Shown in pieces: positions 1-52,715 of a stretch of DNA of 52,715 bases. Made by a program: the position numbers and the translations under genes. The stretch spans positions 131,182 through 183,896 of the forward strand of contig JAJVII010000014.1 in the NCBI GenBank assembly GCA_022072085.1. The letters are read 5' to 3'. Each line of letters opens with the position of its first letter. Positions within the stretch are counted from its first letter, which is position 1. The DNA is from Phycisphaerae bacterium. GTDB lineage: Bacteria; Planctomycetota; Phycisphaerae; JAJVII01. The notes below the pieces were generated by a model. It worked only from the letters and a program-made list of their open reading frames with translations. It was not told where the DNA came from and ran no database searches.

Positions 1-1
1 C

Positions 2-355
2 CCAGTGTCGGTGGCTTACGGGTCGGATGTTGAGCTGGTCCGTCGCCTGCTGCTCCAGTGCGCCCGGGAGAACCCGCGCGTCCTGCGGAGCCCGCCGCCC
101 AAGGCCCACTTCGAGGAGTTCGGGGAAAGCTCGCTGAACTTCTACCTGAAGGTCTACCTCACGCACGTCGAGCACATGTTCAACGCCCGCGACGAACTGG
201 TCACCGTGATCGAGCGCGCCCTGCGCGGGCACGGCGTGGAGATCCCGTTCCCGCAGCGCGACCTGCACATTCGCACGTTCCCCCCGTCCCCGCCCGGCGA
301 CGGCCAGGACCCGCTGTCCGCCGCCCCTGTCCCGCCGCCGTCTGACCGGCCGTGA
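2..355 (+). CDS. MscS-family mechanosensitive channel, C-terminal part (5' truncated)
   Basis: The reading frame is open to the left edge, so only the last ~117 residues are present. They match the cytoplasmic C-terminal region of small-conductance mechanosensitive channels: a VAYGSDVELVRRLL segment (end of the beta domain), then the alpha/beta domain around SLNFYLKVYL, and a final IERALRGHGVEIPFPQRDLHI motif that is typical of the family end. A Pro-rich tail of about 25 residues follows. Such channels sit in the inner membrane and release solutes on hypo-osmotic shock. The gene is convergent with cysN, 22 bases away. The transmembrane part lies outside the window, so subfamily and full length cannot be judged. 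Confidence 0.85.
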   Translation, partial: PVSVAYGSDVELVRRLLLQCARENPRVLRSPPPKAHFEEFGESSLNFYLKVYLTHVEHMFNARDELVTVIERALRGHGVEIPFPQRDLHIRTFPPSPPGDGQDPLSAAPVPPPSDRP

Positions 356-377
356 TCTCTTCTGTAGGAGAGGAAGG

Positions 378-1619
378 TCAGGCGACGACCGCGCCGGCGC
401 CGACGACGTTGCCGGCGCGGGCCAGCGAGAGTCGTCCCAGGGCCGTGCCGCGCTCGAAGGGCTCGCGGGCCAGCGGGCGGTCGGCCTCCAGCCGCACTGT
501 CGCGATCCGGCCATAGGCCAACGCCGCGGGCGCCGCGTCGATCTCCTGCCCCCAAGCCGGGTCGAAACAGCCGGCGATCGAACGGACCGTGGCGGCGGCG
601 TCCTGCGTCGCGATGCGAAGCTCGACGATCTGGCCCACTGCCAGCGGCTGCGGGCTCATCCAGAGCAGCCGGGCGCAGAGGTCCGGGCTGACGGCGGGCG
701 GGTCGGCCGGGTCGGCCAGGATCAGCCCGCGGGCCCGGCCGCCCGGCGCGGGCCGGAGCGTGACCCCGACGGCTTCACCGATGCAGGCCTGCGTCCGCTG
801 CGCCTCGAAGAGCTCGATCGACTCGACGCGGACCGCGCCGCCGTCCGGCAGCAGCGTTGTGTCCTGCCCGGCACGCAGCACGCCGGACTCCACACGGCCG
901 ACGAAGATCGCCCGGCTGTCGATGTCGTAGACATCCTGCACGGCGAAGCGCATCGGTCCGTCGTCGGGCGCGGGGCGCAGCCGGACGGCGGCCAGCGCGT
1001 CCAGCAGCGTCGGCCCGCGATGCCAGGCCATTCGCGGCGAGGGGGCCAGGATGTTGTCGCCGGTCAGCGCCGAGGCGGGGATGGCCGCCTCCGCGCTCAG
1101 CCCGGTCGCCTTGAGCAGCCGGGCGATATCGCCGGCGACGGCGTCGAACGTCGCGGCGTCGTAGCCGACGCGGTCCATCTTGTTCACCAGCGGGATCACC
1201 GGCGAGATGCCCAGCAGGGCGAGCACCTGGGCGTGGGCCCGGGTCTGCGGGCGGACCGACTCGGTTGCGTCCACCAGCAGAACGGCGGCGTCGGCGCGGG
1301 AGGCGCCGGTGAACATGTTCTTGATGAACTCGGCGTGGCCGGGCGTGTCGATGATGACGTACTGCCGCCCGCAGTGGCGGAAGAATATCTGGGCGGTGTC
1401 GATCGTGCGGGCCTGCTCGCGCTCCTCGCGGAGGTGGTCAGTGACGAAGGCCAGATCGGCGGCCGGGTCGCGGCCGGGGCCGGCCAGCCTCTCGCGCACG
1501 GCGCGGGGCAGGGCGCCGGCGTCCAGCAGCAGCCGCCCGATCAGCGTGCTCTTGCCGTGATCGACGTGGCCGACGATGGCCAGCCGCAGGGTCTCGACGG
1601 GTTCGGCGGGGGGGGTCAT
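378..1619 (-). CDS. cysN: Sulfate adenylyltransferase subunit 1 (GTPase), CysN
   Basis: This is the GTP-hydrolysing regulatory subunit of ATP sulfurylase, which with CysD makes adenylyl sulfate (APS) from ATP and sulfate in the cytoplasm. The 413-residue protein shows the translation-factor-type G domain: P-loop GHVDHGKS (17-24), switch region around RTIDTAQ (71-77), DTPGH (91-95), NKMD (146-149) and an SAL G5 element near 180. EF-Tu-like beta-barrel domains follow. It is somewhat shorter than enterobacterial CysN and has no fused CysC (APS kinase) domain. Its ATG lies one base after the cysD stop, so the two genes are almost certainly translated from one message. No cysC or cysH is visible nearby, so the fate of the APS cannot be told here. 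Confidence 0.95.
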
Positions 1620-1620
1620 C

Positions 1621-2424
1621 TCAAAGGTATCCCAGGGCCCGGAGGTTCTGCATGGTGTGGGCCCGCTCCTTGTCCTGGGCCCGCCCGGCGCGCTCGGCGA
1701 CGTCGGTGATCGCCAACTCCTCGATGATCTCGTCGAGGGTTGTCGCGCCCGAGTCGATCGGCTCGCAGCAGGGCTCGCAGCCGATGCTGCGGAAGCGCTT
1801 GCCGAAGCGCGAGAAGTAGAGGTCGATCACGGGCATCCCCTCGCGGCGGACGTACTGCCAGACGTCCTTCTCGGTCCAGTCCAGCAGTGGGTGAACGCGG
1901 ACGTGCGTGCCGGTTTCGGCGGCGGTCTTGAACGCCTCCCACGGCTCGGGCGGCTGGTCGAGGTAGTTCCAGCGGAACGACTCGTCGCGCGGCGAGAAGT
2001 GCCGTTCCTTGGCGCGGATGCCGTGCTCGTCGCGGCGGATGCCCACCAGCAGGGCGTCGAAGCCGAACTTCGCGATGGCCTGTCGGAGGGCGTCGGTCTT
2101 CAGTTGCGTGCAGCACTCCATCTTGTCGGTGCTGCGGCAGCAGACGCCGCGGGCCAGCGCCTCGTCGTTGCGGGCGACGACCAGGTCCAGGTTCCACGCC
2201 TGGGTCAGGGCGTCGCGGAATTCGTAGATGCGTTCGAACTTGAAGGTCGTGTCGATGTGCAGGACGGGGAAGGGCAGCCGTCCGAAGAACGCCTTGCGGG
2301 CCAGCCAGAGCATCGCGGTCGAATCCTTGCCCATCGACCAGAGCAGCGCCGGTCGGCTGAAGCGGCTGGCCGCCTCGCGGATGATGTAGAGGCTGCGGTT
2401 CTCGAGCTGATCGAGCCGGTCCAC
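1621..2424 (-). CDS. cysD: Sulfate adenylyltransferase subunit 2, CysD
   Basis: This is the catalytic ATP-pyrophosphatase subunit of ATP sulfurylase. The PP-loop SMGKDS is at residues ~30-35, followed by [12 protein letters not shown], the CCRSTDK segment, GIRRDEHG, and the C-terminal WTEKDVWQY and GCEPC motifs characteristic of CysD/PAPS-reductase folds. The start is set at a GTG (2424) because GGAGG lies 9 bases upstream and the protein then begins [11 protein letters not shown], like known CysD. The open frame extends to 2493, but that part overlaps the end of the preceding gene. The result is 267 residues, a little shorter than the ~300 of E. coli. It follows the phosphatase-like gene by 17 bases and abuts cysN. 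Confidence 0.95.
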
Positions 2425-2441
2425 GCGGCCGGTCCTCCGGG

Positions 2442-4619
2442 TCAGAACAGCGGCTGGCCGTCCATCCAGTCCGGGCGGCGGATCTTGAAGCACTGAAGCA
2501 CCGACGGGGCGATGTCGATGTTGCGCGGCTGGGCGTCGGACTTGAGCTTGCGGCTGGACAGGAAGATGCCCGGGACCACGTGCGGGTCCATCAGGTGGTC
2601 GCCGCTCCAGCCGTCCATGTTGTCGCCGAAGACCTGCGGCGGCGAGCCGCCGATGACGTTGCTGCTCTCGGCGCGGAAGCCGCGGTTGAACCCGACCACC
2701 AGGTCCGGCCCGTCGGCGACCCGGTCGCCGCGGTACTCCTCGCGGGCGAGGTACGCGTCGCGGACGGCCGCCTGGCCGGTCACCGGTTCACGCAGGTCGC
2801 GCAGCTTCTGCCGCAGTTCCTCGCACAGCCGGTCGCAGTCGGCGCCGGGAGCGACGATGCCCTGCTTCTCGCGCCCCTTGAGGTTGACGTAGATGTCGGT
2901 GAAGCCGACCGCATAGGCCCGCGTCTGCTTCCAATCGACGTCGGCGAAACCCTCGCCGCCGTTGCGCCCGTCGGGCGTGGTCAGCGTCATGTAGCCGTTG
3001 GCCACCAGCCAACTGTTCAGCCCGACCTTCGTGCGGAAGGTCGTGAAGCCGTGGTCGGAGCAGACGATGATGCAGGTGCGGTCGCCGGACTTCGCCAGCA
3101 CCTCGCCCAACACGCCGTCCATACGTTTGTACATGTCGGGGATCACGTGGCCGAACTTCTCGGCGAACTCCTTGCTGTAGTTGGGGTGGCCGGGGTCGCG
3201 CGTCCGCCAGAACATGTGCTGGATGCGGTCGCCGGAGTCGAAGACGAACGCGAACAGGCCCTTGTCGAACCGCGAAAACTCGTGGTCGAACTGCGCCTTG
3301 CGCTGGCGGAAGATGTCCATGATCTCCTGCTCGAAGGCCTCCGGCGGCAGCACACCGTCATTCATCGCGTTGACGTCCTCGGGCATGCCCAGCGATTCGT
3401 ATTCGCCGATCGCCTTGGCCAACTCCGCGGCGTAGCCGTCGGGCCATGTGAACTGATGATACGGGTCAGCCGGGTCGATCTGCGGCGTGGTCACGTACAG
3501 CCGCAGGCTCGGCTGGAGCCCGCCGAGGTGGGCCCGCACGACGGCCGGCACGTTGCGACCGGCCAGGCGGCGGAAGACGATCGGCAGGACCGGGCTCCAC
3601 TGGCCAACCTTCAGCTCGACGGCGTCGGACTTGCCGAACTGCACCGAGACGGCGTCGTCGCCGGTGCGGCGGACGACCACGTCCATCTTCAACGTCGAGC
3701 CGGGAATCTGCACGCTGAGCTGGCTGGTGAAAGTGTCGTCCTTCCAGTCGGCCTGGTGATAGACCCCCTTGAAGCCGGGCGGCTCGGCCGGGTCGGTCGT
3801 GTAGAAGCGGTATCGCCCCATCGCCCCGCCCAGGTCGGTCACGCCCAGCCCGCTGAGGAATCGGCCGGTGACCTGCTCGGGGGGAAAGGCGGCCGGCCAG
3901 CGGATGACGGTCGTGGGAATCTTCGCTTCGCTGGCCAGCGTCCAGAAGCCCTGGACGTGGCGGACGGGCAGGAACCGCTCGGCCCGTTTGTCCAGCAGGT
4001 TCTTGCGGTTGATGTGGTAGATGCTCAACAGGATCTGGTAGTTCGACGGACCGCGGTGGAGAAAGTCGAAGATGCCGTGCTTGCCGGGATTGCACCCGGT
4101 CGCGATGCCCGACCAGGCGACGGGGGTCTCGGGCGGCAGCGTCGTGGCCAGCGGCGAGTAGCTCCCGCGGTCGCGCAGCTTCGCGAAGTTGGGCAGCTCG
4201 CCCGCGTCCATCATCGGCTCGACGATGTCGGGCGACAGGCCGTCCATCCCCAGCACGATCACCCGGTCGAACTGCTCGTAGCTGCCTTCGGTCATCTGCT
4301 CCCCTTCAGGCAGTTTGCCTTTCTGGTGGGTCAGGGCGAACCAGGTCCATCCGGCCCCGGCCAGCAGCAGCACCGGCACGCCGACGGCCACCGTCCACAT
4401 GCCCGCCCGGCCGATCCGCTCGCGCAGCCAGCGCAGCAGCCGCTTGAACGGCCACAGCAGCACCGCGCAGAACGCCCCCGCGCTGCCGAGCATCATGACC
4501 AGCATGCCGGCGGCCCACGACTGCGTGCCCGGGTCGATGTAGGCCCACGCCGGACGCACCGCCACCAGCGTCAAGCCAAACGCCAACGCCGCGATCAGGA
4601 TGTTCCGTCGATTCGGCAT
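2442..4619 (-). CDS. Membrane-anchored alkaline-phosphatase-superfamily phosphodiesterase-like protein
   Basis: The 725-residue protein belongs to the type I phosphodiesterase/nucleotide pyrophosphatase branch of the alkaline phosphatase superfamily. A signal-like N-terminus ends near AWAYIDPG (25-31). Two further hydrophobic segments (about 38-57 and 74-96) probably anchor it, leaving the enzyme outside. Catalytic-type features are VIVLGMDGLSPD (first metal Asp ~126), TLPPETPVAWSGIATG with a Thr (~165) at the nucleophile position, FDSGDRIQHMFW and CSDHGF, which supply the second metal set. The start at 4619 is chosen because AAGGA stands just upstream and a signal sequence follows; a longer frame to 4775 would overlap the preceding gene. 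Substrate is unknown. Family precedents include nucleotide, phospholipid and phosphonate diesters. Confidence 0.82.
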   Translation of the reverse strand: MPNRRNILIAALAFGLTLVAVRPAWAYIDPGTQSWAAGMLVMMLGSAGAFCAVLLWPFKRLLRWLRERIGRAGMWTVAVGVPVLLLAGAGWTWFALTHQKGKLPEGEQMTEGSYEQFDRVIVLGMDGLSPDIVEPMMDAGELPNFAKLRDRGSYSPLATTLPPETPVAWSGIATGCNPGKHGIFDFLHRGPSNYQILLSIYHINRKNLLDKRAERFLPVRHVQGFWTLASEAKIPTTVIRWPAAFPPEQVTGRFLSGLGVTDLGGAMGRYRFYTTDPAEPPGFKGVYHQADWKDDTFTSQLSVQIPGSTLKMDVVVRRTGDDAVSVQFGKSDAVELKVGQWSPVLPIVFRRLAGRNVPAVVRAHLGGLQPSLRLYVTTPQIDPADPYHQFTWPDGYAAELAKAIGEYESLGMPEDVNAMNDGVLPPEAFEQEIMDIFRQRKAQFDHEFSRFDKGLFAFVFDSGDRIQHMFWRTRDPGHPNYSKEFAEKFGHVIPDMYKRMDGVLGEVLAKSGDRTCIIVCSDHGFTTFRTKVGLNSWLVANGYMTLTTPDGRNGGEGFADVDWKQTRAYAVGFTDIYVNLKGREKQGIVAPGADCDRLCEELRQKLRDLREPVTGQAAVRDAYLAREEYRGDRVADGPDLVVGFNRGFRAESSNVIGGSPPQVFGDNMDGWSGDHLMDPHVVPGIFLSSRKLKSDAQPRNIDIAPSVLQCFKIRRPDWMDGQPLF

Positions 4620-4689
4620 GGGTTCCTTACATGGGCGGCCGCGCTCCCTTGCGGTTGCGGCTGGACGTAACACGCAAGGCCGGGCGACT

Positions 4690-7416
4690 CTACGGCGACT
4701 GGTGGAAAGGCCTGCCGGTCTTGTAGCCGGCCAGCCGCAGCTCGATCGGCGCCGCCCGGTCGCCGCCGGCGGCACGGGCGAGCCTGACGGCTGCCTCGGC
4801 CTGCTCGGCCGCCTGCTCGAACTGCCCGGTCTCGGCCCAGGCCGCCGCCAGCGCGTCGAGCACCTGGAAGTTGTTCCCGCCGGTCTTCTCGTTCAACTGC
4901 CGGGCCAGCTTGAGCGCCGCGCCGCCGTCGCGGATCGAGGCGTCAGGGCAGGTCGCCAGCCACCACGCCAGATTGTACAGCAGCATCGGGTCGTCGGGCG
5001 CCTTGGCCAGCCCGTCGCGCCACGCGGCGATCGCCTGGGCGTATTCCTTCTTGCGGCTGAGCGTCAGGCCCAGGTTGTTCCAGGCGGCGACGAACGCCGG
5101 CTCCAGCGCCAGCGCCTTGCGATACTCCGCGATCGCCTCGTCCGGTCGGCCGAGCTGCGTCAGCAGCATGCCTATGTTATTGCGCGTTCCGGGTGTTTCC
5201 TGGATCGCCAGCGATCTTCGCAGCTCGACCAGGGCCTCGTCGTTTCGGCCCAGCCGGGCCAGCGCCATGCCCAGTACCAGCGGCGGGCGCGGGGCCTGGG
5301 GAGGGGCGACGCGGACGGCCTGGCGGTAGGCGTCCAGGGCCTCGTCGGTCTTGCCCAGCGTCATCAGGGCGTCGCCCAGGTTGATCCGGATCGCCGGGTC
5401 CGACGGGTTCATCTCGATCGCCCGGCGATACTGCGTGACGGCGTCCACCATGCGGCCCTGCCTGGCCAGCGCGACGCCGAAGTTGGCCAGCAGCACGGCG
5501 CTGCCGCCGCGGTGGACGGCCAGCGCGGAACGGTAGAGGTCGATCGCCTTGACCAGCTCGCCGCGCTGGTTGTAGATGTTGGCCAGATTGTTCAGGGCCT
5601 CGAGGTGGTCGGGGGCGTCGGCGAGCACCTGCTGATACTGTTCGATGGCCTTGTCCGCTTCGCCCAGTCCCGAGTAGGCCAGTCCCAGGTTCGTGTGCAG
5701 CTTGAGCGTGATCTTCGAGACGCCCCGGGCGTCGAGGGCCTCGGCCGGGTTGGGGGTCATCTGGAGCCCGCGGCGGAAGACTCTTACCGCCTCGGCGTAT
5801 TTTCCTTCGTCCAGCGCCAGCGAGCCGAGATTGGCGACCATGGTCCGGTCCGAGGGGTCGATCGCCAGGACCGCCTCGATGTGCCGCCGGGCCTCCTCGC
5901 GGCGGCCCAGGGCCAGGAACGCGCCGGCGAGATAGTCGTGGACCTGTAGCGACTCGGGCGAGCGGGCCTCCAGCGGCGCGAGCAGCGCGATGACTTCCTC
6001 TTCACGCCCCAGCTCGTGGAACACCTCGGCCTTGAGGCACGCGTTATACACGTCCATCATGGCCTTGGGGTTCTTCAGGTCGCCGGGCCGGGTCGTCGCG
6101 GCCGGGGCGCGGACGCCCGAGAGGTAGCCGAGCTGCTGGAGCGCCCGCAGGTCCTCGGCGCTCATCGCCACCGACTCGGAGCGGGCGGCGTGCATGTCGG
6201 CGATCATCCCGTCCAGCCTGGCCTTCAGGGCCGCGGCCTGCCCCGGCTGATCGGCCCGCAGGTTGTGCGCCTCGTCCGGGTCGGCTTGCAGGTCGTAGAG
6301 CTCGGGGTCGGGGCAGTCGATGTAGGCCCAGCGCCCGGCCGTAATCGACCGCAGCGGCGCCCAGCCATAGTTGCAGAACAGGAACTCGCTCTCGCCATAA
6401 ACGCCGGCATCAGCATCCCCGCCCGCCGGGCCGGCCAGCAGGTCGCGGCCGCGCATCGCCGGCGGCGGCCTGACGCCGGCGGCGTCCAGCACCGTCGGGG
6501 CAATGTCGCTCAGCCCGGCCAGACGGTCGGACACCGTGCCGGCGGCGGTCCGTCCGGGCAGGCTGACGATCAGCGGCACGTGCATCGTGGTCTGATAGAT
6601 CAACGGCCCGTGGCCGTCCTCCTCGTGCTGCCCGAACGACTCGCCGTGATCGCCGACGGCGACGATCAACGTGCTGGATCGCAGCCCGCGACGGTCGAGG
6701 TAGTCGAGCAGCCGGGCGATCTGCGTGTCGACGAAGGCCAGCTCGCCGTCATAGGGGTCGGCCAGCTTCGACTTGAACGGCTCGGGCGGATCGTAGGGCA
6801 GGTGCGGATCGTAGAAGTGGACCCAGCAGAAGAAAGGCTTGTCCCCGCGGTCGGCCAGCCACGCCAGCGCCCGGTTGCAGACGACGTCGGCTGAATTCTC
6901 GCGGAGGTAGACGTCGTCGTCATCCTCGGGAACCTTCATGCGGTCGTCGTAGGTCGCGAAGCCGCGGCTGAGTCCGAAGCGATGGTCCAGAACAAAGCTG
7001 GCCAGGAAGGCGGCGCAGTCATAGCCCCGGTCGCCCAGCATCTCGGCCAGCACGGCGTGGCCCGGGCCCAGCCGCCCGCGACCGTTGTCCGCCAGCCCCG
7101 TCTCCGGCGGCAGCAGGCCGGTCATGATCGTCGCATGCGACGGCAGCGTCAGCGGGACGTGCGTCTGGGCGCGGGCGAAGCGGACGCCCGCGGCGGCCAG
7201 CGAATCCAGCGCCGGCGTGCGGGCGGCCGCGTGACCGTAGCAGCCCAGCCGGTCGGCCCGCGTGGTGTCCAGCGTGATCAGCAGGACGTTGGGCCGCGGA
7301 TGCTCAACCGGGGGTTCGGGCGGCGGGGCGGCCGAGCGGTTACCGACCAGCCTGACGACGATCACCGCCGCCGCGATCAGCAGCGCGAGGGCAGCGACGA
7401 TGACGGCCTTCTTCAT
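4690..7416 (-). CDS. Sulfatase-fold enzyme fused to a long TPR array
   Basis: The 908-residue protein has three parts. An N-terminal membrane anchor (4-23) with a Pro-rich linker comes first. A sulfatase/alkaline-phosphatase-fold domain (~40-430) carries the metal-site motifs LLITLDTTRAD and GDHGESFGQHEEDGHG. At least eight tetratricopeptide repeats (~440-890) follow, for example KAIEQYQQVLADAPDHLEALNNLANIY-type units. At the position where true sulfatases have C/S-x-P-S-R, this protein reads T-L-P-S-H (90-94). It therefore lacks the Cys/Ser converted to formylglycine and has a Thr instead, like phosphoryl-transfer members of the superfamily. A classic arylsulfatase is thus unlikely; phosphodiesterase or transferase activity is possible. 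It lies 70 bases upstream of the phosphodiesterase-like gene and may head the cysDN operon. It is likely anchored outside the membrane, with the TPRs as scaffold. Confidence 0.85.
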   Translation of the reverse strand: MKKAVIVAALALLIAAAVIVVRLVGNRSAAPPPEPPVEHPRPNVLLITLDTTRADRLGCYGHAAARTPALDSLAAAGVRFARAQTHVPLTLPSHATIMTGLLPPETGLADNGRGRLGPGHAVLAEMLGDRGYDCAAFLASFVLDHRFGLSRGFATYDDRMKVPEDDDDVYLRENSADVVCNRALAWLADRGDKPFFCWVHFYDPHLPYDPPEPFKSKLADPYDGELAFVDTQIARLLDYLDRRGLRSSTLIVAVGDHGESFGQHEEDGHGPLIYQTTMHVPLIVSLPGRTAAGTVSDRLAGLSDIAPTVLDAAGVRPPPAMRGRDLLAGPAGGDADAGVYGESEFLFCNYGWAPLRSITAGRWAYIDCPDPELYDLQADPDEAHNLRADQPGQAAALKARLDGMIADMHAARSESVAMSAEDLRALQQLGYLSGVRAPAATTRPGDLKNPKAMMDVYNACLKAEVFHELGREEEVIALLAPLEARSPESLQVHDYLAGAFLALGRREEARRHIEAVLAIDPSDRTMVANLGSLALDEGKYAEAVRVFRRGLQMTPNPAEALDARGVSKITLKLHTNLGLAYSGLGEADKAIEQYQQVLADAPDHLEALNNLANIYNQRGELVKAIDLYRSALAVHRGGSAVLLANFGVALARQGRMVDAVTQYRRAIEMNPSDPAIRINLGDALMTLGKTDEALDAYRQAVRVAPPQAPRPPLVLGMALARLGRNDEALVELRRSLAIQETPGTRNNIGMLLTQLGRPDEAIAEYRKALALEPAFVAAWNNLGLTLSRKKEYAQAIAAWRDGLAKAPDDPMLLYNLAWWLATCPDASIRDGGAALKLARQLNEKTGGNNFQVLDALAAAWAETGQFEQAAEQAEAAVRLARAAGGDRAAPIELRLAGYKTGRPFHQSP

Positions 7417-7484
7417 GCGACCTGTCCAGCGAGGGATAGGACCGGCGACCTCTTCATGATATCGGATCGGACGACAAAAGGAAT

Positions 7485-7510
7485 GAGGCCTTCCCAGCCG
7501 GGAAGGCCTC
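7485..7510 (-). terminator. Hairpin terminator after the DNRLRE PEP-CTERM gene
   Basis: A perfect 11-bp inverted repeat (GAGGCCTTCCC/GGGAAGGCCTC) with a 4-base loop starts 33 bases past the stop codon at 7544. On the minus strand it is followed by ATTCCTTTTG, a short T-rich stretch. It separates the PEP-CTERM gene from the sulfatase-TPR gene downstream. Confidence 0.75.
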
Positions 7511-7543
7511 GATAGATGCCATGAATTGCGTCGGCCCGCCGGC

Positions 7544-8707
7544 TCAGCGGCGGCGGCGCCGGGAAGTGACCAGCCCCAGCCCGCCCAACGCCAGCAACGT
7601 TACCGTGATAGGCTCGGGAACGACCGTCGCGGGCACGTAGGTGATCTCCAGCGTCGGGCGGAAGCCGGACATGTCAACGCCGTTGGCTGCGACGTAGCCG
7701 GACTGGAAGTCCCACTTCTTGTTCACGGGGTCGTACATCGTGGCTTCGCGGAGATAGTAATACTCGCCGGTGCTGCCCGCGCTGGTGAACTGCACGCCGT
7801 AGTTGGCCTGGGCCGCACCCGCATAGGCGTCGGTCCCCAGCCAGCGCTGCACCAGGTCCGTCACGTTCAGCGTGTCCCAGGCCGGAAGGTCCGAGTTCGA
7901 CGCGATGCCTACCGACGTGCCGGCGAACCCGCCGACGGCGGCCCGGCTGACCGCGTCCCATGCGTTGTTGTTGTCCACGTAGTAGATGTCTGCTGGTTCG
8001 ACGCCGGTGTTGGTCCGCATGTAGATGGTGTCGGTGCCGGAGTCGTAGTAGTAGCCGAAGCCGTTGGCGAAAGGCGTTGCTCCGGTGTCCACCGCGTTCA
8101 GGGACGCCAGGTCAGCGTAGGCGCTGCCGGTCGTCGGGCCCGTGCTGATCTCGTACAATCGAATCCCGCCGGCAAAGCCCTGGCGGATCCAGCGGCGGGT
8201 GGCGTCGGCGGGATACTTCTGGTCGGGCGCCAGCGCTGTGCTGAACGTGTGGGCGTAAGTCGTCCCAGTGTCCAAGGTCCAGGAGTCCACCTTCTCCGGG
8301 GCGTAGCGGTAGCGGTGATTCGCGCCGTCGGAATAGTCGGGCCAGTCCCTGGCCGTGCCTTCGACCCAGTCCATGCCCAACTGCTGGACCTTGAACCTTC
8401 TCCCGCTGTAGTTGTGGCCGTACTGGTAGAGCTTGAGCGTGGCCGACGTGACCGACGCGGCGTTGATGCCGGTCAGGTCGAATCTCAACAGGCCCAGGCT
8501 GTCGTCAAAGCTGGAGTTGTAGGGGCCCACGGTCGGGGCGCCGCCTTCGCCGAAGCCATAGGCCGCGCCCGCGGACTGCGTCAGGTGTGAATCGCTCGTT
8601 CCGTCGTAGCCGTTCAACCCGTCGCGCAGCACGACGGCCGTGTCGGCCAGCGCCGGACCGGCCGCCAGCGCCAGCGCCACCATCAGACCAGCCATTGAAC
8701 GCACCAT
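7544..8707 (-). CDS. PEP-CTERM protein with DNRLRE-type ectodomain
   Basis: This is a secreted, 387-residue protein. A signal peptide (about 1-22, ending ALA-D) leads into an ectodomain whose LGLLRFDLTGI...SATLKLYQYG core resembles the DNRLRE (disaggregatase-related) carbohydrate-associated beta-sandwich, repeated loosely to ~350. The C-terminus has VPEP, a hydrophobic stretch LLALGGLGL and an Arg-rich end, the exosortase sorting tail. The start at 8707 is chosen because AAGGAG lies 6 bases upstream; the frame extends seven codons further. Family knowledge predicts cleavage by an exosortase and attachment to the surface or extracellular polysaccharide. A sigma-54 motif (8821-8835), paired palindromes (8956-9003) and a strong terminator make it its own transcription unit. 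Ectodomain assignment is moderate; the sorting tail is clear. Confidence 0.85.
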   Translation of the reverse strand: MVRSMAGLMVALALAAGPALADTAVVLRDGLNGYDGTSDSHLTQSAGAAYGFGEGGAPTVGPYNSSFDDSLGLLRFDLTGINAASVTSATLKLYQYGHNYSGRRFKVQQLGMDWVEGTARDWPDYSDGANHRYRYAPEKVDSWTLDTGTTYAHTFSTALAPDQKYPADATRRWIRQGFAGGIRLYEISTGPTTGSAYADLASLNAVDTGATPFANGFGYYYDSGTDTIYMRTNTGVEPADIYYVDNNNAWDAVSRAAVGGFAGTSVGIASNSDLPAWDTLNVTDLVQRWLGTDAYAGAAQANYGVQFTSAGSTGEYYYLREATMYDPVNKKWDFQSGYVAANGVDMSGFRPTLEITYVPATVVPEPITVTLLALGGLGLVTSRRRRR

Positions 8708-8820
8708 GATTGGCTCCTTCTCGTACACGTTGTCTCTCGCACTCGCACGCGACCGACAAGAGCAGAGGCAGACAAAGAGAGATGCAGCTGTTCGGCACCC
8801 CGCGACTCCTCAAGACGCGT

Positions 8821-8835
8821 GCAACTGGCGTGCCA
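8821..8835 (-). promoter_or_regulatory. Sigma-54 (-24/-12) promoter motif
   Basis: Read on the minus strand, the site is TGGCACgccagTTGC, an exact match to the TGGCAC-N5-TTGC consensus. Its -12 element lies 113 bases before the ATG of the DNRLRE PEP-CTERM gene. Comparable motifs stand 98-121 bases before the starts at 10838, 12944, 15035 and 36286. Confidence 0.85.
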
Positions 8836-8955
8836 GCAAAGGGATTCTTGTTGAGAGTGGTTTCTCGTAAGTTGTAAGTATGCGGAATGCAGGGCGTTAC
8901 GGCCTTGCACGCGGCGTCAGAATCTTGCCGCCGTCCCGTCGGCCCGCAGTTGCGT

Positions 8956-9003
8956 GTTGCGGGGAATCAACATCCGGCCAGTCCAGTGTTGACCGGGAGC
9001 AAC
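8956..9003. promoter_or_regulatory. Paired GTTG-N8-CAAC boxes, copy 1 (putative enhancer site)
   Basis: Two 16-base dyads, GTTGCGGGGAATCAAC (8956-8971) and GTTGACCGGGAGCAAC (8988-9003), start 32 bases apart. The nearer edge is 121 bases upstream of the -24 element of the sigma-54 motif at 8821-8835. This is the usual range for binding sites of sigma-54 activators. The protein that binds is not in the window. Confidence 0.75.
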
Positions 9004-9028
9004 ATGGGAGAGCCCGGCGGCCGGAATG

Positions 9029-9055
9029 AAAAGGGCCGCCCCATCGAAGCGGCCC
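9029..9055 (-). terminator. Rho-independent terminator after beta-helix gene 1
   Basis: On the minus strand GGGCCGC and GCGGCCC form a 7-bp stem, extended by an imperfect pair, with a ~9-base loop. TTTT follows directly. It lies 28 bases past the stop codon at 9084. It falls just downstream of paired-box copy 1, so gene 1 transcripts should end before reaching those boxes. Confidence 0.8.
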
Positions 9056-9083
9056 GGGGATCGGCTGCATGACGCACGCGCGG

Positions 9084-10838
9084 TCAGCTTCGTTGTCGCC
9101 GGCGGCGAGGGGCGATCAGCCCCAGCCCGCCCATCGCCAGCAACGCGACCGTGATCGGCTCGGGGACGAGGACGGGCAGATACTCGTACGCCCCGCGGTC
9201 GAGGTCGAGGCCGCTGGCCCTTGCATTGCCCAGCATGTCAGTCACGTAGACGAAGTGGGCCGCCGACGAGCCGGTGAGGCTGCCGCCCTGAAGATCGACG
9301 ATGACGTCCATGGCCGGCGTGTAGGTCCCGCTGTGGTCCACGTCGACGTAGAAGAAACTGCTGCTGAAGTCGGCGTGGGAGCCGTAGAGCATCAGGGCGT
9401 TGTCCAGGGCCAGCGTGCTGGATGCGGTGAGCTGATACGGGTCGTCCCCGGAGCCGAGGAAGAGCGGATCGCCGTCGAGGTTGCCCTCGATGTTCTGGGT
9501 CTCAACGCCGCTGTCGTTGCGGCTGTGGAACCCGGGGATCGGCGTGAAGGCCAGCGCCCCGGCAAGCGAGGTGGCCGTCTGGTTGTTCGGGGTGGCCGTG
9601 TCGGTCTTTTCGTAGAGCGTCTCATTGACGGTGGTGCGGAGCAGATCGTAGTTGCCGCTGCCGCTCACGCCCAGTTTCTTGGCGAAGACCTTGAGCTTGT
9701 CGTTGTCGGACAGGATGCTGTTGACCAGTTCGATGTGCCCGTGGGCGCCGTAGGCGCCGGGGTCGGTGTAGAGACCGGCCCCCAGCGCACCGGCGGCGGC
9801 GTTGTTGGCGACGATCGTCGTGTTGGCCAGGTAGAGCTGGTTTCGCCCCCCGTTGTAGACGGCGGCCGATCCCTGGTAGTCGCCGGCGCTTTGCTGTGTG
9901 TTACCCGTGATGAGCGTGCCGAAGACGATGGTCCTCAGGCCGGTCGTGTAGCTGGCGCTGGAAATCGCGGCGCCGAGCCGCCCGCTGTTGTCGGCGATGA
10001 CGCTGTTGGCGATCAGGACGCGCGGGGAGGAGGTGTCGTCGCCGGCCACCGAGATGCCTGCGCCGGTGTTGTCGTTGTGGTAGCTGGGCGAGCCGTTGGT
10101 GTTGTTGTGGACGTTGGTGTATTCGACGATGCCCGGAGCAGCCGCCGTCCCGACGTCGTATAGATAGATGCCGGCGCCCGTCTTGGTCGCGCTGTTGCTG
10201 TCGACCTCGCAATGCGAGATCAGCAGTCCGGTCACCGGCGCATTCGCGGCGCCCTTTACGGCGATGCCGCCGCCGGCGTTGGCTGTGTAGCTGCCCACCA
10301 CCGTGTTACCGGTCACCCGCAGGTTGGTCAGCGTGGTGTTGTTGGCGCCGTTGACGAAGATGCCGCCGCCGTAGTTCTGGTAGACGGTGTAGATGCCCAC
10401 GTCGATGCCGTGGGTCACTTCCAGATTGTCCACCTTCGTGTTGGCGCCGGTGATGGTGAGCACGCGGAACTTGTTGTCGGTCGTGTTGCTGCCGTTGACA
10501 TTCAGCACCGACTTGGATGCCAGGCTCTGCGAGGTGAAACTGCCGTCCCATCCGCCGCTGATGGTCAGGTTGCCGGTGGTCACCGCCAGGTCACCTACCG
10601 TCACATCGCCGGCGGTGCGTGTCAGGTCGCCGCTGACCTTCACCATGCCGGCCGCCCCGCCGCCCTGGGCGCTGTTGATGGCGGTCTGAAGGTCGTTCCA
10701 GGTGGCGCTCAGGATCGTGCTCGATCCGCCGTCGCCATCGCTCCAGTAGATCGACGCCGCCAGGGCCGACCGGCCGCCCGCCCAGGCAACCATCGCCGAC
10801 AGCGCCAACGCCGTCACCAGCAGTCTTGGACGCACCAT
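9084..10838 (-). CDS. PEP-CTERM parallel beta-helix protein, paralogue 1
   Basis: The 584-residue secreted protein has a signal peptide (1-~27, ending SALA), the block IYWSDGDGGSSTILSATWND shared with two paralogues, and then a right-handed beta-helix built of GGG-I-x-V-x-G...N-x-x-V-x-G-N rungs (~100-380). A choice-of-anchor-Q-like segment (EGNLDGDPLFLGSGDDPYQL, near 450) precedes the VPEP sorting tail with an Arg-rich end. The start at 10838 has AAGGAG 5 bases upstream; the longer open frame continues into a leader that is duplicated at the next paralogue and is not likely to be translated. Beta-helices of this type are often polysaccharide-binding or adhesive; no lyase catalytic motif is evident. 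The body is most like paralogue 3 (13293-15035). Confidence 0.87.
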   Translation of the reverse strand: MVRPRLLVTALALSAMVAWAGGRSALAASIYWSDGDGGSSTILSATWNDLQTAINSAQGGGAAGMVKVSGDLTRTAGDVTVGDLAVTTGNLTISGGWDGSFTSQSLASKSVLNVNGSNTTDNKFRVLTITGANTKVDNLEVTHGIDVGIYTVYQNYGGGIFVNGANNTTLTNLRVTGNTVVGSYTANAGGGIAVKGAANAPVTGLLISHCEVDSNSATKTGAGIYLYDVGTAAAPGIVEYTNVHNNTNGSPSYHNDNTGAGISVAGDDTSSPRVLIANSVIADNSGRLGAAISSASYTTGLRTIVFGTLITGNTQQSAGDYQGSAAVYNGGRNQLYLANTTIVANNAAAGALGAGLYTDPGAYGAHGHIELVNSILSDNDKLKVFAKKLGVSGSGNYDLLRTTVNETLYEKTDTATPNNQTATSLAGALAFTPIPGFHSRNDSGVETQNIEGNLDGDPLFLGSGDDPYQLTASSTLALDNALMLYGSHADFSSSFFYVDVDHSGTYTPAMDVIVDLQGGSLTGSSAAHFVYVTDMLGNARASGLDLDRGAYEYLPVLVPEPITVALLAMGGLGLIAPRRRRQRS

Positions 10839-10936
10839 GCTAGCTCCTTGTCTCTCGATGCTCATAGGCCCCGGCCGCAAGACGAAGCCGCGCAAGTCAG
10901 AAATGCTTCTGCGATAGCCCTTCTGTTAGCAAGCAT

Positions 10937-10951
10937 GCAAACGGCGTGCCA
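10937..10951 (-). promoter_or_regulatory. Sigma-54 (-24/-12) promoter motif
   Basis: Minus-strand TGGCACgccgtTTGC is an exact consensus match, with its -12 element 98 bases before the ATG of beta-helix gene 1. The paired boxes begin 111 bases upstream of the -24 element. Confidence 0.85.
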
Positions 10952-11061
10952 GGAGCCGGCAGGGCGGAAGGACCGGCCCTGTCGGTCTCATAAAGCACGC
11001 ATAATACGGAGATTACGGGTTTCATCTCAGCCGGCAGTCAATTGCTGGCCCGGTCCCGAAT

Positions 11062-11108
11062 GTGGCGAAAAAGCAACATGTCGGGCGGCCGTGTTTACCG
11101 GATTCAAC
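11062..11108. promoter_or_regulatory. Paired boxes, copy 2 (putative enhancer site)
   Basis: GTGGCGAAAAAGCAAC (11062-11077) and GTTTACCGGATTCAAC (11093-11108) start 31 bases apart. Each has one changed base in the left half-site relative to GTTG. The arrangement is otherwise the same as copies 1, 4 and 5 and nearly identical to copy 3. Confidence 0.72.
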
Positions 11109-11125
11109 GGTGGCCGGGGCGCAGG

Positions 11126-11152
11126 AAATGGGCCGCCCGCGGGGGCGGCCCA
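11126..11152 (-). terminator. Hairpin terminator after beta-helix gene 2
   Basis: TGGGCCGCC and GGCGGCCCA (11129-11137 and 11144-11152) form a 9-bp stem with a 6-base loop. On the minus strand it is followed by TTT. It lies 25 bases past the stop codon at 11178. Confidence 0.75.
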
Positions 11153-11177
11153 GGGAGTTCGGCTGATTACCGCGCGG

Positions 11178-12944
11178 TCAGCGTCGTTGTCGGCGGCGGC
11201 GGGACGCGACCAGACCCAGCCCGCCCAGCGAGAGCAGGGCCGCCGTGATCGGTTCGGGGACGGAGACGGACTGATACTCGTAGGCCCCGCGGTCGATGCC
11301 TGCGCCGGAAATGCGGTCGTTGCCCAGCAGGTCGGTCACATAGATCAGATGGCTGGCCGATGTGCCCGTGACCGATGCCCCGAACAGGCCCACGATGATG
11401 TCGAGCGCGGAATTGTATGCGCCGTTCATGTTGACGTCGACGTAGGCGAACTGTCCGCTGTCGCCGCCGGTGATGTCGGCGTGCGTGCCGATCTGAAGGA
11501 TGCCGTTGTCCAGCGAGTTGCTGCCCGCGGACAACTGGTATGGATCCAGCGGGTCGACGCCTGTGCCGACGTAACTGGGATTGCCGTCAATGTTGCCTTC
11601 CAGCAAATATGACTGAACGCCCAGGGCGTTGAAACTGCGATAGCCGGTGTTGGCGTTGCCGATGTTTGTCACGGCCGCAGCCAGGGTGGCGCTGATAGTG
11701 TCGCCGGCGTCGTCCTTCTCGTAATACTGCGCCTCGCTCACCGTGCTGTTCTGGAAGTCGACGAAAGCCGAGTGAGCCGACGACTGGTAGGTAGAGTAGC
11801 GTTCCTCGTAGTAGCCGTTGTTGTTGGTGGTCGACAGGGAATTGACCAGAATCACCCGGCCATTGCCATTGTAGCTGCCGCCCTGCACGTAGACGCCCGT
11901 GATCGTGGCGTCGTCGGCGCGGACGTTGTCCGCGATCGTGCTGTTCACCACGTAGGTTGTGAGGTGATCGTCGCCGAAGTAGAGCCCGTTGCCGGCGCCC
12001 GCCCCCTGGCTGTCGCCGGTCTTGCGGCTGACATAGTTGCCGTCGATCAAGGTGCCGAAGACGGTCAACCGGCTGGTGGTGTTATACGAACTCGCATAGA
12101 GACCGCCGCCCCACTTGGCCGTGTTGTCCTCGATCTTGCACTCGGCGATCACGCCGTAGGATATTCCGGTACTGCCGGAGGCGACGAACTGGATGCCGCC
12201 GCCGTAGCTGTTGAACTGGTAATTGGCCTTGACGGCCGAGTTGCCGCTGATCGTGCTCCCCTCGATGATCACGGGCTGGCTGGCGGTGCCGGAGCCCGAG
12301 CCGACATAGATGCCGCCGCCGCCGACCTGGGCCTGGTTGTTCTCGATGACCGAATTGCTCACCTTCACGTTGTAGGCGCCGACGATGGCGATCCCGCCGC
12401 CGTAGGAGTTGCCGTACTGGCCGTAGGCGTAGTTGCCGGTCACTTGCAGGTTCTGCAGCGTGGTGTTGCTGCCGGTCGATGAAACGTAGACGCCGCCGCC
12501 GTAATCCTTATACGGCGAGCCCTTGGTCATGGAGAAGTTGTCGACCACCGTGTTGGCGCCGCTGATGGCCATGACGCGGAACTGGTTGTTGGCCGACTGG
12601 GCGCCGTTCACGTTCAGCGTCGACGCGGCGCCCTGGGTGGTGAAGGTCGAGTTCCACCCGCCGCTGATGGTCAGGTTGCCGGTGGTCACCGCCAGGTCGC
12701 CTACCGTCACATCGCCGGCGGTGCGTGTCAGGTCGCCGCTGACCTTCACCATGCCGGCCGCCCCGCCGCCCTGGGCGCTGTTGATGGCGGTCTGAAGGTC
12801 GTTCCAGGTGGCGCTCAGGATCGTGCTTGATCCGCCGTCGCCGTCATTCCAGTAGATGTCGGCCGCCAGGGCCGACCGGCCGCCCACCCAGGCAACCATC
12901 GCCGACAGCGTCAACGCCGTCACGATCAATCTTGGACGTCTCAT
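11178..12944 (-). CDS. PEP-CTERM parallel beta-helix protein, paralogue 2 (mosaic)
   Basis: The 588-residue secreted protein has a signal peptide ending SALA and a first ~95 residues almost identical to paralogue 1. A divergent beta-helix follows, with rungs such as YGGGIAIVG and GGGIYVGSGSG. Its end, SVSVPEPIT plus an Arg-rich tail, is nearly identical to paralogue 3. The middle (~95-540) differs from both neighbours and carries different loops. It therefore looks like a mosaic whose ends were homogenised with each neighbour. The start at 12944 has AAGGAG 5 bases upstream. It has its own sigma-54 motif (13043-13057), paired boxes (13168-13214) and terminator. It is predicted to be exosortase-sorted to the cell surface or matrix; no enzymatic motif was found. 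Confidence 0.87.
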   Translation of the reverse strand: MRRPRLIVTALTLSAMVAWVGGRSALAADIYWNDGDGGSSTILSATWNDLQTAINSAQGGGAAGMVKVSGDLTRTAGDVTVGDLAVTTGNLTISGGWNSTFTTQGAASTLNVNGAQSANNQFRVMAISGANTVVDNFSMTKGSPYKDYGGGVYVSSTGSNTTLQNLQVTGNYAYGQYGNSYGGGIAIVGAYNVKVSNSVIENNQAQVGGGGIYVGSGSGTASQPVIIEGSTISGNSAVKANYQFNSYGGGIQFVASGSTGISYGVIAECKIEDNTAKWGGGLYASSYNTTSRLTVFGTLIDGNYVSRKTGDSQGAGAGNGLYFGDDHLTTYVVNSTIADNVRADDATITGVYVQGGSYNGNGRVILVNSLSTTNNNGYYEERYSTYQSSAHSAFVDFQNSTVSEAQYYEKDDAGDTISATLAAAVTNIGNANTGYRSFNALGVQSYLLEGNIDGNPSYVGTGVDPLDPYQLSAGSNSLDNGILQIGTHADITGGDSGQFAYVDVNMNGAYNSALDIIVGLFGASVTGTSASHLIYVTDLLGNDRISGAGIDRGAYEYQSVSVPEPITAALLSLGGLGLVASRRRRQRR

Positions 12945-13042
12945 GCTAGCTCCTTGTCTCTCGATGCTCATAGGCCCCGGCCGCAAGACGAAACCGCGCA
13001 AGTCAGAAATGCGTCTGCGATAACCCTTCGACTAATTAGCAT

Positions 13043-13057
13043 GCAAACGGCGTACCA
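13043..13057 (-). promoter_or_regulatory. Sigma-54 (-24/-12) promoter motif
   Basis: Minus-strand TGGTACgccgtTTGC has one mismatch to TGGCAC-N5-TTGC and keeps the invariant GG and GC with 10 bases between them. The -12 element is 98 bases before the ATG at 12944, and the paired boxes begin 111 bases upstream of the -24 element. Confidence 0.82.
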
Positions 13058-13167
13058 AGAGCCGGCAGGACGGGAAGATCGGCCTCGTCTGCCACCTAAA
13101 GCCTTTCTGGCTCGATGGTTGAGAGTTTCCATCCAGCCGGCAGTCAATTGCCGGGCCGGTCCTGAAT

Positions 13168-13214
13168 GTGGCGAAAAAGCAACATGTCGGGCGGCCATGT
13201 TTACCGGATTCAAC
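13168..13214. promoter_or_regulatory. Paired boxes, copy 3 (putative enhancer site)
   Basis: GTGGCGAAAAAGCAAC (13168-13183) and GTTTACCGGATTCAAC (13199-13214) start 31 bases apart. Both box sequences are the same as in copy 2. Spacing to the promoter is also the same. Confidence 0.72.
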
Positions 13215-13234
13215 GGTGGCCGGGGCGCAAGGAA

Positions 13235-13258
13235 TGGGCCGCCCGCGGGGGCGGCCCA
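13235..13258 (-). terminator. Hairpin terminator after beta-helix gene 3
   Basis: TGGGCCGCC (13235-13243) pairs with GGCGGCCCA (13250-13258), the same hairpin as at 11129-11152. On the minus strand ATTCC follows, a weak T run. It lies 34 bases past the stop codon at 13293. Confidence 0.7.
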
Positions 13259-13292
13259 GAGAGTTCGGCTGATTACCGCGCGGTCAGCGGCC

Positions 13293-15035
13293 CTAGCGGC
13301 GACGCCGGGACGCGACCAGGCCCAACCCGCCCAGCGAGAGCAGGGCCACCGTGATCGGTTCGGGGACCGAGACGGACTGATACTCGTAGGCCCCGCGGTC
13401 GATGCTCGAGCCCGCGCCCCGAAGATTGCCGGCCAGATCGTCGAGGTAGACATAGTGGAAGGCTGACGAGCCGGTTTGCGTGCCGCCGTCGATCAGGAAG
13501 ATGACGTCCAGTGCCGGGTCGTACGTGCTGTTGTGATTGACGTCAACGTAGAAGAAGCCGCTGCTGAAGTCGGCGTGCGAGCCGCTGAGGATCAGCCCGT
13601 TGTCGATGGCCAGCGTGCTGGACGAGGTGAGCTGGTAGGGGTCGTCGCCCGAGCCCAGGAACAGGGGGTCGCCTTCGGTGTTGCCCTCGATGGCCTGAGA
13701 CTGCGTGCCGCTGTCGTCGCGGCTGTGGAATCCGGGAATGGGGGTGAAGGCCAGGGCCCCGGCCAGCGTGGTGGCCGTCTCGTCGCTGGGGGTGGCGGTG
13801 TCCTTCTTGTCGTAGAGCGTTTCGTTCAGCAGCGAGCGGAGGAACTCGAAGTTGCCGCCGGTGGCGGCGTAGGCGTTGCTGGCGGCAAAGGCCTTGAGCT
13901 TGTCGTTGTCCGAGAGGATGCTGTTGACCAGTTCAAGCTGGCTGTAGGCGCCGTAGCTGCCGGCGTCGGCATAGAGCCCGGCGCCGAGGGCGCCGCTGGC
14001 CGCCACGTTGTCGGCGATGGTCGAATTGGCCAGGTAGAGCGTGTTGCGCCCGCCGTTGTAGACGCCGGCCGCCCCCTGGTAGTCGCCGGCGCTCTGCTGG
14101 GTGTTCCCGGCGATCAGCGTGCCGTAGACGACCACATTGTGGGCCGTGCTGAAGTTGCTGCTGGAGAGCGCCCCGCCCCGTCCGTCGTTGTCGGCGATGA
14201 CGCTGTTGGCGATCAGCACGTGCGTGGAAACGTTGTCGCCGGTCACCGCGATGCCTGAGCCGGAGTTGTTGTTGTGGTAGCTGGGCGAGCCCATGGTGTT
14301 GTTGTGGACGTCGGTATACTCGACCACGCCGGGGGAAGCGTTGGTCCCCACGTCGAACAGGTAGATGCCGCCGCCGGACGACTGGGCGAAGTTGTTGTCC
14401 ACTTCGCAGTGTGAGATCAGCAGGCCGCTCAGTCGCGTCGTGTTGCTGCCCTTTGCTGCGATGCCGCCGCCGGCATTGGCCGTGTAGCTGCCCACCAGCG
14501 TGTTGCCCGTCACCCGCAGGTTCTTGAGCGTCGTGTTGTCGGCGCCGTTGACGAAGACGCCGGCGCCGTAGTTCTGATACACGGTGTAGATGCCCACGTC
14601 CTCGCCGCCGGTGATCTGGAGGTTGTCCACGGTTGTGTTGGCCCCGGTGATCGTCAGCACGCGGAACTTGTTGTCGGCCGTGTTGCTGCCGTTGACGTTC
14701 AGCACCGACTTGGACGCCAGGCTCTGCGAGGTGAAACTGCCGTCCCATCCGCCGCTGATCGTCAGGTTGCCCGAGGTCACCTCCAGGTCGCCGATCGACG
14801 CGTCGCCCGCGGTCCGCGCCAGGTCGCCGGAGATCTTCACCATGCCGGCCGCCCCGCCGCCCTGGGCGCTGTTGATGGCCGACTGAAGGTCGTTCCAGGT
14901 GGCGCCCAGGATGGTGTTCGATCCGCCGTCGCCGTCGTTCCAGTAGATGTCGGCGGCCCGGGCCGGGGCGCCCAAGCAAAGCGCAAGAGTCGCGCCCAGC
15001 GCGATCACGACGATCGTCCGATGGATAGGTTTCAT
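13293..15035 (-). CDS. PEP-CTERM parallel beta-helix protein, paralogue 3
   Basis: The 580-residue secreted protein has a signal peptide (1-~27, ending ARA), the IYWNDGDGGSNTILGATWND block, and a beta-helix (~95-375) that aligns rung by rung with paralogue 1: YTVYQNYGAG, VNGADNTTLKNLRVTGN, ISHCEVDNN, VHNNTMGSPSYHNNN. A choice-of-anchor-Q-like region (EGNTEGDPLFLGSGDDPYQL) precedes the VPEP sorting tail. The ATG at 15035 has GAGGGA 5 bases upstream. Its signal peptide differs from those of paralogues 1 and 2, which share theirs. A sigma-54-like motif (15137-15151) and paired boxes (15274-15321) lie upstream. It is probably the oldest member of the tandem set, but that order is inference. Confidence 0.87.
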   Translation of the reverse strand: MKPIHRTIVVIALGATLALCLGAPARAADIYWNDGDGGSNTILGATWNDLQSAINSAQGGGAAGMVKISGDLARTAGDASIGDLEVTSGNLTISGGWDGSFTSQSLASKSVLNVNGSNTADNKFRVLTITGANTTVDNLQITGGEDVGIYTVYQNYGAGVFVNGADNTTLKNLRVTGNTLVGSYTANAGGGIAAKGSNTTRLSGLLISHCEVDNNFAQSSGGGIYLFDVGTNASPGVVEYTDVHNNTMGSPSYHNNNSGSGIAVTGDNVSTHVLIANSVIADNDGRGGALSSSNFSTAHNVVVYGTLIAGNTQQSAGDYQGAAGVYNGGRNTLYLANSTIADNVAASGALGAGLYADAGSYGAYSQLELVNSILSDNDKLKAFAASNAYAATGGNFEFLRSLLNETLYDKKDTATPSDETATTLAGALAFTPIPGFHSRDDSGTQSQAIEGNTEGDPLFLGSGDDPYQLTSSSTLAIDNGLILSGSHADFSSGFFYVDVNHNSTYDPALDVIFLIDGGTQTGSSAFHYVYLDDLAGNLRGAGSSIDRGAYEYQSVSVPEPITVALLSLGGLGLVASRRRR

Positions 15036-15136
15036 GGCAATCCCTCTTCTCGTGTTTTCCGGCGTTCTTGGACCTGGCGATCCAACTTACGGCGAAGTGC
15101 GCTGCGAGTCCCGGAAACTGGCCATGCGACGAGGCC

Positions 15137-15151
15137 GCAATTGGCGTACCT
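15137..15151 (-). promoter_or_regulatory. Sigma-54 (-24/-12) promoter motif, slightly degenerate
   Basis: Minus-strand AGGTACgccaaTTGC keeps the GG and GC cores at the right spacing and a perfect TTGC; the -24 box has two mismatches. The -12 element is 101 bases before the ATG at 15035. The paired boxes begin 123 bases upstream of the -24 element. Confidence 0.75.
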
Positions 15152-15273
15152 GGAGAAGGTGCAGAGCCCCTGGAATTCAGTGGCGGCCGTACAATTGACA
15201 TAGAGTGCAGAACTTACACCCCAAAAATTGCGGCGAGTTTCTCCTTCTCGCGGATCCCGCATCGGCCCCGGAT

Positions 15274-15321
15274 GTTGCGGAAAATCAACATCTTCCCCAC
15301 CCGGCGTTGACCGGAATCAAC
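15274..15321. promoter_or_regulatory. Paired GTTG-N8-CAAC boxes, copy 4 (putative enhancer site)
   Basis: GTTGCGGAAAATCAAC (15274-15289) and GTTGACCGGAATCAAC (15306-15321) start 32 bases apart, both with perfect GTTG/CAAC arms. This copy is the cleanest of the five. Confidence 0.77.
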
Positions 15322-15328
15322 AAGGCCG

Positions 15329-15358
15329 CCCAGGCCGACACCCGGCCGCGGGCCTGGG
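15329..15358 (-). terminator. Possible terminator of the cysteine-dioxygenase-like gene
   Basis: CCCAGGCC (15329-15336) and GGCCTGGG (15351-15358) form an 8-bp stem with a 14-base GC-rich loop, 74 bases past the stop codon at 15432. No good T run follows (TTGTTG further on), so intrinsic termination is uncertain. Confidence 0.35.
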
Positions 15359-15431
15359 GCCCCCCATCCGCAGCTTGGGCAGGAAGATGGCTGGCATCGG
15401 CGCGGCAAGAACCTTTCGACGGTTCGCCCGT

Positions 15432-16076
15432 TCAGGCTCGCGCGTGTTCGTGGTCGTGGCCGCACTCGGCGTTCAGCCAGCCGGACTTGAACGGCTCGAT
15501 CCGCCGCTCCTGCGGCTTGTAGCGGTGCCGCCAGATGCAGCCGTTGTCGTTGCTGAGCAGGTGCAGCGAGACCGACGTCTCAGCCGACGTGGTCCTGACG
15601 CTGTGAATGTCGTTGCCGGGCAGCAGGTCGTAGAAGTCGCCGGGCGACAGCACGTTCTCCTGCACGACCTCGACGTCGGCGAACCCCTCGTCATGCCGGT
15701 GGTGGTCGCGGCGGGCGTAGACCTGCTCGCTCTGCCGCCCGCGGTAGAGCCCGACCAGCCCCCACGCCAGGTGGTCGTGCACGGGCGTCTGCATCCCCGG
15801 CGGCAGCACCAGCGCCGAGAAGGCCATGCTTCCGTCGCCGGAGCGATAGAGCAGCCACATGCCGATGCGTTTGCCCATGCCGCCGCTGTCGCCCTCGGCC
15901 GGCGGCTCCTGGTAGCGCGCGGGCAGCCAGGCCGCGTCGCCCAGCAGGTCGGCGAAGTGCGGACGGATCCGCGCGATGGCCTCCTCGGGGCTCTGCGCCG
16001 TCGTGCGGATCGCCTTGACCGTCCCGATGAAACTCCGCATGCGATCGTTGTCCAGAATCCACTGGTCGCCGGTCAT
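15432..16076 (-). CDS. Cysteine-dioxygenase-like cupin
   Basis: The 214-residue cytoplasmic protein has a cupin core with PVHDHLAWGLVGLYRGRQSE (~110-130), where the two His are probable iron ligands, and DIHSVRT (~180), the probable third His. The layout matches type I cysteine dioxygenase and 3-mercaptopropionate dioxygenase relatives, which oxidise a thiol to a sulfinate with O2. A His-rich tail (ECGHDHEHA) is unusual. The start at 16076 has AGGAG 7 bases upstream; a longer frame to 16136 lacks a ribosome site. It stands divergent from the DUF1847 and D-cysteine desulfhydrase genes, which supports a thiol substrate, but which thiol is not decided by the sequence. Confidence 0.72.
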   Translation of the reverse strand: MTGDQWILDNDRMRSFIGTVKAIRTTAQSPEEAIARIRPHFADLLGDAAWLPARYQEPPAEGDSGGMGKRIGMWLLYRSGDGSMAFSALVLPPGMQTPVHDHLAWGLVGLYRGRQSEQVYARRDHHRHDEGFADVEVVQENVLSPGDFYDLLPGNDIHSVRTTSAETSVSLHLLSNDNGCIWRHRYKPQERRIEPFKSGWLNAECGHDHEHARA

Positions 16077-16251
16077 CGCGGGACTCCTTGAATGATGCCA
16101 AAGCGTAGGCGCGCCGGGCCCCGCAGGCAAGACCATGAATCAGCAGAATCGCCCCTGTTCATGCGGGCAAACGCACTGTTTCCGCAACCGGAAATCGGAT
16201 ACCATGAAACCGTTCGTTTGGAGGGGACCGATGGCACGAAGGAGGCCGCTC

Positions 16252-16836
16252 ATGGCCCGTCAGATCAAGCCCCGATGCGCGATGTGCAAGACCCACGGAT
16301 GCCGCGACGGCAAGGACTGCTACGGCCACGCCGAGGAGCATCTGGCGCTCTACGACGAGCGGCTGGTCCGCCTGCACCGGGCGGCCAGCGCCATCGAGGG
16401 GCGGCACTACGGCAAGGAACCGCGCCTGCGCGAGACGGCGCTGTTCGCGAAAGAGATGGGCTTCAAGCGGCTGGGCCTGTCGTTCTGCATCGGGCTGGCC
16501 GACGAGGCGGCCGTCATCGCCGAGGTCCTCTCGCGCGACTTCGAGGTCATCAGCGCCTGCTGCAAGAACTGCGGCATCCCCAAGAAGACGCTCGGCCTGG
16601 AGCAGATCGACCCCGGCCGCGAGCACGAGACCATGTGCAACCCGGCCGGCCAGGCCGAGATGCTCAACGAGGCGGGCACGGAACTCAACATCATCTGCGG
16701 CCTGTGCGTCGGCCACGACGCGATCTTCACGATGAAGTCCAAGGCGCCGGTGACGACGCTGATCGCCAAGGACCGTGTGCTCGGGCACAACCCCGTGGCC
16801 GCGGTCTACTGCCAATACGTGCGGCGGAAGTTGTAG
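16252..16836 (+). CDS. DUF1847 family Cys-rich metal-binding-type protein
   Basis: The 194-residue protein has Cys clusters CAMCKTHGCRDGKDC (~8-22), CCKNCG (~103-108) and CGLCVGHD (~146-153), with the conserved helix-rich core (ETALFAKEMGFKRLGLSFCIGLADEA) of the DUF1847 family. Function is not established for this family. The conserved Cys suggest bound metal or Fe-S. The ATG at 16252 is chosen for AGGAGG 6 bases upstream; an in-frame ATG at 16231 with its own GGAGG is the alternative. It lies 32 bases before the D-cysteine desulfhydrase-like gene, so they probably form a two-gene unit with a role in sulfur metabolism. Confidence 0.82.
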   Translation: MARQIKPRCAMCKTHGCRDGKDCYGHAEEHLALYDERLVRLHRAASAIEGRHYGKEPRLRETALFAKEMGFKRLGLSFCIGLADEAAVIAEVLSRDFEVISACCKNCGIPKKTLGLEQIDPGREHETMCNPAGQAEMLNEAGTELNIICGLCVGHDAIFTMKSKAPVTTLIAKDRVLGHNPVAAVYCQYVRRKL

Positions 16837-16868
16837 GGGGCCGGAAGAACGCAACAGGGAGACGCGAC

Positions 16869-17846
16869 ATGGATGCCGGAGCGAAGCTCGATGCGCTGCC
16901 GCGGCTGCGGCTGTGCCAACTGCCCACGCCCATCCAGCGGATGACACGGCTCGAAAAGACCCTGGGGCTGGCCGACGGCCCGCACCTGTGGATCAAACGC
17001 GACGATCTGACCGGGCTGGCCTTCGGCGGCAACAAGGGCCGCAAGCTCGAGTTCAGCCTGGCCGAGGCCCGCGAGCAGCAGGCCGACGTCGTCATGACCC
17101 GCGGCGGCGTGCAGTCCAACCACTGCCGCCAGACGGCCGTCGCGGCCGCGGCGCTGGGCATGGAGCCGCACCTGTTCCTCTCCGGCCCGCAGCCGGCGGC
17201 GATGACCGGCAACCTGCTGCCCTCGCAGCTCGTGGGCGCCCGTTTCCACTTCAACACGACCGGCGACGACATGGTCGCCTTCGCCGACCAGCTCAAGGCT
17301 CAGGGCCGGCGGCCTTACGTGATCCCCACCGGCGCGTCCAACCCGACCGGCGCGATGGGCTACGTCAATGCCGCCCGCGAGATCGTCGCCCAGCAGCGCG
17401 AACTCGGCGTCGCGTTCGATTGGATCGTCTGCGCGACCGGCTCTTGCGGCACGCAGGCCGGCCTGCTCGTCGGGGCCCGGCTGTTCTCGCTCTCGGCGGC
17501 TGTCATGGGCGTCGCAGTCAGCCCGCCCAGGGACATCGCGTCGCGCCGCGAGGATGTGGCGTCGCTGGCGGCCCGCACGGCCGATCGGCTGGGCCTGCCC
17601 GCGCCGGTCGATTCCGACAACGTGCTGTTCGAAGGGGGCTACGCGGGTGAGGGCTATGCGATTCCGACGGCCGCCGGCACGCAGGCCATCGAACTGCTGG
17701 CCCGCACCGAAGGGGTGTTCCTCGACCCGTGCTACACCGCCAAGGCGTTCTCGGGCCTGCTGGACCAGCTTGGCAAGGGTCGATTCGACCACGGCGACCA
17801 GGTGCTCTTCCTGCACACCGGCGGCAACGTGGCGCTGTTCGCGTGA
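16869..17846 (+). CDS. dcyD: D-cysteine desulfhydrase / ACC-deaminase-family PLP enzyme
   Basis: The 325-residue cytoplasmic PLP enzyme is of fold type II. LCQLPTPIQRM near the N-terminus, WIKRDDLTGLAFGGNKGRKLEF with the probable PLP lysine ~56, GGVQSNHCRQTAAA-type and ATGSCGTQAGL phosphate-binding loops, and FLHTGGNVALF at the end match D-cysteine desulfhydrase. That enzyme releases pyruvate, H2S and ammonia from D-cysteine. ACC deaminases are close relatives and cannot be excluded. Length equals the E. coli DcyD (~328). The ATG at 16869 has AGGGAG 7 bases upstream; the open frame runs back to 16092 through the preceding gene and is not coding there. It is convergent with the DUF4091 gene, 33 bases away. 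Confidence 0.85.
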   Translation: MDAGAKLDALPRLRLCQLPTPIQRMTRLEKTLGLADGPHLWIKRDDLTGLAFGGNKGRKLEFSLAEAREQQADVVMTRGGVQSNHCRQTAVAAAALGMEPHLFLSGPQPAAMTGNLLPSQLVGARFHFNTTGDDMVAFADQLKAQGRRPYVIPTGASNPTGAMGYVNAAREIVAQQRELGVAFDWIVCATGSCGTQAGLLVGARLFSLSAAVMGVAVSPPRDIASRREDVASLAARTADRLGLPAPVDSDNVLFEGGYAGEGYAIPTAAGTQAIELLARTEGVFLDPCYTAKAFSGLLDQLGKGRFDHGDQVLFLHTGGNVALFA

Positions 17847-17879
17847 AGCGGCACATCGTCCCGGGCGGCGAAACAGGCG

Positions 17880-20552
17880 TCAGCCGCCGAGCTTGTCGGC
17901 CACCATTGCAGCCGCTTCAAAGATTTCCCGCGAGCGGCGTTGCCAGCCGGAGCTGATGTACCACTGCCAGTCCGAGCCCTTGGCGCCGTCGTTGGCGCGC
18001 ATGAGGTCGCGGACGCGTTCGTCGAGCATCGACTGGATGCGGTCGGCGTCGCCCTTGTCGATCTTGGCCCGCTTGGCGTCGTCCAGCAGGGCCTTCTCCA
18101 GGAAGATGCGGGCCTCAGCCTCCTGCACGCCCTCGCGGATCATCTCCAGGCGGCCCGTCGCGACCGGCCCGTCGCGCCCGGGGCCCAGGATGGCCGGGTT
18201 GGAGTAGTCCAGCGTCAACTGACCCCAGCTCGACTCGTCGGGATAGCGCTCCAGCAGGGCACGCGATCGGCCGCGCTTGTCGGTGAGCACCGGCCAGAAG
18301 TCCGCGCCGATCCGCCCGAAGCCGCAGGTGCCGGACCAGAACTTCTTCTTGTCCACCGACATCCACTTGCCCTGGGCGCAGATCCAGTGCTCGGGATACG
18401 AACGATACTCCGCCGGGCCGGCCGCCGGCAGCCGCAGCTCGTTGCGCGGAAAGCGGGCGACGATCAGCGGCGCGTCGCGCCAGCCGTAGAAGCGGCGGAA
18501 GCCGTAGACGTCCTTGGTCGGGTCGCTCAGGTCCCAGATGCCCCAGAGCACGGTGAGGTAGCCGACCGGGTGGCCCTGGATGTCGCTCCAGAAGACGTGC
18601 GAGTTGGCGATCCACTTGCAGTCGGGCGCCGCGGCGCCCAGGTCGTCGGCGGCCGTCTTGCTGGGCGCGTAGTCGGCTGAGATGCCGACCATCAGCGACT
18701 TCTCCATGCCGTGCCTGGCGAGGATCTTCTTCATGCCGTCCACGGCCTGCTTCCAGAACGCCCGGCAGGCGTCGGTGCCCCATTCCGGCCCGACGCCGTC
18801 GCTCAGTTCGCCGGTCCTGGGGTCGACGATCGTGATCATGATGTCGCGGTCGCCGTGGAACGTCTTGTGCTCGAAGTGTCCCGTGTGCAGCGGCTCCCAG
18901 CAGTAGAGCCCCACCAGCGGCGCCTTGCCGAGGTGCTTCACCGCCAGGTCGATGTACTTCTCGGCGATCGAGAAGTCCGGCGTCAGCTGGCCGTCGGCGC
19001 CGCGGACCCAGCGGATCATCGCGTGCGGGTTGCCGAAGTGCGTGTGCCGGATCGCCGTCACGATGATCGTCTTGACGCCGACCTCGCCCAGCAGGCTGAA
19101 CGTGCGGTCCATCAGCTTGAAGTGCGCGTCGCTGTACAGGTCGACCTTGTACTGCATCGCGACCGACTCGGGCGACTGCATCACGCCCACGTGGGTGACG
19201 AAGTCCTTCGCGTCGGCCAGCTTCCAGCCGATGACGTCGAGCCTGATCGGCACGACGACCGGGGCGGCCTGGTTCACGGCCACCGTCGCCTGGCCGTTGT
19301 AGAGCCCCGGCTTGGCGTCGGCCGGCACGCGGACGGTGAACCAGATCGGCTGGACGGCCGCCTTGCTCGTCGCGTCGGGCGCGACCGGCAGCGGCGCGGC
19401 GTCGTCGAGGCTGTCGAAGTAGGCCGGGTTGCGGTCGAACCGCCGCGTGCCGTCGGGCAGGGCGTAGCGCACCTGCACCGCCGAGGCCGGAATGGCGCCC
19501 GGCCCGGCCAGGTCGCTCACGGTCACGTTCAGCGCCGTGATGGCTTCGGTGTTGCTGGCCACCACTCGGCCCGACGCCGCGCCGTTGATGGGGGCAACGA
19601 TCTGAATCGGCCCGACCGGCTCGTTCGGGTCGCCCCAGTCGGTCACGCTGACGCGCGACAGCAGGTTGGGCTGCCAGACCTGCGGGCCCTTCGGCCGATC
19701 GGTATTCGGCGTCACCGCCGATCCGGCGTCGGCGGTCAGGAGCACGTCGTTCACGCTGGCCCGCTGCCACCAGCAGGCGGCCGCCGGGTTGGGCCCGTCC
19801 ATGCCGGTGAACATCGCCTGCGGCGCCGGGGCCCGGCGGATGTCGATCGCCAGGACGTTCACGCCCGCCCGCAGAGCGCCGGCCGGGATGGCCAGGCTCT
19901 CGATCCGCCGGATGCGCTTCTCGTAGCGGTCGGCGTACTTCTTCACGTCGTCGCCGTTGGGTCGCAGCGGCTGGCCGGTTGGCGCGAGGAAGCAATCGTC
20001 GGCGTAGTCGTCGGCCAGCGCGTCGGTCGACAGCTTGCCGGCCGGCAGGTGCGACCGCGTCAGTTCCGTGCCGTTGAAGTAGACGACGGCTCCGCCGGTG
20101 AACGCCAGCGAGAGCGTCAGCCCGCGGACCCGCGAGGGGTCAGTCACGTTGAATCGCCCGCGGACGCAGATGCGCTCCGCCGGCACGTAGATTCCCTCGT
20201 AGCCGTAGGGCCCCTTGATCTGGGCGTAGAAGGGCCCGCGGGCCGCGAGCCAGTCGGCGTCGTCGAACCGGGCGTCGGTCCAGGCCTCGTCGGGTTGGGC
20301 TGTGCGCGACGGCGAGGCCTCGGCCTTGATGGCGACGACATACTTGCCGTCCACGCTCGTGCGGTCGGCCGGGGTCAGTTCATAGACGCGTTGCAGGCTG
20401 TCGTCGGGCATGCGGACGACGTCGCTGCTGCGGACCGAGAACGTCCGGTACGGGCTGGCCGTGTCGAGCACCGTCACGCGGTCAGCCGACCGTCCGATCG
20501 CGGGCCATGTCAGCAGGGACAACGCGACCGCCAGGAACGCCTTCGGCTTCAT
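17880..20552 (-). CDS. Secreted DUF4091-type glycosidase-like protein, last gene of the pectin operon
   Basis: The 890-residue protein has a signal peptide (1-~22), a jelly-roll sugar-binding-like domain (~70-280) with WLAARGPFYAQIKG and VYFNGTELTRSHLP as in beta-galactosidase-type domains, beta-rich linkers, and a TIM-barrel-like C-terminal half (~450-880). The last part holds VRWVRG, GLYCWEPLHTGHFE, TCGFGRIGADFWPVL and IREGVQEAEARIFLEKALL. The end resembles DUF4091 proteins, which are related to GH123 beta-N-acetylgalactosaminidases, but exact substrate cannot be read. ATG 20552 has AGAGGAG 6 bases upstream, and the preceding stop is 18 bases away. A paralogue lies at 44789-47527. Confidence 0.75.
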   Translation of the reverse strand: MKPKAFLAVALSLLTWPAIGRSADRVTVLDTASPYRTFSVRSSDVVRMPDDSLQRVYELTPADRTSVDGKYVVAIKAEASPSRTAQPDEAWTDARFDDADWLAARGPFYAQIKGPYGYEGIYVPAERICVRGRFNVTDPSRVRGLTLSLAFTGGAVVYFNGTELTRSHLPAGKLSTDALADDYADDCFLAPTGQPLRPNGDDVKKYADRYEKRIRRIESLAIPAGALRAGVNVLAIDIRRAPAPQAMFTGMDGPNPAAACWWQRASVNDVLLTADAGSAVTPNTDRPKGPQVWQPNLLSRVSVTDWGDPNEPVGPIQIVAPINGAASGRVVASNTEAITALNVTVSDLAGPGAIPASAVQVRYALPDGTRRFDRNPAYFDSLDDAAPLPVAPDATSKAAVQPIWFTVRVPADAKPGLYNGQATVAVNQAAPVVVPIRLDVIGWKLADAKDFVTHVGVMQSPESVAMQYKVDLYSDAHFKLMDRTFSLLGEVGVKTIIVTAIRHTHFGNPHAMIRWVRGADGQLTPDFSIAEKYIDLAVKHLGKAPLVGLYCWEPLHTGHFEHKTFHGDRDIMITIVDPRTGELSDGVGPEWGTDACRAFWKQAVDGMKKILARHGMEKSLMVGISADYAPSKTAADDLGAAAPDCKWIANSHVFWSDIQGHPVGYLTVLWGIWDLSDPTKDVYGFRRFYGWRDAPLIVARFPRNELRLPAAGPAEYRSYPEHWICAQGKWMSVDKKKFWSGTCGFGRIGADFWPVLTDKRGRSRALLERYPDESSWGQLTLDYSNPAILGPGRDGPVATGRLEMIREGVQEAEARIFLEKALLDDAKRAKIDKGDADRIQSMLDERVRDLMRANDGAKGSDWQWYISSGWQRRSREIFEAAAMVADKLGG

Positions 20553-20570
20553 CGGGGACTCCTCTGCCGG

Positions 20571-23075
20571 TTAATCGAGCTTCCTGATCGCTGTCTCTAT
20601 CACATCGCGGACCCATGCAAACGGCTCGTTGGCCAGGGCGGTTCGCAGCGCGTCGGCTGATGCCTTGTCGCCCATGTCGCCCAGGGCCGCCGCGGCGGCG
20701 ACCCGCAGGTTCTCGTCCCAGTGCGTCAGCTTGCCGCGGATCGAGGGGGCGCTTTGGAGATCGCCCAGCACGCCCAGGGCGCGGATGCCCTGCACCTGCC
20801 AGGCGCGGTAGCGGCTGTCGGCGACCTTGCGGACAGCCGGGATGCTGTCGCGCAGGCCCAGCCGGGCGGCGGCGGCGCAGGCCCAGGCGGCCGTGTAGCC
20901 GCCACGGGTCAGGCCGTCGCGGACGATGTCGGCCAGCCCCGGCGTGCCCGCGTCGCCGATCCGCGAGACGATCCGCATGATCGCCCAGGGGACGTGCTTG
21001 TACATCGCCCCGCTGTTCCACACCTTGACCAGCGGCGGCAGGACTTCCTTCCATCCGGCCTCGGCGCCCATCAGTCCGATGATCACCGCCGTGTCGGCCC
21101 AGTGCTGCTTCGCGTCGGCCGGTCCCTTGGTCACCGGCCTGTCGGTCCACTGCACCTTGTCGGGATTGGCCAGGATGTCCAGCAGGATCGGCTTGGCCCG
21201 GGCGCGATCGGCGCCGAACAGCGTCGCCAGGGCCACGCCCTTGAGCATCGGGTCGCGCTCGGCGTAGGCGACCTTCGCGACGGCGTCGAACGCCGCCGGG
21301 TCGCGCAGTTCCTGAAGGCCCTTCAGCGCCGCCTCGCGCCTGGCCGGGTCGTCAAGCTCCGCGACCAGTTTGCCCGCCGCCGGCAGATTCTTCGGATTGT
21401 CGCGCTGCCACCAGCCGGCCCGGCCGCGGGTCTGGTCGGCCGGTTTCATCGGCGGCAGCGGGACCGCCTCGCACGGCGCCTCCTTTACCAGCGTCACGTT
21501 GCCTTTGCCCTGGGCCGGCATCGCCTCGATGGCCAGCACGCGGCAGACAACGTCCTCCCACTTCCGGCCGGCTGCCATTATCTCGTAGGTGAACGGGGCC
21601 TTCTCGACGATCGTCTCGTTGCGTCGGCTCTTGCCGGCGGCGTCGTCCCAGACGTAGGTGATGCGGACCGCCGACCCCTGCGCGATGTCCCCGCGCACGG
21701 TGATGCGGTTGACCCCCGGCTGAAGTTGCGGCAGGGCGTAGAAGTTCTGCTGCACCCAGGTCAGGCACTGCACGCTTTCGACGCAGCAGTCGCCCGGATT
21801 GTCGGCCGCCGTAAGTTCCAGCTTGACCAGGCAGGCGTATCGCCCGAACGGCGAGACGAAATCCTTCGGCGGCGAAGTGCTCTCCTTCACATCGTACTTC
21901 GGGCACAACTCGGCCACGACGTCGCCCGGGCCATCTGCGACCTTGTCGTTGCAGGTCCACAGCGGCTGCCAGCTCTTCCCTCCGTCGGTGCTCAACAGCA
22001 CGCGGACGGCGTCCTTGGCCGACCTGCGGCGGACGGCCATTCGCAGCTGCATGTCCGAGATGACGTAGGGCGTGCGGACCTGCCAGACGGCGGTCGCGGG
22101 CTTGCCGGCCTGCCTGGGCGTGAACCGCCCGGCGGCGATTTCCATGTTCGCCGGCGCCTGGGTCAGTTGACCGGCGTCGGCCAGCGATAGCGTCCATCGG
22201 CCGTTGCCGTAGGTGCGGTCGGTGTAGGGCCCGCGCTCGGACAGCGGGGTCCGCCGGGCGTCTCGCTTGGGGTCCATGTTCTGCTGGTAGGGCTTGCCCT
22301 CGTTGCCCCAGAGCAGGGTCAGCCACTCGCCGCCGCGCAGCGACAGTTCCATGCGGTGCGTCGACCAGGGCTCGTGCTCGCTGTGCACCCAGTTGTCCTT
22401 GGAGCCGTTGTAGTCGATGGCCCAGTCGTCGCAGCCGGCGATTCGCGTTCGGTCGCGATTGTAGAGGAAGCCGCCGAAGTTCACGTCGAACAGGTGCGGC
22501 CGGTCGATCCCGTCGGCGTCGGTGTAATAGAGATCGATCATGCTGTGGCTGAGGCAGTGGACGCGGTCGGCCTGGCGGCCGTAGGCTCGCCACACCTGGC
22601 AGGCGACGCGCGACAGCCCGCCGCAGTAGTGGGCGCCGTAGACGTTGAGCACGCGAACGACGTCGTCGTCCCGGCCCGGGCCGCAGATGCTGTTGACCGG
22701 CGGGTTGCCGTCGGTGTGGACCTTCAGGCGGCGGATCCATCGCCAGACCGCCAGGGCCTTCTCCTGGTCGGTTCGGGCGTTGGAAAGCCTCACCGCGTCC
22801 TCTGCGAAGCGGCGCAGGTCGGTCGCGTCCGGCCAGCGGTCGCAGGAAACCGTCACGCCGGTGGCGGCGACGGCCCCGGCGACCAGCGGGCCGGGGGTCT
22901 CCTCGTGCGGCCCGCGCCAGTAGGGGGCGTCGCGGCCGATCACGGCGTCGATCTTCAACTCCGGCCGATCGACCGTGCCCGGCTCGGGCTCGTCCTCGTC
23001 GTCCTGGGCGAGCGCCGCCGCGACGCACATCGGGAGGATGGCCGCGGCGATGCACGCAGTCGTTCGATGCCCCAT
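20571..23075 (-). CDS. Secreted transglutaminase-like protein with C-terminal HEAT repeats (A)
   Basis: The 834-residue protein has a signal peptide (1-~23) and an acidic linker. A transglutaminase-like domain (~90-205) has a complete Cys151-His177-Asp197 set in NVYGAHYCGGLS, LSHSMIDLYY and HLFDVNFGG. Beta-sandwich regions (~300-570) and HEAT/PBS-lyase-type repeats (~620-830, for example RGGYTAAWACAAAARLGLRDSIPAVRKVADS) follow. Transglutaminase-fold proteins can be peptidases or cross-linking enzymes; which applies here is unknown. The ATG at 23075 has GGAG 7 bases upstream; the open frame continues to 23843 over the preceding gene and is not real there. It lies 26 bases after the stop of paralogue B and 18 bases before the DUF4091 gene. 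Confidence 0.82.
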   Translation of the reverse strand: MGHRTTACIAAAILPMCVAAALAQDDEDEPEPGTVDRPELKIDAVIGRDAPYWRGPHEETPGPLVAGAVAATGVTVSCDRWPDATDLRRFAEDAVRLSNARTDQEKALAVWRWIRRLKVHTDGNPPVNSICGPGRDDDVVRVLNVYGAHYCGGLSRVACQVWRAYGRQADRVHCLSHSMIDLYYTDADGIDRPHLFDVNFGGFLYNRDRTRIAGCDDWAIDYNGSKDNWVHSEHEPWSTHRMELSLRGGEWLTLLWGNEGKPYQQNMDPKRDARRTPLSERGPYTDRTYGNGRWTLSLADAGQLTQAPANMEIAAGRFTPRQAGKPATAVWQVRTPYVISDMQLRMAVRRRSAKDAVRVLLSTDGGKSWQPLWTCNDKVADGPGDVVAELCPKYDVKESTSPPKDFVSPFGRYACLVKLELTAADNPGDCCVESVQCLTWVQQNFYALPQLQPGVNRITVRGDIAQGSAVRITYVWDDAAGKSRRNETIVEKAPFTYEIMAAGRKWEDVVCRVLAIEAMPAQGKGNVTLVKEAPCEAVPLPPMKPADQTRGRAGWWQRDNPKNLPAAGKLVAELDDPARREAALKGLQELRDPAAFDAVAKVAYAERDPMLKGVALATLFGADRARAKPILLDILANPDKVQWTDRPVTKGPADAKQHWADTAVIIGLMGAEAGWKEVLPPLVKVWNSGAMYKHVPWAIMRIVSRIGDAGTPGLADIVRDGLTRGGYTAAWACAAAARLGLRDSIPAVRKVADSRYRAWQVQGIRALGVLGDLQSAPSIRGKLTHWDENLRVAAAAALGDMGDKASADALRTALANEPFAWVRDVIETAIRKLD

Positions 23076-23101
23076 GTCGGTTCTCCGTAGCTGGCGTCGG
23101 A

Positions 23102-25645
23102 TCACTGGACGGCCTTGATGGCTTCTTCGATCTTCCTTCGGACCCACGGGACCGGCTCGTTGGCCAGTGCGTCGCGCAAAGCGGGCAGCGAGTCCTTGTC
23201 CTTCATCAGGCCCAGCCCCTCGGCCGCCGCCGCCCGCATGTGCTCGTCCTGGTAGATGACCGTGTTGTACTTCATGTGATCCAGCAGTTCGACCTTGCGG
23301 ATGTGCGTCAGGCTCTCGCGCAGCGTCGGGGCGCTGGCCGTGTCGCCCAGCCGCCCCAGGGCGATCGCCGCCTGGGCCCGGACCACGAGGAACGGGTGGT
23401 CCAGCAGCTCGCGCAGCCTCGGGATCGAGGCGGTGTCGTGCACGCAGCCGGCAGCCCGGGCGGCCTCGACGAGCATGTAGGGGTAGCTCATCGCCAGCGA
23501 CTTGCGGACCGCTTCGGTGACGGCCTTGTCGCCGGGCTCGGCGATCTGCGCCAGCGCCCGCAGGATCTGCATCCGCGCCAGGTCGTTGCAGAACCTGCTG
23601 TCGGTCGCGGCGGCCAGCGGCTGGGCGAACTCCTTCCAGTCCGACTCGGCGGCCATCTGGCTGATGATGGCCACGCCGCTGATCCAGTGCCCGCCGGCGA
23701 CGACGGGATCCTTGGGGTCGAACTTCCAGCCGGTCTTGCACTCGCTGTCCCCGACGATCTGGAGCAGCAGGGGGCGGGCCTTGGCCCGGTCGCTGTTGTA
23801 GAGCGCCAGCAGCGCCAGTTCCTTGATCGTTCCGCCCTTGCACAGCTCGGTGTCGAACGCCACCTTGCGGACCGACTCGAACGTCTCGGGCGCTTCAAGC
23901 TCCGACGCCCAGACCAGGCCGGTCTTGACGTATTTGCCGCGGCTGTCCATCCACTCGTTCACCTGGCTGATCTTCGGCGGCGCCTTGCCGCGGTGCAGTT
24001 CGCGGATCCAGCGGGTGCGGGTGTCGGCGGCCGACGGCAGCGGCGGCAGCTTCTCGATCGGGCTGGGCGTCTCCTTCACCAGCGTGCGCGGGCCCTGGCC
24101 GTCGGCGGCGATCGTCTCGATCAGCAGGTCCTTGCAGACCACGTCCTCCCACTTGCCGCCGGCGGCGACGATCTCGTAGCTGTAGGGCAGCTTGTCGGTG
24201 ACGGTGACGTTCGTGCGATCCTTGCCGGACGGGTCGTCCCAGGTGTAGGTGATGCGGACGGCGGTCCCGGCCCGTAGCGTGCCGCGGACGGCGATCGCGT
24301 TCTTGCCCGGCCAAAGCTGCGGCAGGGAGCGGATCGCCTGCTGCACGGTGGTCTTGAAGGTGATCGCGTCCACGCGGCAGTCGGCCGGCGCGTCCTTGGC
24401 CAGCAGTTCCAGCCGGATGCGATAGGCGTACTGCGCGAACGGCGAGCCGAGATCCTTGGGGGCCTGCGGATGCCGCGGCGTGACGGTGAACTTCTTGTCG
24501 AGGACGACTTTGAATATCCGGGCGCCCGTCTGGCCGCCCGGCGCTTCCCAGCAGGGCTGGTAGCTCCTGCCGTCGTCGACCGACAGCGAGAGGCGGATCG
24601 CGTCGGCGTCGCTCTTGCGGAACGCGGACAGGTCGATCTCGGCTTCGGCGATCAGGTACGGCGAGCGGAAGTGCCAGACGGCGACAGCCGGGACGCCGGC
24701 CTTGGCGGGGGTCAGGCCCTTGCCGTCGGCCAATCCCTGGGCGGGCTCAGCCAGTCCGTCGGCCCACTCCCTGGCGGACAGGTCGGGCGTGTAGGTCCAC
24801 AGCCCGTTGCCGTAGGTGATGGGGTAGGGGCCCTTCTCGGAGGGCTGGCGGGTCTTGACGTCGGCGTCGTTGTCGAAGTTGTCCTCGACCGGCTTGCCCC
24901 AGTTGCCCCACTTGCGGGTCAGGCTCTCGCCGCGGCGCATGGACAGTTCGACGCGATGGGTCGGCATCGGCCAGGGCTCGCCGAAATACCACGGATACAT
25001 CCACTGGTAGTAGTCGGTGCTGAAGTCGTCGGGGCCCAGCACGCGGTCGCCCTTGCGGTCGGTGGTGAAGCCGCCGAAGTTGCAGTCGAACAGATGGCAG
25101 CGGTCGCCGCCGTCGGCGTCGAGGTAATACAGGCCGGCCATGCCGTGGCTGAGCCGATGGACCGCGTGGCCCTCGTAGCCCATCGCCCGCCAGATCATCG
25201 CGACGGTCCGGCCCAGCCCGCTGCACCAGTGGGCGCCGTAGACGTTGAGGATCTTGATCGGGTCGTAGACCTCCGGCACGGTGCGCTCGGGGTGGTAGGG
25301 GTCGTACGGGGCGTCGCCGTTGGTCTGCGACTTGACGCGGCGCAGCCACATCCAGACGGCCAGCGCCTTGTCCTGCTCGGTCTTGGCCCCGCTGAGGCGC
25401 ACCGCGTCCTCGCCGAAGCGGCGCAGGTCGGAGCAGTCCGGCCAGCGGTCGCAGGTGACGACCAGGTCGGTCGCGTCAGGCAGGGCGCAGAGGAACGGGC
25501 CGGGCGTCTTCTCGGACGGCCCGCGCCAGTACTGGTAGTCGCGGGTGACCCGGGGCAATTGCGGCGGGTCGGCCCAGGCAACGCCGGCTAGCGTGACGCA
25601 TGCAGCGGCGGCGAGGCAAACGGCCGAACCGAAGTTGGAACGCAT
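23102..25645 (-). CDS. Secreted transglutaminase-like protein with C-terminal HEAT repeats (B)
   Basis: The 847-residue paralogue of the next gene downstream has a signal peptide (1-~25), a transglutaminase-like core with Cys141, His167 and Asp187 (NVYGAHWCSGLG, LSHGMAGLYY, HLFDCNFGG), beta-domains to ~560, and alpha-helical HEAT repeats (~610-845) such as AARAAGCVHDTASIPRLRELLDHPFLVVRAQAA-type units. Its ATG at 25645 shares one base with the stop codon of the pectate lyase-RCC1 gene (TGATG), with AAGGAG 8 bases upstream, so translation is probably coupled. The adjacent pair of paralogues suggests a duplication inside the operon. A plausible role is processing or cross-linking of proteins in the cell envelope during polysaccharide use; this is inference. 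Confidence 0.83.
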   Translation of the reverse strand: MRSNFGSAVCLAAAACVTLAGVAWADPPQLPRVTRDYQYWRGPSEKTPGPFLCALPDATDLVVTCDRWPDCSDLRRFGEDAVRLSGAKTEQDKALAVWMWLRRVKSQTNGDAPYDPYHPERTVPEVYDPIKILNVYGAHWCSGLGRTVAMIWRAMGYEGHAVHRLSHGMAGLYYLDADGGDRCHLFDCNFGGFTTDRKGDRVLGPDDFSTDYYQWMYPWYFGEPWPMPTHRVELSMRRGESLTRKWGNWGKPVEDNFDNDADVKTRQPSEKGPYPITYGNGLWTYTPDLSAREWADGLAEPAQGLADGKGLTPAKAGVPAVAVWHFRSPYLIAEAEIDLSAFRKSDADAIRLSLSVDDGRSYQPCWEAPGGQTGARIFKVVLDKKFTVTPRHPQAPKDLGSPFAQYAYRIRLELLAKDAPADCRVDAITFKTTVQQAIRSLPQLWPGKNAIAVRGTLRAGTAVRITYTWDDPSGKDRTNVTVTDKLPYSYEIVAAGGKWEDVVCKDLLIETIAADGQGPRTLVKETPSPIEKLPPLPSAADTRTRWIRELHRGKAPPKISQVNEWMDSRGKYVKTGLVWASELEAPETFESVRKVAFDTELCKGGTIKELALLALYNSDRAKARPLLLQIVGDSECKTGWKFDPKDPVVAGGHWISGVAIISQMAAESDWKEFAQPLAAATDSRFCNDLARMQILRALAQIAEPGDKAVTEAVRKSLAMSYPYMLVEAARAAGCVHDTASIPRLRELLDHPFLVVRAQAAIALGRLGDTASAPTLRESLTHIRKVELLDHMKYNTVIYQDEHMRAAAAEGLGLMKDKDSLPALRDALANEPVPWVRRKIEEAIKAVQ

Positions 25646-28368
25646 CAGTGGCTCTCCTTGATCGCCGGGACGGGCCGGGGGACCCAGCGGGTCGCGGCGA
25701 CGCGATGGCCGGTCTTGATCATCTCCGACGTCGAACGCTTGCCCTGATCGACGTAGTTTCCGTCCTTGTCGATCCACTTCACGTTCAGGCTGCCGTCGCC
25801 GATCTGGCCGCGCATGTTGTCGCCCCAGGTCAGCAGCGATCCGTCAGCCAGCATCGCGACGGTGTGGGCCCCGCCGCCGGCGACGGCCGCCACCTTCTCC
25901 AGCAGCCCGACGCCCAGCGGGCCCTTCACCCGCGTCGCGACCGAGAGGCTGTCGTGGCTGCCCACGCCGCACTGGCCGCGGTAGTTCCAGCCCCAGGCCC
26001 ACAGCCCGCCGTCGCGGTCGATCGCCAGCGAATGCAGCCCGCCGGCCGCGATCGTCCGGGCGATCAGCGGCCTGCCCTCGGCGGTCCGCACCTGGACCGG
26101 CCTGTTGCGGAAGACCGTCGTGCCGTCGCCGAGTTGGCCGAAATCGTTGCACCCCCACGCCCAGACCGTGCCGTCGGCCGCCAGCGCCAGCGTGTGCTGC
26201 CAGCCGGCCGCCACCGCGGCGACATTCGCCAGCCCCGGCGTCTGCACCGGCGTCAGCCGGTCGGCGTTCGTGCCGTCGCCGAGCTGGCCGTAGAGGTTGT
26301 CGCCCCAGCAGAAGACCGTGCCGTCCTTGCGCAGGGCGACGCTGTGCTTGACGCCCGCGGAGATCGCGACCGCGCTGGCCAGGCCCTTCACCTGCACCGG
26401 CAGCAGCCGGTCGGCCGTCTCGCCGTCGCCCAGCCTGCCGTCCTGCCCGCAGCCGGTCGCCCAGACCGTGCCGTCAGCGCGGAGGATCAGCGTGTGGTAG
26501 CCGCCGACCGAAACCGCGACAACGCGGTCGAGCGGCGCCTTGCCGTCGGGACCCAGCACCGAGACGGGCAGCGGAACCTGCTCTGCCGTCTGGCCGTTGC
26601 CGAGTTGGCCGTGGTCGTTGCTGCCCCAGGCCAGCAGCTTGCCGTCGGCGGTGATCGCCGCCGAGGTCTCCCCGCCGGCCGAGATGGCTGCCGGCGTTGC
26701 CAGCGGCGACTTGCCGTCGGGCCCAAGCGTGACGGCGGGCGCGTCGCGGTCCTTGCCGCCGCCGTCGCCCAGTTCGCCGCGCCAGTTCAGGCCCCAGCCG
26801 TAGAGCTTTCCGTTGCGGATCGCCAGCACGTCGCCGCTGCCGGCCGAGATCGTCGCTCCGCCGGGCCCAGCCGGCAGGGGCAGGTTGGACTGTCCGGCGA
26901 CGACCGCCGGGGCGGCCGGCTCGGGCGTGGGCGGCTGGGCGTCGCGCTTGGCGGCGTCTTCCGCGGCGGCGGCCACGAGCTTGTCGCTCAGTTCGTTGAC
27001 GTAGAACTCGACGTAGGTGTAGCCCCTGTGGCGGTCGCCCTCGGACGCGCCAGCCGGAACGACCTTGTTCGCATCAGCCGGGTCGGCCGGGTTCAGCCCG
27101 TGGGCCTTCTCCCAGTCGTCGGGCATGCCGTCGCCGTCGGCGTCGGCGGCGGGCTTGCCGGGGGTCATGCCTTCCATCAACCCCCCCGCGGGCGGATGCC
27201 ACCCCCACGAGCCGGTCCCCGTGCGGGTCTCCTCAATGGTCCTGCGGGTCACCGCGTCGCGCGGCAGGCAGCCGGCCTGAGCGAGCACGAGGCGGTAGGC
27301 CTCCTTCGCGTCCTGCGTGGCCACTGCCGGCACATCCCATTCCTTCTCGACCCAGAACTTCGAGCCCTTCTTGATGCCGTCAGACGCCTGGACGTTCGGA
27401 TCGTAGTCGTCATATCGGCCTTCGGGTCCGGCCCACGCCCAGAAGTTGCGATGGCCGTAGAGCTGGACGTTCTTCCAGTCAGCCAGTCCGGGCACGGCCT
27501 GGTTGTAGGGCAGCAGCCAGGGGCGCATGCCGACCGGCCCGCCGGGCCCGGCCTTGAAGTAGTCGCCGATGAGGTTGGTGTGATAGAGGCGGCCCTCGTG
27601 GCGGTTCATCCGCGGGGGGTGATACTGCAACGCCCAGGCGACGTTGTAGAGGACGTTGTTGCGATGGTCGACGGTGTCCAGCCCGCACAGCGGGGCCCGC
27701 TCGCTCTGGTGGGCGAACAGGTTGTGGTGCAGCGTCGCGGCGCCGTCCACGTAGCCGAGGATCATGCCGTAGTTGTGAACGCCGCTGCCCTGGTGGGCCA
27801 GGCAGGACGCCTCGATCGTGCACCACTGCACGGTCAAATCGTGGCTGACGCAGAAGTCCATCTCCTCGTCGTTGCCGCCGGAGACCGAGACGTGGTCGAG
27901 GATCAGCTTCGTGATCGCGTTGAGCTGCGTGCAGTCGCCGTTGCCGCCGCCCACTTCCCCCCAGACCGGGCGAAAGCGGATGTGTCGGATGATGACGTCG
28001 TGCAGCGGCTGGCCGCCCCGGGCGATGCCCGAGCTGAGACGCCCCTGCACGGTGATTCCAGCGCCCGGCGCGGTCTGGCCGGCGATCGTCACGTTCGGCT
28101 TGCTCAGATTCACGTTGCCCTCGATCACGCCGGAGACGTCGAAGACGATGATCCGCGGCTGGTCGAGGTCCAGTGCCTCCTGGAGGCTGCCCGGGCCCTT
28201 GGCGTTCAGGTTGGTCACGTGGACGACCTTGCCGCCGCGCCCTCCGACCGCGGCGGCGCCGAAGCCTTCGGCGCCGGGAAACGCCGGAAGGCCCGGCTCC
28301 TCCGCCAGCGCGACGCCCGCGGACAACGCCAACGCCGCGGCACCGATCCAGCCGATCCGTCTGTTCAT
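25645..28368 (-). CDS. Secreted pectate lyase fused to a seven-bladed RCC1-type propeller
   Basis: The 907-residue protein has a signal peptide (1-~22) and a pectate-lyase beta-helix (~24-380). The helix starts LPAFPGAEGFGAAAVGGRGG and carries LILDHVSVSGGNDEEMDF, the acidic calcium-site region of PL1-like lyases, and ends CLPRDAV. A calcium-loop-like motif DADGDGMPDDWEKAHGL (~409-425) follows with the GYTYVEFYVNEL segment, then a Pro-rich linker and seven RCC1 repeats (~505-860), each of the form I/V-x-A-G-x-x-H-T-x-x-L-x-x-D-G-x-x-x-x-W-G-x-N-x-x-G-Q-L-G-D-G. Seven units would close a complete propeller. The start at 28368 has GGGAG 6 bases upstream. It lies 17 bases after the lyase-HEAT gene and overlaps the next gene by one base. 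Confidence 0.88.
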   Translation of the reverse strand: MNRRIGWIGAAALALSAGVALAEEPGLPAFPGAEGFGAAAVGGRGGKVVHVTNLNAKGPGSLQEALDLDQPRIIVFDVSGVIEGNVNLSKPNVTIAGQTAPGAGITVQGRLSSGIARGGQPLHDVIIRHIRFRPVWGEVGGGNGDCTQLNAITKLILDHVSVSGGNDEEMDFCVSHDLTVQWCTIEASCLAHQGSGVHNYGMILGYVDGAATLHHNLFAHQSERAPLCGLDTVDHRNNVLYNVAWALQYHPPRMNRHEGRLYHTNLIGDYFKAGPGGPVGMRPWLLPYNQAVPGLADWKNVQLYGHRNFWAWAGPEGRYDDYDPNVQASDGIKKGSKFWVEKEWDVPAVATQDAKEAYRLVLAQAGCLPRDAVTRRTIEETRTGTGSWGWHPPAGGLMEGMTPGKPAADADGDGMPDDWEKAHGLNPADPADANKVVPAGASEGDRHRGYTYVEFYVNELSDKLVAAAAEDAAKRDAQPPTPEPAAPAVVAGQSNLPLPAGPGGATISAGSGDVLAIRNGKLYGWGLNWRGELGDGGGKDRDAPAVTLGPDGKSPLATPAAISAGGETSAAITADGKLLAWGSNDHGQLGNGQTAEQVPLPVSVLGPDGKAPLDRVVAVSVGGYHTLILRADGTVWATGCGQDGRLGDGETADRLLPVQVKGLASAVAISAGVKHSVALRKDGTVFCWGDNLYGQLGDGTNADRLTPVQTPGLANVAAVAAGWQHTLALAADGTVWAWGCNDFGQLGDGTTVFRNRPVQVRTAEGRPLIARTIAAGGLHSLAIDRDGGLWAWGWNYRGQCGVGSHDSLSVATRVKGPLGVGLLEKVAAVAGGGAHTVAMLADGSLLTWGDNMRGQIGDGSLNVKWIDKDGNYVDQGKRSTSEMIKTGHRVAATRWVPRPVPAIKESH

Positions 28369-28385
28369 CGCGTTCTCCCGGGCGT

Positions 28386-31169
28386 TCACTTGCCGATCCG
28401 TTCCAGGGCCGCCGCCGCGGCGGTCCTGACGACGTAGTCCTCGTCCTGGCAGGCCTTGCTCAGCGCGTCGCGGGCGCCGGCAGCCGACGGGCCCAGCAGC
28501 GCCAGCGAGAGCACCGCCTCGCGGCGGACCTGCGGGTCGCCATCGGCGGCGGCCTTGACCAGCGCGGGGACGGCTGCCGCCGCCGCGTTGCCCATGTCGC
28601 CCAGCGCCCGGGCCGACCAGCCGCGGACCTGGGCGTCATCGGCGCTCAGCGCCGTGGCCAGCGCCGCCGCCTCGCCGAGCCGGCCCAGCGCCTGCACCGC
28701 CGCCCGGCGGACCTCGCCGCGCGGATCGGCCAACAATTTCACCAGCGCGTCGGCGGCGCCCTTGGCGGCCGGGCCGCAGTTGCCCAGCGCCTCAGCCGCC
28801 GCGACCCGCACGTTGTATTCCTTGTCGCTCAGCGCCGCGACCAGCGCCGCCTGCGACTGCGGAGCGATGCAGCCGATGGCCGTCGCCGCCGCCGCCCGCA
28901 CGACCAGTTCCGCGTCCTTGGCCAGCCGATCGGCCAGCGGGGCGGCCGCGTCGGCGGCAGCCGGGCCTGCCCAGCCCAGGGCCCGGGCGGCGTTGGCGCG
29001 GACGTCCGACTCGCGGTCGGAAAGCGCCTTGACCAGCCCGGCGAAAGCCGGGGCGCCGATGTTGCCCAGGGAGCGCGCGGCGAAGTGGCCGGTGTAGCCG
29101 CCCTTGCCCAGCGACTTGAGCAGCGGCGCCAGTGCGGGCTCGGCGTCCTTTCCCAGCGTGCTCAGCGCCCAGGCGGCGTTGTCGGTGGCACGGGTGTCCC
29201 TGCCGACCAGCAGCCCGCCCAGGGCCGGCGCTGCCTGGCGGGCCTGCTCGGGCGTCAGTCCGATTCGGCCCAGGGCCCAGGCGATGTAGCCGTAAGGCTG
29301 GAAGGACCAGCCCTTGGTGACGGTGGACTGCTCAGCCTGGAGGGCCTTGAGCAGGTCGGGCAGGGCCGGCTTGGCGACCGGACCGATCGCCCCCAGCGCC
29401 CAGGCCGAGAAGGTCACTGCCTGCGGATCTTCCATGCCCTTGGCCAGGCCCTTGGCCAGCTCAGCCACCGCGGGGGCGGCCTTGTCGCCGAGGCGGTTCA
29501 ACTGGATGATCGCCTGCCACGCCGAGATCAGGTCGTTGTAGGTCCTGGGGTCGTGGGCGTCCTTCTGGGTCGCGTCCTGCCGCTTGACAGCGGCCACCAT
29601 GTCGTCCAGCGACTTGTGCCAGTGCGTGGTGTTGGTCGAAAGCCCGTTGGCCGGCTTGTCCCACGGCTTGGTCGCCGCTTCGCGGTCCAGCCGGGCGGCG
29701 GTGACGGCCTCGGCGACGCGCTGGTCGGCCAGGTCGTTGAAGTAATATTCGACGTAGGTGTAGCCCTTGTGGCGGTCGCCGGGCGAAGCGCCGGCCGGCA
29801 CGACCTTGCTGGCGTCGGCGGGGTCAGCGGGGTTCAGCCCGTGGGCCTTCTCCCACGCGTCGGGCATGCCGTCCTGGTCGGCGTCGGGGGGGCAGGCGAC
29901 CTTGCCCGGCTCGGGCAGGCCCTCGAGCAGGCCGCCGTCGGGGCCCCAGCGGCCCCAGCAGCCGCCGCCGGTCCGCACCTCGGCCAGCGTGCGCTTGCTC
30001 ACCGCGTCGCGCGGCAGGCAGCCGACCTGTGCGAGCACCTGCTCGTAGGCCTCCTCAGCCGGCTGGCGCGTGACCGGCGGGAAATCGAACGGCGCGTCGG
30101 CCACCTCCTTGGGGCGTTTGATGCGCTCGCGCCCGACGTAGCCGTCCCACGCGAAGTAGTTGCCGTCGAACCAGATCTTCACGTCGTTATGGTAATACTC
30201 GTACTGGTCGCGCGGCTCGAGGCCCTGGAGCGAGCAGGCCAGCGGCGGGATGAATGCGTAGCCGGCGACCAGTCCGCCCGGGCCGGTCTTCCAGTAGTTG
30301 CCGATCAACTGATATTGCTGGCGGTTGGGGGCGTCCTTGCAGCTTCCCATCTGCGTTTCCTGCGGGCCGACGTTGTAGAGCACGTTGTTGCTGAACTCGG
30401 TGTGGTGGTCGGCCAGCAGCGGCGCCCTGCCGACGTGGTGGGCCAGCAGGTTGTGGTGGATGCTGACGTGACTGTTGTGCCAACTGCCCATGAACCCGAA
30501 GCCGTGGTCCTCGCCGCTGTGCTCCATGTGGGCCGGGTCGCTCTCCTCCATCGCGCACCACTGGAAGGTGAAGTTGTCGTCGCCGGCCGGATAGCCGGGA
30601 TTGAACGACTGGTCCAGCCCCCACGAGCCGGAGACGTGGTCGAGGATCGCCCGCTTGCAGTAGTAGAATTCCGCCACCCGCAGGTTGCCCGTGCCCTCGG
30701 TCGGGCGGATGCGCAGGAAGCGGACGATCACGTTCTCGGTGCGCACCTCGCTCTTGTAGTGGCCCTTGACCTCGGCCGGGTCGGAAGAGCCGCGGTCGCT
30801 GCGGTAGGTGCTCAGCATGCCGTCGATGGTGATCCCCGGCGGCGGGGCGGTCTGGCCGGCGATGGTGATGTCGCCGTGCAGGATGGTAATCCAGCGCCCC
30901 TCCTTGGAGCCCTGGCCGGGCCTGATGACCCCGCCCACGTCGAAGACGACGATCCGCGGGCCCTTCTCCCGGCAGGCCCACTGGAGCGAGCCCGGTCCGT
31001 CGGGGTTCAGGTTGGTGACGTGGAGTATCCTGCCCCCGCGCCCGCCGGTGGCGACCGCGCCGAAGCCCTCGGCGCCGGGGAAAGCCGGCAGGGCCGCCGG
31101 TTCGTCAGCCATCGCGGCGCTCGTCGCCAGCAATGTCACAACAGCCGCGAGAATGCGCATCGGGGTCAT
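28386..31169 (-). CDS. Secreted pectate lyase fused to HEAT repeats
   Basis: The 927-residue protein has a signal peptide (1-~21), a pectate-lyase beta-helix (~25-390) with AILDHVSGSWGLDQSFN, a CLPRDAV element, and the calcium-loop-like DADQDGMPDAWEKAHGL (~429-445) plus GYTYVEYYFNDL. A long HEAT/PBS-lyase repeat array (~560-927) follows, with units such as SDRESDVRANAARALGWAG and ADPRGEVRRAAVQALGRLG. The acidic pair DE-M-D seen in its two sister lyases after the DHVSGS motif is DQSFN here, so one calcium ligand may be missing. The start is 7 bases after the stop of the plain pectate lyase. HEAT arrays usually bind proteins; their presence on an exported lyase suggests an extracytoplasmic complex. 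Confidence 0.87.
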   Translation of the reverse strand: MTPMRILAAVVTLLATSAAMADEPAALPAFPGAEGFGAVATGGRGGRILHVTNLNPDGPGSLQWACREKGPRIVVFDVGGVIRPGQGSKEGRWITILHGDITIAGQTAPPPGITIDGMLSTYRSDRGSSDPAEVKGHYKSEVRTENVIVRFLRIRPTEGTGNLRVAEFYYCKRAILDHVSGSWGLDQSFNPGYPAGDDNFTFQWCAMEESDPAHMEHSGEDHGFGFMGSWHNSHVSIHHNLLAHHVGRAPLLADHHTEFSNNVLYNVGPQETQMGSCKDAPNRQQYQLIGNYWKTGPGGLVAGYAFIPPLACSLQGLEPRDQYEYYHNDVKIWFDGNYFAWDGYVGRERIKRPKEVADAPFDFPPVTRQPAEEAYEQVLAQVGCLPRDAVSKRTLAEVRTGGGCWGRWGPDGGLLEGLPEPGKVACPPDADQDGMPDAWEKAHGLNPADPADASKVVPAGASPGDRHKGYTYVEYYFNDLADQRVAEAVTAARLDREAATKPWDKPANGLSTNTTHWHKSLDDMVAAVKRQDATQKDAHDPRTYNDLISAWQAIIQLNRLGDKAAPAVAELAKGLAKGMEDPQAVTFSAWALGAIGPVAKPALPDLLKALQAEQSTVTKGWSFQPYGYIAWALGRIGLTPEQARQAAPALGGLLVGRDTRATDNAAWALSTLGKDAEPALAPLLKSLGKGGYTGHFAARSLGNIGAPAFAGLVKALSDRESDVRANAARALGWAGPAAADAAAPLADRLAKDAELVVRAAAATAIGCIAPQSQAALVAALSDKEYNVRVAAAEALGNCGPAAKGAADALVKLLADPRGEVRRAAVQALGRLGEAAALATALSADDAQVRGWSARALGDMGNAAAAAVPALVKAAADGDPQVRREAVLSLALLGPSAAGARDALSKACQDEDYVVRTAAAAALERIGK

Positions 31170-31176
31170 GTGGGTC

Positions 31177-32718
31177 TCACTTTCCGTCGGGCTGGGAGGT
31201 CGGGGCGGCGGCCGCCTGCTTCATGGCCTGTTCGATCAGCCGGTCGGCGCGCTCGTTGATGTAGTACTCGATATAGGTGTAACCCTTGTGGCGGTCGTTG
31301 GGGCTGGCGCCGGCCGGGACGACCTTGTTGCCGTCGGTCGGATCGTCGGGGTTCAGCCCGCGGGCCTTCTCCCAGGCGTCGGGCATGCCGTCGCGGTCGG
31401 TGTCGGGCGGGGCCTGTTCGGCCGGCGGCAGGCCCGCGGTCAGTCCGCCCTCGGGGTCGTAGCGCCCCCACAGGCCCGTGCCGTTGCGGGTGTCCTCGAC
31501 GGCCTTGGTGCTGACCGCGTCGCGCGGCAGGCAGCCGACCTGTGCGAGGACGAGTTTGTAGGCCTCCTCGGCGGTCTGGGTCGCGACCGGCGGGGCGGGC
31601 CAGGGCTTCTCGGCGTGGAGGCACTTGTTGACGTTGAAGCCGCGGACGTTGTCCTTCCACACGTCGACCACCCTGCCGGCGACGGCGTCGTAGTTGCCCT
31701 CGGCGAACAGGTCCGCGCCGGCTTCGCCGACCATGTAGCAGCGGTAGGCCGACGCCTTGGCGTCCGGCAGGCAGTCCTTGTATTCGGGCGGCACGCTGGG
31801 ACCGCACTTGAAGTAGTTGGCCACCACGTTGGCGCGGAAGGGCTGGCCGGGGCGGTCGAGGTTCTTCTTGCCGCCGTGGAACATGATCCCGGCCGCCACG
31901 TCGTACATCACGTTGTTGCGTTCGTCGAGCACCTCCAGCCCGCACAGCGGCGTGCGGCGGTTGTGGTGCGTGAACAGGTTGTGGTGCAGGCTGGCGTTGC
32001 CCTTGTCGGTGTAGCCCATGATCATGCCGTAGCAGTGCGGCGTGTTGCCGCCGGCGTTGAACTGGGTGCTGTCGTCGATGCGGTACTTGGAGATCGGCCC
32101 GTCCCAGGCCGACGGCTCGATGCCGCACCACTGCACTGTGAACTGCCGCGAGACTGAGAAGTCCATGTCCTCGTCCACGCCCCACGAGCCCGAGACGTGG
32201 TCGAGGATGAGCCGCTCGACGGCGACCAGCCGCACCGAGTGCTGCGTGTTGGGCCCCTTCGGGCGCATCCTCAGGAAGCGGATGATCATCTCCTGCCCGC
32301 GCAGCCCGTCGATGTGATGGATCCAGTCGGGGTCCTGCTTGGTCTTGGCGAAGATCGGGCCGTAGTAGTGCTTGGTGCTCAGTTCGCCGACGACGGTGAT
32401 GCCGGGACTGGGGGCCGTCTGGCCGGCGATGGTGATGTGGCCGTCCTCGATCTCCAGCGTGTCGTTCTTGGTCGTGATCACGCCGCCGACATCGAAGACG
32501 ACGATCCGCGGTCCCTTGGCGGCGCAGGCCTCAGCCAGGCTGCCCGGCCCGTCGGCGTTCAGGTTGGTGACGTGGATGACCCGCCCGCCGCGGCCGCCGA
32601 CGGCGACGGCCCCGAACCCCTCGGCCCCCGGAAAGGCGGGCAGCGGGTTGTCGTCGGCCAGGACAGCCGAGGCGGCGGTCAGCAGCAGGGACAGGGCGAT
32701 GTGCAGCGTCAGCTTCAT
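31177..32718 (-). CDS. Secreted pectate lyase
   Basis: The 513-residue protein has a signal peptide (1-~21), a beta-helix lyase domain starting LPAFPGAEGFGAVAVGGRGG, VIHVTNLNADGPGSL, ITIAGQTAPSPGI, LILDHVSGSWGVDEDMDF (~170-187, calcium/active-site region), and conserved HHNLF and NNVMYDV rungs. At the end stand CLPRDAV and the calcium-loop-like DTDRDGMPDAWEKARGL (~442-458). It cleaves polygalacturonate by beta-elimination if it acts like family members. It is the shortest of three related lyases and lacks the extra RCC1 or HEAT modules, so it is the likely ancestral form. ATG 32718 overlaps the preceding stop in an ATGA, with GGGAG 7 bases upstream. Confidence 0.9.
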   Translation of the reverse strand: MKLTLHIALSLLLTAASAVLADDNPLPAFPGAEGFGAVAVGGRGGRVIHVTNLNADGPGSLAEACAAKGPRIVVFDVGGVITTKNDTLEIEDGHITIAGQTAPSPGITVVGELSTKHYYGPIFAKTKQDPDWIHHIDGLRGQEMIIRFLRMRPKGPNTQHSVRLVAVERLILDHVSGSWGVDEDMDFSVSRQFTVQWCGIEPSAWDGPISKYRIDDSTQFNAGGNTPHCYGMIMGYTDKGNASLHHNLFTHHNRRTPLCGLEVLDERNNVMYDVAAGIMFHGGKKNLDRPGQPFRANVVANYFKCGPSVPPEYKDCLPDAKASAYRCYMVGEAGADLFAEGNYDAVAGRVVDVWKDNVRGFNVNKCLHAEKPWPAPPVATQTAEEAYKLVLAQVGCLPRDAVSTKAVEDTRNGTGLWGRYDPEGGLTAGLPPAEQAPPDTDRDGMPDAWEKARGLNPDDPTDGNKVVPAGASPNDRHKGYTYIEYYINERADRLIEQAMKQAAAAPTSQPDGK

Positions 32719-33755
32719 GCGCGTTCTCCCGTCAGGTCAGGGGTCGGGGCAGTCGGCCGGGCGGCAACGGCCGCCGCGGACCACGTTTCGTAGTTGGCCC
32801 GGGTCGTCGGCCAGGCGTCGGGGTATTCGCCGTAGATGTAGGTCATCTCCAGGCCCGCGCCGGCCGCCAGCGCCAGAGCCCGGGTGATGTTCGCGCGGTC
32901 GTCCAGCTCGCCGCCGAAGATGTCGTTGTTCGTGCGGATCGCCAGGCAGCCGCGCGCCCCGGGCGAGCGCGAGGACTCGTCAATGTCGAACAGGCCGGGC
33001 GCGTCGTAGGCCTGCCAGCAGTGCCAGGTCCGTCGAGGGAAGCCGGCCAGGAACGGCCCGATCACGTCGGTCTGCGACTTGAGCAGACCGCAGTAGTTCT
33101 CCACCAGCACCGTCGCCTGCGGGTCGCGCTCCAGCACTCGAGCGATCAGCGGCGGCAGGCGGGTGGCCATGTCCTCCAGGCAGACGCGCTCGGTGATCTG
33201 GCAGCGCTTGGGGCAGGGCGTTCGCTTTCGCGCCCGGCAGCGGTCGCACCAGCACAAGCCGACGTCGCCCTGCTCGATCTGGAGCCCGCGCAGGCGGAAG
33301 GTCTCGATGAGCCAGTCGATCGACTCGCGATAGAACGCCATCAGCGGTTCGTGCGACGGGCAGCCGACCATCCGCTCGGTCTTGTCGGTCGCGGGCCAGC
33401 GGAAGGTGAACGGCGAGCCGTCGGGTTTGCGTGCGACGGCGTCGGGATGCTCGCGCAGCCAGCAGTCCAGGCTCCAGGGGGATTGGCCGTCGTAGTAGAC
33501 CCCGCCGTAGGTGTCGATGCCGACGCCGGGCAGAACCAGCACGCCGCGCTCGTGGGCGTAGTCGGCGACGCGGCGGGCGGCGTCGACGCCGCCGTGGCTG
33601 TCGCGCAGAAAGCCCCAGATGACGATGCCCTCCACGCCGTAGCGGGCGGCGGCGTCGACGGCGGCGCGGTAGTTGTCGATGAACGACCGGGCGTCGGCCG
33701 AGAAGCCCCATGCCCAGCGGATGCGGAGATCCCATGTCCACCAGATGCGTCTCAC
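32715..33755 (-). CDS. TIM-barrel glycoside-hydrolase-like protein, first gene of the pectin operon
   Basis: The 346-residue protein has an apparent TIM-barrel sequence: RIWWTWDLRIRWAWGF, AARYGVEGIVIWGFLRD, RGVLVLPGVGIDTYGG, LQIEQGDVGLCWCDRC, ATVLVENYCG, LEMTYIYGEYPDAW. The E-x-GD-x-G-x-C-x-C-x-x-C motif and a second Cys group (KRTPCPKRC) occur in glycosidase-like proteins of planctomycetes and relatives; acidic residues at strand ends would be catalytic, but no family can be named. A GTG start at 33755 is chosen because GGAGG stands 6 bases upstream; the open frame goes on to 33806. No signal peptide is visible, unlike the rest of the operon, so this enzyme probably works in the cytoplasm on imported oligosaccharides. 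It ends in an ATGA overlap with the pectate lyase gene. Confidence 0.65.
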   Translation of the reverse strand: MRRIWWTWDLRIRWAWGFSADARSFIDNYRAAVDAAARYGVEGIVIWGFLRDSHGGVDAARRVADYAHERGVLVLPGVGIDTYGGVYYDGQSPWSLDCWLREHPDAVARKPDGSPFTFRWPATDKTERMVGCPSHEPLMAFYRESIDWLIETFRLRGLQIEQGDVGLCWCDRCRARKRTPCPKRCQITERVCLEDMATRLPPLIARVLERDPQATVLVENYCGLLKSQTDVIGPFLAGFPRRTWHCWQAYDAPGLFDIDESSRSPGARGCLAIRTNNDIFGGELDDRANITRALALAAGAGLEMTYIYGEYPDAWPTTRANYETWSAAAVAARPTAPTPDLTGERA

Positions 33756-34021
33756 GGGGCGCCTCCACGGCCGCGCCGTTCGCGGGCGCGTCCGATAAAC
33801 ATCCACATGCAGCCAGAGTACGGCATGGCTCTCCGCATCCTCGTGATTGAAAGCGAGACGCTGTCGTGCCGGTCTCGGCCCCGACAGCCGGGGCCGAGTT
33901 CCCCCCCAGCAGGTTGCTCTACAATCGCATCAGGCCTCCGTTGCCCACTCCAGGTCTATCGCAGTCTGACAAATGCCGCGACCCGTTCCAGCCGCCCGCG
34001 CTCGCTGACGCTCGCGGCTAA
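33756..34021. other. Upstream region of the pectin operon with a 10-bp hairpin
   Basis: No gene was found here. CTCGGCCCCG (33874-33883) and CGGGGCCGAG (33889-33898) form a perfect 10-bp hairpin with a 5-base loop. It could terminate transcription coming from the PEP-CTERM genes at 34235-36286, or act in the operon leader. No convincing sigma-70 or sigma-54 promoter for the pectin operon was recognised. Confidence 0.5.
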
Positions 34022-34183
34022 TGAGTCCTGTAAGAGAAATCTTCACCACAGAGAACACAGAGGGCACAGAGTCAGACGTATTGAAAGATTCTGGATTTCG
34101 GTCATTTCTTGACGTTTCGGACCCCCTCTGTGATCTCGGTGTCCTCTGTGGTGAATGAAGATTCCTTTTGCAGGAGTCAATAA
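34022..34183. repeat. 162-bp MITE-like repeat, copy A
   Basis: This 162-base element matches 51303-51464 with only three differences by reading. Its ends are imperfect inverted repeats: TGAGTCCTGTAAGAGAAATC at the left and, in reverse complement, TTGACTCCTGCAAAAGGAAT at the right, followed on both sides by CTTCA(TT)CACCACAGAG. The whole can fold as one long hairpin and encodes nothing. It lies 51 bases past the stop codon of the PEP-CTERM gene at 34235. Size, ends and near identity fit a recently moved non-autonomous element; no transposase is in the window. Confidence 0.85.
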
Positions 34184-34234
34184 ACATTCAGCTCGACGAG
34201 CGGCCGGTCGCGGCGGCGCGGGGACTGTTCTCTC

Positions 34235-35278
34235 TCAACTCCTGCTCCGCCTGTTCGCCCGCCGAACGCCGCCCAGCATCAGCAAGCCGCCGGCAGCCAG
34301 CAGCGTCATCGTCGTCGGTTCGGGCGCCGCGACCGGGACCGTGCCGACGGTGAGGACCTTGTAGCCGGTCAGGTTCGGGCCGCCCGATCCGCTCAGGTCG
34401 ACGCCGTTGGAGACGACGTAGTCGGTTCCGTAGGTCGCCCCGGTGATCGAGGCCCAGGCGCTGCCGCTCCAGTACCGGACCTGGTCGCTCTGGCCCTGGA
34501 CGAAGGCGAGAAACCTCGTCAGGTCGGTGGCGTTGTAGGCGAGAGTGAAGTCATACTGCTGCGGCCGGAATGCCAGCATGCCGCCGGTGGAGAGATTGAC
34601 GAAGCTGTCGTCGTGGTTGTTGGGATCGACGACCAGGCCGGAGTTGGCGTAGACGTAGCCGATCTGAAGCAGCCCGCCGTTGGTGATCGTCACGGTCCCG
34701 GCGCCGTCCTTGCCGACGGAAAGGGTCCGGTTGACGAAGACCAGGGAGCCGACGCCGTCGATCGCGATCGTGCCCGACCCGCCGGTGGGATAGCCCAGGT
34801 AGGTCAGGCCGGTGCTGGTGAAGCGGACCTGGCCGCCGTTGGTGACGTTCACGACGCCGGCGCCGGCGTGCGCGGCGCCGTTGCCGCCGATGTAGCCGTT
34901 GGGGGTCGAATACGCCGAACCGTTCCCATCCACGTTCAGCGTGCCGGTGTAGCCGGTCGCGTAGCCGATCAGGGGGTAGCTGGCCGTGCTCATCGTCGAG
35001 CCGTTCTGGAGCGTCACCATCCCGTTGGCCGTGTAGCCGATGTACAGGTAGGCGCCGCTGTTCATGCCCGTCACGCCATCGACGGTGACGGCGCCCTCGC
35101 CGGAGGAGGTGGCGACGTAGACGTAGCCGGTCGCCGGCCAGCCCGAGCCGTTGACCCCGGGGGCCGGAGAGACGTTGCCCGTCGTGACCACGCCGGCCCA
35201 CGCCCCGCCCGGCGCCGCGAAAGCCGCTGCCAGGACGCCCGCCAACACCGCTGCGATCTTTGCTCCGCTCGCGTTCAT
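34235..35278 (-). CDS. PEP-CTERM protein with T5SS/PEP-CTERM-associated repeats
   Basis: The 347-residue secreted protein has a signal peptide (1-~28, ending AWA-G). A repetitive beta-structured body (~50-225) is built of YIGYTANGMVTLQNGSTM-, YLGYPTGGSGTIAIDGVGS- and VGKDGAGTVTITNGG-type units; such G-x-G-T-V-T-V-D/N-G repeats are shared by autotransporters and PEP-CTERM proteins. A short globular part follows and then the APEPTT...LLAAGGLLML...Arg-rich sorting tail. The ATG at 35278 has AAGGAG 8 bases upstream. It lies 51 bases after the neighbouring PEP-CTERM gene and probably shares its sigma-54 promoter at 36408-36422. Role: surface or matrix protein; binding partner unknown. Confidence 0.85.
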   Translation of the reverse strand: MNASGAKIAAVLAGVLAAAFAAPGGAWAGVVTTGNVSPAPGVNGSGWPATGYVYVATSSGEGAVTVDGVTGMNSGAYLYIGYTANGMVTLQNGSTMSTASYPLIGYATGYTGTLNVDGNGSAYSTPNGYIGGNGAAHAGAGVVNVTNGGQVRFTSTGLTYLGYPTGGSGTIAIDGVGSLVFVNRTLSVGKDGAGTVTITNGGLLQIGYVYANSGLVVDPNNHDDSFVNLSTGGMLAFRPQQYDFTLAYNATDLTRFLAFVQGQSDQVRYWSGSAWASITGATYGTDYVVSNGVDLSGSGGPNLTGYKVLTVGTVPVAAPEPTTMTLLAAGGLLMLGGVRRANRRSRS

Positions 35279-35329
35279 GAGGCCATCTCCTTCATGATGC
35301 GTTCTTCGTCTTCACGTCCTCTGGAACGT

Positions 35330-36286
35330 TCAGTTTTCAGTCCTGTGGCGCCGGACCCGTCGGGCGGCCAGGGCCGCTCCGCCGATCGCCAGGAAGGCCA
35401 GCGTCGTCGGCTCGGGCGCGGCAGTGAGTTCGACGGCCTGGAAGTCGTCGACAGCCGCCACGCCATAGTTGTTGTTGTATCCCGGCACGTTGCTGCCGTA
35501 ATGGCCGATGGCGACGTACGCCCCGACGTGGCCGCTCAGGACGTTGGGGTCGGTGAAACTCACCGTCGCGTCCGGCGTGCCCGCGTCGTCGGTCTGGTTC
35601 AGCCACACCTCGCCGGTGACCTCGTTGCCCGAGACCGTCAGACGGATGAAGTTGGCCACGTCCGAGTAGGCGTCGGCGCCGGTGGTCATCAGGGTGGCCG
35701 TGTCGAACAGCGTCGCCCCGTGCAGCGGCGTGTTCATGCCCGCGTCCTTGCGGGTGAGCACGAGCTGAAGCAGGCCGCCGGTGTTGCTGCTGTTGACGAA
35801 ATAGCCGTTGCCGTTCCACCAGGCGTCAGCCAGGTAGAGCAGGTAGCCGCTGCCGCCCGCGGCGGCCACGCCCGCACAGACGCCGGCGGCCTCGGCGCCG
35901 TAATAGGTGCCCGCCGTCGTCAGCCCGATGACCGCGCTGACGACCACGTCGTCGTAGGTGAGGAAGGAGTTGATCACGGCCTTGTCGCCGCCGGAATAGG
36001 CGTTGCCCGCGCCGTACCCGCCGCCGCCGTAGTTGTAGAGTTCCTTGTCGGCGTCCAGCAGGCCGCGGTTGCCATAGGTCGTGCTGGTCGCATAGGCGGC
36101 CGTGGTCAAGGCGATCGTCGTGTCCGATATCTTCACCTGGGCGTTCAGATCGCCCGTGGGGAAGCTCGGATCATCGAACGACGCCGTCAGCAACACCGCC
36201 CGGGCCTGCCCCGACGGCGCCAACAGCACGATCAGCGACAGCAATCCACTCACGTACACCCCGATGCGACGACGTGACTGGTTCAC
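35330..36286 (-). CDS. PEP-CTERM protein, ectodomain of unknown type
   Basis: The 318-residue secreted protein has a signal peptide (1-~30, ending ARA) and a beta-rich ectodomain with LLTASFDDPSFPTGDLNAQV, TTYGNRGLLDADKELYNYGGGGYGAG and VTGEVWLNQTDD segments. A conserved-looking VDDFQAVELTAAPEPTT stretch leads into the sorting tail with an Arg-rich end. The ectodomain was not assigned; the FDD start and late V-DDF motif recall lectin/laminin-G-like jelly rolls, which would fit glycan binding, but this is weak. A GTG start at 36286 is chosen because AAAGGAAAG precedes it closely. It is the first gene of a two-gene unit with 34235-35278. Confidence 0.78.
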   Translation of the reverse strand: MNQSRRRIGVYVSGLLSLIVLLAPSGQARAVLLTASFDDPSFPTGDLNAQVKISDTTIALTTAAYATSTTYGNRGLLDADKELYNYGGGGYGAGNAYSGGDKAVINSFLTYDDVVVSAVIGLTTAGTYYGAEAAGVCAGVAAAGGSGYLLYLADAWWNGNGYFVNSSNTGGLLQLVLTRKDAGMNTPLHGATLFDTATLMTTGADAYSDVANFIRLTVSGNEVTGEVWLNQTDDAGTPDATVSFTDPNVLSGHVGAYVAIGHYGSNVPGYNNNYGVAAVDDFQAVELTAAPEPTTLAFLAIGGAALAARRVRRHRTEN

Positions 36287-36637
36287 GAGACTTTCCTTTC
36301 CCTGCTGCGACCCCAGACAAGCCTCTCTCCATCACACAGCGCCATGGCGACAGGCCGCGCAGGCCGGCTGGCGGGCTGCGTGCGCATTCATCGATCCGAA
36401 CCACAACGCAAATGCCGTACCACCGCGTTCGGCCACGGCGACACTTGTCTTAACTGGTTGTAATTAAATGCCTTGTGCGTTATCCGGAATTATCGCTCAA
36501 ACCGCGCGGCAGGGCGAGGGCGTTGACTTCGAAAGACACCCAAAAGATACCACTTAGGGCCCAAAAGTCATAAGCTATTCGTAAAGAACGCATTACGTGT
36601 GTTTATCCGCAGCGCGACGGGGGGTGTCTGACAAAGC
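36287..36637. other. Intergenic region, AT-richer than its surroundings
   Basis: No gene was found. It holds the sigma-54 motif at 36408-36422 and a distinctly AT-richer stretch (about 36440-36600). Single half-like matches to the GTTG boxes occur (36457, 36479, 36522), but no proper pair. The 3' end of the regulator gene is at the right edge. Confidence 0.5.
36408..36422 (-). promoter_or_regulatory. Sigma-54 (-24/-12) promoter motif
   Basis: Minus-strand TGGTACggcatTTGC has one mismatch to consensus; its -12 element is 121 bases before the GTG at 36286. It would drive the two-gene PEP-CTERM unit 34235-36286. Unlike the other sites, no clear paired boxes stand 110-130 bases upstream. Confidence 0.75.
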
Positions 36638-37861
36638 CTAGCCGCCTGCGGCCGGGACGGCCGTCGTGTTGCCCGGGACGAATCGCGGCGTCAGCACGAC
36701 GTGGCGGGGGGCCGGGCCTGGCGCAGCCAGCAGTCGCACGATCTCGTTAACCGCTTCCTGCCCCATCTGCATCGCCGGCAGTTCCACGGTGGTCGGCCGC
36801 ATGAGCGTCAGCTCTGCCGGGTAGTTGGCGAACGGAGGCATCAGTCCCTGGCGGGGCAAGGCCTCCCACGGCCCGACGCGCGTGGCGTGCCAGGCGTGGT
36901 AGACGTGTTCGGACCAGATGTTCACCACCCCGACGTTCACCACGCTCAGTTCGCCGGGGATGCGGACGCCCTCGGCCATCCACAGCGGTGTCAGCGCCCA
37001 GAACAGGTCGACCATGATCAGGGCGGTGGGCCTGACCGCCCGGGGCAGCCGCAGCCAGCGTCCGGCCATGGCCCGCGCCGTCGCCTGGGCGTCGGCCGAC
37101 AGGACCCATCGCTCGTCGAACCCCATCGACAGCCAATCGAACGCATCGCGGTAGGCCCGATAGCGCGCTGCGACCGCCGGGTCGGCGTAGCCGCCCGTTC
37201 GCCCGCAGAAGCCGATGCGGCGATGGCCCAGGTCGGCCAGGTGCTTGAAGGCCATCCGGATCGACGCGGGGTGGTCGAAGGTGACCGAGCTGATGCCCGG
37301 CAGCGGCATCCGCACGTCCAGCGTGACGACCGGGTAGAGCCGGCCGGCCAGGGCGATCACCTGCTCGTTGAAGACCTCGAACGACACCAGCGAGTCAACC
37401 ACCCGCAGCATCGGGTCCCACGAGCCCGAACCACTGGGCTGGAGCAGGTGTCGTCCGGCGCCGAACAGGCTGAGCATGTGCCGGTCGGCCTGCTGCATCC
37501 CCTGGCTGAGGCTGATGAACACCTCGCGGAAGAACGGCGAGCTGAGCATGTTGGCCGCCGCCACCGGCAGCAGCAGTGCGGTCGTGTCGGGCAGCCGGTC
37601 GGGCGGCCGGGTCACGACGTGCCCGTGTCCGCGTTCCGGCCGCAGCAGTCCCTCGTCGCCCAGACGCGCCAGGGCGCTGCGCACGGTGCGTCGGCTGACG
37701 TCGAGTTGCTCGGCCAGCTCGCGCTCCGACGGCAGGCGGTCGCCGGGCCGGCAGCGCAGGATCATCTCCCTGCGGATGTGATCGGCGACGCGGATGGCCA
37801 GGGAGGTATGGGGCTTGACGACCGCGTCGGATCGGGGCCTGTTCTGGCGACTGGTCGGCAT
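36638..37861 (-). CDS. GntR-type DNA-binding / LacI-type sugar-sensing regulator (AraR-like)
   Basis: The ~407-residue cytoplasmic repressor-type protein has a winged helix-turn-helix of GntR type (~20-85; ADHIRREMILRCRPGDRLPSERELAEQLDVSRRTVRSALARL) followed by a periplasmic-binding-protein-like sensor domain (~95-395) with HLADLGHRRIGFCG and a Pro-rich end. This GntR-LacI arrangement is that of AraR, the arabinose repressor of Firmicutes, and fits the ribulokinase gene close by. The sensor is divergent, so another sugar is possible. The start is uncertain: 37861 is chosen because the frame then begins a few residues before the DNA-binding domain; no strong ribosome site is visible, and in-frame ATGs further upstream exist. 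It is divergent from the nitrilase-family gene with ~200 bases between. Confidence 0.75.
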   Translation of the reverse strand: MPTSRQNRPRSDAVVKPHTSLAIRVADHIRREMILRCRPGDRLPSERELAEQLDVSRRTVRSALARLGDEGLLRPERGHGHVVTRPPDRLPDTTALLLPVAAANMLSSPFFREVFISLSQGMQQADRHMLSLFGAGRHLLQPSGSGSWDPMLRVVDSLVSFEVFNEQVIALAGRLYPVVTLDVRMPLPGISSVTFDHPASIRMAFKHLADLGHRRIGFCGRTGGYADPAVAARYRAYRDAFDWLSMGFDERWVLSADAQATARAMAGRWLRLPRAVRPTALIMVDLFWALTPLWMAEGVRIPGELSVVNVGVVNIWSEHVYHAWHATRVGPWEALPRQGLMPPFANYPAELTLMRPTTVELPAMQMGQEAVNEIVRLLAAPGPAPRHVVLTPRFVPGNTTAVPAAGG

Positions 37862-38064
37862 GTGGCGTCTCGCGGCGCGCGCCATCAGCCGATGGGGCGC
37901 CGGACCCATCCTAGGCCGGGCGGCAGGCAATGCAACACATTTCGCCGCCGGCCGCGTCGCTCCGGGCAACCGCCTGGAGTTCCGCCGCCGGCGCGGCGCC
38001 TTGAGGGTTGCATACCAGGCCTTCGGTGAAGTATTGAAGGATTCATCTGACTGGAGGACCCGCG

Positions 38065-38853
38065 ATGGTGACGGCCGACACGGTGCGGATCGGGGCGATG
38101 ACTCTGAAGATCAGTCGCCGGCAGAAGCAGGACCGCGTGTTCTACGACATGCTCTTCGACCTGTGCGAGCGGCTGCTGCCGGGCTGCGGGTGCGACGTCG
38201 TGCTGCTGCCCGAGCGGTCGGCTCTTGGTCCCGAAGATCGCCAGCCGCTGGACGGCCCGCACCTGCGACAATTCGCGTCGCTGGCCCGCAGGCACGGGCT
38301 CTACCTGCTGGCCCCGCTGGCCGAGCTGGACGGCCAGGCGTGCTTCAACACGCACGTGGTCATCTCGCCGGCGGGCGAACTCGTACACGCCTATCGCAAG
38401 GTCCACCTGGCGCCCGGCGAGGAGAAGAGCACCATGCCCGGCTCGGGCTTTGCGGCCTTCGATCTGCCCTGGTTCCGGGCCGGGCTGATGATCTGCTTCG
38501 ACAACCACTTCCCCGAGTCCAGCCGCCTGCTGGCTCTGGCCGGGGCGCGCGTGCTGTTCTGGCCGGCGTTCGGCAACCTGGCCCGGCCGGCCGTTGACGC
38601 AGCCCGCTGCATCGATAGCGACGTCTACGTCGTCGCGTCGGGCGTCGTGGACATGGCCTGCGGCCTGCCGGCTGACGCGTTCAACTGCGGCGCGGTCTTC
38701 GATCCGACCGGACACGTGATTGCCCGCACGGACGCAGCCGACGGGCTGGCGACGGTCGATCTGCCGCTGGAGTCCGGCAGGCTGGCCCATCGGCCGCCCG
38801 ATCCGAATTACCTGGACCGCCGCAGGCCGACCGCCTACGGGCCGCTTGCCTGA
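38065..38853 (+). CDS. Nitrilase-superfamily carbon-nitrogen hydrolase
   Basis: The 262-residue cytoplasmic enzyme has the complete nitrilase triad: Glu50 in VLLPERSA, Lys112 in AYRKVHLAPGEE and Cys144 in LMICFDNHFPE. Family members hydrolyse amides, nitriles or carbamoyl groups; the substrate here is not readable. The ATG at 38065 has GGAGG 7 bases upstream. The stop codon TGA (38851-38853) is also the first three bases of a palindromic repeat (38851-39016), so the present C-terminus may have been set by that insertion. Neighbours are the sugar regulator (divergent) and ribulokinase (downstream, same strand). Confidence 0.88.
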   Translation: MVTADTVRIGAMTLKISRRQKQDRVFYDMLFDLCERLLPGCGCDVVLLPERSALGPEDRQPLDGPHLRQFASLARRHGLYLLAPLAELDGQACFNTHVVISPAGELVHAYRKVHLAPGEEKSTMPGSGFAAFDLPWFRAGLMICFDNHFPESSRLLALAGARVLFWPAFGNLARPAVDAARCIDSDVYVVASGVVDMACGLPADAFNCGAVFDPTGHVIARTDAADGLATVDLPLESGRLAHRPPDPNYLDRRRPTAYGPLA

Positions 38854-39016
38854 GAGCGTGTATGAGAAGTCCGTCGTCGGCCCAAGGCCGAGCGAGAGGT
38901 TGGCTGCCAAGGAGGGCGAAGCAGGCGATACTCCCCCGTATCGCCGATGCAGCCCGACGCCGGCAGGCAACCTCGCAGCCGGCCGGCGCCAGAGGGACTT
39001 TTCATACACGCTCTGA
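38851..39016. repeat. 166-bp palindromic repeat element
   Basis: The ends are inverted repeats: TGAGAGCGTGTATGAGAAGT at the left and, in reverse complement, TCAGAGCGTGTATGAAAAGT at the right, with one-base changes. In the centre GGCGATAC (38924-38931) and GTATCGCC (38938-38945) form a perfect 8-bp hairpin, and partial pairing (GAGGTTG-CTGCC units) lies between. The whole folds as one long stem. It fills most of the gap between the nitrilase and ribulokinase genes. It is probably a non-autonomous mobile element or a REP-like structure; no second copy was seen in this window. Confidence 0.7.
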
Positions 39017-39063
39017 GACCGGCCTCCGGACGCGCCGGCTCGAACAATCCAGAGGAAACGCGC

Positions 39064-40746
39064 ATGGCCCGCTACAGCATCGGCCTGGACTACGGCACCA
39101 ACTCCGTCCGCGCCCTGGTCGTCGACGTGGCTGACGGCCGCGAGATCGGCTCCGCCGTCTGGAACTACCGCCACGGCGACGCGGGGGTGATCCTGGGCGG
39201 CGACCCCAACCTCGCCCGCCAGCACCCGGCTGACTACGTGGACGGGGCCCGGCACGCGATGCGCGACGCGCTGGCGGCCGCGCGGCGGGCCGTCCGGGGT
39301 TTCAAGCCCGAGCAGATCGTCGGCATCGGCGTGGACACGACCGGTTCGACGCCCATGCCCATCGACGCCGAAGGTCGCCCCCTGGCGATGGACCGCCGCC
39401 TGGCCGACGAACCCGCCGCCCTGGCCTGGCTGTGGAAGGACCACACCGCCGTCGCCGAGGCCGCGGAGATCACCGAGTTGGCCCGGCGGATGCGGCCGCA
39501 CTACCTGGCCAAGTGCGGCGGGGTCTACAGCAGCGAGTGGTTCTTCAGCAAGATTCTGCATTGTCTGCGGACCGCGCCGCGCGTCTTCGCGGCCGCGCGC
39601 TCCTGGGTCGAGATCGCCGACTGGATTCCCGCGATGCTCACCGGCACGCAGGCCCCGGACCGCCTGACCGTCGGCGTCTGCGGCGCCGGGCACAAGGCGA
39701 TGTATCACGATGACTGGGGCGGCTACCCGGACGCGAAGTTCCTCGCCCGCCTCGACCCGCAACTGGCCGACCTGCGTTCGCGGCTGGCGGACAAGGCCTA
39801 CGCCATCGACCGTACCGTCGGCGGGCTGACGGCCTGGTGGGCCGGCAGGACCGGCCTGCGCGCCGGCATCCCCGTCGCCGTCGGCGCCATCGACGCCCAC
39901 CTGGGCGCAGTGGGCGCGGGCATCCGTCCGGGCACGCTGGTCAAGATCATCGGCACGAGCACCTGCGACATGATGATCCACCCGGCTGGTCAGCCGCTGG
40001 CCGATGTGCCGGGCCTGTGCGGCATCGTGCCGGGCAGCATCCTGCCGGGCTGCCTCGGTCTGGAGGCGGGCCAGTCCGCCGTCGGCGACATCTTCAACTG
40101 GTTCGTCAACACGCTGCGCCCGATGGGCCGGGCCGGCACGCACGAGGCCCTGACCCGCGACGCCGCAAAGCTGTCGGCAGGCGCCTCCGGGCTGCTGGCG
40201 CTGGACTGGAACAACGGCAACCGCACGGTGCTGGTGGACCAGCGGCTGACCGGCCTGCTGCTGGGCCAGACGCTCTACACCACCCCGGCCGAGATCTACC
40301 GCGCCCTCATCGAGGCCACCGCGTTCGGCGCCCTGACGATTATCAACCGGCTGGAGAAATACGGCGTGCAGGTGCGCCAGGTGGTCAACTGCGGCGGTAT
40401 CGCCGAGAAGAATCCGCTGCTCATGCAGGTCTACGCCGACGTGACCGGCCGACCGATGAAGGTCAGCCGATCCAGCCAGACCTGCGCCCTGGGCGCCGCG
40501 ATTGCCGGCGCGGTGGCAGCCGGTCGAAAGGCCGGCGGACACCCGAGTTTCGCCGCGGCGATGCGGGCCATGACCGGTCTGCGGGAGCAGGTCTATCGCC
40601 CCAGCCGCCGGGCCCACGCCGTCTATCGCGAACTCTACGCGCTCTACATGAAACTGCACGACGCGTTCGGCACAACCGGGTTCAAGGGAAATCTGCACGA
40701 CGTGATGAAGCGGCTGATCGCCGTGCGGAACCAGGCCCGGGCCTGA
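39064..40746 (+). CDS. araB: Ribulokinase, AraB-type FGGY kinase
   Basis: The 560-residue cytoplasmic sugar kinase phosphorylates L-ribulose in arabinose use, if true to family. It has IGLDYGTNSVRALVVD at the N-terminus (phosphate loop), GIGVDTTGSTPMPID, YLAKCGGVYSSEWFFSKIL, GAIDAHLGAVGAGI, IIGTSTCDMMI, GLEAGQSAVGDIFNWFVN and VNCGGIAEKNPLLMQVYADV (FGGY C-terminal signature region). These motifs and the length are those of AraB rather than of xylulokinase. The ATG at 39064 has AGAGGA 7 bases upstream. No isomerase (AraA) or epimerase (AraD) gene is in the window. It is followed by a secreted unknown (38 bases) and an aminotransferase. Confidence 0.92.
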   Translation: MARYSIGLDYGTNSVRALVVDVADGREIGSAVWNYRHGDAGVILGGDPNLARQHPADYVDGARHAMRDALAAARRAVRGFKPEQIVGIGVDTTGSTPMPIDAEGRPLAMDRRLADEPAALAWLWKDHTAVAEAAEITELARRMRPHYLAKCGGVYSSEWFFSKILHCLRTAPRVFAAARSWVEIADWIPAMLTGTQAPDRLTVGVCGAGHKAMYHDDWGGYPDAKFLARLDPQLADLRSRLADKAYAIDRTVGGLTAWWAGRTGLRAGIPVAVGAIDAHLGAVGAGIRPGTLVKIIGTSTCDMMIHPAGQPLADVPGLCGIVPGSILPGCLGLEAGQSAVGDIFNWFVNTLRPMGRAGTHEALTRDAAKLSAGASGLLALDWNNGNRTVLVDQRLTGLLLGQTLYTTPAEIYRALIEATAFGALTIINRLEKYGVQVRQVVNCGGIAEKNPLLMQVYADVTGRPMKVSRSSQTCALGAAIAGAVAAGRKAGGHPSFAAAMRAMTGLREQVYRPSRRAHAVYRELYALYMKLHDAFGTTGFKGNLHDVMKRLIAVRNQARA

Positions 40747-40784
40747 AGCCGGTTGCGATCGGCCGCCTGGAGGAGGGACGCCCC

Positions 40785-42050
40785 ATGAGAGACCGACGAA
40801 CGATGCGCGTGCGGCTGGCCGTGGCGGCGATCGCCTTGCTGGCCGTCCCGGCTGTCGCGCGGGTCCGGGCGGCGGATGCGCCGCGCACCCAGCCCGACGC
40901 CGACGTGCAACCGATGGACCCGGCGATGGCGCGGGACTGGCTGGCCCGGTGGGAGAAGAACATTGTCGGCGACATGCGCAACCGCTACTGCGACCGCGAG
41001 ACCGGCGAGCAGATCGGCTGGCTGGTCAGCCCGTTCCTCAACGGTTTCCACTACGGCTACCTGGCCACCGGCCAAACGGCGTGGATCGACCGCCTGATCG
41101 ACTGGGCCGACGCGGTCGTCAAGCGCGGCGTCAAGGAACCGGACGGCTACATCGGCTGGCCCAAGGCCGGGGGCGCCAGCTCGTCGGCGGTGCCCGACTT
41201 CGTCACCGACAGCCAGCTCGGCGAGGCGATGGCCCTGAGGCCGATGGTGCTGATGGCCGGCGAGATCCTGCGCACGCCGGCGCTGAAGGCGAAGTACGGC
41301 GACAAGGCCGAGGAGTATCTCCGGCTCTCCGAGCGGACGTTCCAGAAGTGGGACTCGCGCGGCGCGTGGCGGGAGGTCAAGGAGGGCGGCGTCTGGGTCG
41401 TCCCGCCGTTTGGGCTGGACCCCAAGACCGGCCAGTGGACCGAAGGCTACGACCGCCGCCGGACCGACGGCTTCACCATGCCGGACAACAAGGAGAACCT
41501 CATCGCGGGCTGGCTGATCGCGATGGCCGACGTGACCGGCAAGCCGATCTACCGCGAGCGGGCCGAGAAGTGGTGGAAGGTGATGAAGTCGCGGATGCGG
41601 CTGCGCGAGGGCAAGTACTACGTCTGGAACTACTGGGAGCCGGCCGGCGCGTGGGACCGCAAGCCCGACGGCTCGCTCAAGCACTGGGTCGGCGTGCACC
41701 CCAACGGCGGTTATTACGGCATCGACGTGGAGGCCATCGTGTCGGCGTTCGAGCACGGGCTGGTCTTCACCCGGGAGGACATCGACCGGCTGATCGCGAC
41801 CAACCGCGACTTCATGTGGAACCGGAAGATGCAGGGAGCGCAGTTCCAGCGGATCGACGGCGGCAAGCCGGACAAGCGATGGGCCAGGACGCCGGGCGTG
41901 CTCTGGTCGGCCCTGACGCCGTACGACCGGGCGTTGCGCCAGGCGTTCGAGGCCAACCACGACCCCGCCAGTTGGGGCGGGCTGTCGGCGACGCCTCATT
42001 ACCTCGCCCGCTTCGCCCCGCGGGCCGGGCGGACCAGTCATGACCAGTAA
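40785..42050 (+). CDS. Secreted protein of unknown function, probably all-helical
   Basis: The 421-residue protein was not assigned to a family. A signal peptide (1-~29, ending VRA) is visible. The body is rich in helices with aromatic, Trp-Arg patterns: WLARWEKNIVGDMRNRYCDRE, FLNGFHYGYLATGQTAWIDRLIDWADAV, GWLIAMADVTGKPIYRERAEKWWKVM. This pattern recalls (alpha/alpha)6-barrel enzymes that act on uronates or polysaccharides. If so, it would fit pectin or arabinan breakdown, but no catalytic residue can be named. The ATG at 40785 has GGAGGAGGG close upstream. Its end overlaps the aminotransferase start by 11 bases, so translation is probably coupled. Confidence 0.7.
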   Translation: MRDRRTMRVRLAVAAIALLAVPAVARVRAADAPRTQPDADVQPMDPAMARDWLARWEKNIVGDMRNRYCDRETGEQIGWLVSPFLNGFHYGYLATGQTAWIDRLIDWADAVVKRGVKEPDGYIGWPKAGGASSSAVPDFVTDSQLGEAMALRPMVLMAGEILRTPALKAKYGDKAEEYLRLSERTFQKWDSRGAWREVKEGGVWVVPPFGLDPKTGQWTEGYDRRRTDGFTMPDNKENLIAGWLIAMADVTGKPIYRERAEKWWKVMKSRMRLREGKYYVWNYWEPAGAWDRKPDGSLKHWVGVHPNGGYYGIDVEAIVSAFEHGLVFTREDIDRLIATNRDFMWNRKMQGAQFQRIDGGKPDKRWARTPGVLWSALTPYDRALRQAFEANHDPASWGGLSATPHYLARFAPRAGRTSHDQ

Positions 42051-43347
42051 AGACGCCATCGACTCCACGAGCGAAACGGACGGCCTGAACCCCCGCGTTC
42101 GCGGCCTGCGCCCCAGCGCGACCCTCGCGATCAACGAGCGCTGCCGCCGCATGCGGGCCGAGGGGCGGCGCATCTGCCACTTCGGTTTCGGCCAGTCGCC
42201 GTTCCCCGTGCCCGAGTCGGTCGTCGAGGCGCTCCGCGCCCACGCCCACGTCAAGGACTACCTGCCCGTGCAGGGCCTGGCGGCGCTGCGCGAGTCGGTT
42301 GCCCGCCACCACCAGGCCGTCGACGGCGTCGCGGTGCGGGCCGAGGACGTCCTGATCGGCCCGGGCTCCAAGGAGCTGATGTTCATCCTCCAACTCGCCC
42401 TGGATGCCGACCTGCTGCTGCCCACCCCCTGCTGGGTGTCCTACGGCCCGCAGGCGCAGATCATCGGCCGACCGGTCGCGCTGCTGCCGGCGACGCCGGC
42501 CACCGGCTGGCGGATCACGCCCGGCCAACTGGCCGACTGGTGCGACGCCCACCCCGCCGCCGGCCGCCCGCGGCTGCTTGTGCTCAACTACCCGTCCAAC
42601 CCCGACGGCGGCGTCTACTCGGCTGACGCCCTGGAAGATCTGGCCAAGATCGCCCGGCGGCACGGCCTGATCGTGCTGTCCGACGAAATCTACGGCCGGT
42701 TGCACTTCACCGGCGGCCACGTGTCGATGGCGAGGTTCTATCCCGAGGGGACCGTCCTGGCGTCGGGCCTGAGCAAGTGGTGCGGCGCGGGCGGCTGGCG
42801 GCTGGGGACCTTCTGCCTTCCGCCGCGGCTGCGCGCCCTCCGCGGGGCGATGTGCTCGATCGCCAGCGAGACGTTCACTTCAGTGGCTGCGCCCGTGCAG
42901 CACGCGGCCGTGCGGGCGTTCGACGGCGGGCCGGACATCGACGACTACCTGCTGCACGCTCGCCGAATCCTGCGGGCCGTCGCCGCACAGGTGCGCGGCG
43001 AGCTGCTGTCGGCCGGCGTGGGCGTGACCGAGGCAGCCGGCGGGTTCTACCTGTTCCCGGACTTCGGGCCGCTGGCTGATCGCCTCGTCGCCCGCGGCAT
43101 CGCCGACAGCGTGACGCTCTGCAACCGCCTGCTGGACGAAGCCGGCGTCGCGCTGCTGCCGGGCAGCGACTTCGGCCGGCCGCCCGAGGAACTGACCGCC
43201 CGCCTGGCGTTCGTGGACTTCGACGGCCGATCCGCCCTGGACGCCAGCCGGCGCTCGCCCGCGGGCCCGCTGCCGGACGGCTTCCTGCAAGCCCGGTGCG
43301 CCGATGTCGTCGCCGGCGTCCGCGCACTGACGGCCTGGCTTGCCTGA
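42040..43347 (+). CDS. Class I/II (fold type I) PLP aminotransferase
   Basis: The 435-residue cytoplasmic enzyme has the aspartate-aminotransferase fold: FGFGQSPFPVPESVVEAL, DYLPVQGLAALRESVA, GPGSKELMFIL, LVLNYPSNPDGGVY (with the N-x-x-N-P-type substrate/PLP contact), LIVLSDEIYGRLHF and SGLSKWCGAGGWRLG, where Lys is the PLP Schiff-base residue. The amino substrate cannot be read. It overlaps the preceding secreted-protein gene by 11 bases in a different frame, so it is probably in one operon with araB. Its tie to arabinose use is unclear. It is convergent with the GIDE-LemA gene, 12 bases away. Confidence 0.88.
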   Translation: MTSKDAIDSTSETDGLNPRVRGLRPSATLAINERCRRMRAEGRRICHFGFGQSPFPVPESVVEALRAHAHVKDYLPVQGLAALRESVARHHQAVDGVAVRAEDVLIGPGSKELMFILQLALDADLLLPTPCWVSYGPQAQIIGRPVALLPATPATGWRITPGQLADWCDAHPAAGRPRLLVLNYPSNPDGGVYSADALEDLAKIARRHGLIVLSDEIYGRLHFTGGHVSMARFYPEGTVLASGLSKWCGAGGWRLGTFCLPPRLRALRGAMCSIASETFTSVAAPVQHAAVRAFDGGPDIDDYLLHARRILRAVAAQVRGELLSAGVGVTEAAGGFYLFPDFGPLADRLVARGIADSVTLCNRLLDEAGVALLPGSDFGRPPEELTARLAFVDFDGRSALDASRRSPAGPLPDGFLQARCADVVAGVRALTAWLA

Positions 43348-43359
43348 GCCCCGGGACCG

Positions 43360-44721
43360 TTACGACCCGCCGGAGGGCGGCCTCGGCGCGTCGGACAGGT
43401 TCACGCGGACGGCGGCCCGCTCGAACCCTTCAGCCGAGATGAACGGCTGCGGTTTCATGGACGCTAACATGCAGACGAAGCGGTCGGGCACGACCTGGAG
43501 CCGGGCGTTGTAGAACTCGGCGATGTTGTTGAAGTACTCGCGGGCCAGGGCGATCCGCTGCTCGGTGTCGGCCAGCGCCGCCTGGAGCTTGCCGAACTGT
43601 TCGTTGGCCTTGAGCTCGGGGTAGGCCTCGCGCAGCGCGACGACCGACGCCAGGCAGCCGCGCGGGTCCGGGCCGGGCTGGCCGGGCGCGGTCACCTGCG
43701 CCTGGCTGCGCAGCAGCGTGACTTCCTCCAGCGTGCGCTGCTCGTGACCGCTGTAGCCCTTGACCACCTCGACCAGCGAGGGGATCAGGTCCGCCCGCCT
43801 CTTGAGCTGCACGTCCACGTTGGCCCAGCCCTGCCGGACGCGCTGGCGGAGATCCTGCATCGAGTTGTAGACCATCCAGACCCATCCGAGCAGCCACGCG
43901 CCCAGGCCGCCGGCGCCGATCCAGACGTAATGGCCGACCGCCGGCCTGGCGACACGCTGCATGTGATCGACGGCCGCCCATCCGCCCACCGCCGCCGCCA
44001 CGCCCAGCACGCCCAGCACCCAGTACTGCACCGCCAGGCCGGTGCTGATGCGCTGCTCGCTGCGCGTGCTGATGAGGAACATCGGTGCGTCGCGGTCCCA
44101 GGCGATTTCCGGCGCGACCACGTCCTCGCGCAGGCGGGCGCGGCCGACCAGGTAGAGCATCGCGTGCAGCGGGATGGCGTGCTCGACGAACCGCCGCCGC
44201 TGGTCGCTGTGCATCACGCCGACGGCTGGGCCCTTGCCGTAGTAGAGCGGGTCGCCGATGCCGACCTCGCGGCTGAACACGCCGGGGGCCTGGATTTCCG
44301 CCCGCTCGGGGTTCACGCGGATCAGGCCGCAGTCGTCGCGAAGATAGAAGAGCGTCCGCTCGCCGCCGCTGGCCACGGTGGACCAGCCGCTCTCGTGGCG
44401 CGTCCGCGTCTGCGTGCGGCCCTGGCTGTCCTTGTAGGTTTCGGTGACGGTCCTGGACCAGTGCTCCTCGACCGACCAGGCGTAATAGACGCAGGGGATG
44501 GCGGCCAGGTAGCTTTGCAGCGGCGACTCGGCCTCGGCGGTTCCCTTCAGCTCGACCAGCCCGATGAACACGCCGGTGGTCTTGCAGGTGGGCAGGTTGT
44601 CGATCAGCCGCTTCCGCCGCCCGGCCCGCAGGCACAACAGCAGCAGCAACAGCCCCAGCGCCAGCCCGCCGTAGCCGATCGCTTCGGGCGGCGCCGCCGA
44701 CAGGATGCGTAAGGTGGTCAT
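43360..44721 (-). CDS. Membrane protein with GIDE-like and LemA domains
   Basis: The 453-residue protein has an N-terminal transmembrane helix (~15-32), then a region (~45-225) resembling GIDE domains of MUL1-type E3 ligase relatives (CVYYAWSVEEHWSRTV, REVGIGDPLYYGKGP-like elements), two further membrane segments (~230-250 and ~265-290), and a LemA domain (~290-445) with WANVDVQLKRRADLIPSLVEVVKGY, ALREAYPELKANEQFGKLQAALADTE and AREYFNNIAEFYNARLQVVPD. No RING finger is present, so ubiquitin-type activity is not implied. LemA proteins are helical membrane-associated proteins with unclear roles. It is convergent with the aminotransferase gene. Confidence 0.8.
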   Translation of the reverse strand: MTTLRILSAAPPEAIGYGGLALGLLLLLLCLRAGRRKRLIDNLPTCKTTGVFIGLVELKGTAEAESPLQSYLAAIPCVYYAWSVEEHWSRTVTETYKDSQGRTQTRTRHESGWSTVASGGERTLFYLRDDCGLIRVNPERAEIQAPGVFSREVGIGDPLYYGKGPAVGVMHSDQRRRFVEHAIPLHAMLYLVGRARLREDVVAPEIAWDRDAPMFLISTRSEQRISTGLAVQYWVLGVLGVAAAVGGWAAVDHMQRVARPAVGHYVWIGAGGLGAWLLGWVWMVYNSMQDLRQRVRQGWANVDVQLKRRADLIPSLVEVVKGYSGHEQRTLEEVTLLRSQAQVTAPGQPGPDPRGCLASVVALREAYPELKANEQFGKLQAALADTEQRIALAREYFNNIAEFYNARLQVVPDRFVCMLASMKPQPFISAEGFERAAVRVNLSDAPRPPSGGS

Positions 44722-44788
44722 GCCGGCAATCTACCGCGCGGCTGCGCGGCCTGCCAATACCCGCGACGCGCGATCGCGGCCGCGTCGG

Positions 44789-47527
44789 TCACCTGGCGGC
44801 GGCCTGGGCGGCCAGGGCGAACAGCTCCGCTTCGCGCGCCCGCCAGTCGCCCAGGCATTGGCCGGTCAGCCAGTAGCTGCCGTCGCCGCCGGGGCTGACA
44901 CCGATCGGGCTGTTGTTGCGGAGCTGCTGGCGGGCCCGTTCGTCGAGGAACAACCGGATGCGATCGGCCAGCTCGCCACTGACCTTCTTGTCGGCCAGCG
45001 CCTTGCGGAGCGAGATGACCGCCTCGGCGACCTGGATGCCCTCGCGGAACATCTCGGCCCGGCAGCCGAGCACGGCGCCGTCGGGTCCCGGGCTGGTCAG
45101 CGAGAGCAGGTTGGCCGTCGGCGTGACGGCCCCTTCGCCGGTGGCGTAGGTGCGCATGCGTCCGCGGCTGTCGGGGACCGGCCAGAAGTCGCCGCCCACG
45201 CTGCCGACGCCGCGCAGGTCGCCCTGCGTCGCCGCCTCGGCCACCATCCGGTAGCGCATCAGCGACGACTGGCCGTAGAGCCCGGACTTGAGGAACGGCA
45301 CGCACCATCGCGGGTCGCCCATGCTGACGAAGGGCCTGCCCGGCAGCCACGGCTGGGGGTAGTCCTTGCGTCCCTCGGGGTAGTAGACCGGTCGGCTGGC
45401 CCAGGGCAGTTGGTAGTCGGGGTCGTAGAGCGCGCCCGCGCCCCAGACCCAGACGTTGACGGGGACGGGCATGTCGAAGAACTTCGTGTCGGGGCGGTGC
45501 GAGGTCTTCATCCACTTGCCGTCGGGCCAGATCCGCTTGACCACGCCGACCAGTTCCTTGTCCGGGGCGTTGCAGTAGGTCAGCCAGGAGATGTAGGTGC
45601 AGTCCAGCCAGCCGCGCTTCTGGAGCCGCTCGTGCAGCCCGGCGAAGACCGGCTTCCAGAACGCCTCGTTCTCCGGTGTGCCGTAGGGCGGCTGGAGCAT
45701 GTCTTCCAACTGGTTGCCGTCCTTGTCCAGGACCGTGACCGATGCCTGCGGCCACTTGGGCTTGGCCGGGTTGTCGCCGGGGAACTCCCACGCGACCAGC
45801 AGCAGGAACGCGGGCTTGCCGCAGGCCTTCTGGTAGGCGTCCATGTACTTTTCGGCGTAGCTGAAGTCGTAGTCGTAGCCGCCGTCGGCCTGCCCTGAGC
45901 CGGTCGAAGGGGCCTTCTTGATCCAGCGGACCATGCCCTCCTTGTTGCCCCAGCCCTTGGCGTGCGCCACCAGCGGCACGACGCAGAGCTTGTTGCCGAC
46001 CTGGTGCAGCGCGTCGAACGATCGGCCGATCAGCCTGAGGTGCTCGTCGCTGAAGGGCTTGACCTTGTACCACGCCGCCACGCTGTCGGGCGACTGCCAG
46101 ATGGCGTTGACGACGGTGAAGTCCGCCGGGTCAGGCGTCTTCCAGTCGGCCACGCTCAGCGCGACCGGCACGTCGAAGGCCTTGCCGTCGGCTTCGACGA
46201 CGACATTGCCGGCGTAGTCGCCGGGGGCGGCGTCGGCCGGCACGTGAACGGTGATCCACACCGGCGCCAGGGCCGAAGGGGTCAGGCCCTTCGGGGCCGC
46301 CCGCGAGTCGATCGCCAGCGGGGCGACCTCCTTGGGCGGCGCGTCCGACAGCGGGTCGAAGCGGTTGGGCCGAGCCCATGTGTCGGCGGCGTCGGTCGCC
46401 TTGGCCCAGCGGACCTGGACGGCCGATGCGGCAATCTTCGCCTTGCCGTCGGCGGCGAGCAGTTCGCCCGGCGTCGCCTTGAGGCCGGTGAGGGTCCTGG
46501 ACGAACTGAGGATGACCCGCCCGGTGAAGTATCCGTTGCGGGCGCCGATCAGCCGGACGGGCGCCAGTTTTTCGCAGGGCAGGGCATAGTCCCAGACCGC
46601 CAGCGTGTCAGCCGGGGCGACGTTGCCGATCTGCACCTCGGGTGTCGGGCCGGCGTTGGGGACCAGGCCGGCCGGCGACGCCGCCGTCAACCTGACCGAC
46701 GCGAGCCCGACGTGGGCCCAGGCCTCGCGATAGTTCTGATCGGTGGTCGGCGCCTCGTCGATCAGCTCGCTGACCGGGGCGGCGTGCGACTCGACGGCTA
46801 CGACGTTCAGCCCCTTGCGGAGGAGCCTGGCCGGGACGGTCACGCCGCCGGCGTCGCCGCCGAACGTGCGGACGCGGGCGGTCACGATGCGCTGCCGCAG
46901 CTTGGGGTCGATCCCGTCGCGCCGGCCGTAGAGCTTGCCGTCGGGACGGAGGTAGGCCTCCTTGGGGTAGGGCGTCGCCAGCGATTCGAGCGTCAGTTCG
47001 CCGTCGGGCAGGTCGGCCCGGGCGATCTCGACGCCGTTGACCAGGACGCGGGCGCCGCCGTAGTAGCCGACGTTCAGCTTCAGCTCGCCGACGGCTGCCG
47101 GGTCGGTCACGATGAACCCGCCGCGAATGCAGACGATGCGCCACTCGTCGCCGGCCATGTTGACGGCGGCTTCGTCTTCGATGCGGGCCCACTCGCTGTC
47201 GTCGAACGCCGTCGCGGCCCAGTCGGCCGGCGGCGGGGCGGAGTGGCGGACGGGAATGACCTTGCGATCCTTGTCCTCCACGCCGGTCCGCTGCGGCTCG
47301 CGGGCCGGTCCGATGCGTCCGTCGGCCGACACCGTCGTCGGCGTCCGCCAGGCCATGAAGCCGCGGAACGAGCCGTGCGAGAGTTCCAGCACAGCCACCG
47401 GCGCCGGGGCGTCGGCCTTGGCGACGGACGGATCGGGGCCCGCCGCCGCCGGATCGGTCCAGGACGGCAGGAGCCAGGAGAAAGCCAGGGCCGCGAGAAT
47501 CGAAAGGGCGAACTTGAACCTGTGCAT
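44789..47527 (-). CDS. Secreted DUF4091-type glycosidase-like protein
   Basis: The 912-residue protein is a paralogue of 17880-20552, with the same order: signal peptide (1-~29), beta-galactosidase-like jelly roll (~110-270; VLVNGVEIARADLPDG), beta linkers, and a TIM-barrel-like half (~500-890) with MVRWIKK, FLLLVAWEFPGDNP, VWVWGAGALYDP, GVGSVGGDFWPVPDSRGR and FREGIQVAEAVISLRKALAD. The family is close to GH123 relatives; substrate unknown. A 7-8-residue insert, PSTGSGQA, in the barrel half comes from a short dispersed repeat (45892-45913) and is absent from the paralogue. The ATG at 47527 has AAGGA 5 bases upstream. It stands alone, divergent from the PQQ-propeller gene. Confidence 0.77.
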   Translation of the reverse strand: MHRFKFALSILAALAFSWLLPSWTDPAAAGPDPSVAKADAPAPVAVLELSHGSFRGFMAWRTPTTVSADGRIGPAREPQRTGVEDKDRKVIPVRHSAPPPADWAATAFDDSEWARIEDEAAVNMAGDEWRIVCIRGGFIVTDPAAVGELKLNVGYYGGARVLVNGVEIARADLPDGELTLESLATPYPKEAYLRPDGKLYGRRDGIDPKLRQRIVTARVRTFGGDAGGVTVPARLLRKGLNVVAVESHAAPVSELIDEAPTTDQNYREAWAHVGLASVRLTAASPAGLVPNAGPTPEVQIGNVAPADTLAVWDYALPCEKLAPVRLIGARNGYFTGRVILSSSRTLTGLKATPGELLAADGKAKIAASAVQVRWAKATDAADTWARPNRFDPLSDAPPKEVAPLAIDSRAAPKGLTPSALAPVWITVHVPADAAPGDYAGNVVVEADGKAFDVPVALSVADWKTPDPADFTVVNAIWQSPDSVAAWYKVKPFSDEHLRLIGRSFDALHQVGNKLCVVPLVAHAKGWGNKEGMVRWIKKAPSTGSGQADGGYDYDFSYAEKYMDAYQKACGKPAFLLLVAWEFPGDNPAKPKWPQASVTVLDKDGNQLEDMLQPPYGTPENEAFWKPVFAGLHERLQKRGWLDCTYISWLTYCNAPDKELVGVVKRIWPDGKWMKTSHRPDTKFFDMPVPVNVWVWGAGALYDPDYQLPWASRPVYYPEGRKDYPQPWLPGRPFVSMGDPRWCVPFLKSGLYGQSSLMRYRMVAEAATQGDLRGVGSVGGDFWPVPDSRGRMRTYATGEGAVTPTANLLSLTSPGPDGAVLGCRAEMFREGIQVAEAVISLRKALADKKVSGELADRIRLFLDERARQQLRNNSPIGVSPGGDGSYWLTGQCLGDWRAREAELFALAAQAAAR
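45892..45913. repeat. Short dispersed repeat (CCCTTCGACCGGCTCAGGGC type) inside a coding region
   Basis: On the minus strand the site reads CCCTTCGACCGGCTCAGGGC, an imperfect palindrome closely like a short repeat known to be scattered in many environmental bacterial genomes. Here it sits in frame in the DUF4091 gene and adds Pro-Ser-Thr-Gly-Ser-Gly-Gln-Ala between VRWIKKA and the DFSYAEKYMD segment, at a point where the paralogue at 17880-20552 has no such residues. Confidence 0.7.
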
Positions 47528-47975
47528 GTTGTTCCTTCAAAACAGAAGTCTGGCCGCTGGACAGGCGGCCAAGGTCGTCGGGCACATGCTGTTGAACGGA
47601 ATTCCGGCAGTCGAGTTCCGGCTGGACGCGGCCAATCGCAACGGGCGGGATCGGCCTGGTCGTTTCAGCGACCCAGGTCTTCCGCCTGTCTGGATGACGC
47701 CCGGGTGGCGTCGCGGTCAGGGGCCGGGCCGATCCGGCTGCGTCGTCGGGGGCGCGAGGCGGGTCCACCGCTCTGTGTCCTGACGCGAGCGGCAGCCAGA
47801 AACCGCGTGCCAACCGGAAGAATACGCCTGCATGTACTTGAAGTGGCATTACAATACCGTGGAGGCTACGGGCTGGATTGCCTTGCTTACCGCCACGAGT
47901 GAAGTCGCGGCTCGGCATGTCGCGGCCTATTCGGATGGTTTCGCATTGCCACAATATCGGAGGTTGCAGCGCTCC
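47528..47975. other. Divergent intergenic region with a leader hairpin
   Basis: No gene was found between the two divergent starts. TGGCCGC (47551-47557) and GCGGCCA (47565-47571) form a 7-bp hairpin 24 bases upstream of the DUF4091 start, inside its leader. No reliable promoter or paired boxes were recognised. A TGGCAC on the minus strand near 47810 lacks a proper -12 element. Confidence 0.45.
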
Positions 47976-50876
47976 ATGACCGCCCCACGTCCGAAATCAT
48001 GCGTGCCGTCGGCCTGTTGGCTCCTGCTCATCGGCCTGCTGGGCGTTCTGATCCCCGCGGTCCCGGCGATGGCTGGCGAGCCGGCCGAGGATCTGGCGGC
48101 CCTGGCCGTTAAGGCTTCCGGCTATGAGCAAGGTCTTTGCCTGGTGGCCGGCGACAGCGACGGGAAGGTGACCGTGGCGCTGGCCAAGGCCGGCCGCCTG
48201 TACGTCCAGGGCTGCACCTGGCAGGCCGCCGACGTGCCGGTCGGCCGCGGCGCCATCCTGGCTGCCGGCGTCGCGGACCACGCGTCGTTCATCGGGATCG
48301 AGGCGAAGGGCCTGCCCTATGCCGACAACCTGGTCAACGTGGTGATTGCTTCGGCTGGGGCAGGCGAGGGCGTCACTGCCGCGGAGGTGCTGCGGGTTCT
48401 GGCGCCCGGGGGGCTGGCACTTGCCCGGGCGGACATGGAGGCGGACGTCCGGGCGGCCGGCGCCAAGGACGTCAAGGCCGCGGCGATCGCCGGCTGGATC
48501 CAGTTCAGCAAGGTCGTTGACCCGGCGCTTGACGTCTGGACCCACAACATGGGCGGAGCGGACCTCAGCTCGGTCAACAACGACAAGGTCGCCGGCCCCT
48601 GGGCCGAGGTCCGCTGGATTGGCGACCCGCGGTGGGGCGCGCTTGGCGTGATCTATCATGGACGGGTCACGGCCGGCGGGCGAATCTACTACAACGAGAA
48701 CCGAGCCGCCCCCGGCGGCGGGACCGACGTCTGGCTGGTCGGCCGCGACGCATGGAACGGTGCCGAGCTGTGGCGGAAGGTCATCGGCCAGCCGCCGCGC
48801 TACGGCAACATCGGCAACACGATCACCTGCGACCAGACCCGCGTCTACTGCGTCGAGAACAACCAGACGCTCACCGGCCGCGACGGGCGGACCGGGCAGA
48901 AGCTCATGGAGTACCTCCCGGGCTTCAAGCCGACCGTCGTCACGGCGATCGGGTCGGTCCTGCTGACTTGCGACTTGCGCATCTCGCCGGCGGTGGCCAC
49001 CAAGGTGGCGGCGCTGGACAAGGACACCGGCAAGGTCGTCTGGAGTCGGCCGGGCGTAGCCCATCCTGCCGCCGAGGGCAACTCGGCCTTCGTGCTGAGC
49101 GCCACAGAGCTTGAGGCCGTTGCTGTCTCCACCGGCGCCAGCCTGTGGAAGGTCGCGGTCCCCAAGGCCGACGGCAATCCTCGCGTCTTCTGCAAGGCGG
49201 GCGTGGTCTACGTGCAGTTCAAGCCCACCTGGACGGCGCCGACCTGGCTGGGGGCCTTCGACGCCGTCAAGGGCGAGTTGCTCTGGAAGAAGGACAAGCC
49301 CGGCGGCGGCTACGGCACGCTGGCCTGCCCCGACGGCCTGTGGCTGCTCGAGAACAGCAAGGACCAGGCCTATGTCCTGGACCCGCGCACCGGCTCGCAG
49401 ATTTGCGAGTATCCGGTCAAGGGCATGGGAAAGTGCTTCCCGCCGACCGGCAGCGCCAACTTCCTGATCTATTGCAGCTCGAGCTATCTCGATCGCAGGT
49501 CCGGGGCGGAGATCAATGAAGGGGCCGTCCGCTCCCCCTGCGCCATCGGCCACGTTCCCGCCAACGGGCTGACCTATTTCCTGCCCCACCACTGCGACTG
49601 CAAGGTTACGCTGCGGGGTTTCCTGGCCCTGTCGGCGCAGTCGAAGAGCAGAGCCTGGCTCCCGGAAGGCGGGGAGGGCAGCCCGCAATTGTTCGCCTCC
49701 GGTGCGGCGGCGGCGGGCGAAGCGGAACGGCCCGACGACTGGCCGATCTACCGCAAGGATGCCGCACGGTCCAACTTCACGACGACAGCGCTGCCGGCGC
49801 AACCCCAGTCGCTCTGGCGGCAGAAGGTGGGTTCCTCGCCGCTGACCCAGGCGGTGTCTGCCTACGGGATCGTCTGCACCACCGAACCGCAGGCCCACCG
49901 CGTCCTTGCCCTGGACGCGGCAACCGGCCGGACGCTGTGGAGTTTCACCGCCGACGGGCGGACCGACTGGCCTGCGGCGCTGACCCGCGGGTTGTGCATC
50001 TTCAGCACCGGCGCCGGCTCGGTCTACGCGCTGGACGCGCGGACCGGCAGGGAGGTCTGGCGCTTGCGGGCGGCGCCGGTTGAGAAGTACATCGCCGAGG
50101 AAGGCCAGTTCGCCTCCGCCTGGCCTGTGATCGGCGGCGTGCTGCCCCTCAATGGAGACATCTTTTTCGCGTGCGGGCGCTCGGCCTCGGTGGACGGCGG
50201 GATGTGGGTATTCGGGGCTGAGGCCGCTACCGGCAAGGTACGCTGGCGGGCCAAGGGCGGCTCGAGCGGCGACATGTTCCTCAGCGACGGCAAGGACCTG
50301 ATGCTCACCAAGGTCTTCTACAGTCCCGCCAACGGCTCACGCCTGCCCGGCGGCAAGAAGCCCACGGGACTGCTGCACACCACGCACTATTACACGCCGG
50401 TCTCGGTCCTGGACTACATGGCCTGCGTCGAGCCGCTGCTGTCCAGCCACAAGCACATCGAACTGACCGACGGACGGATCGCCGGCGAGATGCTGGCCTT
50501 CAGCGACAAGCTCGGCGTAGCCGCCTGGCGCTACCGCTTCGGCGTGCCGGCTGCCATGATGAAGAAGAACAAGGCCAATCAAAGGTTCATCTACGCCAAG
50601 GCCGACGGCAAGAACCTCTGGCTGCTGGATGACAACATCAGCCAGCAGATGGTCGGGGCGGTCCTGGCCGGCGACACCGCCTACCTGGCCGGCGTGCCCA
50701 CCTCGCTGGACCCCAGGGACAGATGCGAACTGTGGGTGCTCGCCGGGGCCGATGGCAAACGGCTCCAGACGCTGACGCTGGAGGACAGGCCCGCCTACGA
50801 CGGCCTGTCGGCGGCCGGCGGCCGGCTGTACCTGGCGTGCGAGAACGGCGCGCTGACCTGCCTCGGAGCCAAGTGA
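47976..50876 (+). CDS. Secreted PQQ-type beta-propeller protein with a decayed methyltransferase domain
   Basis: The 966-residue protein has a signal peptide (1-~33, ending AMA-G). A short Rossmann-like segment (~40-160) follows: GLCLVAGDSDGKVTVALA, LPYADNLVNVVIAS and AAEVLRVLAPGGLALA match class I methyltransferase motifs. Two propeller halves (~185-580 and ~600-960) hold repeated GTDVWLVGRDAWNGAELWRK-, LDKDTGKVVWSR- and LDARTGREVWRL-type PQQ-like blades. The glycine loop that binds SAM reads LVAGDSDG rather than G-x-G-x-G, and an ordinary domain would be longer, so methylation is unlikely. The ATG at 47976 is chosen because GGAGG lies 12 bases upstream and a signal peptide follows; spacing is long, so the start is moderately sure. 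Confidence 0.8.
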   Translation: MTAPRPKSCVPSACWLLLIGLLGVLIPAVPAMAGEPAEDLAALAVKASGYEQGLCLVAGDSDGKVTVALAKAGRLYVQGCTWQAADVPVGRGAILAAGVADHASFIGIEAKGLPYADNLVNVVIASAGAGEGVTAAEVLRVLAPGGLALARADMEADVRAAGAKDVKAAAIAGWIQFSKVVDPALDVWTHNMGGADLSSVNNDKVAGPWAEVRWIGDPRWGALGVIYHGRVTAGGRIYYNENRAAPGGGTDVWLVGRDAWNGAELWRKVIGQPPRYGNIGNTITCDQTRVYCVENNQTLTGRDGRTGQKLMEYLPGFKPTVVTAIGSVLLTCDLRISPAVATKVAALDKDTGKVVWSRPGVAHPAAEGNSAFVLSATELEAVAVSTGASLWKVAVPKADGNPRVFCKAGVVYVQFKPTWTAPTWLGAFDAVKGELLWKKDKPGGGYGTLACPDGLWLLENSKDQAYVLDPRTGSQICEYPVKGMGKCFPPTGSANFLIYCSSSYLDRRSGAEINEGAVRSPCAIGHVPANGLTYFLPHHCDCKVTLRGFLALSAQSKSRAWLPEGGEGSPQLFASGAAAAGEAERPDDWPIYRKDAARSNFTTTALPAQPQSLWRQKVGSSPLTQAVSAYGIVCTTEPQAHRVLALDAATGRTLWSFTADGRTDWPAALTRGLCIFSTGAGSVYALDARTGREVWRLRAAPVEKYIAEEGQFASAWPVIGGVLPLNGDIFFACGRSASVDGGMWVFGAEAATGKVRWRAKGGSSGDMFLSDGKDLMLTKVFYSPANGSRLPGGKKPTGLLHTTHYYTPVSVLDYMACVEPLLSSHKHIELTDGRIAGEMLAFSDKLGVAAWRYRFGVPAAMMKKNKANQRFIYAKADGKNLWLLDDNISQQMVGAVLAGDTAYLAGVPTSLDPRDRCELWVLAGADGKRLQTLTLEDRPAYDGLSAAGGRLYLACENGALTCLGAK

Positions 50877-51049
50877 CCGGCCGCCTCGGGCAACGCTTCC
50901 TGATGTCGGACGCGCGCCCGCCTCGGAAGACGTGCGGCTGCCTCTCCGCGCTGCTCACAACCAGGCCGGATACGGCTCCGGCGACCTGATTGATTTCCGC
51001 CAGGCCGCCCGTTCATCCGTCCAGCGTGGACTCATGGGGAACCGCCAGC
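50877..51049. other. Gap after the PQQ-propeller gene
   Basis: No gene and no clear terminator were recognised in this stretch. It leads directly into paired boxes copy 5. Confidence 0.4.
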
Positions 51050-51096
51050 GTTGCGAAAAAGCAACACTGGCTGGTCAGGCGTTGCCTGGAATCAAC
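51050..51096. promoter_or_regulatory. Paired GTTG-N8-CAAC boxes, copy 5 (putative enhancer site)
   Basis: GTTGCGAAAAAGCAAC (51050-51065) and GTTGCCTGGAATCAAC (51081-51096) start 31 bases apart, both with perfect arms. Relative to the downstream gene the pair is inverted compared with copies 1-4: the A-rich box is distal here. Enhancer sites can work in either orientation. The nearer edge is 129 bases from the candidate -24 element at 51225. Confidence 0.75.
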
Positions 51097-51198
51097 ATCC
51101 GGCCAGAGGGCCGACATTCCGTTGAAAGAAAGTGCTATTTATTTAATCTATTTTAACTCATTTATAGACAAATATTTATGCTCCATATAGGCCATTCA

Positions 51199-51214
51199 GT
51201 TGAAGAAGTGCAAC
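51199..51214. promoter_or_regulatory. Single GTTG-N8-CAAC box beside the candidate promoter
   Basis: GTTGAAGAAGTGCAAC keeps both perfect arms and the 8-base spacer. It ends 10 bases before the candidate -24 element at 51225, where bound protein could act as a repressor or extra activator site. Copies 1-4 have no such third box near their promoters. Confidence 0.45.
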
Positions 51215-51224
51215 GAATTCGGCA

Positions 51225-51239
51225 TGGAATTTGCTCTGC
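51225..51239 (+). promoter_or_regulatory. Candidate sigma-54 promoter, weak match
   Basis: TGGAATttgctCTGC keeps GG and GC ten bases apart but misses two bases of the -24 and one of the -12 box. It lies 308 bases before the ATG at 51548; without the 162-bp repeat the distance would be ~146, near that of the other PEP-CTERM genes. A second GG-N10-GC match near 51261 is no better. Confidence 0.4.
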
Positions 51240-51302
51240 GATTCTGGTTCGTGCGGGCATGGTGTGTCGCCCGCCCGCCGGCGGCTTGGCTTTGCCGGCT
51301 AT

Positions 51303-51464
51303 TGAGTCCTGTAAGAGAAATCTTCACCACAGAGAACACAGAGGGCACAGAGTCAGACGTATTGAAAGATTCTGGATTTCGGTCATTTCTTGACGTTTCG
51401 GACCTCCTCTGTGATCTCGGTGTCCTCTGTGGTGAATGAAGACTCCTTTTGCAGGGGTCAATAA
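51303..51464. repeat. 162-bp MITE-like repeat, copy B
   Basis: This is the second copy of the element at 34022-34183, same orientation on the plus strand, with three differences. It ends 83 bases before the ATG of the PEP-CTERM gene at 51548, between the candidate promoter and the gene. It would be transcribed as a long hairpin in the leader and could lower expression. Confidence 0.85.
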
Positions 51465-51547
51465 CGTCCGGGGAATCTTGCCCGACCTGATCCGGTAGCG
51501 GAAGCCGAATTGGAAGACCCGAGCCAGATCGAGAAAAGGAGACATCC

Positions 51548-52471
51548 ATGACTCAGCGGTGTGGGCTTCTGACAACTGCGATGGCGTTGTTTGCTCTGGC
51601 CGTGTGTCCGAGCCTGGCCGACGCAGCCGTCATGGCTGTCGATTGGGGCGGGCCCAACTACATCACCAACGGCGGGGGCATCGCCGGCCACCAGAGGGCG
51701 GCCACCGTCGAGAATCTGACCAACGACTACGGTGGGGCCGCCACGCCCGACTATCGCAAGTACGTGCCGTTCAGCGACACGGCCGGGGCGTACTTCTGCC
51801 CCGTCAACAGCCCCGGCGGCTACAACGGGTACGACCAGTCCCAGTCCAGCGCCCTCTACTACGGCGGCTACAACTTCATCCGCTACGACACGACCGGCAC
51901 CAACTATATCGGAGTCATTTCCAGCTCCCCCGGCGACAAGATCCAGCCCTACGTGGGCGGCGCCTGGGGCACCGGCGGCGAGTTCGCTGAGACGATCGTC
52001 TGGGTCAAGGACAACTTCCTCAACGGCGCCAACGCCCTGGACAACCTGGCCCTGGATGCCAGCACCCCCCTGAGCATCACGATCGCCAGCTCCGGAAATG
52101 TGACCTACCGCCTGGTCGTCAAGAACGGCTCGCAGTATTACGTGAGCAACAGCACGATGTCGGCCACCGGACTGTTCACCATCGCCGACCCGGCCGCGGA
52201 GACGTGGGCTGCGTTCAACCCATACAACTCCAACAACCGTCTTTCCGACGTCAGTGGCACCTTCGCCTCGGTCACTTTCGACGACGTGCAGGCCCTCGGT
52301 TTCTATGTCTACAAGCCTGTGCTGTCGTCAGCCGGCCCCTCCTCCATGGTCAGCGACGTGGAGTTCCAGGTGACGACGGCGACCGCCGTTCCCGAGCCGG
52401 CAACGCTGGGACTGTTGGCCGTCGGCGGGCTGGGCCTGCTGACCGCCAGCCGGCGCCGACGCGGGGCCTGA
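51548..52471 (+). CDS. PEP-CTERM protein, ectodomain of unknown type
   Basis: The 307-residue secreted protein has a signal peptide (1-~26, ending ADA) and a beta-rich ectodomain starting AVMAVDWGGPNYITNGGGIAG. Aromatic-rich parts follow (YYGGYNFIRYDTTGTNYIG), then a region around VTFDDVQALGFYVYKP that looks like the last strands of a jelly roll, and finally VPEPATLGLLAVGGLGLL with an Arg-rich end, the exosortase sorting tail. The ectodomain was not assigned. The ATG at 51548 has AAGGAG 6 bases upstream. Its upstream region carries paired boxes copy 5 and the 162-bp repeat. It is the only PEP-CTERM gene in the window on the plus strand. Confidence 0.85.
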   Translation: MTQRCGLLTTAMALFALAVCPSLADAAVMAVDWGGPNYITNGGGIAGHQRAATVENLTNDYGGAATPDYRKYVPFSDTAGAYFCPVNSPGGYNGYDQSQSSALYYGGYNFIRYDTTGTNYIGVISSSPGDKIQPYVGGAWGTGGEFAETIVWVKDNFLNGANALDNLALDASTPLSITIASSGNVTYRLVVKNGSQYYVSNSTMSATGLFTIADPAAETWAAFNPYNSNNRLSDVSGTFASVTFDDVQALGFYVYKPVLSSAGPSSMVSDVEFQVTTATAVPEPATLGLLAVGGLGLLTASRRRRGA

Positions 52472-52634
52472 TCGTTCCTCGCCGTTCCAACCGGGTGCAT
52501 CCCGCCAGGCCCGCTGCCAGCGTCAGCGAGCGGCCGCCCGCAACCGGCCTTGCCCGAGTCATGCGGGGCGTGCTGTCGCCGGCGCCCCGGCATCCGTGGC
52601 ACACGTCGAAATTCCCCTTGCAAGCCGAAAAAGC

Positions 52635-52663
52635 GGATATACTATGTCAATAGTAGAATATCC
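52635..52663. other. AT-rich inverted repeat near the right edge
   Basis: GGATAT-ACTAT (52635-52645) and ATAGT-AGA-ATATCC (52650-52663) form an interrupted dyad in an otherwise GC-rich gap (52472-52715) that holds no gene. It could be an operator or promoter-region element for a gene past the window edge. No regulator or motif family is recognised. Confidence 0.35.
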
Positions 52664-52715
52664 GGCACGGGTTCTCGGCGGTCGTTCCGGCCTGCCGACA
52701 GTGTCGGTTCACGTT

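Follow-up and report, generated by a model that had tools for sequence, protein, structure and literature searches.

Genes and promoters of the array

The window, the 52,715-nucleotide stretch of DNA analyzed here, carries three paralogous genes in tandem on its minus strand, which are P3, P2 and P1 in the order of transcription. P3, the first of the array (13293..15035, minus strand), encodes a protein of 580 amino acids with a signal peptide, an N-terminal domain, a predicted β-helix core and a PEP-CTERM tail (PF07589, E 3e-5). P2, in the middle (11178..12944, minus strand; 588 amino acids from its ATG; PF07589, E 4e-4), joins a 5′ part nearly identical to that of P1 and a 3′ tail nearly identical to that of P3 to an old divergent core. 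P1 is the last (9084..10838, minus strand; 584 amino acids from its ATG). The TTG codons listed as starts of P1 and P2 probably lie too far upstream. A good ribosome-binding site (AAGGAGCTAGC) stands before the ATG codons at 10838 (P1) and 12944 (P2). The C-terminal motif close to the stop that defines PEP-CTERM proteins (TIGR02595/PF07589) is present in all three, with TIGR02595 scores of 20.0, 24.3 and 22.1 bits for P1, P2 and P3, all above the cut-off of 16. The products are secreted bacterial proteins, probably bound to the surface. Their core is predicted to be a β-helix. The structure model of P2, of low confidence (pLDDT 49), gives a weak β-helix match in Foldseek (9cdu, E 4e-4), and the choice-of-anchor Q domain scores 21.8 bits, under its cut-off of 25. 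The model has a weak structural likeness to Rhombotarget A and to PL6-type right-handed β-helices; unlike these, P2 has no assigned enzymatic family, and the likeness is that of a low-confidence model.

The adjoining gene P0 (7544..8707, minus strand) is a PEP-CTERM gene with a DNRLRE domain, unrelated to P1–P3, and has the same type of promoter (a sigma-54 site with 0 mismatches, and dyads). In all four genes (4/4) a sigma-54-type site lies 113–128 bp 5′ of the ATG, together with paired TGTTG-N8-CAACA dyads 31–32 bp apart. On the minus strand, the site of P1 is at 10936..10951 (TGGCACGCCGTTTGCA; 113 bp 5′ of the ATG), that of P2 is at 13042..13057 (TGGTACGCCGTTTGCA), and a sigma-54-like site with 2 mismatches precedes P3 at 15136..15151 (AGGTACGCCAATTGCG). 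The paired dyads of the same strand are found at 11061..11109 upstream of P1 (1 and 2 mismatches), at 13167..13215 upstream of P2 (with the same sequence as those of P1) and at 15273..15322 upstream of P3 (0 and 1 mismatch). The combined regions of site and dyads in the window are 8820–9004, 10936–11109, 13042–13215 and 15136–15322.

The junction repeat and the mosaic of the three genes

The sequence-only reading had described P2 as nearly identical to P1 upstream and over the first ~95 codons, nearly identical to P3 at its C-terminal end, and unlike both in the middle, where P1 and P3 resemble each other. The sliding-window comparison that it proposed was run among the three genes, and the mosaic was seen at each of these places: divergence is uneven along the genes and changes at breakpoints. 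Near-identity of P1 and P2 covers the upstream region and ~94 codons; the two are 97% identical over codons 46–115, with windows of 60/60 and 60/60 in codons 60–100, and fall to ~50–60% in the core. P2 and P3 reach 97% identity in the final 31 codons (51/60 and 55/60 in windows at the end). Amino-acid identity of the cores is 41% for P1–P2 and 43% for P2–P3 compared with 73% for P1–P3, the pair whose sliding identity stays at ~80% across the core. By permutation of polymorphic sites, the segments of excess identity are codons 21–110 for P1–P2 (p = 0/5000), codons 584–616 for P2–P3 (p = 0/5000) and, in addition, codons 114–145 for P1–P3 (p = 0.007).

Both near-identical ends belong to one contiguous direct repeat of ~754 bp, in which 10552–11305 corresponds to 12658–13411 at an offset of exactly 2106 with 0 indels. 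This contiguity and fixed register, which take in the entire intergenic region, had been missed earlier. Copy 1 (10552..11305, minus strand) spans the 3′ end of P2, the intergenic region and the 5′ end of P1, and copy 2 (12658..13411, minus strand) spans the 3′ end of P3, the intergenic region and the 5′ end of P2. Each carries, between the 3′ end of one gene and the first ~94 codons of the following one, a terminator-like hairpin, the dyads, the sigma-54 site and the leader. The hairpin, GGGCCGCCC-GCGG-GGGCGGCCC, was read in the repeat alignment at 11130..11151, after P2, and is the same at 13236–13257, after P3. The copies differ at 78 of 754 positions, unevenly spread, with local divergence ranging from 0.6% to 35%. 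The best-homogenized tract (10552..10721, minus strand), which corresponds to codons 58–113, has 1 difference in 170, and the signal peptide and cleavage region have 16 in 114. The spacer between the dyads and the sigma-54 site is an un-homogenized patch (10966..11045 against 13072–13151), in which 28/80 positions differ. Clustering of the differences persists when this patch is left out (p = 0.0004). With 52/80 positions identical, against a random expectation of 20/80, the patch is clearly homologous. A patch that is homologous but 35% diverged, within junctions of equal length and without indels, argues that both junctions are older than the homogenized tracts that flank it.

Synonymous divergence (dS, by NG86; a rough estimate at a GC3 of ~0.9) follows the same boundaries. 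Between P1 and P2 it is 0.02 in codons 58–113 versus 0.79 in the core. These codons are not merely constrained, because P3 has a dS of 0.24–0.27 there against both P1 and P2. Between P2 and P3 the value is 0.21 in the tail versus 0.76 in the core; this tract is short and 0.21 is not tiny, and the 80 bp 3′ of the stop are 96% identical. A third tract is seen between P1 and P3, with a dS of 0.10 in codons 113–145 versus 0.48 core-wide. P1 is P2-like to codon 113 and turns P3-like directly after, through its core; it is thus no less a mosaic than P2, and the pattern requires three tracts or more. Excess identity is significant in such segments and low dS is confined to them, the pattern by which gene conversion is recognized. 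In the distant homologue described below, too, the N-terminal domain is better conserved than the core (24/39 identical, columns 80–120), and constraint therefore accounts for a share of the N-terminal similarity.

Age of the cores and rival explanations

The outgroup, a protein from a different class of the phylum (G489, 336 amino acids, truncated at a contig end), is the sole homologue found in the phylum-wide sample, and a distant one. With this single incomplete protein as reference, relative rates of the P1 and P2 cores are 25 v 26 sites, without acceleration in P2, and the core topology is P1P3|P2, with P1 and P3 as sisters (17:2:2 sites). The core phylogeny is independent of the shared ends and older than them, as judged with one partial outgroup. 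Equal rates and the sister relationship of P1 and P3 indicate that the P2 core is an old, unaccelerated paralogue that branched before the P1/P3 split, and so need not have been replaced. A foreign origin by composition was considered and is unsupported, as GC3 is 0.89 in the P2 core versus 0.91 and 0.93. P2 may also have acquired an equally old homologous core by import. No donor for it was found in its own genome, plasmids, viral contigs or wider genome contigs, the class sample gave partial β-helix matches only, and an orthologue is absent from the one other genome of the order examined.

The account that we favor, and consider likely, is that of an old tandem family whose junctions were later homogenized by patchy homologous recombination between copies, while the cores kept their own histories. 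P3, P2 and P1 would be old tandem relatives encoding exported, PEP-CTERM-anchored proteins with a predicted β-helix core, with P2 the first to diverge and P1 as the sister of P3. Later, short stretches would have been copied between the gene junctions, by ectopic gene conversion or by unequal exchange, wherever identity sufficed, from the 3′ tail, terminator and paired dyads to the leader, signal peptide and N-terminal domain. The cores would have been too diverged to recombine, which would give the genes their mosaic look. The molecular route would be RecA-type conversion, in which copying could have run either way between the junctions; the shared ends would matter for expression and export only. 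Part of the pattern could be produced by tandem duplication through unequal crossing-over.

In its full form, unequal crossing-over would have generated P2 from two alleles of a two-gene locus with different second cores, one event inserting a core and its two flanking junctions. The junction repeat is contiguous, keeps its register and flanks the P2 core exactly, and such an event would yield at once a P1-like 5′ end, another core and a P3-like tail. We nonetheless find this unlikely, as a single event does not predict divergence from 0.6% to 35% within the repeat unless the alleles were already mosaic, and the 35% diverged patch suggests that both junctions are old. Selective constraint alone, by which the ends would have stayed alike without recombination, draws on the conservation of the N-terminal domain and PEP-CTERM tail across the family and on promoter elements common to the regulon. 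It is extremely improbable given that breakpoints are sharp and that identity at third positions and in non-coding DNA greatly exceeds that of P3 in the corresponding sites (dS 0.02 v 0.25).

The sequence-only reading had left two options, duplication with later gene conversion of the ends or replacement of the core. Conversion is supported, on a dS of 0.02 versus 0.79 and on the breakpoints. Core replacement, or diversifying selection of an antigenic or adhesin type with constant ends retained for export and anchoring, would explain constant ends around a divergent center, as in BabA/BabB (PMC4552749), and the dN/dS of the core is 0.73 for P1–P2 versus 0.40 for P1–P3, a contrast that leans on synonymous estimates that are rough at this GC3. 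It is not needed, and we hold it to be improbable: the P1 and P2 cores have equal rates against the outgroup, P2 branches before P1 and P3, the composition is not foreign, and there are no silent copies. The 97%-complete genome holds just three full-length copies, without a fourth paralogue or silent cassette, and its other matches are PEP-CTERM tails. This argues against a silent-cassette system, and the proposed analogy with antigen-variation or adhesin cassettes lacks this key part.

The closest parallel is found in Helicobacter pylori, where babA and babB have near-identical N- and C-terminal regions and a divergent middle, with gene conversion (PMC4552749). P1–P3 resemble babA/babB/babC in their shared ends, divergent middle and gene conversion (PMC4552749), and by analogy the array would work like babA/babB without being a member of that family. 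The bab products are outer-membrane proteins, whereas those of P1–P3 are PEP-CTERM predicted β-helices; the bab genes occupy separate loci, undergo phase variation through CT repeats and are backed by population proof, whereas P1–P3 have none of these and are seen here in one genome. The array is best read as ordinary gene conversion within a gene family, not as evidence of antigen switching.

PEP-CTERM tails and the sigma-54 regulon across the genome

The genome has 86 PEP-CTERM matches. Between neighboring PEP-CTERM genes, tails are more similar than between genes paired at random (0.783 v 0.693; 0/2000 permutations, with the window genes in or out). A pair on contig C53 has tails 94% identical over 173 bp, reaching 80 bp beyond the stop, and on contig C34 tails are 92–96% identical over 90–99 bp, in both cases with bodies without significant similarity; a pair on contig C42 has near-identical tails and weak body similarity (E 7.5e-5). 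The P0 tail is 84% identical to that of P1 over 73 bp, and 77–78% to those of P2 and P3. This neighbor similarity lends support to conversion but does not prove it, since local tandem duplication would raise it too. A wider claim, that PEP-CTERM genes of this genome generally swap end modules (promoter/signal ends and PEP-CTERM/terminator tails) with neighbors, even with unrelated bodies, is tentative and rather doubtful.

Several other repeats were noted. Two PEP-CTERM genes at contig ends (C2:396-473 and C8:154866-154943) share 387 bp at 98.7%, comprising the 3′ end and downstream DNA (C2:1-~800 and the end of C8), a repeat that probably broke the assembly. In the window, several stretches of 25600–32700 are alike at 67–78% DNA identity by self-blast, and two genes there have a partial match to the pectate lyase PelZ at the N-terminus. 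A 169-bp repeat (34015–34183 and 51296–51464; 97.6% identical, inverted ends CACCACAGAG...CTCTGTGGTG) was rejected as a shared gene end and is a MITE-like dispersed element.

Genome-wide, a sigma-54 site with at most 1 mismatch precedes 49/81 PEP-CTERM genes (1 in the reversed control), and a site together with a dyad, with at most 2 mismatches in all, precedes 41/81 (control 0). The consensus is a sigma-54 site TGGYACGN4TTGCA with paired TGTTGN8CAACA dyads, the pairs 21–22 or 31–32 bp apart. The distances from dyad to promoter show a phasing of 10.5 bp (R 0.62, Rayleigh p 7e-11), in a test where pairs of the same gene are not independent. P1–P3 appear to be members of this large sigma-54 PEP-CTERM regulon, whose paired dyads are helically phased. 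The best score for the PrsR equivalog TIGR02915 is 418 bits, under the cut-off of 502.6. On contig C56, an AtoC/NtrC-like response regulator and a histidine kinase (L128:8658-11279) have a perfect dyad just upstream, and this pair is a candidate regulator of the regulon. The contig that carries the distant homologue has paired dyads and, with 1 mismatch, a sigma-54 site (L180:1824-2054) ~1.1 kb upstream of the homologue; the same regulatory signature may be present in another class of the phylum.

PEP-CTERM/EpsH (exosortase) substrates under sigma-54/PrsK-PrsR control were described in 2006 (PMC1569441). The array shares with them the PEP-CTERM tail, a long upstream non-coding region, a sigma-54 site and an upstream activator motif, as well as the expansion of tails within a lineage (PMC1569441). 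The DNA motifs of that survey were found only in Proteobacteria, and motif 1 ends in TTTACA with a ~63-nt spacer, whereas here the dyad is TGTTGN8CAACA and lies mostly 105–170 bp before the sigma-54 site (PMC1569441). The array also indicates that an apparently planctomycete-like bacterium has a large sigma-54 PEP-CTERM regulon. The 16S of this genome is 76–78% identical to the best plasmid-borne 16S sequences among the matches listed and agrees only in part with planctomycete probe sites, so this placement is tentative. If end modules are generally exchanged, new bodies could plug into a common frame of export and regulation. These results argue that a mosaic resembling antigenic variation can come from old paralogues and local gene conversion, and that a relative-rate test with an outgroup tells the two readings apart.

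Follow-up and report, generated by a model that had tools for sequence, protein, structure and literature searches.

The window analysed here, a 52,715-nucleotide stretch of a Phycisphaerae bacterium contig (JAJVII010000014.1, assembly GCA_022072085.1), contains two near-identical copies of a short, non-coding hairpin element, each lying close to a PEP-CTERM-like ORF. The first-pass annotation placed these copies at 34022-34183 and 51303-51464, described them as differing at three positions in otherwise unlike surroundings, and that observation holds: the copies are identical except at three positions (98%), and their flanks do not align. Reading the sequence and aligning the wider family moves the ends by one to three bases, to a unit of 160 bp with a TA dinucleotide on both sides. 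Copy A occupies 34021-34180 on the plus strand (TA at 34019-34020 and 34181-34182), and copy B, a member of subfamily A, occupies 51302-51461 on the plus strand (TA at 51300-51301 and 51462-51463). Copy A lies about 54 bp past the stop of a PEP-CTERM-like ORF on the minus strand (34235-35278) and abuts a REP palindrome, CGCGCTCGCTGACGCTCGCGGCTA, at 33997-34020 on the plus strand (exact at C6:165180-165201, where C6 and C9 denote contigs of the draft assembly; score 24 of 24). Copy B lies between an upstream ORF ending at 50876 and a PEP-CTERM-like ORF at 51548-52471 on the plus strand, named from the look of its C-terminus, and ends 86 bp upstream of the ATG. It abuts a GC-rich palindrome at 51271-51301 on the plus strand, which is not the canonical REP (score 9 of 24) and overlaps terminator-like matches at 51266-51285.

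Within each copy, two arrays of short units face one another: three tandem NNCACAGAG units opposite three inverted ones. In copy B the left array, ACCACAGAG-NN-CACAGAG-NN-CACAGAG, lies at 51326-51352 on the plus strand (exact motif at C6:182508-182533), and the inverted right array, CTCTGTG-NN-CTCGGTG-NN-CTCTGTGGT, at 51407-51433 on the minus strand, where it pairs with the left array in the predicted fold. In copy A the left array lies at 34045-34071 on the plus strand (C6:165227-165252), and the right array, placed by offset from copy B, at 34126-34152 on the minus strand. The predicted fold of copy B (-71.9 kcal/mol, z -6.5) is better than those of 200 of 200 dinucleotide shuffles, and a copy of subfamily B gives z -11.0. 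A search of Rfam returned only sub-threshold matches to plant miRNAs.

The element is repeated far beyond chance. The genome (5.49 Mb in 72 contigs) holds 28 places that match over at least 152 bases, plus at least four shorter pieces; seven full copies are 96-100% like copy B and twenty-one are 83-88% like it, defining two subfamilies. The ends read TGANTCCTG...CAGGNNTCA and form imperfect terminal inverted repeats (TATTGAGTCCTG...CAGGNNTCAATA). TA stands on both sides in 26 of 28 two-ended copies. A REP-like palindrome lies right beside 21 of 30 copies, and on both sides of 8 of 30, against 4 of 1040 random 45-mers (Fisher p 3e-33). REP dimers without the element, with a single TA at each edge, exist in the same genome (loci L346, L347, L352 and L353; L numbers denote individual extracted loci), and insertion therefore appears to have duplicated TA. 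The first-pass annotation had named fixed presence in distant relatives as an argument against recent movement; among 60 relatives no full-length copy was found, and only arm fragments match, the longest covering query positions 4-56. This is a recent, lineage-restricted expansion. A search for a transposase with the same ends returned two DDE_3 (IS630-type) hits, neither with these ends, in a draft assembly of which some contigs end at IS-like sequence. At several such contig ends (L009, L019, L030, L035, L342), CACAGAG elements are broken by sequence with ends like GGNTTTTTCATAAT, suggesting an IS that seems to enter these hairpins and to break the assembly. Nesting also occurs in this genome: longer relatives carry a CGCGAAT hairpin inside the CACAGAG arms (L036, L039), and hairpins with TTTTCATAATT ends and CGCTGAG-type arms lie inside CACAGAG elements (L031 1000-1210, L032 835-1000).

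The first-pass interpretation of a mobile-like repeat that may alter expression of the PEP-CTERM gene is thus partly supported. Copy number, TA flanks, paralogous REP dimers without the element and the absence of full-length copies in relatives favor mobility, and the long hairpin is real as a prediction. However, no sigma-70-like promoter was found upstream of the downstream ORF, so that neither the proposed position between promoter and start nor the restored leader of about 146 bases was confirmed, and an effect on expression was not shown. The REP palindromes beside most copies, and the association of the inner arms with a protein family, were missed.

The part of the element that matches relatives is the three-unit arm, and this arm is not private to this MITE. 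A scan of one genome per species recovered at least 115 stretches with the motif, in Acidobacteria, Chloroflexi, Bacteroides, Chlamydiae, cyanobacteria, proteobacteria, planctomycetes and archaea among others, where 0.007 would be expected by chance for its 23 fixed bases (uniform base composition). Of 146 exact motif places, 54 have a convergent partner within 300 bp and 4 a same-strand one; the loops of the 43 hairpins are unrelated and 4 to 214 bases long. The two-base spacers match between arms in 67 of 172 positions, against a shuffle mean of 57 (maximum 75 of 1000), so the units look conserved as sequence and not only as a stem. Individual examples include an ORF-less CACAGAG hairpin between what look, by eye, like trpE and trpG in Bacteroides fragilis (NZ_CP018937.1, L177 6381-6526), and a run of CACAGAG motifs in alternating orientation in a Chryseobacterium MAG (L148 2425-3047). 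A megablast search of plasmids, made in looking for empty sites of the Bacteroides hairpins, returned nothing.

Three longer loops, in Omnitrophota, Acidobacteria and Rhodocyclales, encode GxxExxY proteins (TIGR04256, E 9e-44 to 2e-46; PF13366, E 2e-42 to 1e-45), a family of the PD-(D/E)XK type. Of the other large inverted pairs, one (L055 498-1127) gave a weak HNH-like ORF below the Pfam cut-off, and the others had no clear ORF. The window's own genome has six GxxExxY genes, of which one (C9:56751-57101, within an element at C9:56715-57148, L237) lies exactly between the same CACAGAG arms. In 294 genomes of the phylum, taken to be Planctomycetota, the motif occurs in 40, of which 37 have GxxExxY, against 102 of the 254 others (Fisher p 1e-10); three motif genomes (G147, G157, G253; G numbers denote genomes) show no GxxExxY. 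The pattern read backwards gave one hit in the whole table.

To examine whether such arms are general, 250 bp upstream of each of 76 GxxExxY genes was aligned with the reverse complement of 250 bp downstream. The sample comprised 30 loci from the phylum survey, all six of the window's genome, and 40 of the next-ranked rows of that survey; five ranked rows were left out before any test, four of them with the gene within about 650 bases of a contig start. A score of 12 or more was reached by 73 of 76 genes, against 90 of 760 permuted pairs, and a score of 20 or more by 39 of 76, against 5 of 760. Of the PIN genes used as a control (26 of 30 loci), 1 of 26 reached 12 and 0 of 26 reached 14. The arms are arrays of 7-10-bp units (CACAGAG, CGCAGAG, CACGGAG, CACGAAG, CGCAAAG, CACAGATG, CACGAAT, ACAGGATA and others), as a rule with the same unit on both sides of one gene. 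A D...ExK nuclease-like motif is present in 75 of 76 proteins, and no solved structure is similar in sequence. The inverted layout is not universal, however. Two related GxxExxY genes (L418, L419) have arrays in direct order, and of eight plasmid-borne GxxExxY genes four score 16 or more for inverted arms and the others 7-11; plasmid genes from Prevotella, Treponema, Fusobacteria and Persicobacter have no clear inverted arms. A GxxExxY element with CGCGAAG-type arms on a Sphingomonas plasmid (NZ_CP155749.1, L414) lies between fabD and fabG, 3 to 34 bases from its neighbors. Nor is the architecture limited to this family: TIGR02436 four-helix genes, which are not known as nucleases, lie between inverted arrays of other short units in 27 of 30 sampled loci (L282-L311).

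The unit type follows the protein tree and not the host. Arms were typed by regular expression as ...AG (49), ...AT (20) or unclear (4), with a few rough labels (for example L255, unit CACGGAA). Across the 69 typed rows, the AG/AT label needs three changes on the protein tree, many forks of which are unresolved. A branch with 98% support separates 24 rows (20 AT, 2 AG, 2 unclear) from 52 (47 AG, 2 unclear, 3 untyped), and AG and AT were each as clustered in 0 of 500 shuffles. Both types occur within this genome and within others, so the host does not explain the pattern. At finer scale the match is weaker: among 43 AG rows, pairs from different host families show a weak correlation of protein distance with unit distance (Spearman 0.17, 14 of 2000 permutations as high).

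Flanks of two elements were searched in 15 genomes of one family, and the sites were compared where both flanks matched. Site 1 was examined in 12 genomes. Four (G264, G176, G107, G305) carry GxxExxY elements with CGCAGAG arms, G107 with a shortened protein; G219 carries a GxxExxY element with CACAGAT arms; G205, G127 and G337 have CACAGAT-arm inserts with decayed or other loops; G161 has a 139-bp remnant; G286 has a TIGR02436 gene in different arms; G144 has 2.26 kb; and G244 has only 15 bp ending in ACCACAGAC. Site 2 was examined in eight genomes: two (G176, G205) have GxxExxY in ACAGGAT arms, two (G305, G219) have TIGR02436 in other arms, and four (G264, G107, G144, G321) have no long ORF. 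Families were confirmed for six loop ORFs. The same gap between genes is thus occupied differently by species, although no clean target duplication or exact empty site was defined for the coding element, the emptiest site keeping the 15-bp remnant. Some elements (L410, L411, L407, L408) sit beside an ORF that looks, by eye, like cas1, with GxxExxY in some species and a four-helix gene in others; GxxExxY near CRISPR genes could be mistaken for a Cas component.

We interpret these results in two layers, a reading that we favor with only moderate confidence. The outer layer is well supported: the window copies belong to a roughly 30-copy, lineage-specific MITE that duplicated a TA on insertion, mostly into the TA at the inner edge of REP palindromes. 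IS630/Tc1-type transposases insert in this way, and such a transposase probably spread the element, although none with these ends was found in the draft assembly. In the inner layer, for which the association is shown and the mechanism inferred, the CACAGAG arms are one version of the tandem-unit arrays that bracket GxxExxY genes, and gene and arrays form one element, the unit type following the protein lineage and not the host. The likeliest mechanism is homing-like: the GxxExxY protein would recognize its own array of about three short units, cut or nick there, and repair using the flanking arrays would copy the gene in. ORF-less CACAGAG hairpins, including those of the window, would then be empty or decayed sites, some of which became cargo of other transposons. 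The analysis itself establishes the arms, their association with GxxExxY, the co-inheritance of unit type and protein, and the variable occupancy between species; mobility, binding, cleavage and copying are inferred from sequence alone. It is also possible that the two layers met by chance, as the coding element on C9 lacks the outer TGANNCCTG ends of the MITE. Further, the direct-order arrays fit recognition but not a required hairpin, and the four-helix genes indicate that a nuclease is not needed for the architecture.

A broader reading remains tentative, but is not excluded: a pan-prokaryotic class of selfish elements without a transposase, in which a GxxExxY nuclease (or a four-helix S23-type protein) recognizes short tandem-unit arrays on both its sides, spreads by homing-like copying into intergenic and operon-internal sites, and sheds ORF-less array hairpins that make up a widespread, so far unassigned group of intergenic repeats in bacteria and archaea (CACAGAG, CACGAAG, CGCAGATG and the like). 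If so, this would give an origin to a very common group of intergenic repeats found across phyla, assign a role to a family present in 139 of the 294 sampled genomes, and extend the gene-in-a-hairpin idea from rRNA intervening sequences to ordinary operons. An array code that changes with the protein would be directly testable and could be a new kind of DNA recognition. We could not find such a gene-plus-array element described: in the open-licence literature searched, GxxExxY is scarcely mentioned and, as far as could be seen, not in connection with such elements (PMC8934634), and searches for the repeat strings gave nothing relevant, although earlier remarks on the repeats of TIGR04256 cannot be excluded.

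Among the alternatives, an IVS-like RNA element survives best, although we consider it unlikely. In this view the arms matter as an RNA stem, insertions between co-transcribed genes are tolerated because RNase III removes or trims the hairpin, as for 23S rRNA intervening sequences, and spread occurs through RNA or by rare recombination. The long stable predicted stems, the resemblance of coding loops bracketed by about 27-bp arms to the Coxiella IVS (28-bp stem, S23p ORF, RNase III excision; PMC4990558), the shared layout of TIGR02436 genes, and the position of several elements between same-strand neighbors are consistent with such a role. However, spacers between units are not complementary beyond chance, direct-order arrays exist, and unit type tracks the protein clade, which a pure stem would not need. 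Less likely still is a plain IS630/Tc1-type MITE that prefers REPs and in which the CACAGAG arms are incidental simple repeats; TA flanks, terminal repeats, copy number and REP neighbors fit, but the frequency of the motif across phyla, the excess of convergent partners and the co-occurrence with GxxExxY do not. Movement as a REP/BIME unit by the resident RAYT is very unlikely. A Y1_Tnp ORF (C6:6804-7013) does lie between two inverted copies of the same REP (L043, C6:6524-7241), and is a likely source of the REPs, but the element appears to duplicate TA, is absent from REP dimers elsewhere, and has no REP beside 9 of 30 copies; RAYT elements are not known to duplicate target bases. A regulatory leader hairpin of the PEP-CTERM gene, suggested by the strong predicted fold and position of copy B, is least likely, as the same element lies in about 30 places with unlike flanks, one of them past a stop codon.

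Among described systems, the window element itself most resembles MITEs of the IS630/Tc1 type, such as RUP and Nezha. Both are named as MITEs in the literature (PMC3733652). Like these, it is short and non-coding, with terminal inverted repeats, apparent TA duplication and many copies, but no partner transposase was found in the draft assembly, and its inner arms belong to a cross-phylum array family. REP sequences are established targets of insertion sequences (PMC1525189); here the inserted unit is a 160-bp MITE entering a TA at the REP edge. The element does not itself conform to a REP/RAYT unit, a 20-40 bp palindrome tagged GTAG or CGTC, as it is 160 bp long and no such tag was seen at its ends; REPs and TIR-flanked tyrosine transposases have been described (PMC3733652). 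The 23S rRNA intervening sequences with an S23p/TIGR02436 ORF share a small gene in the loop of terminal inverted repeats, scattered presence and reduced copies, and the four-helix family has been linked to Avd (PMC10053308). However, the elements read here lie between protein genes, the window copies are ORF-less, the related coding forms hold GxxExxY, and the arms are arrays of about three short units. Finally, homing endonuclease genes, such as LAGLIDADG and others in rRNA introns (PMC11270868), share the proposed logic of a nuclease gene that occupies its own recognition site, whereas the protein here is of the PD-(D/E)XK type, the putative sites are short tandem arrays, and the elements, whose homing is inferred, stand free between genes.
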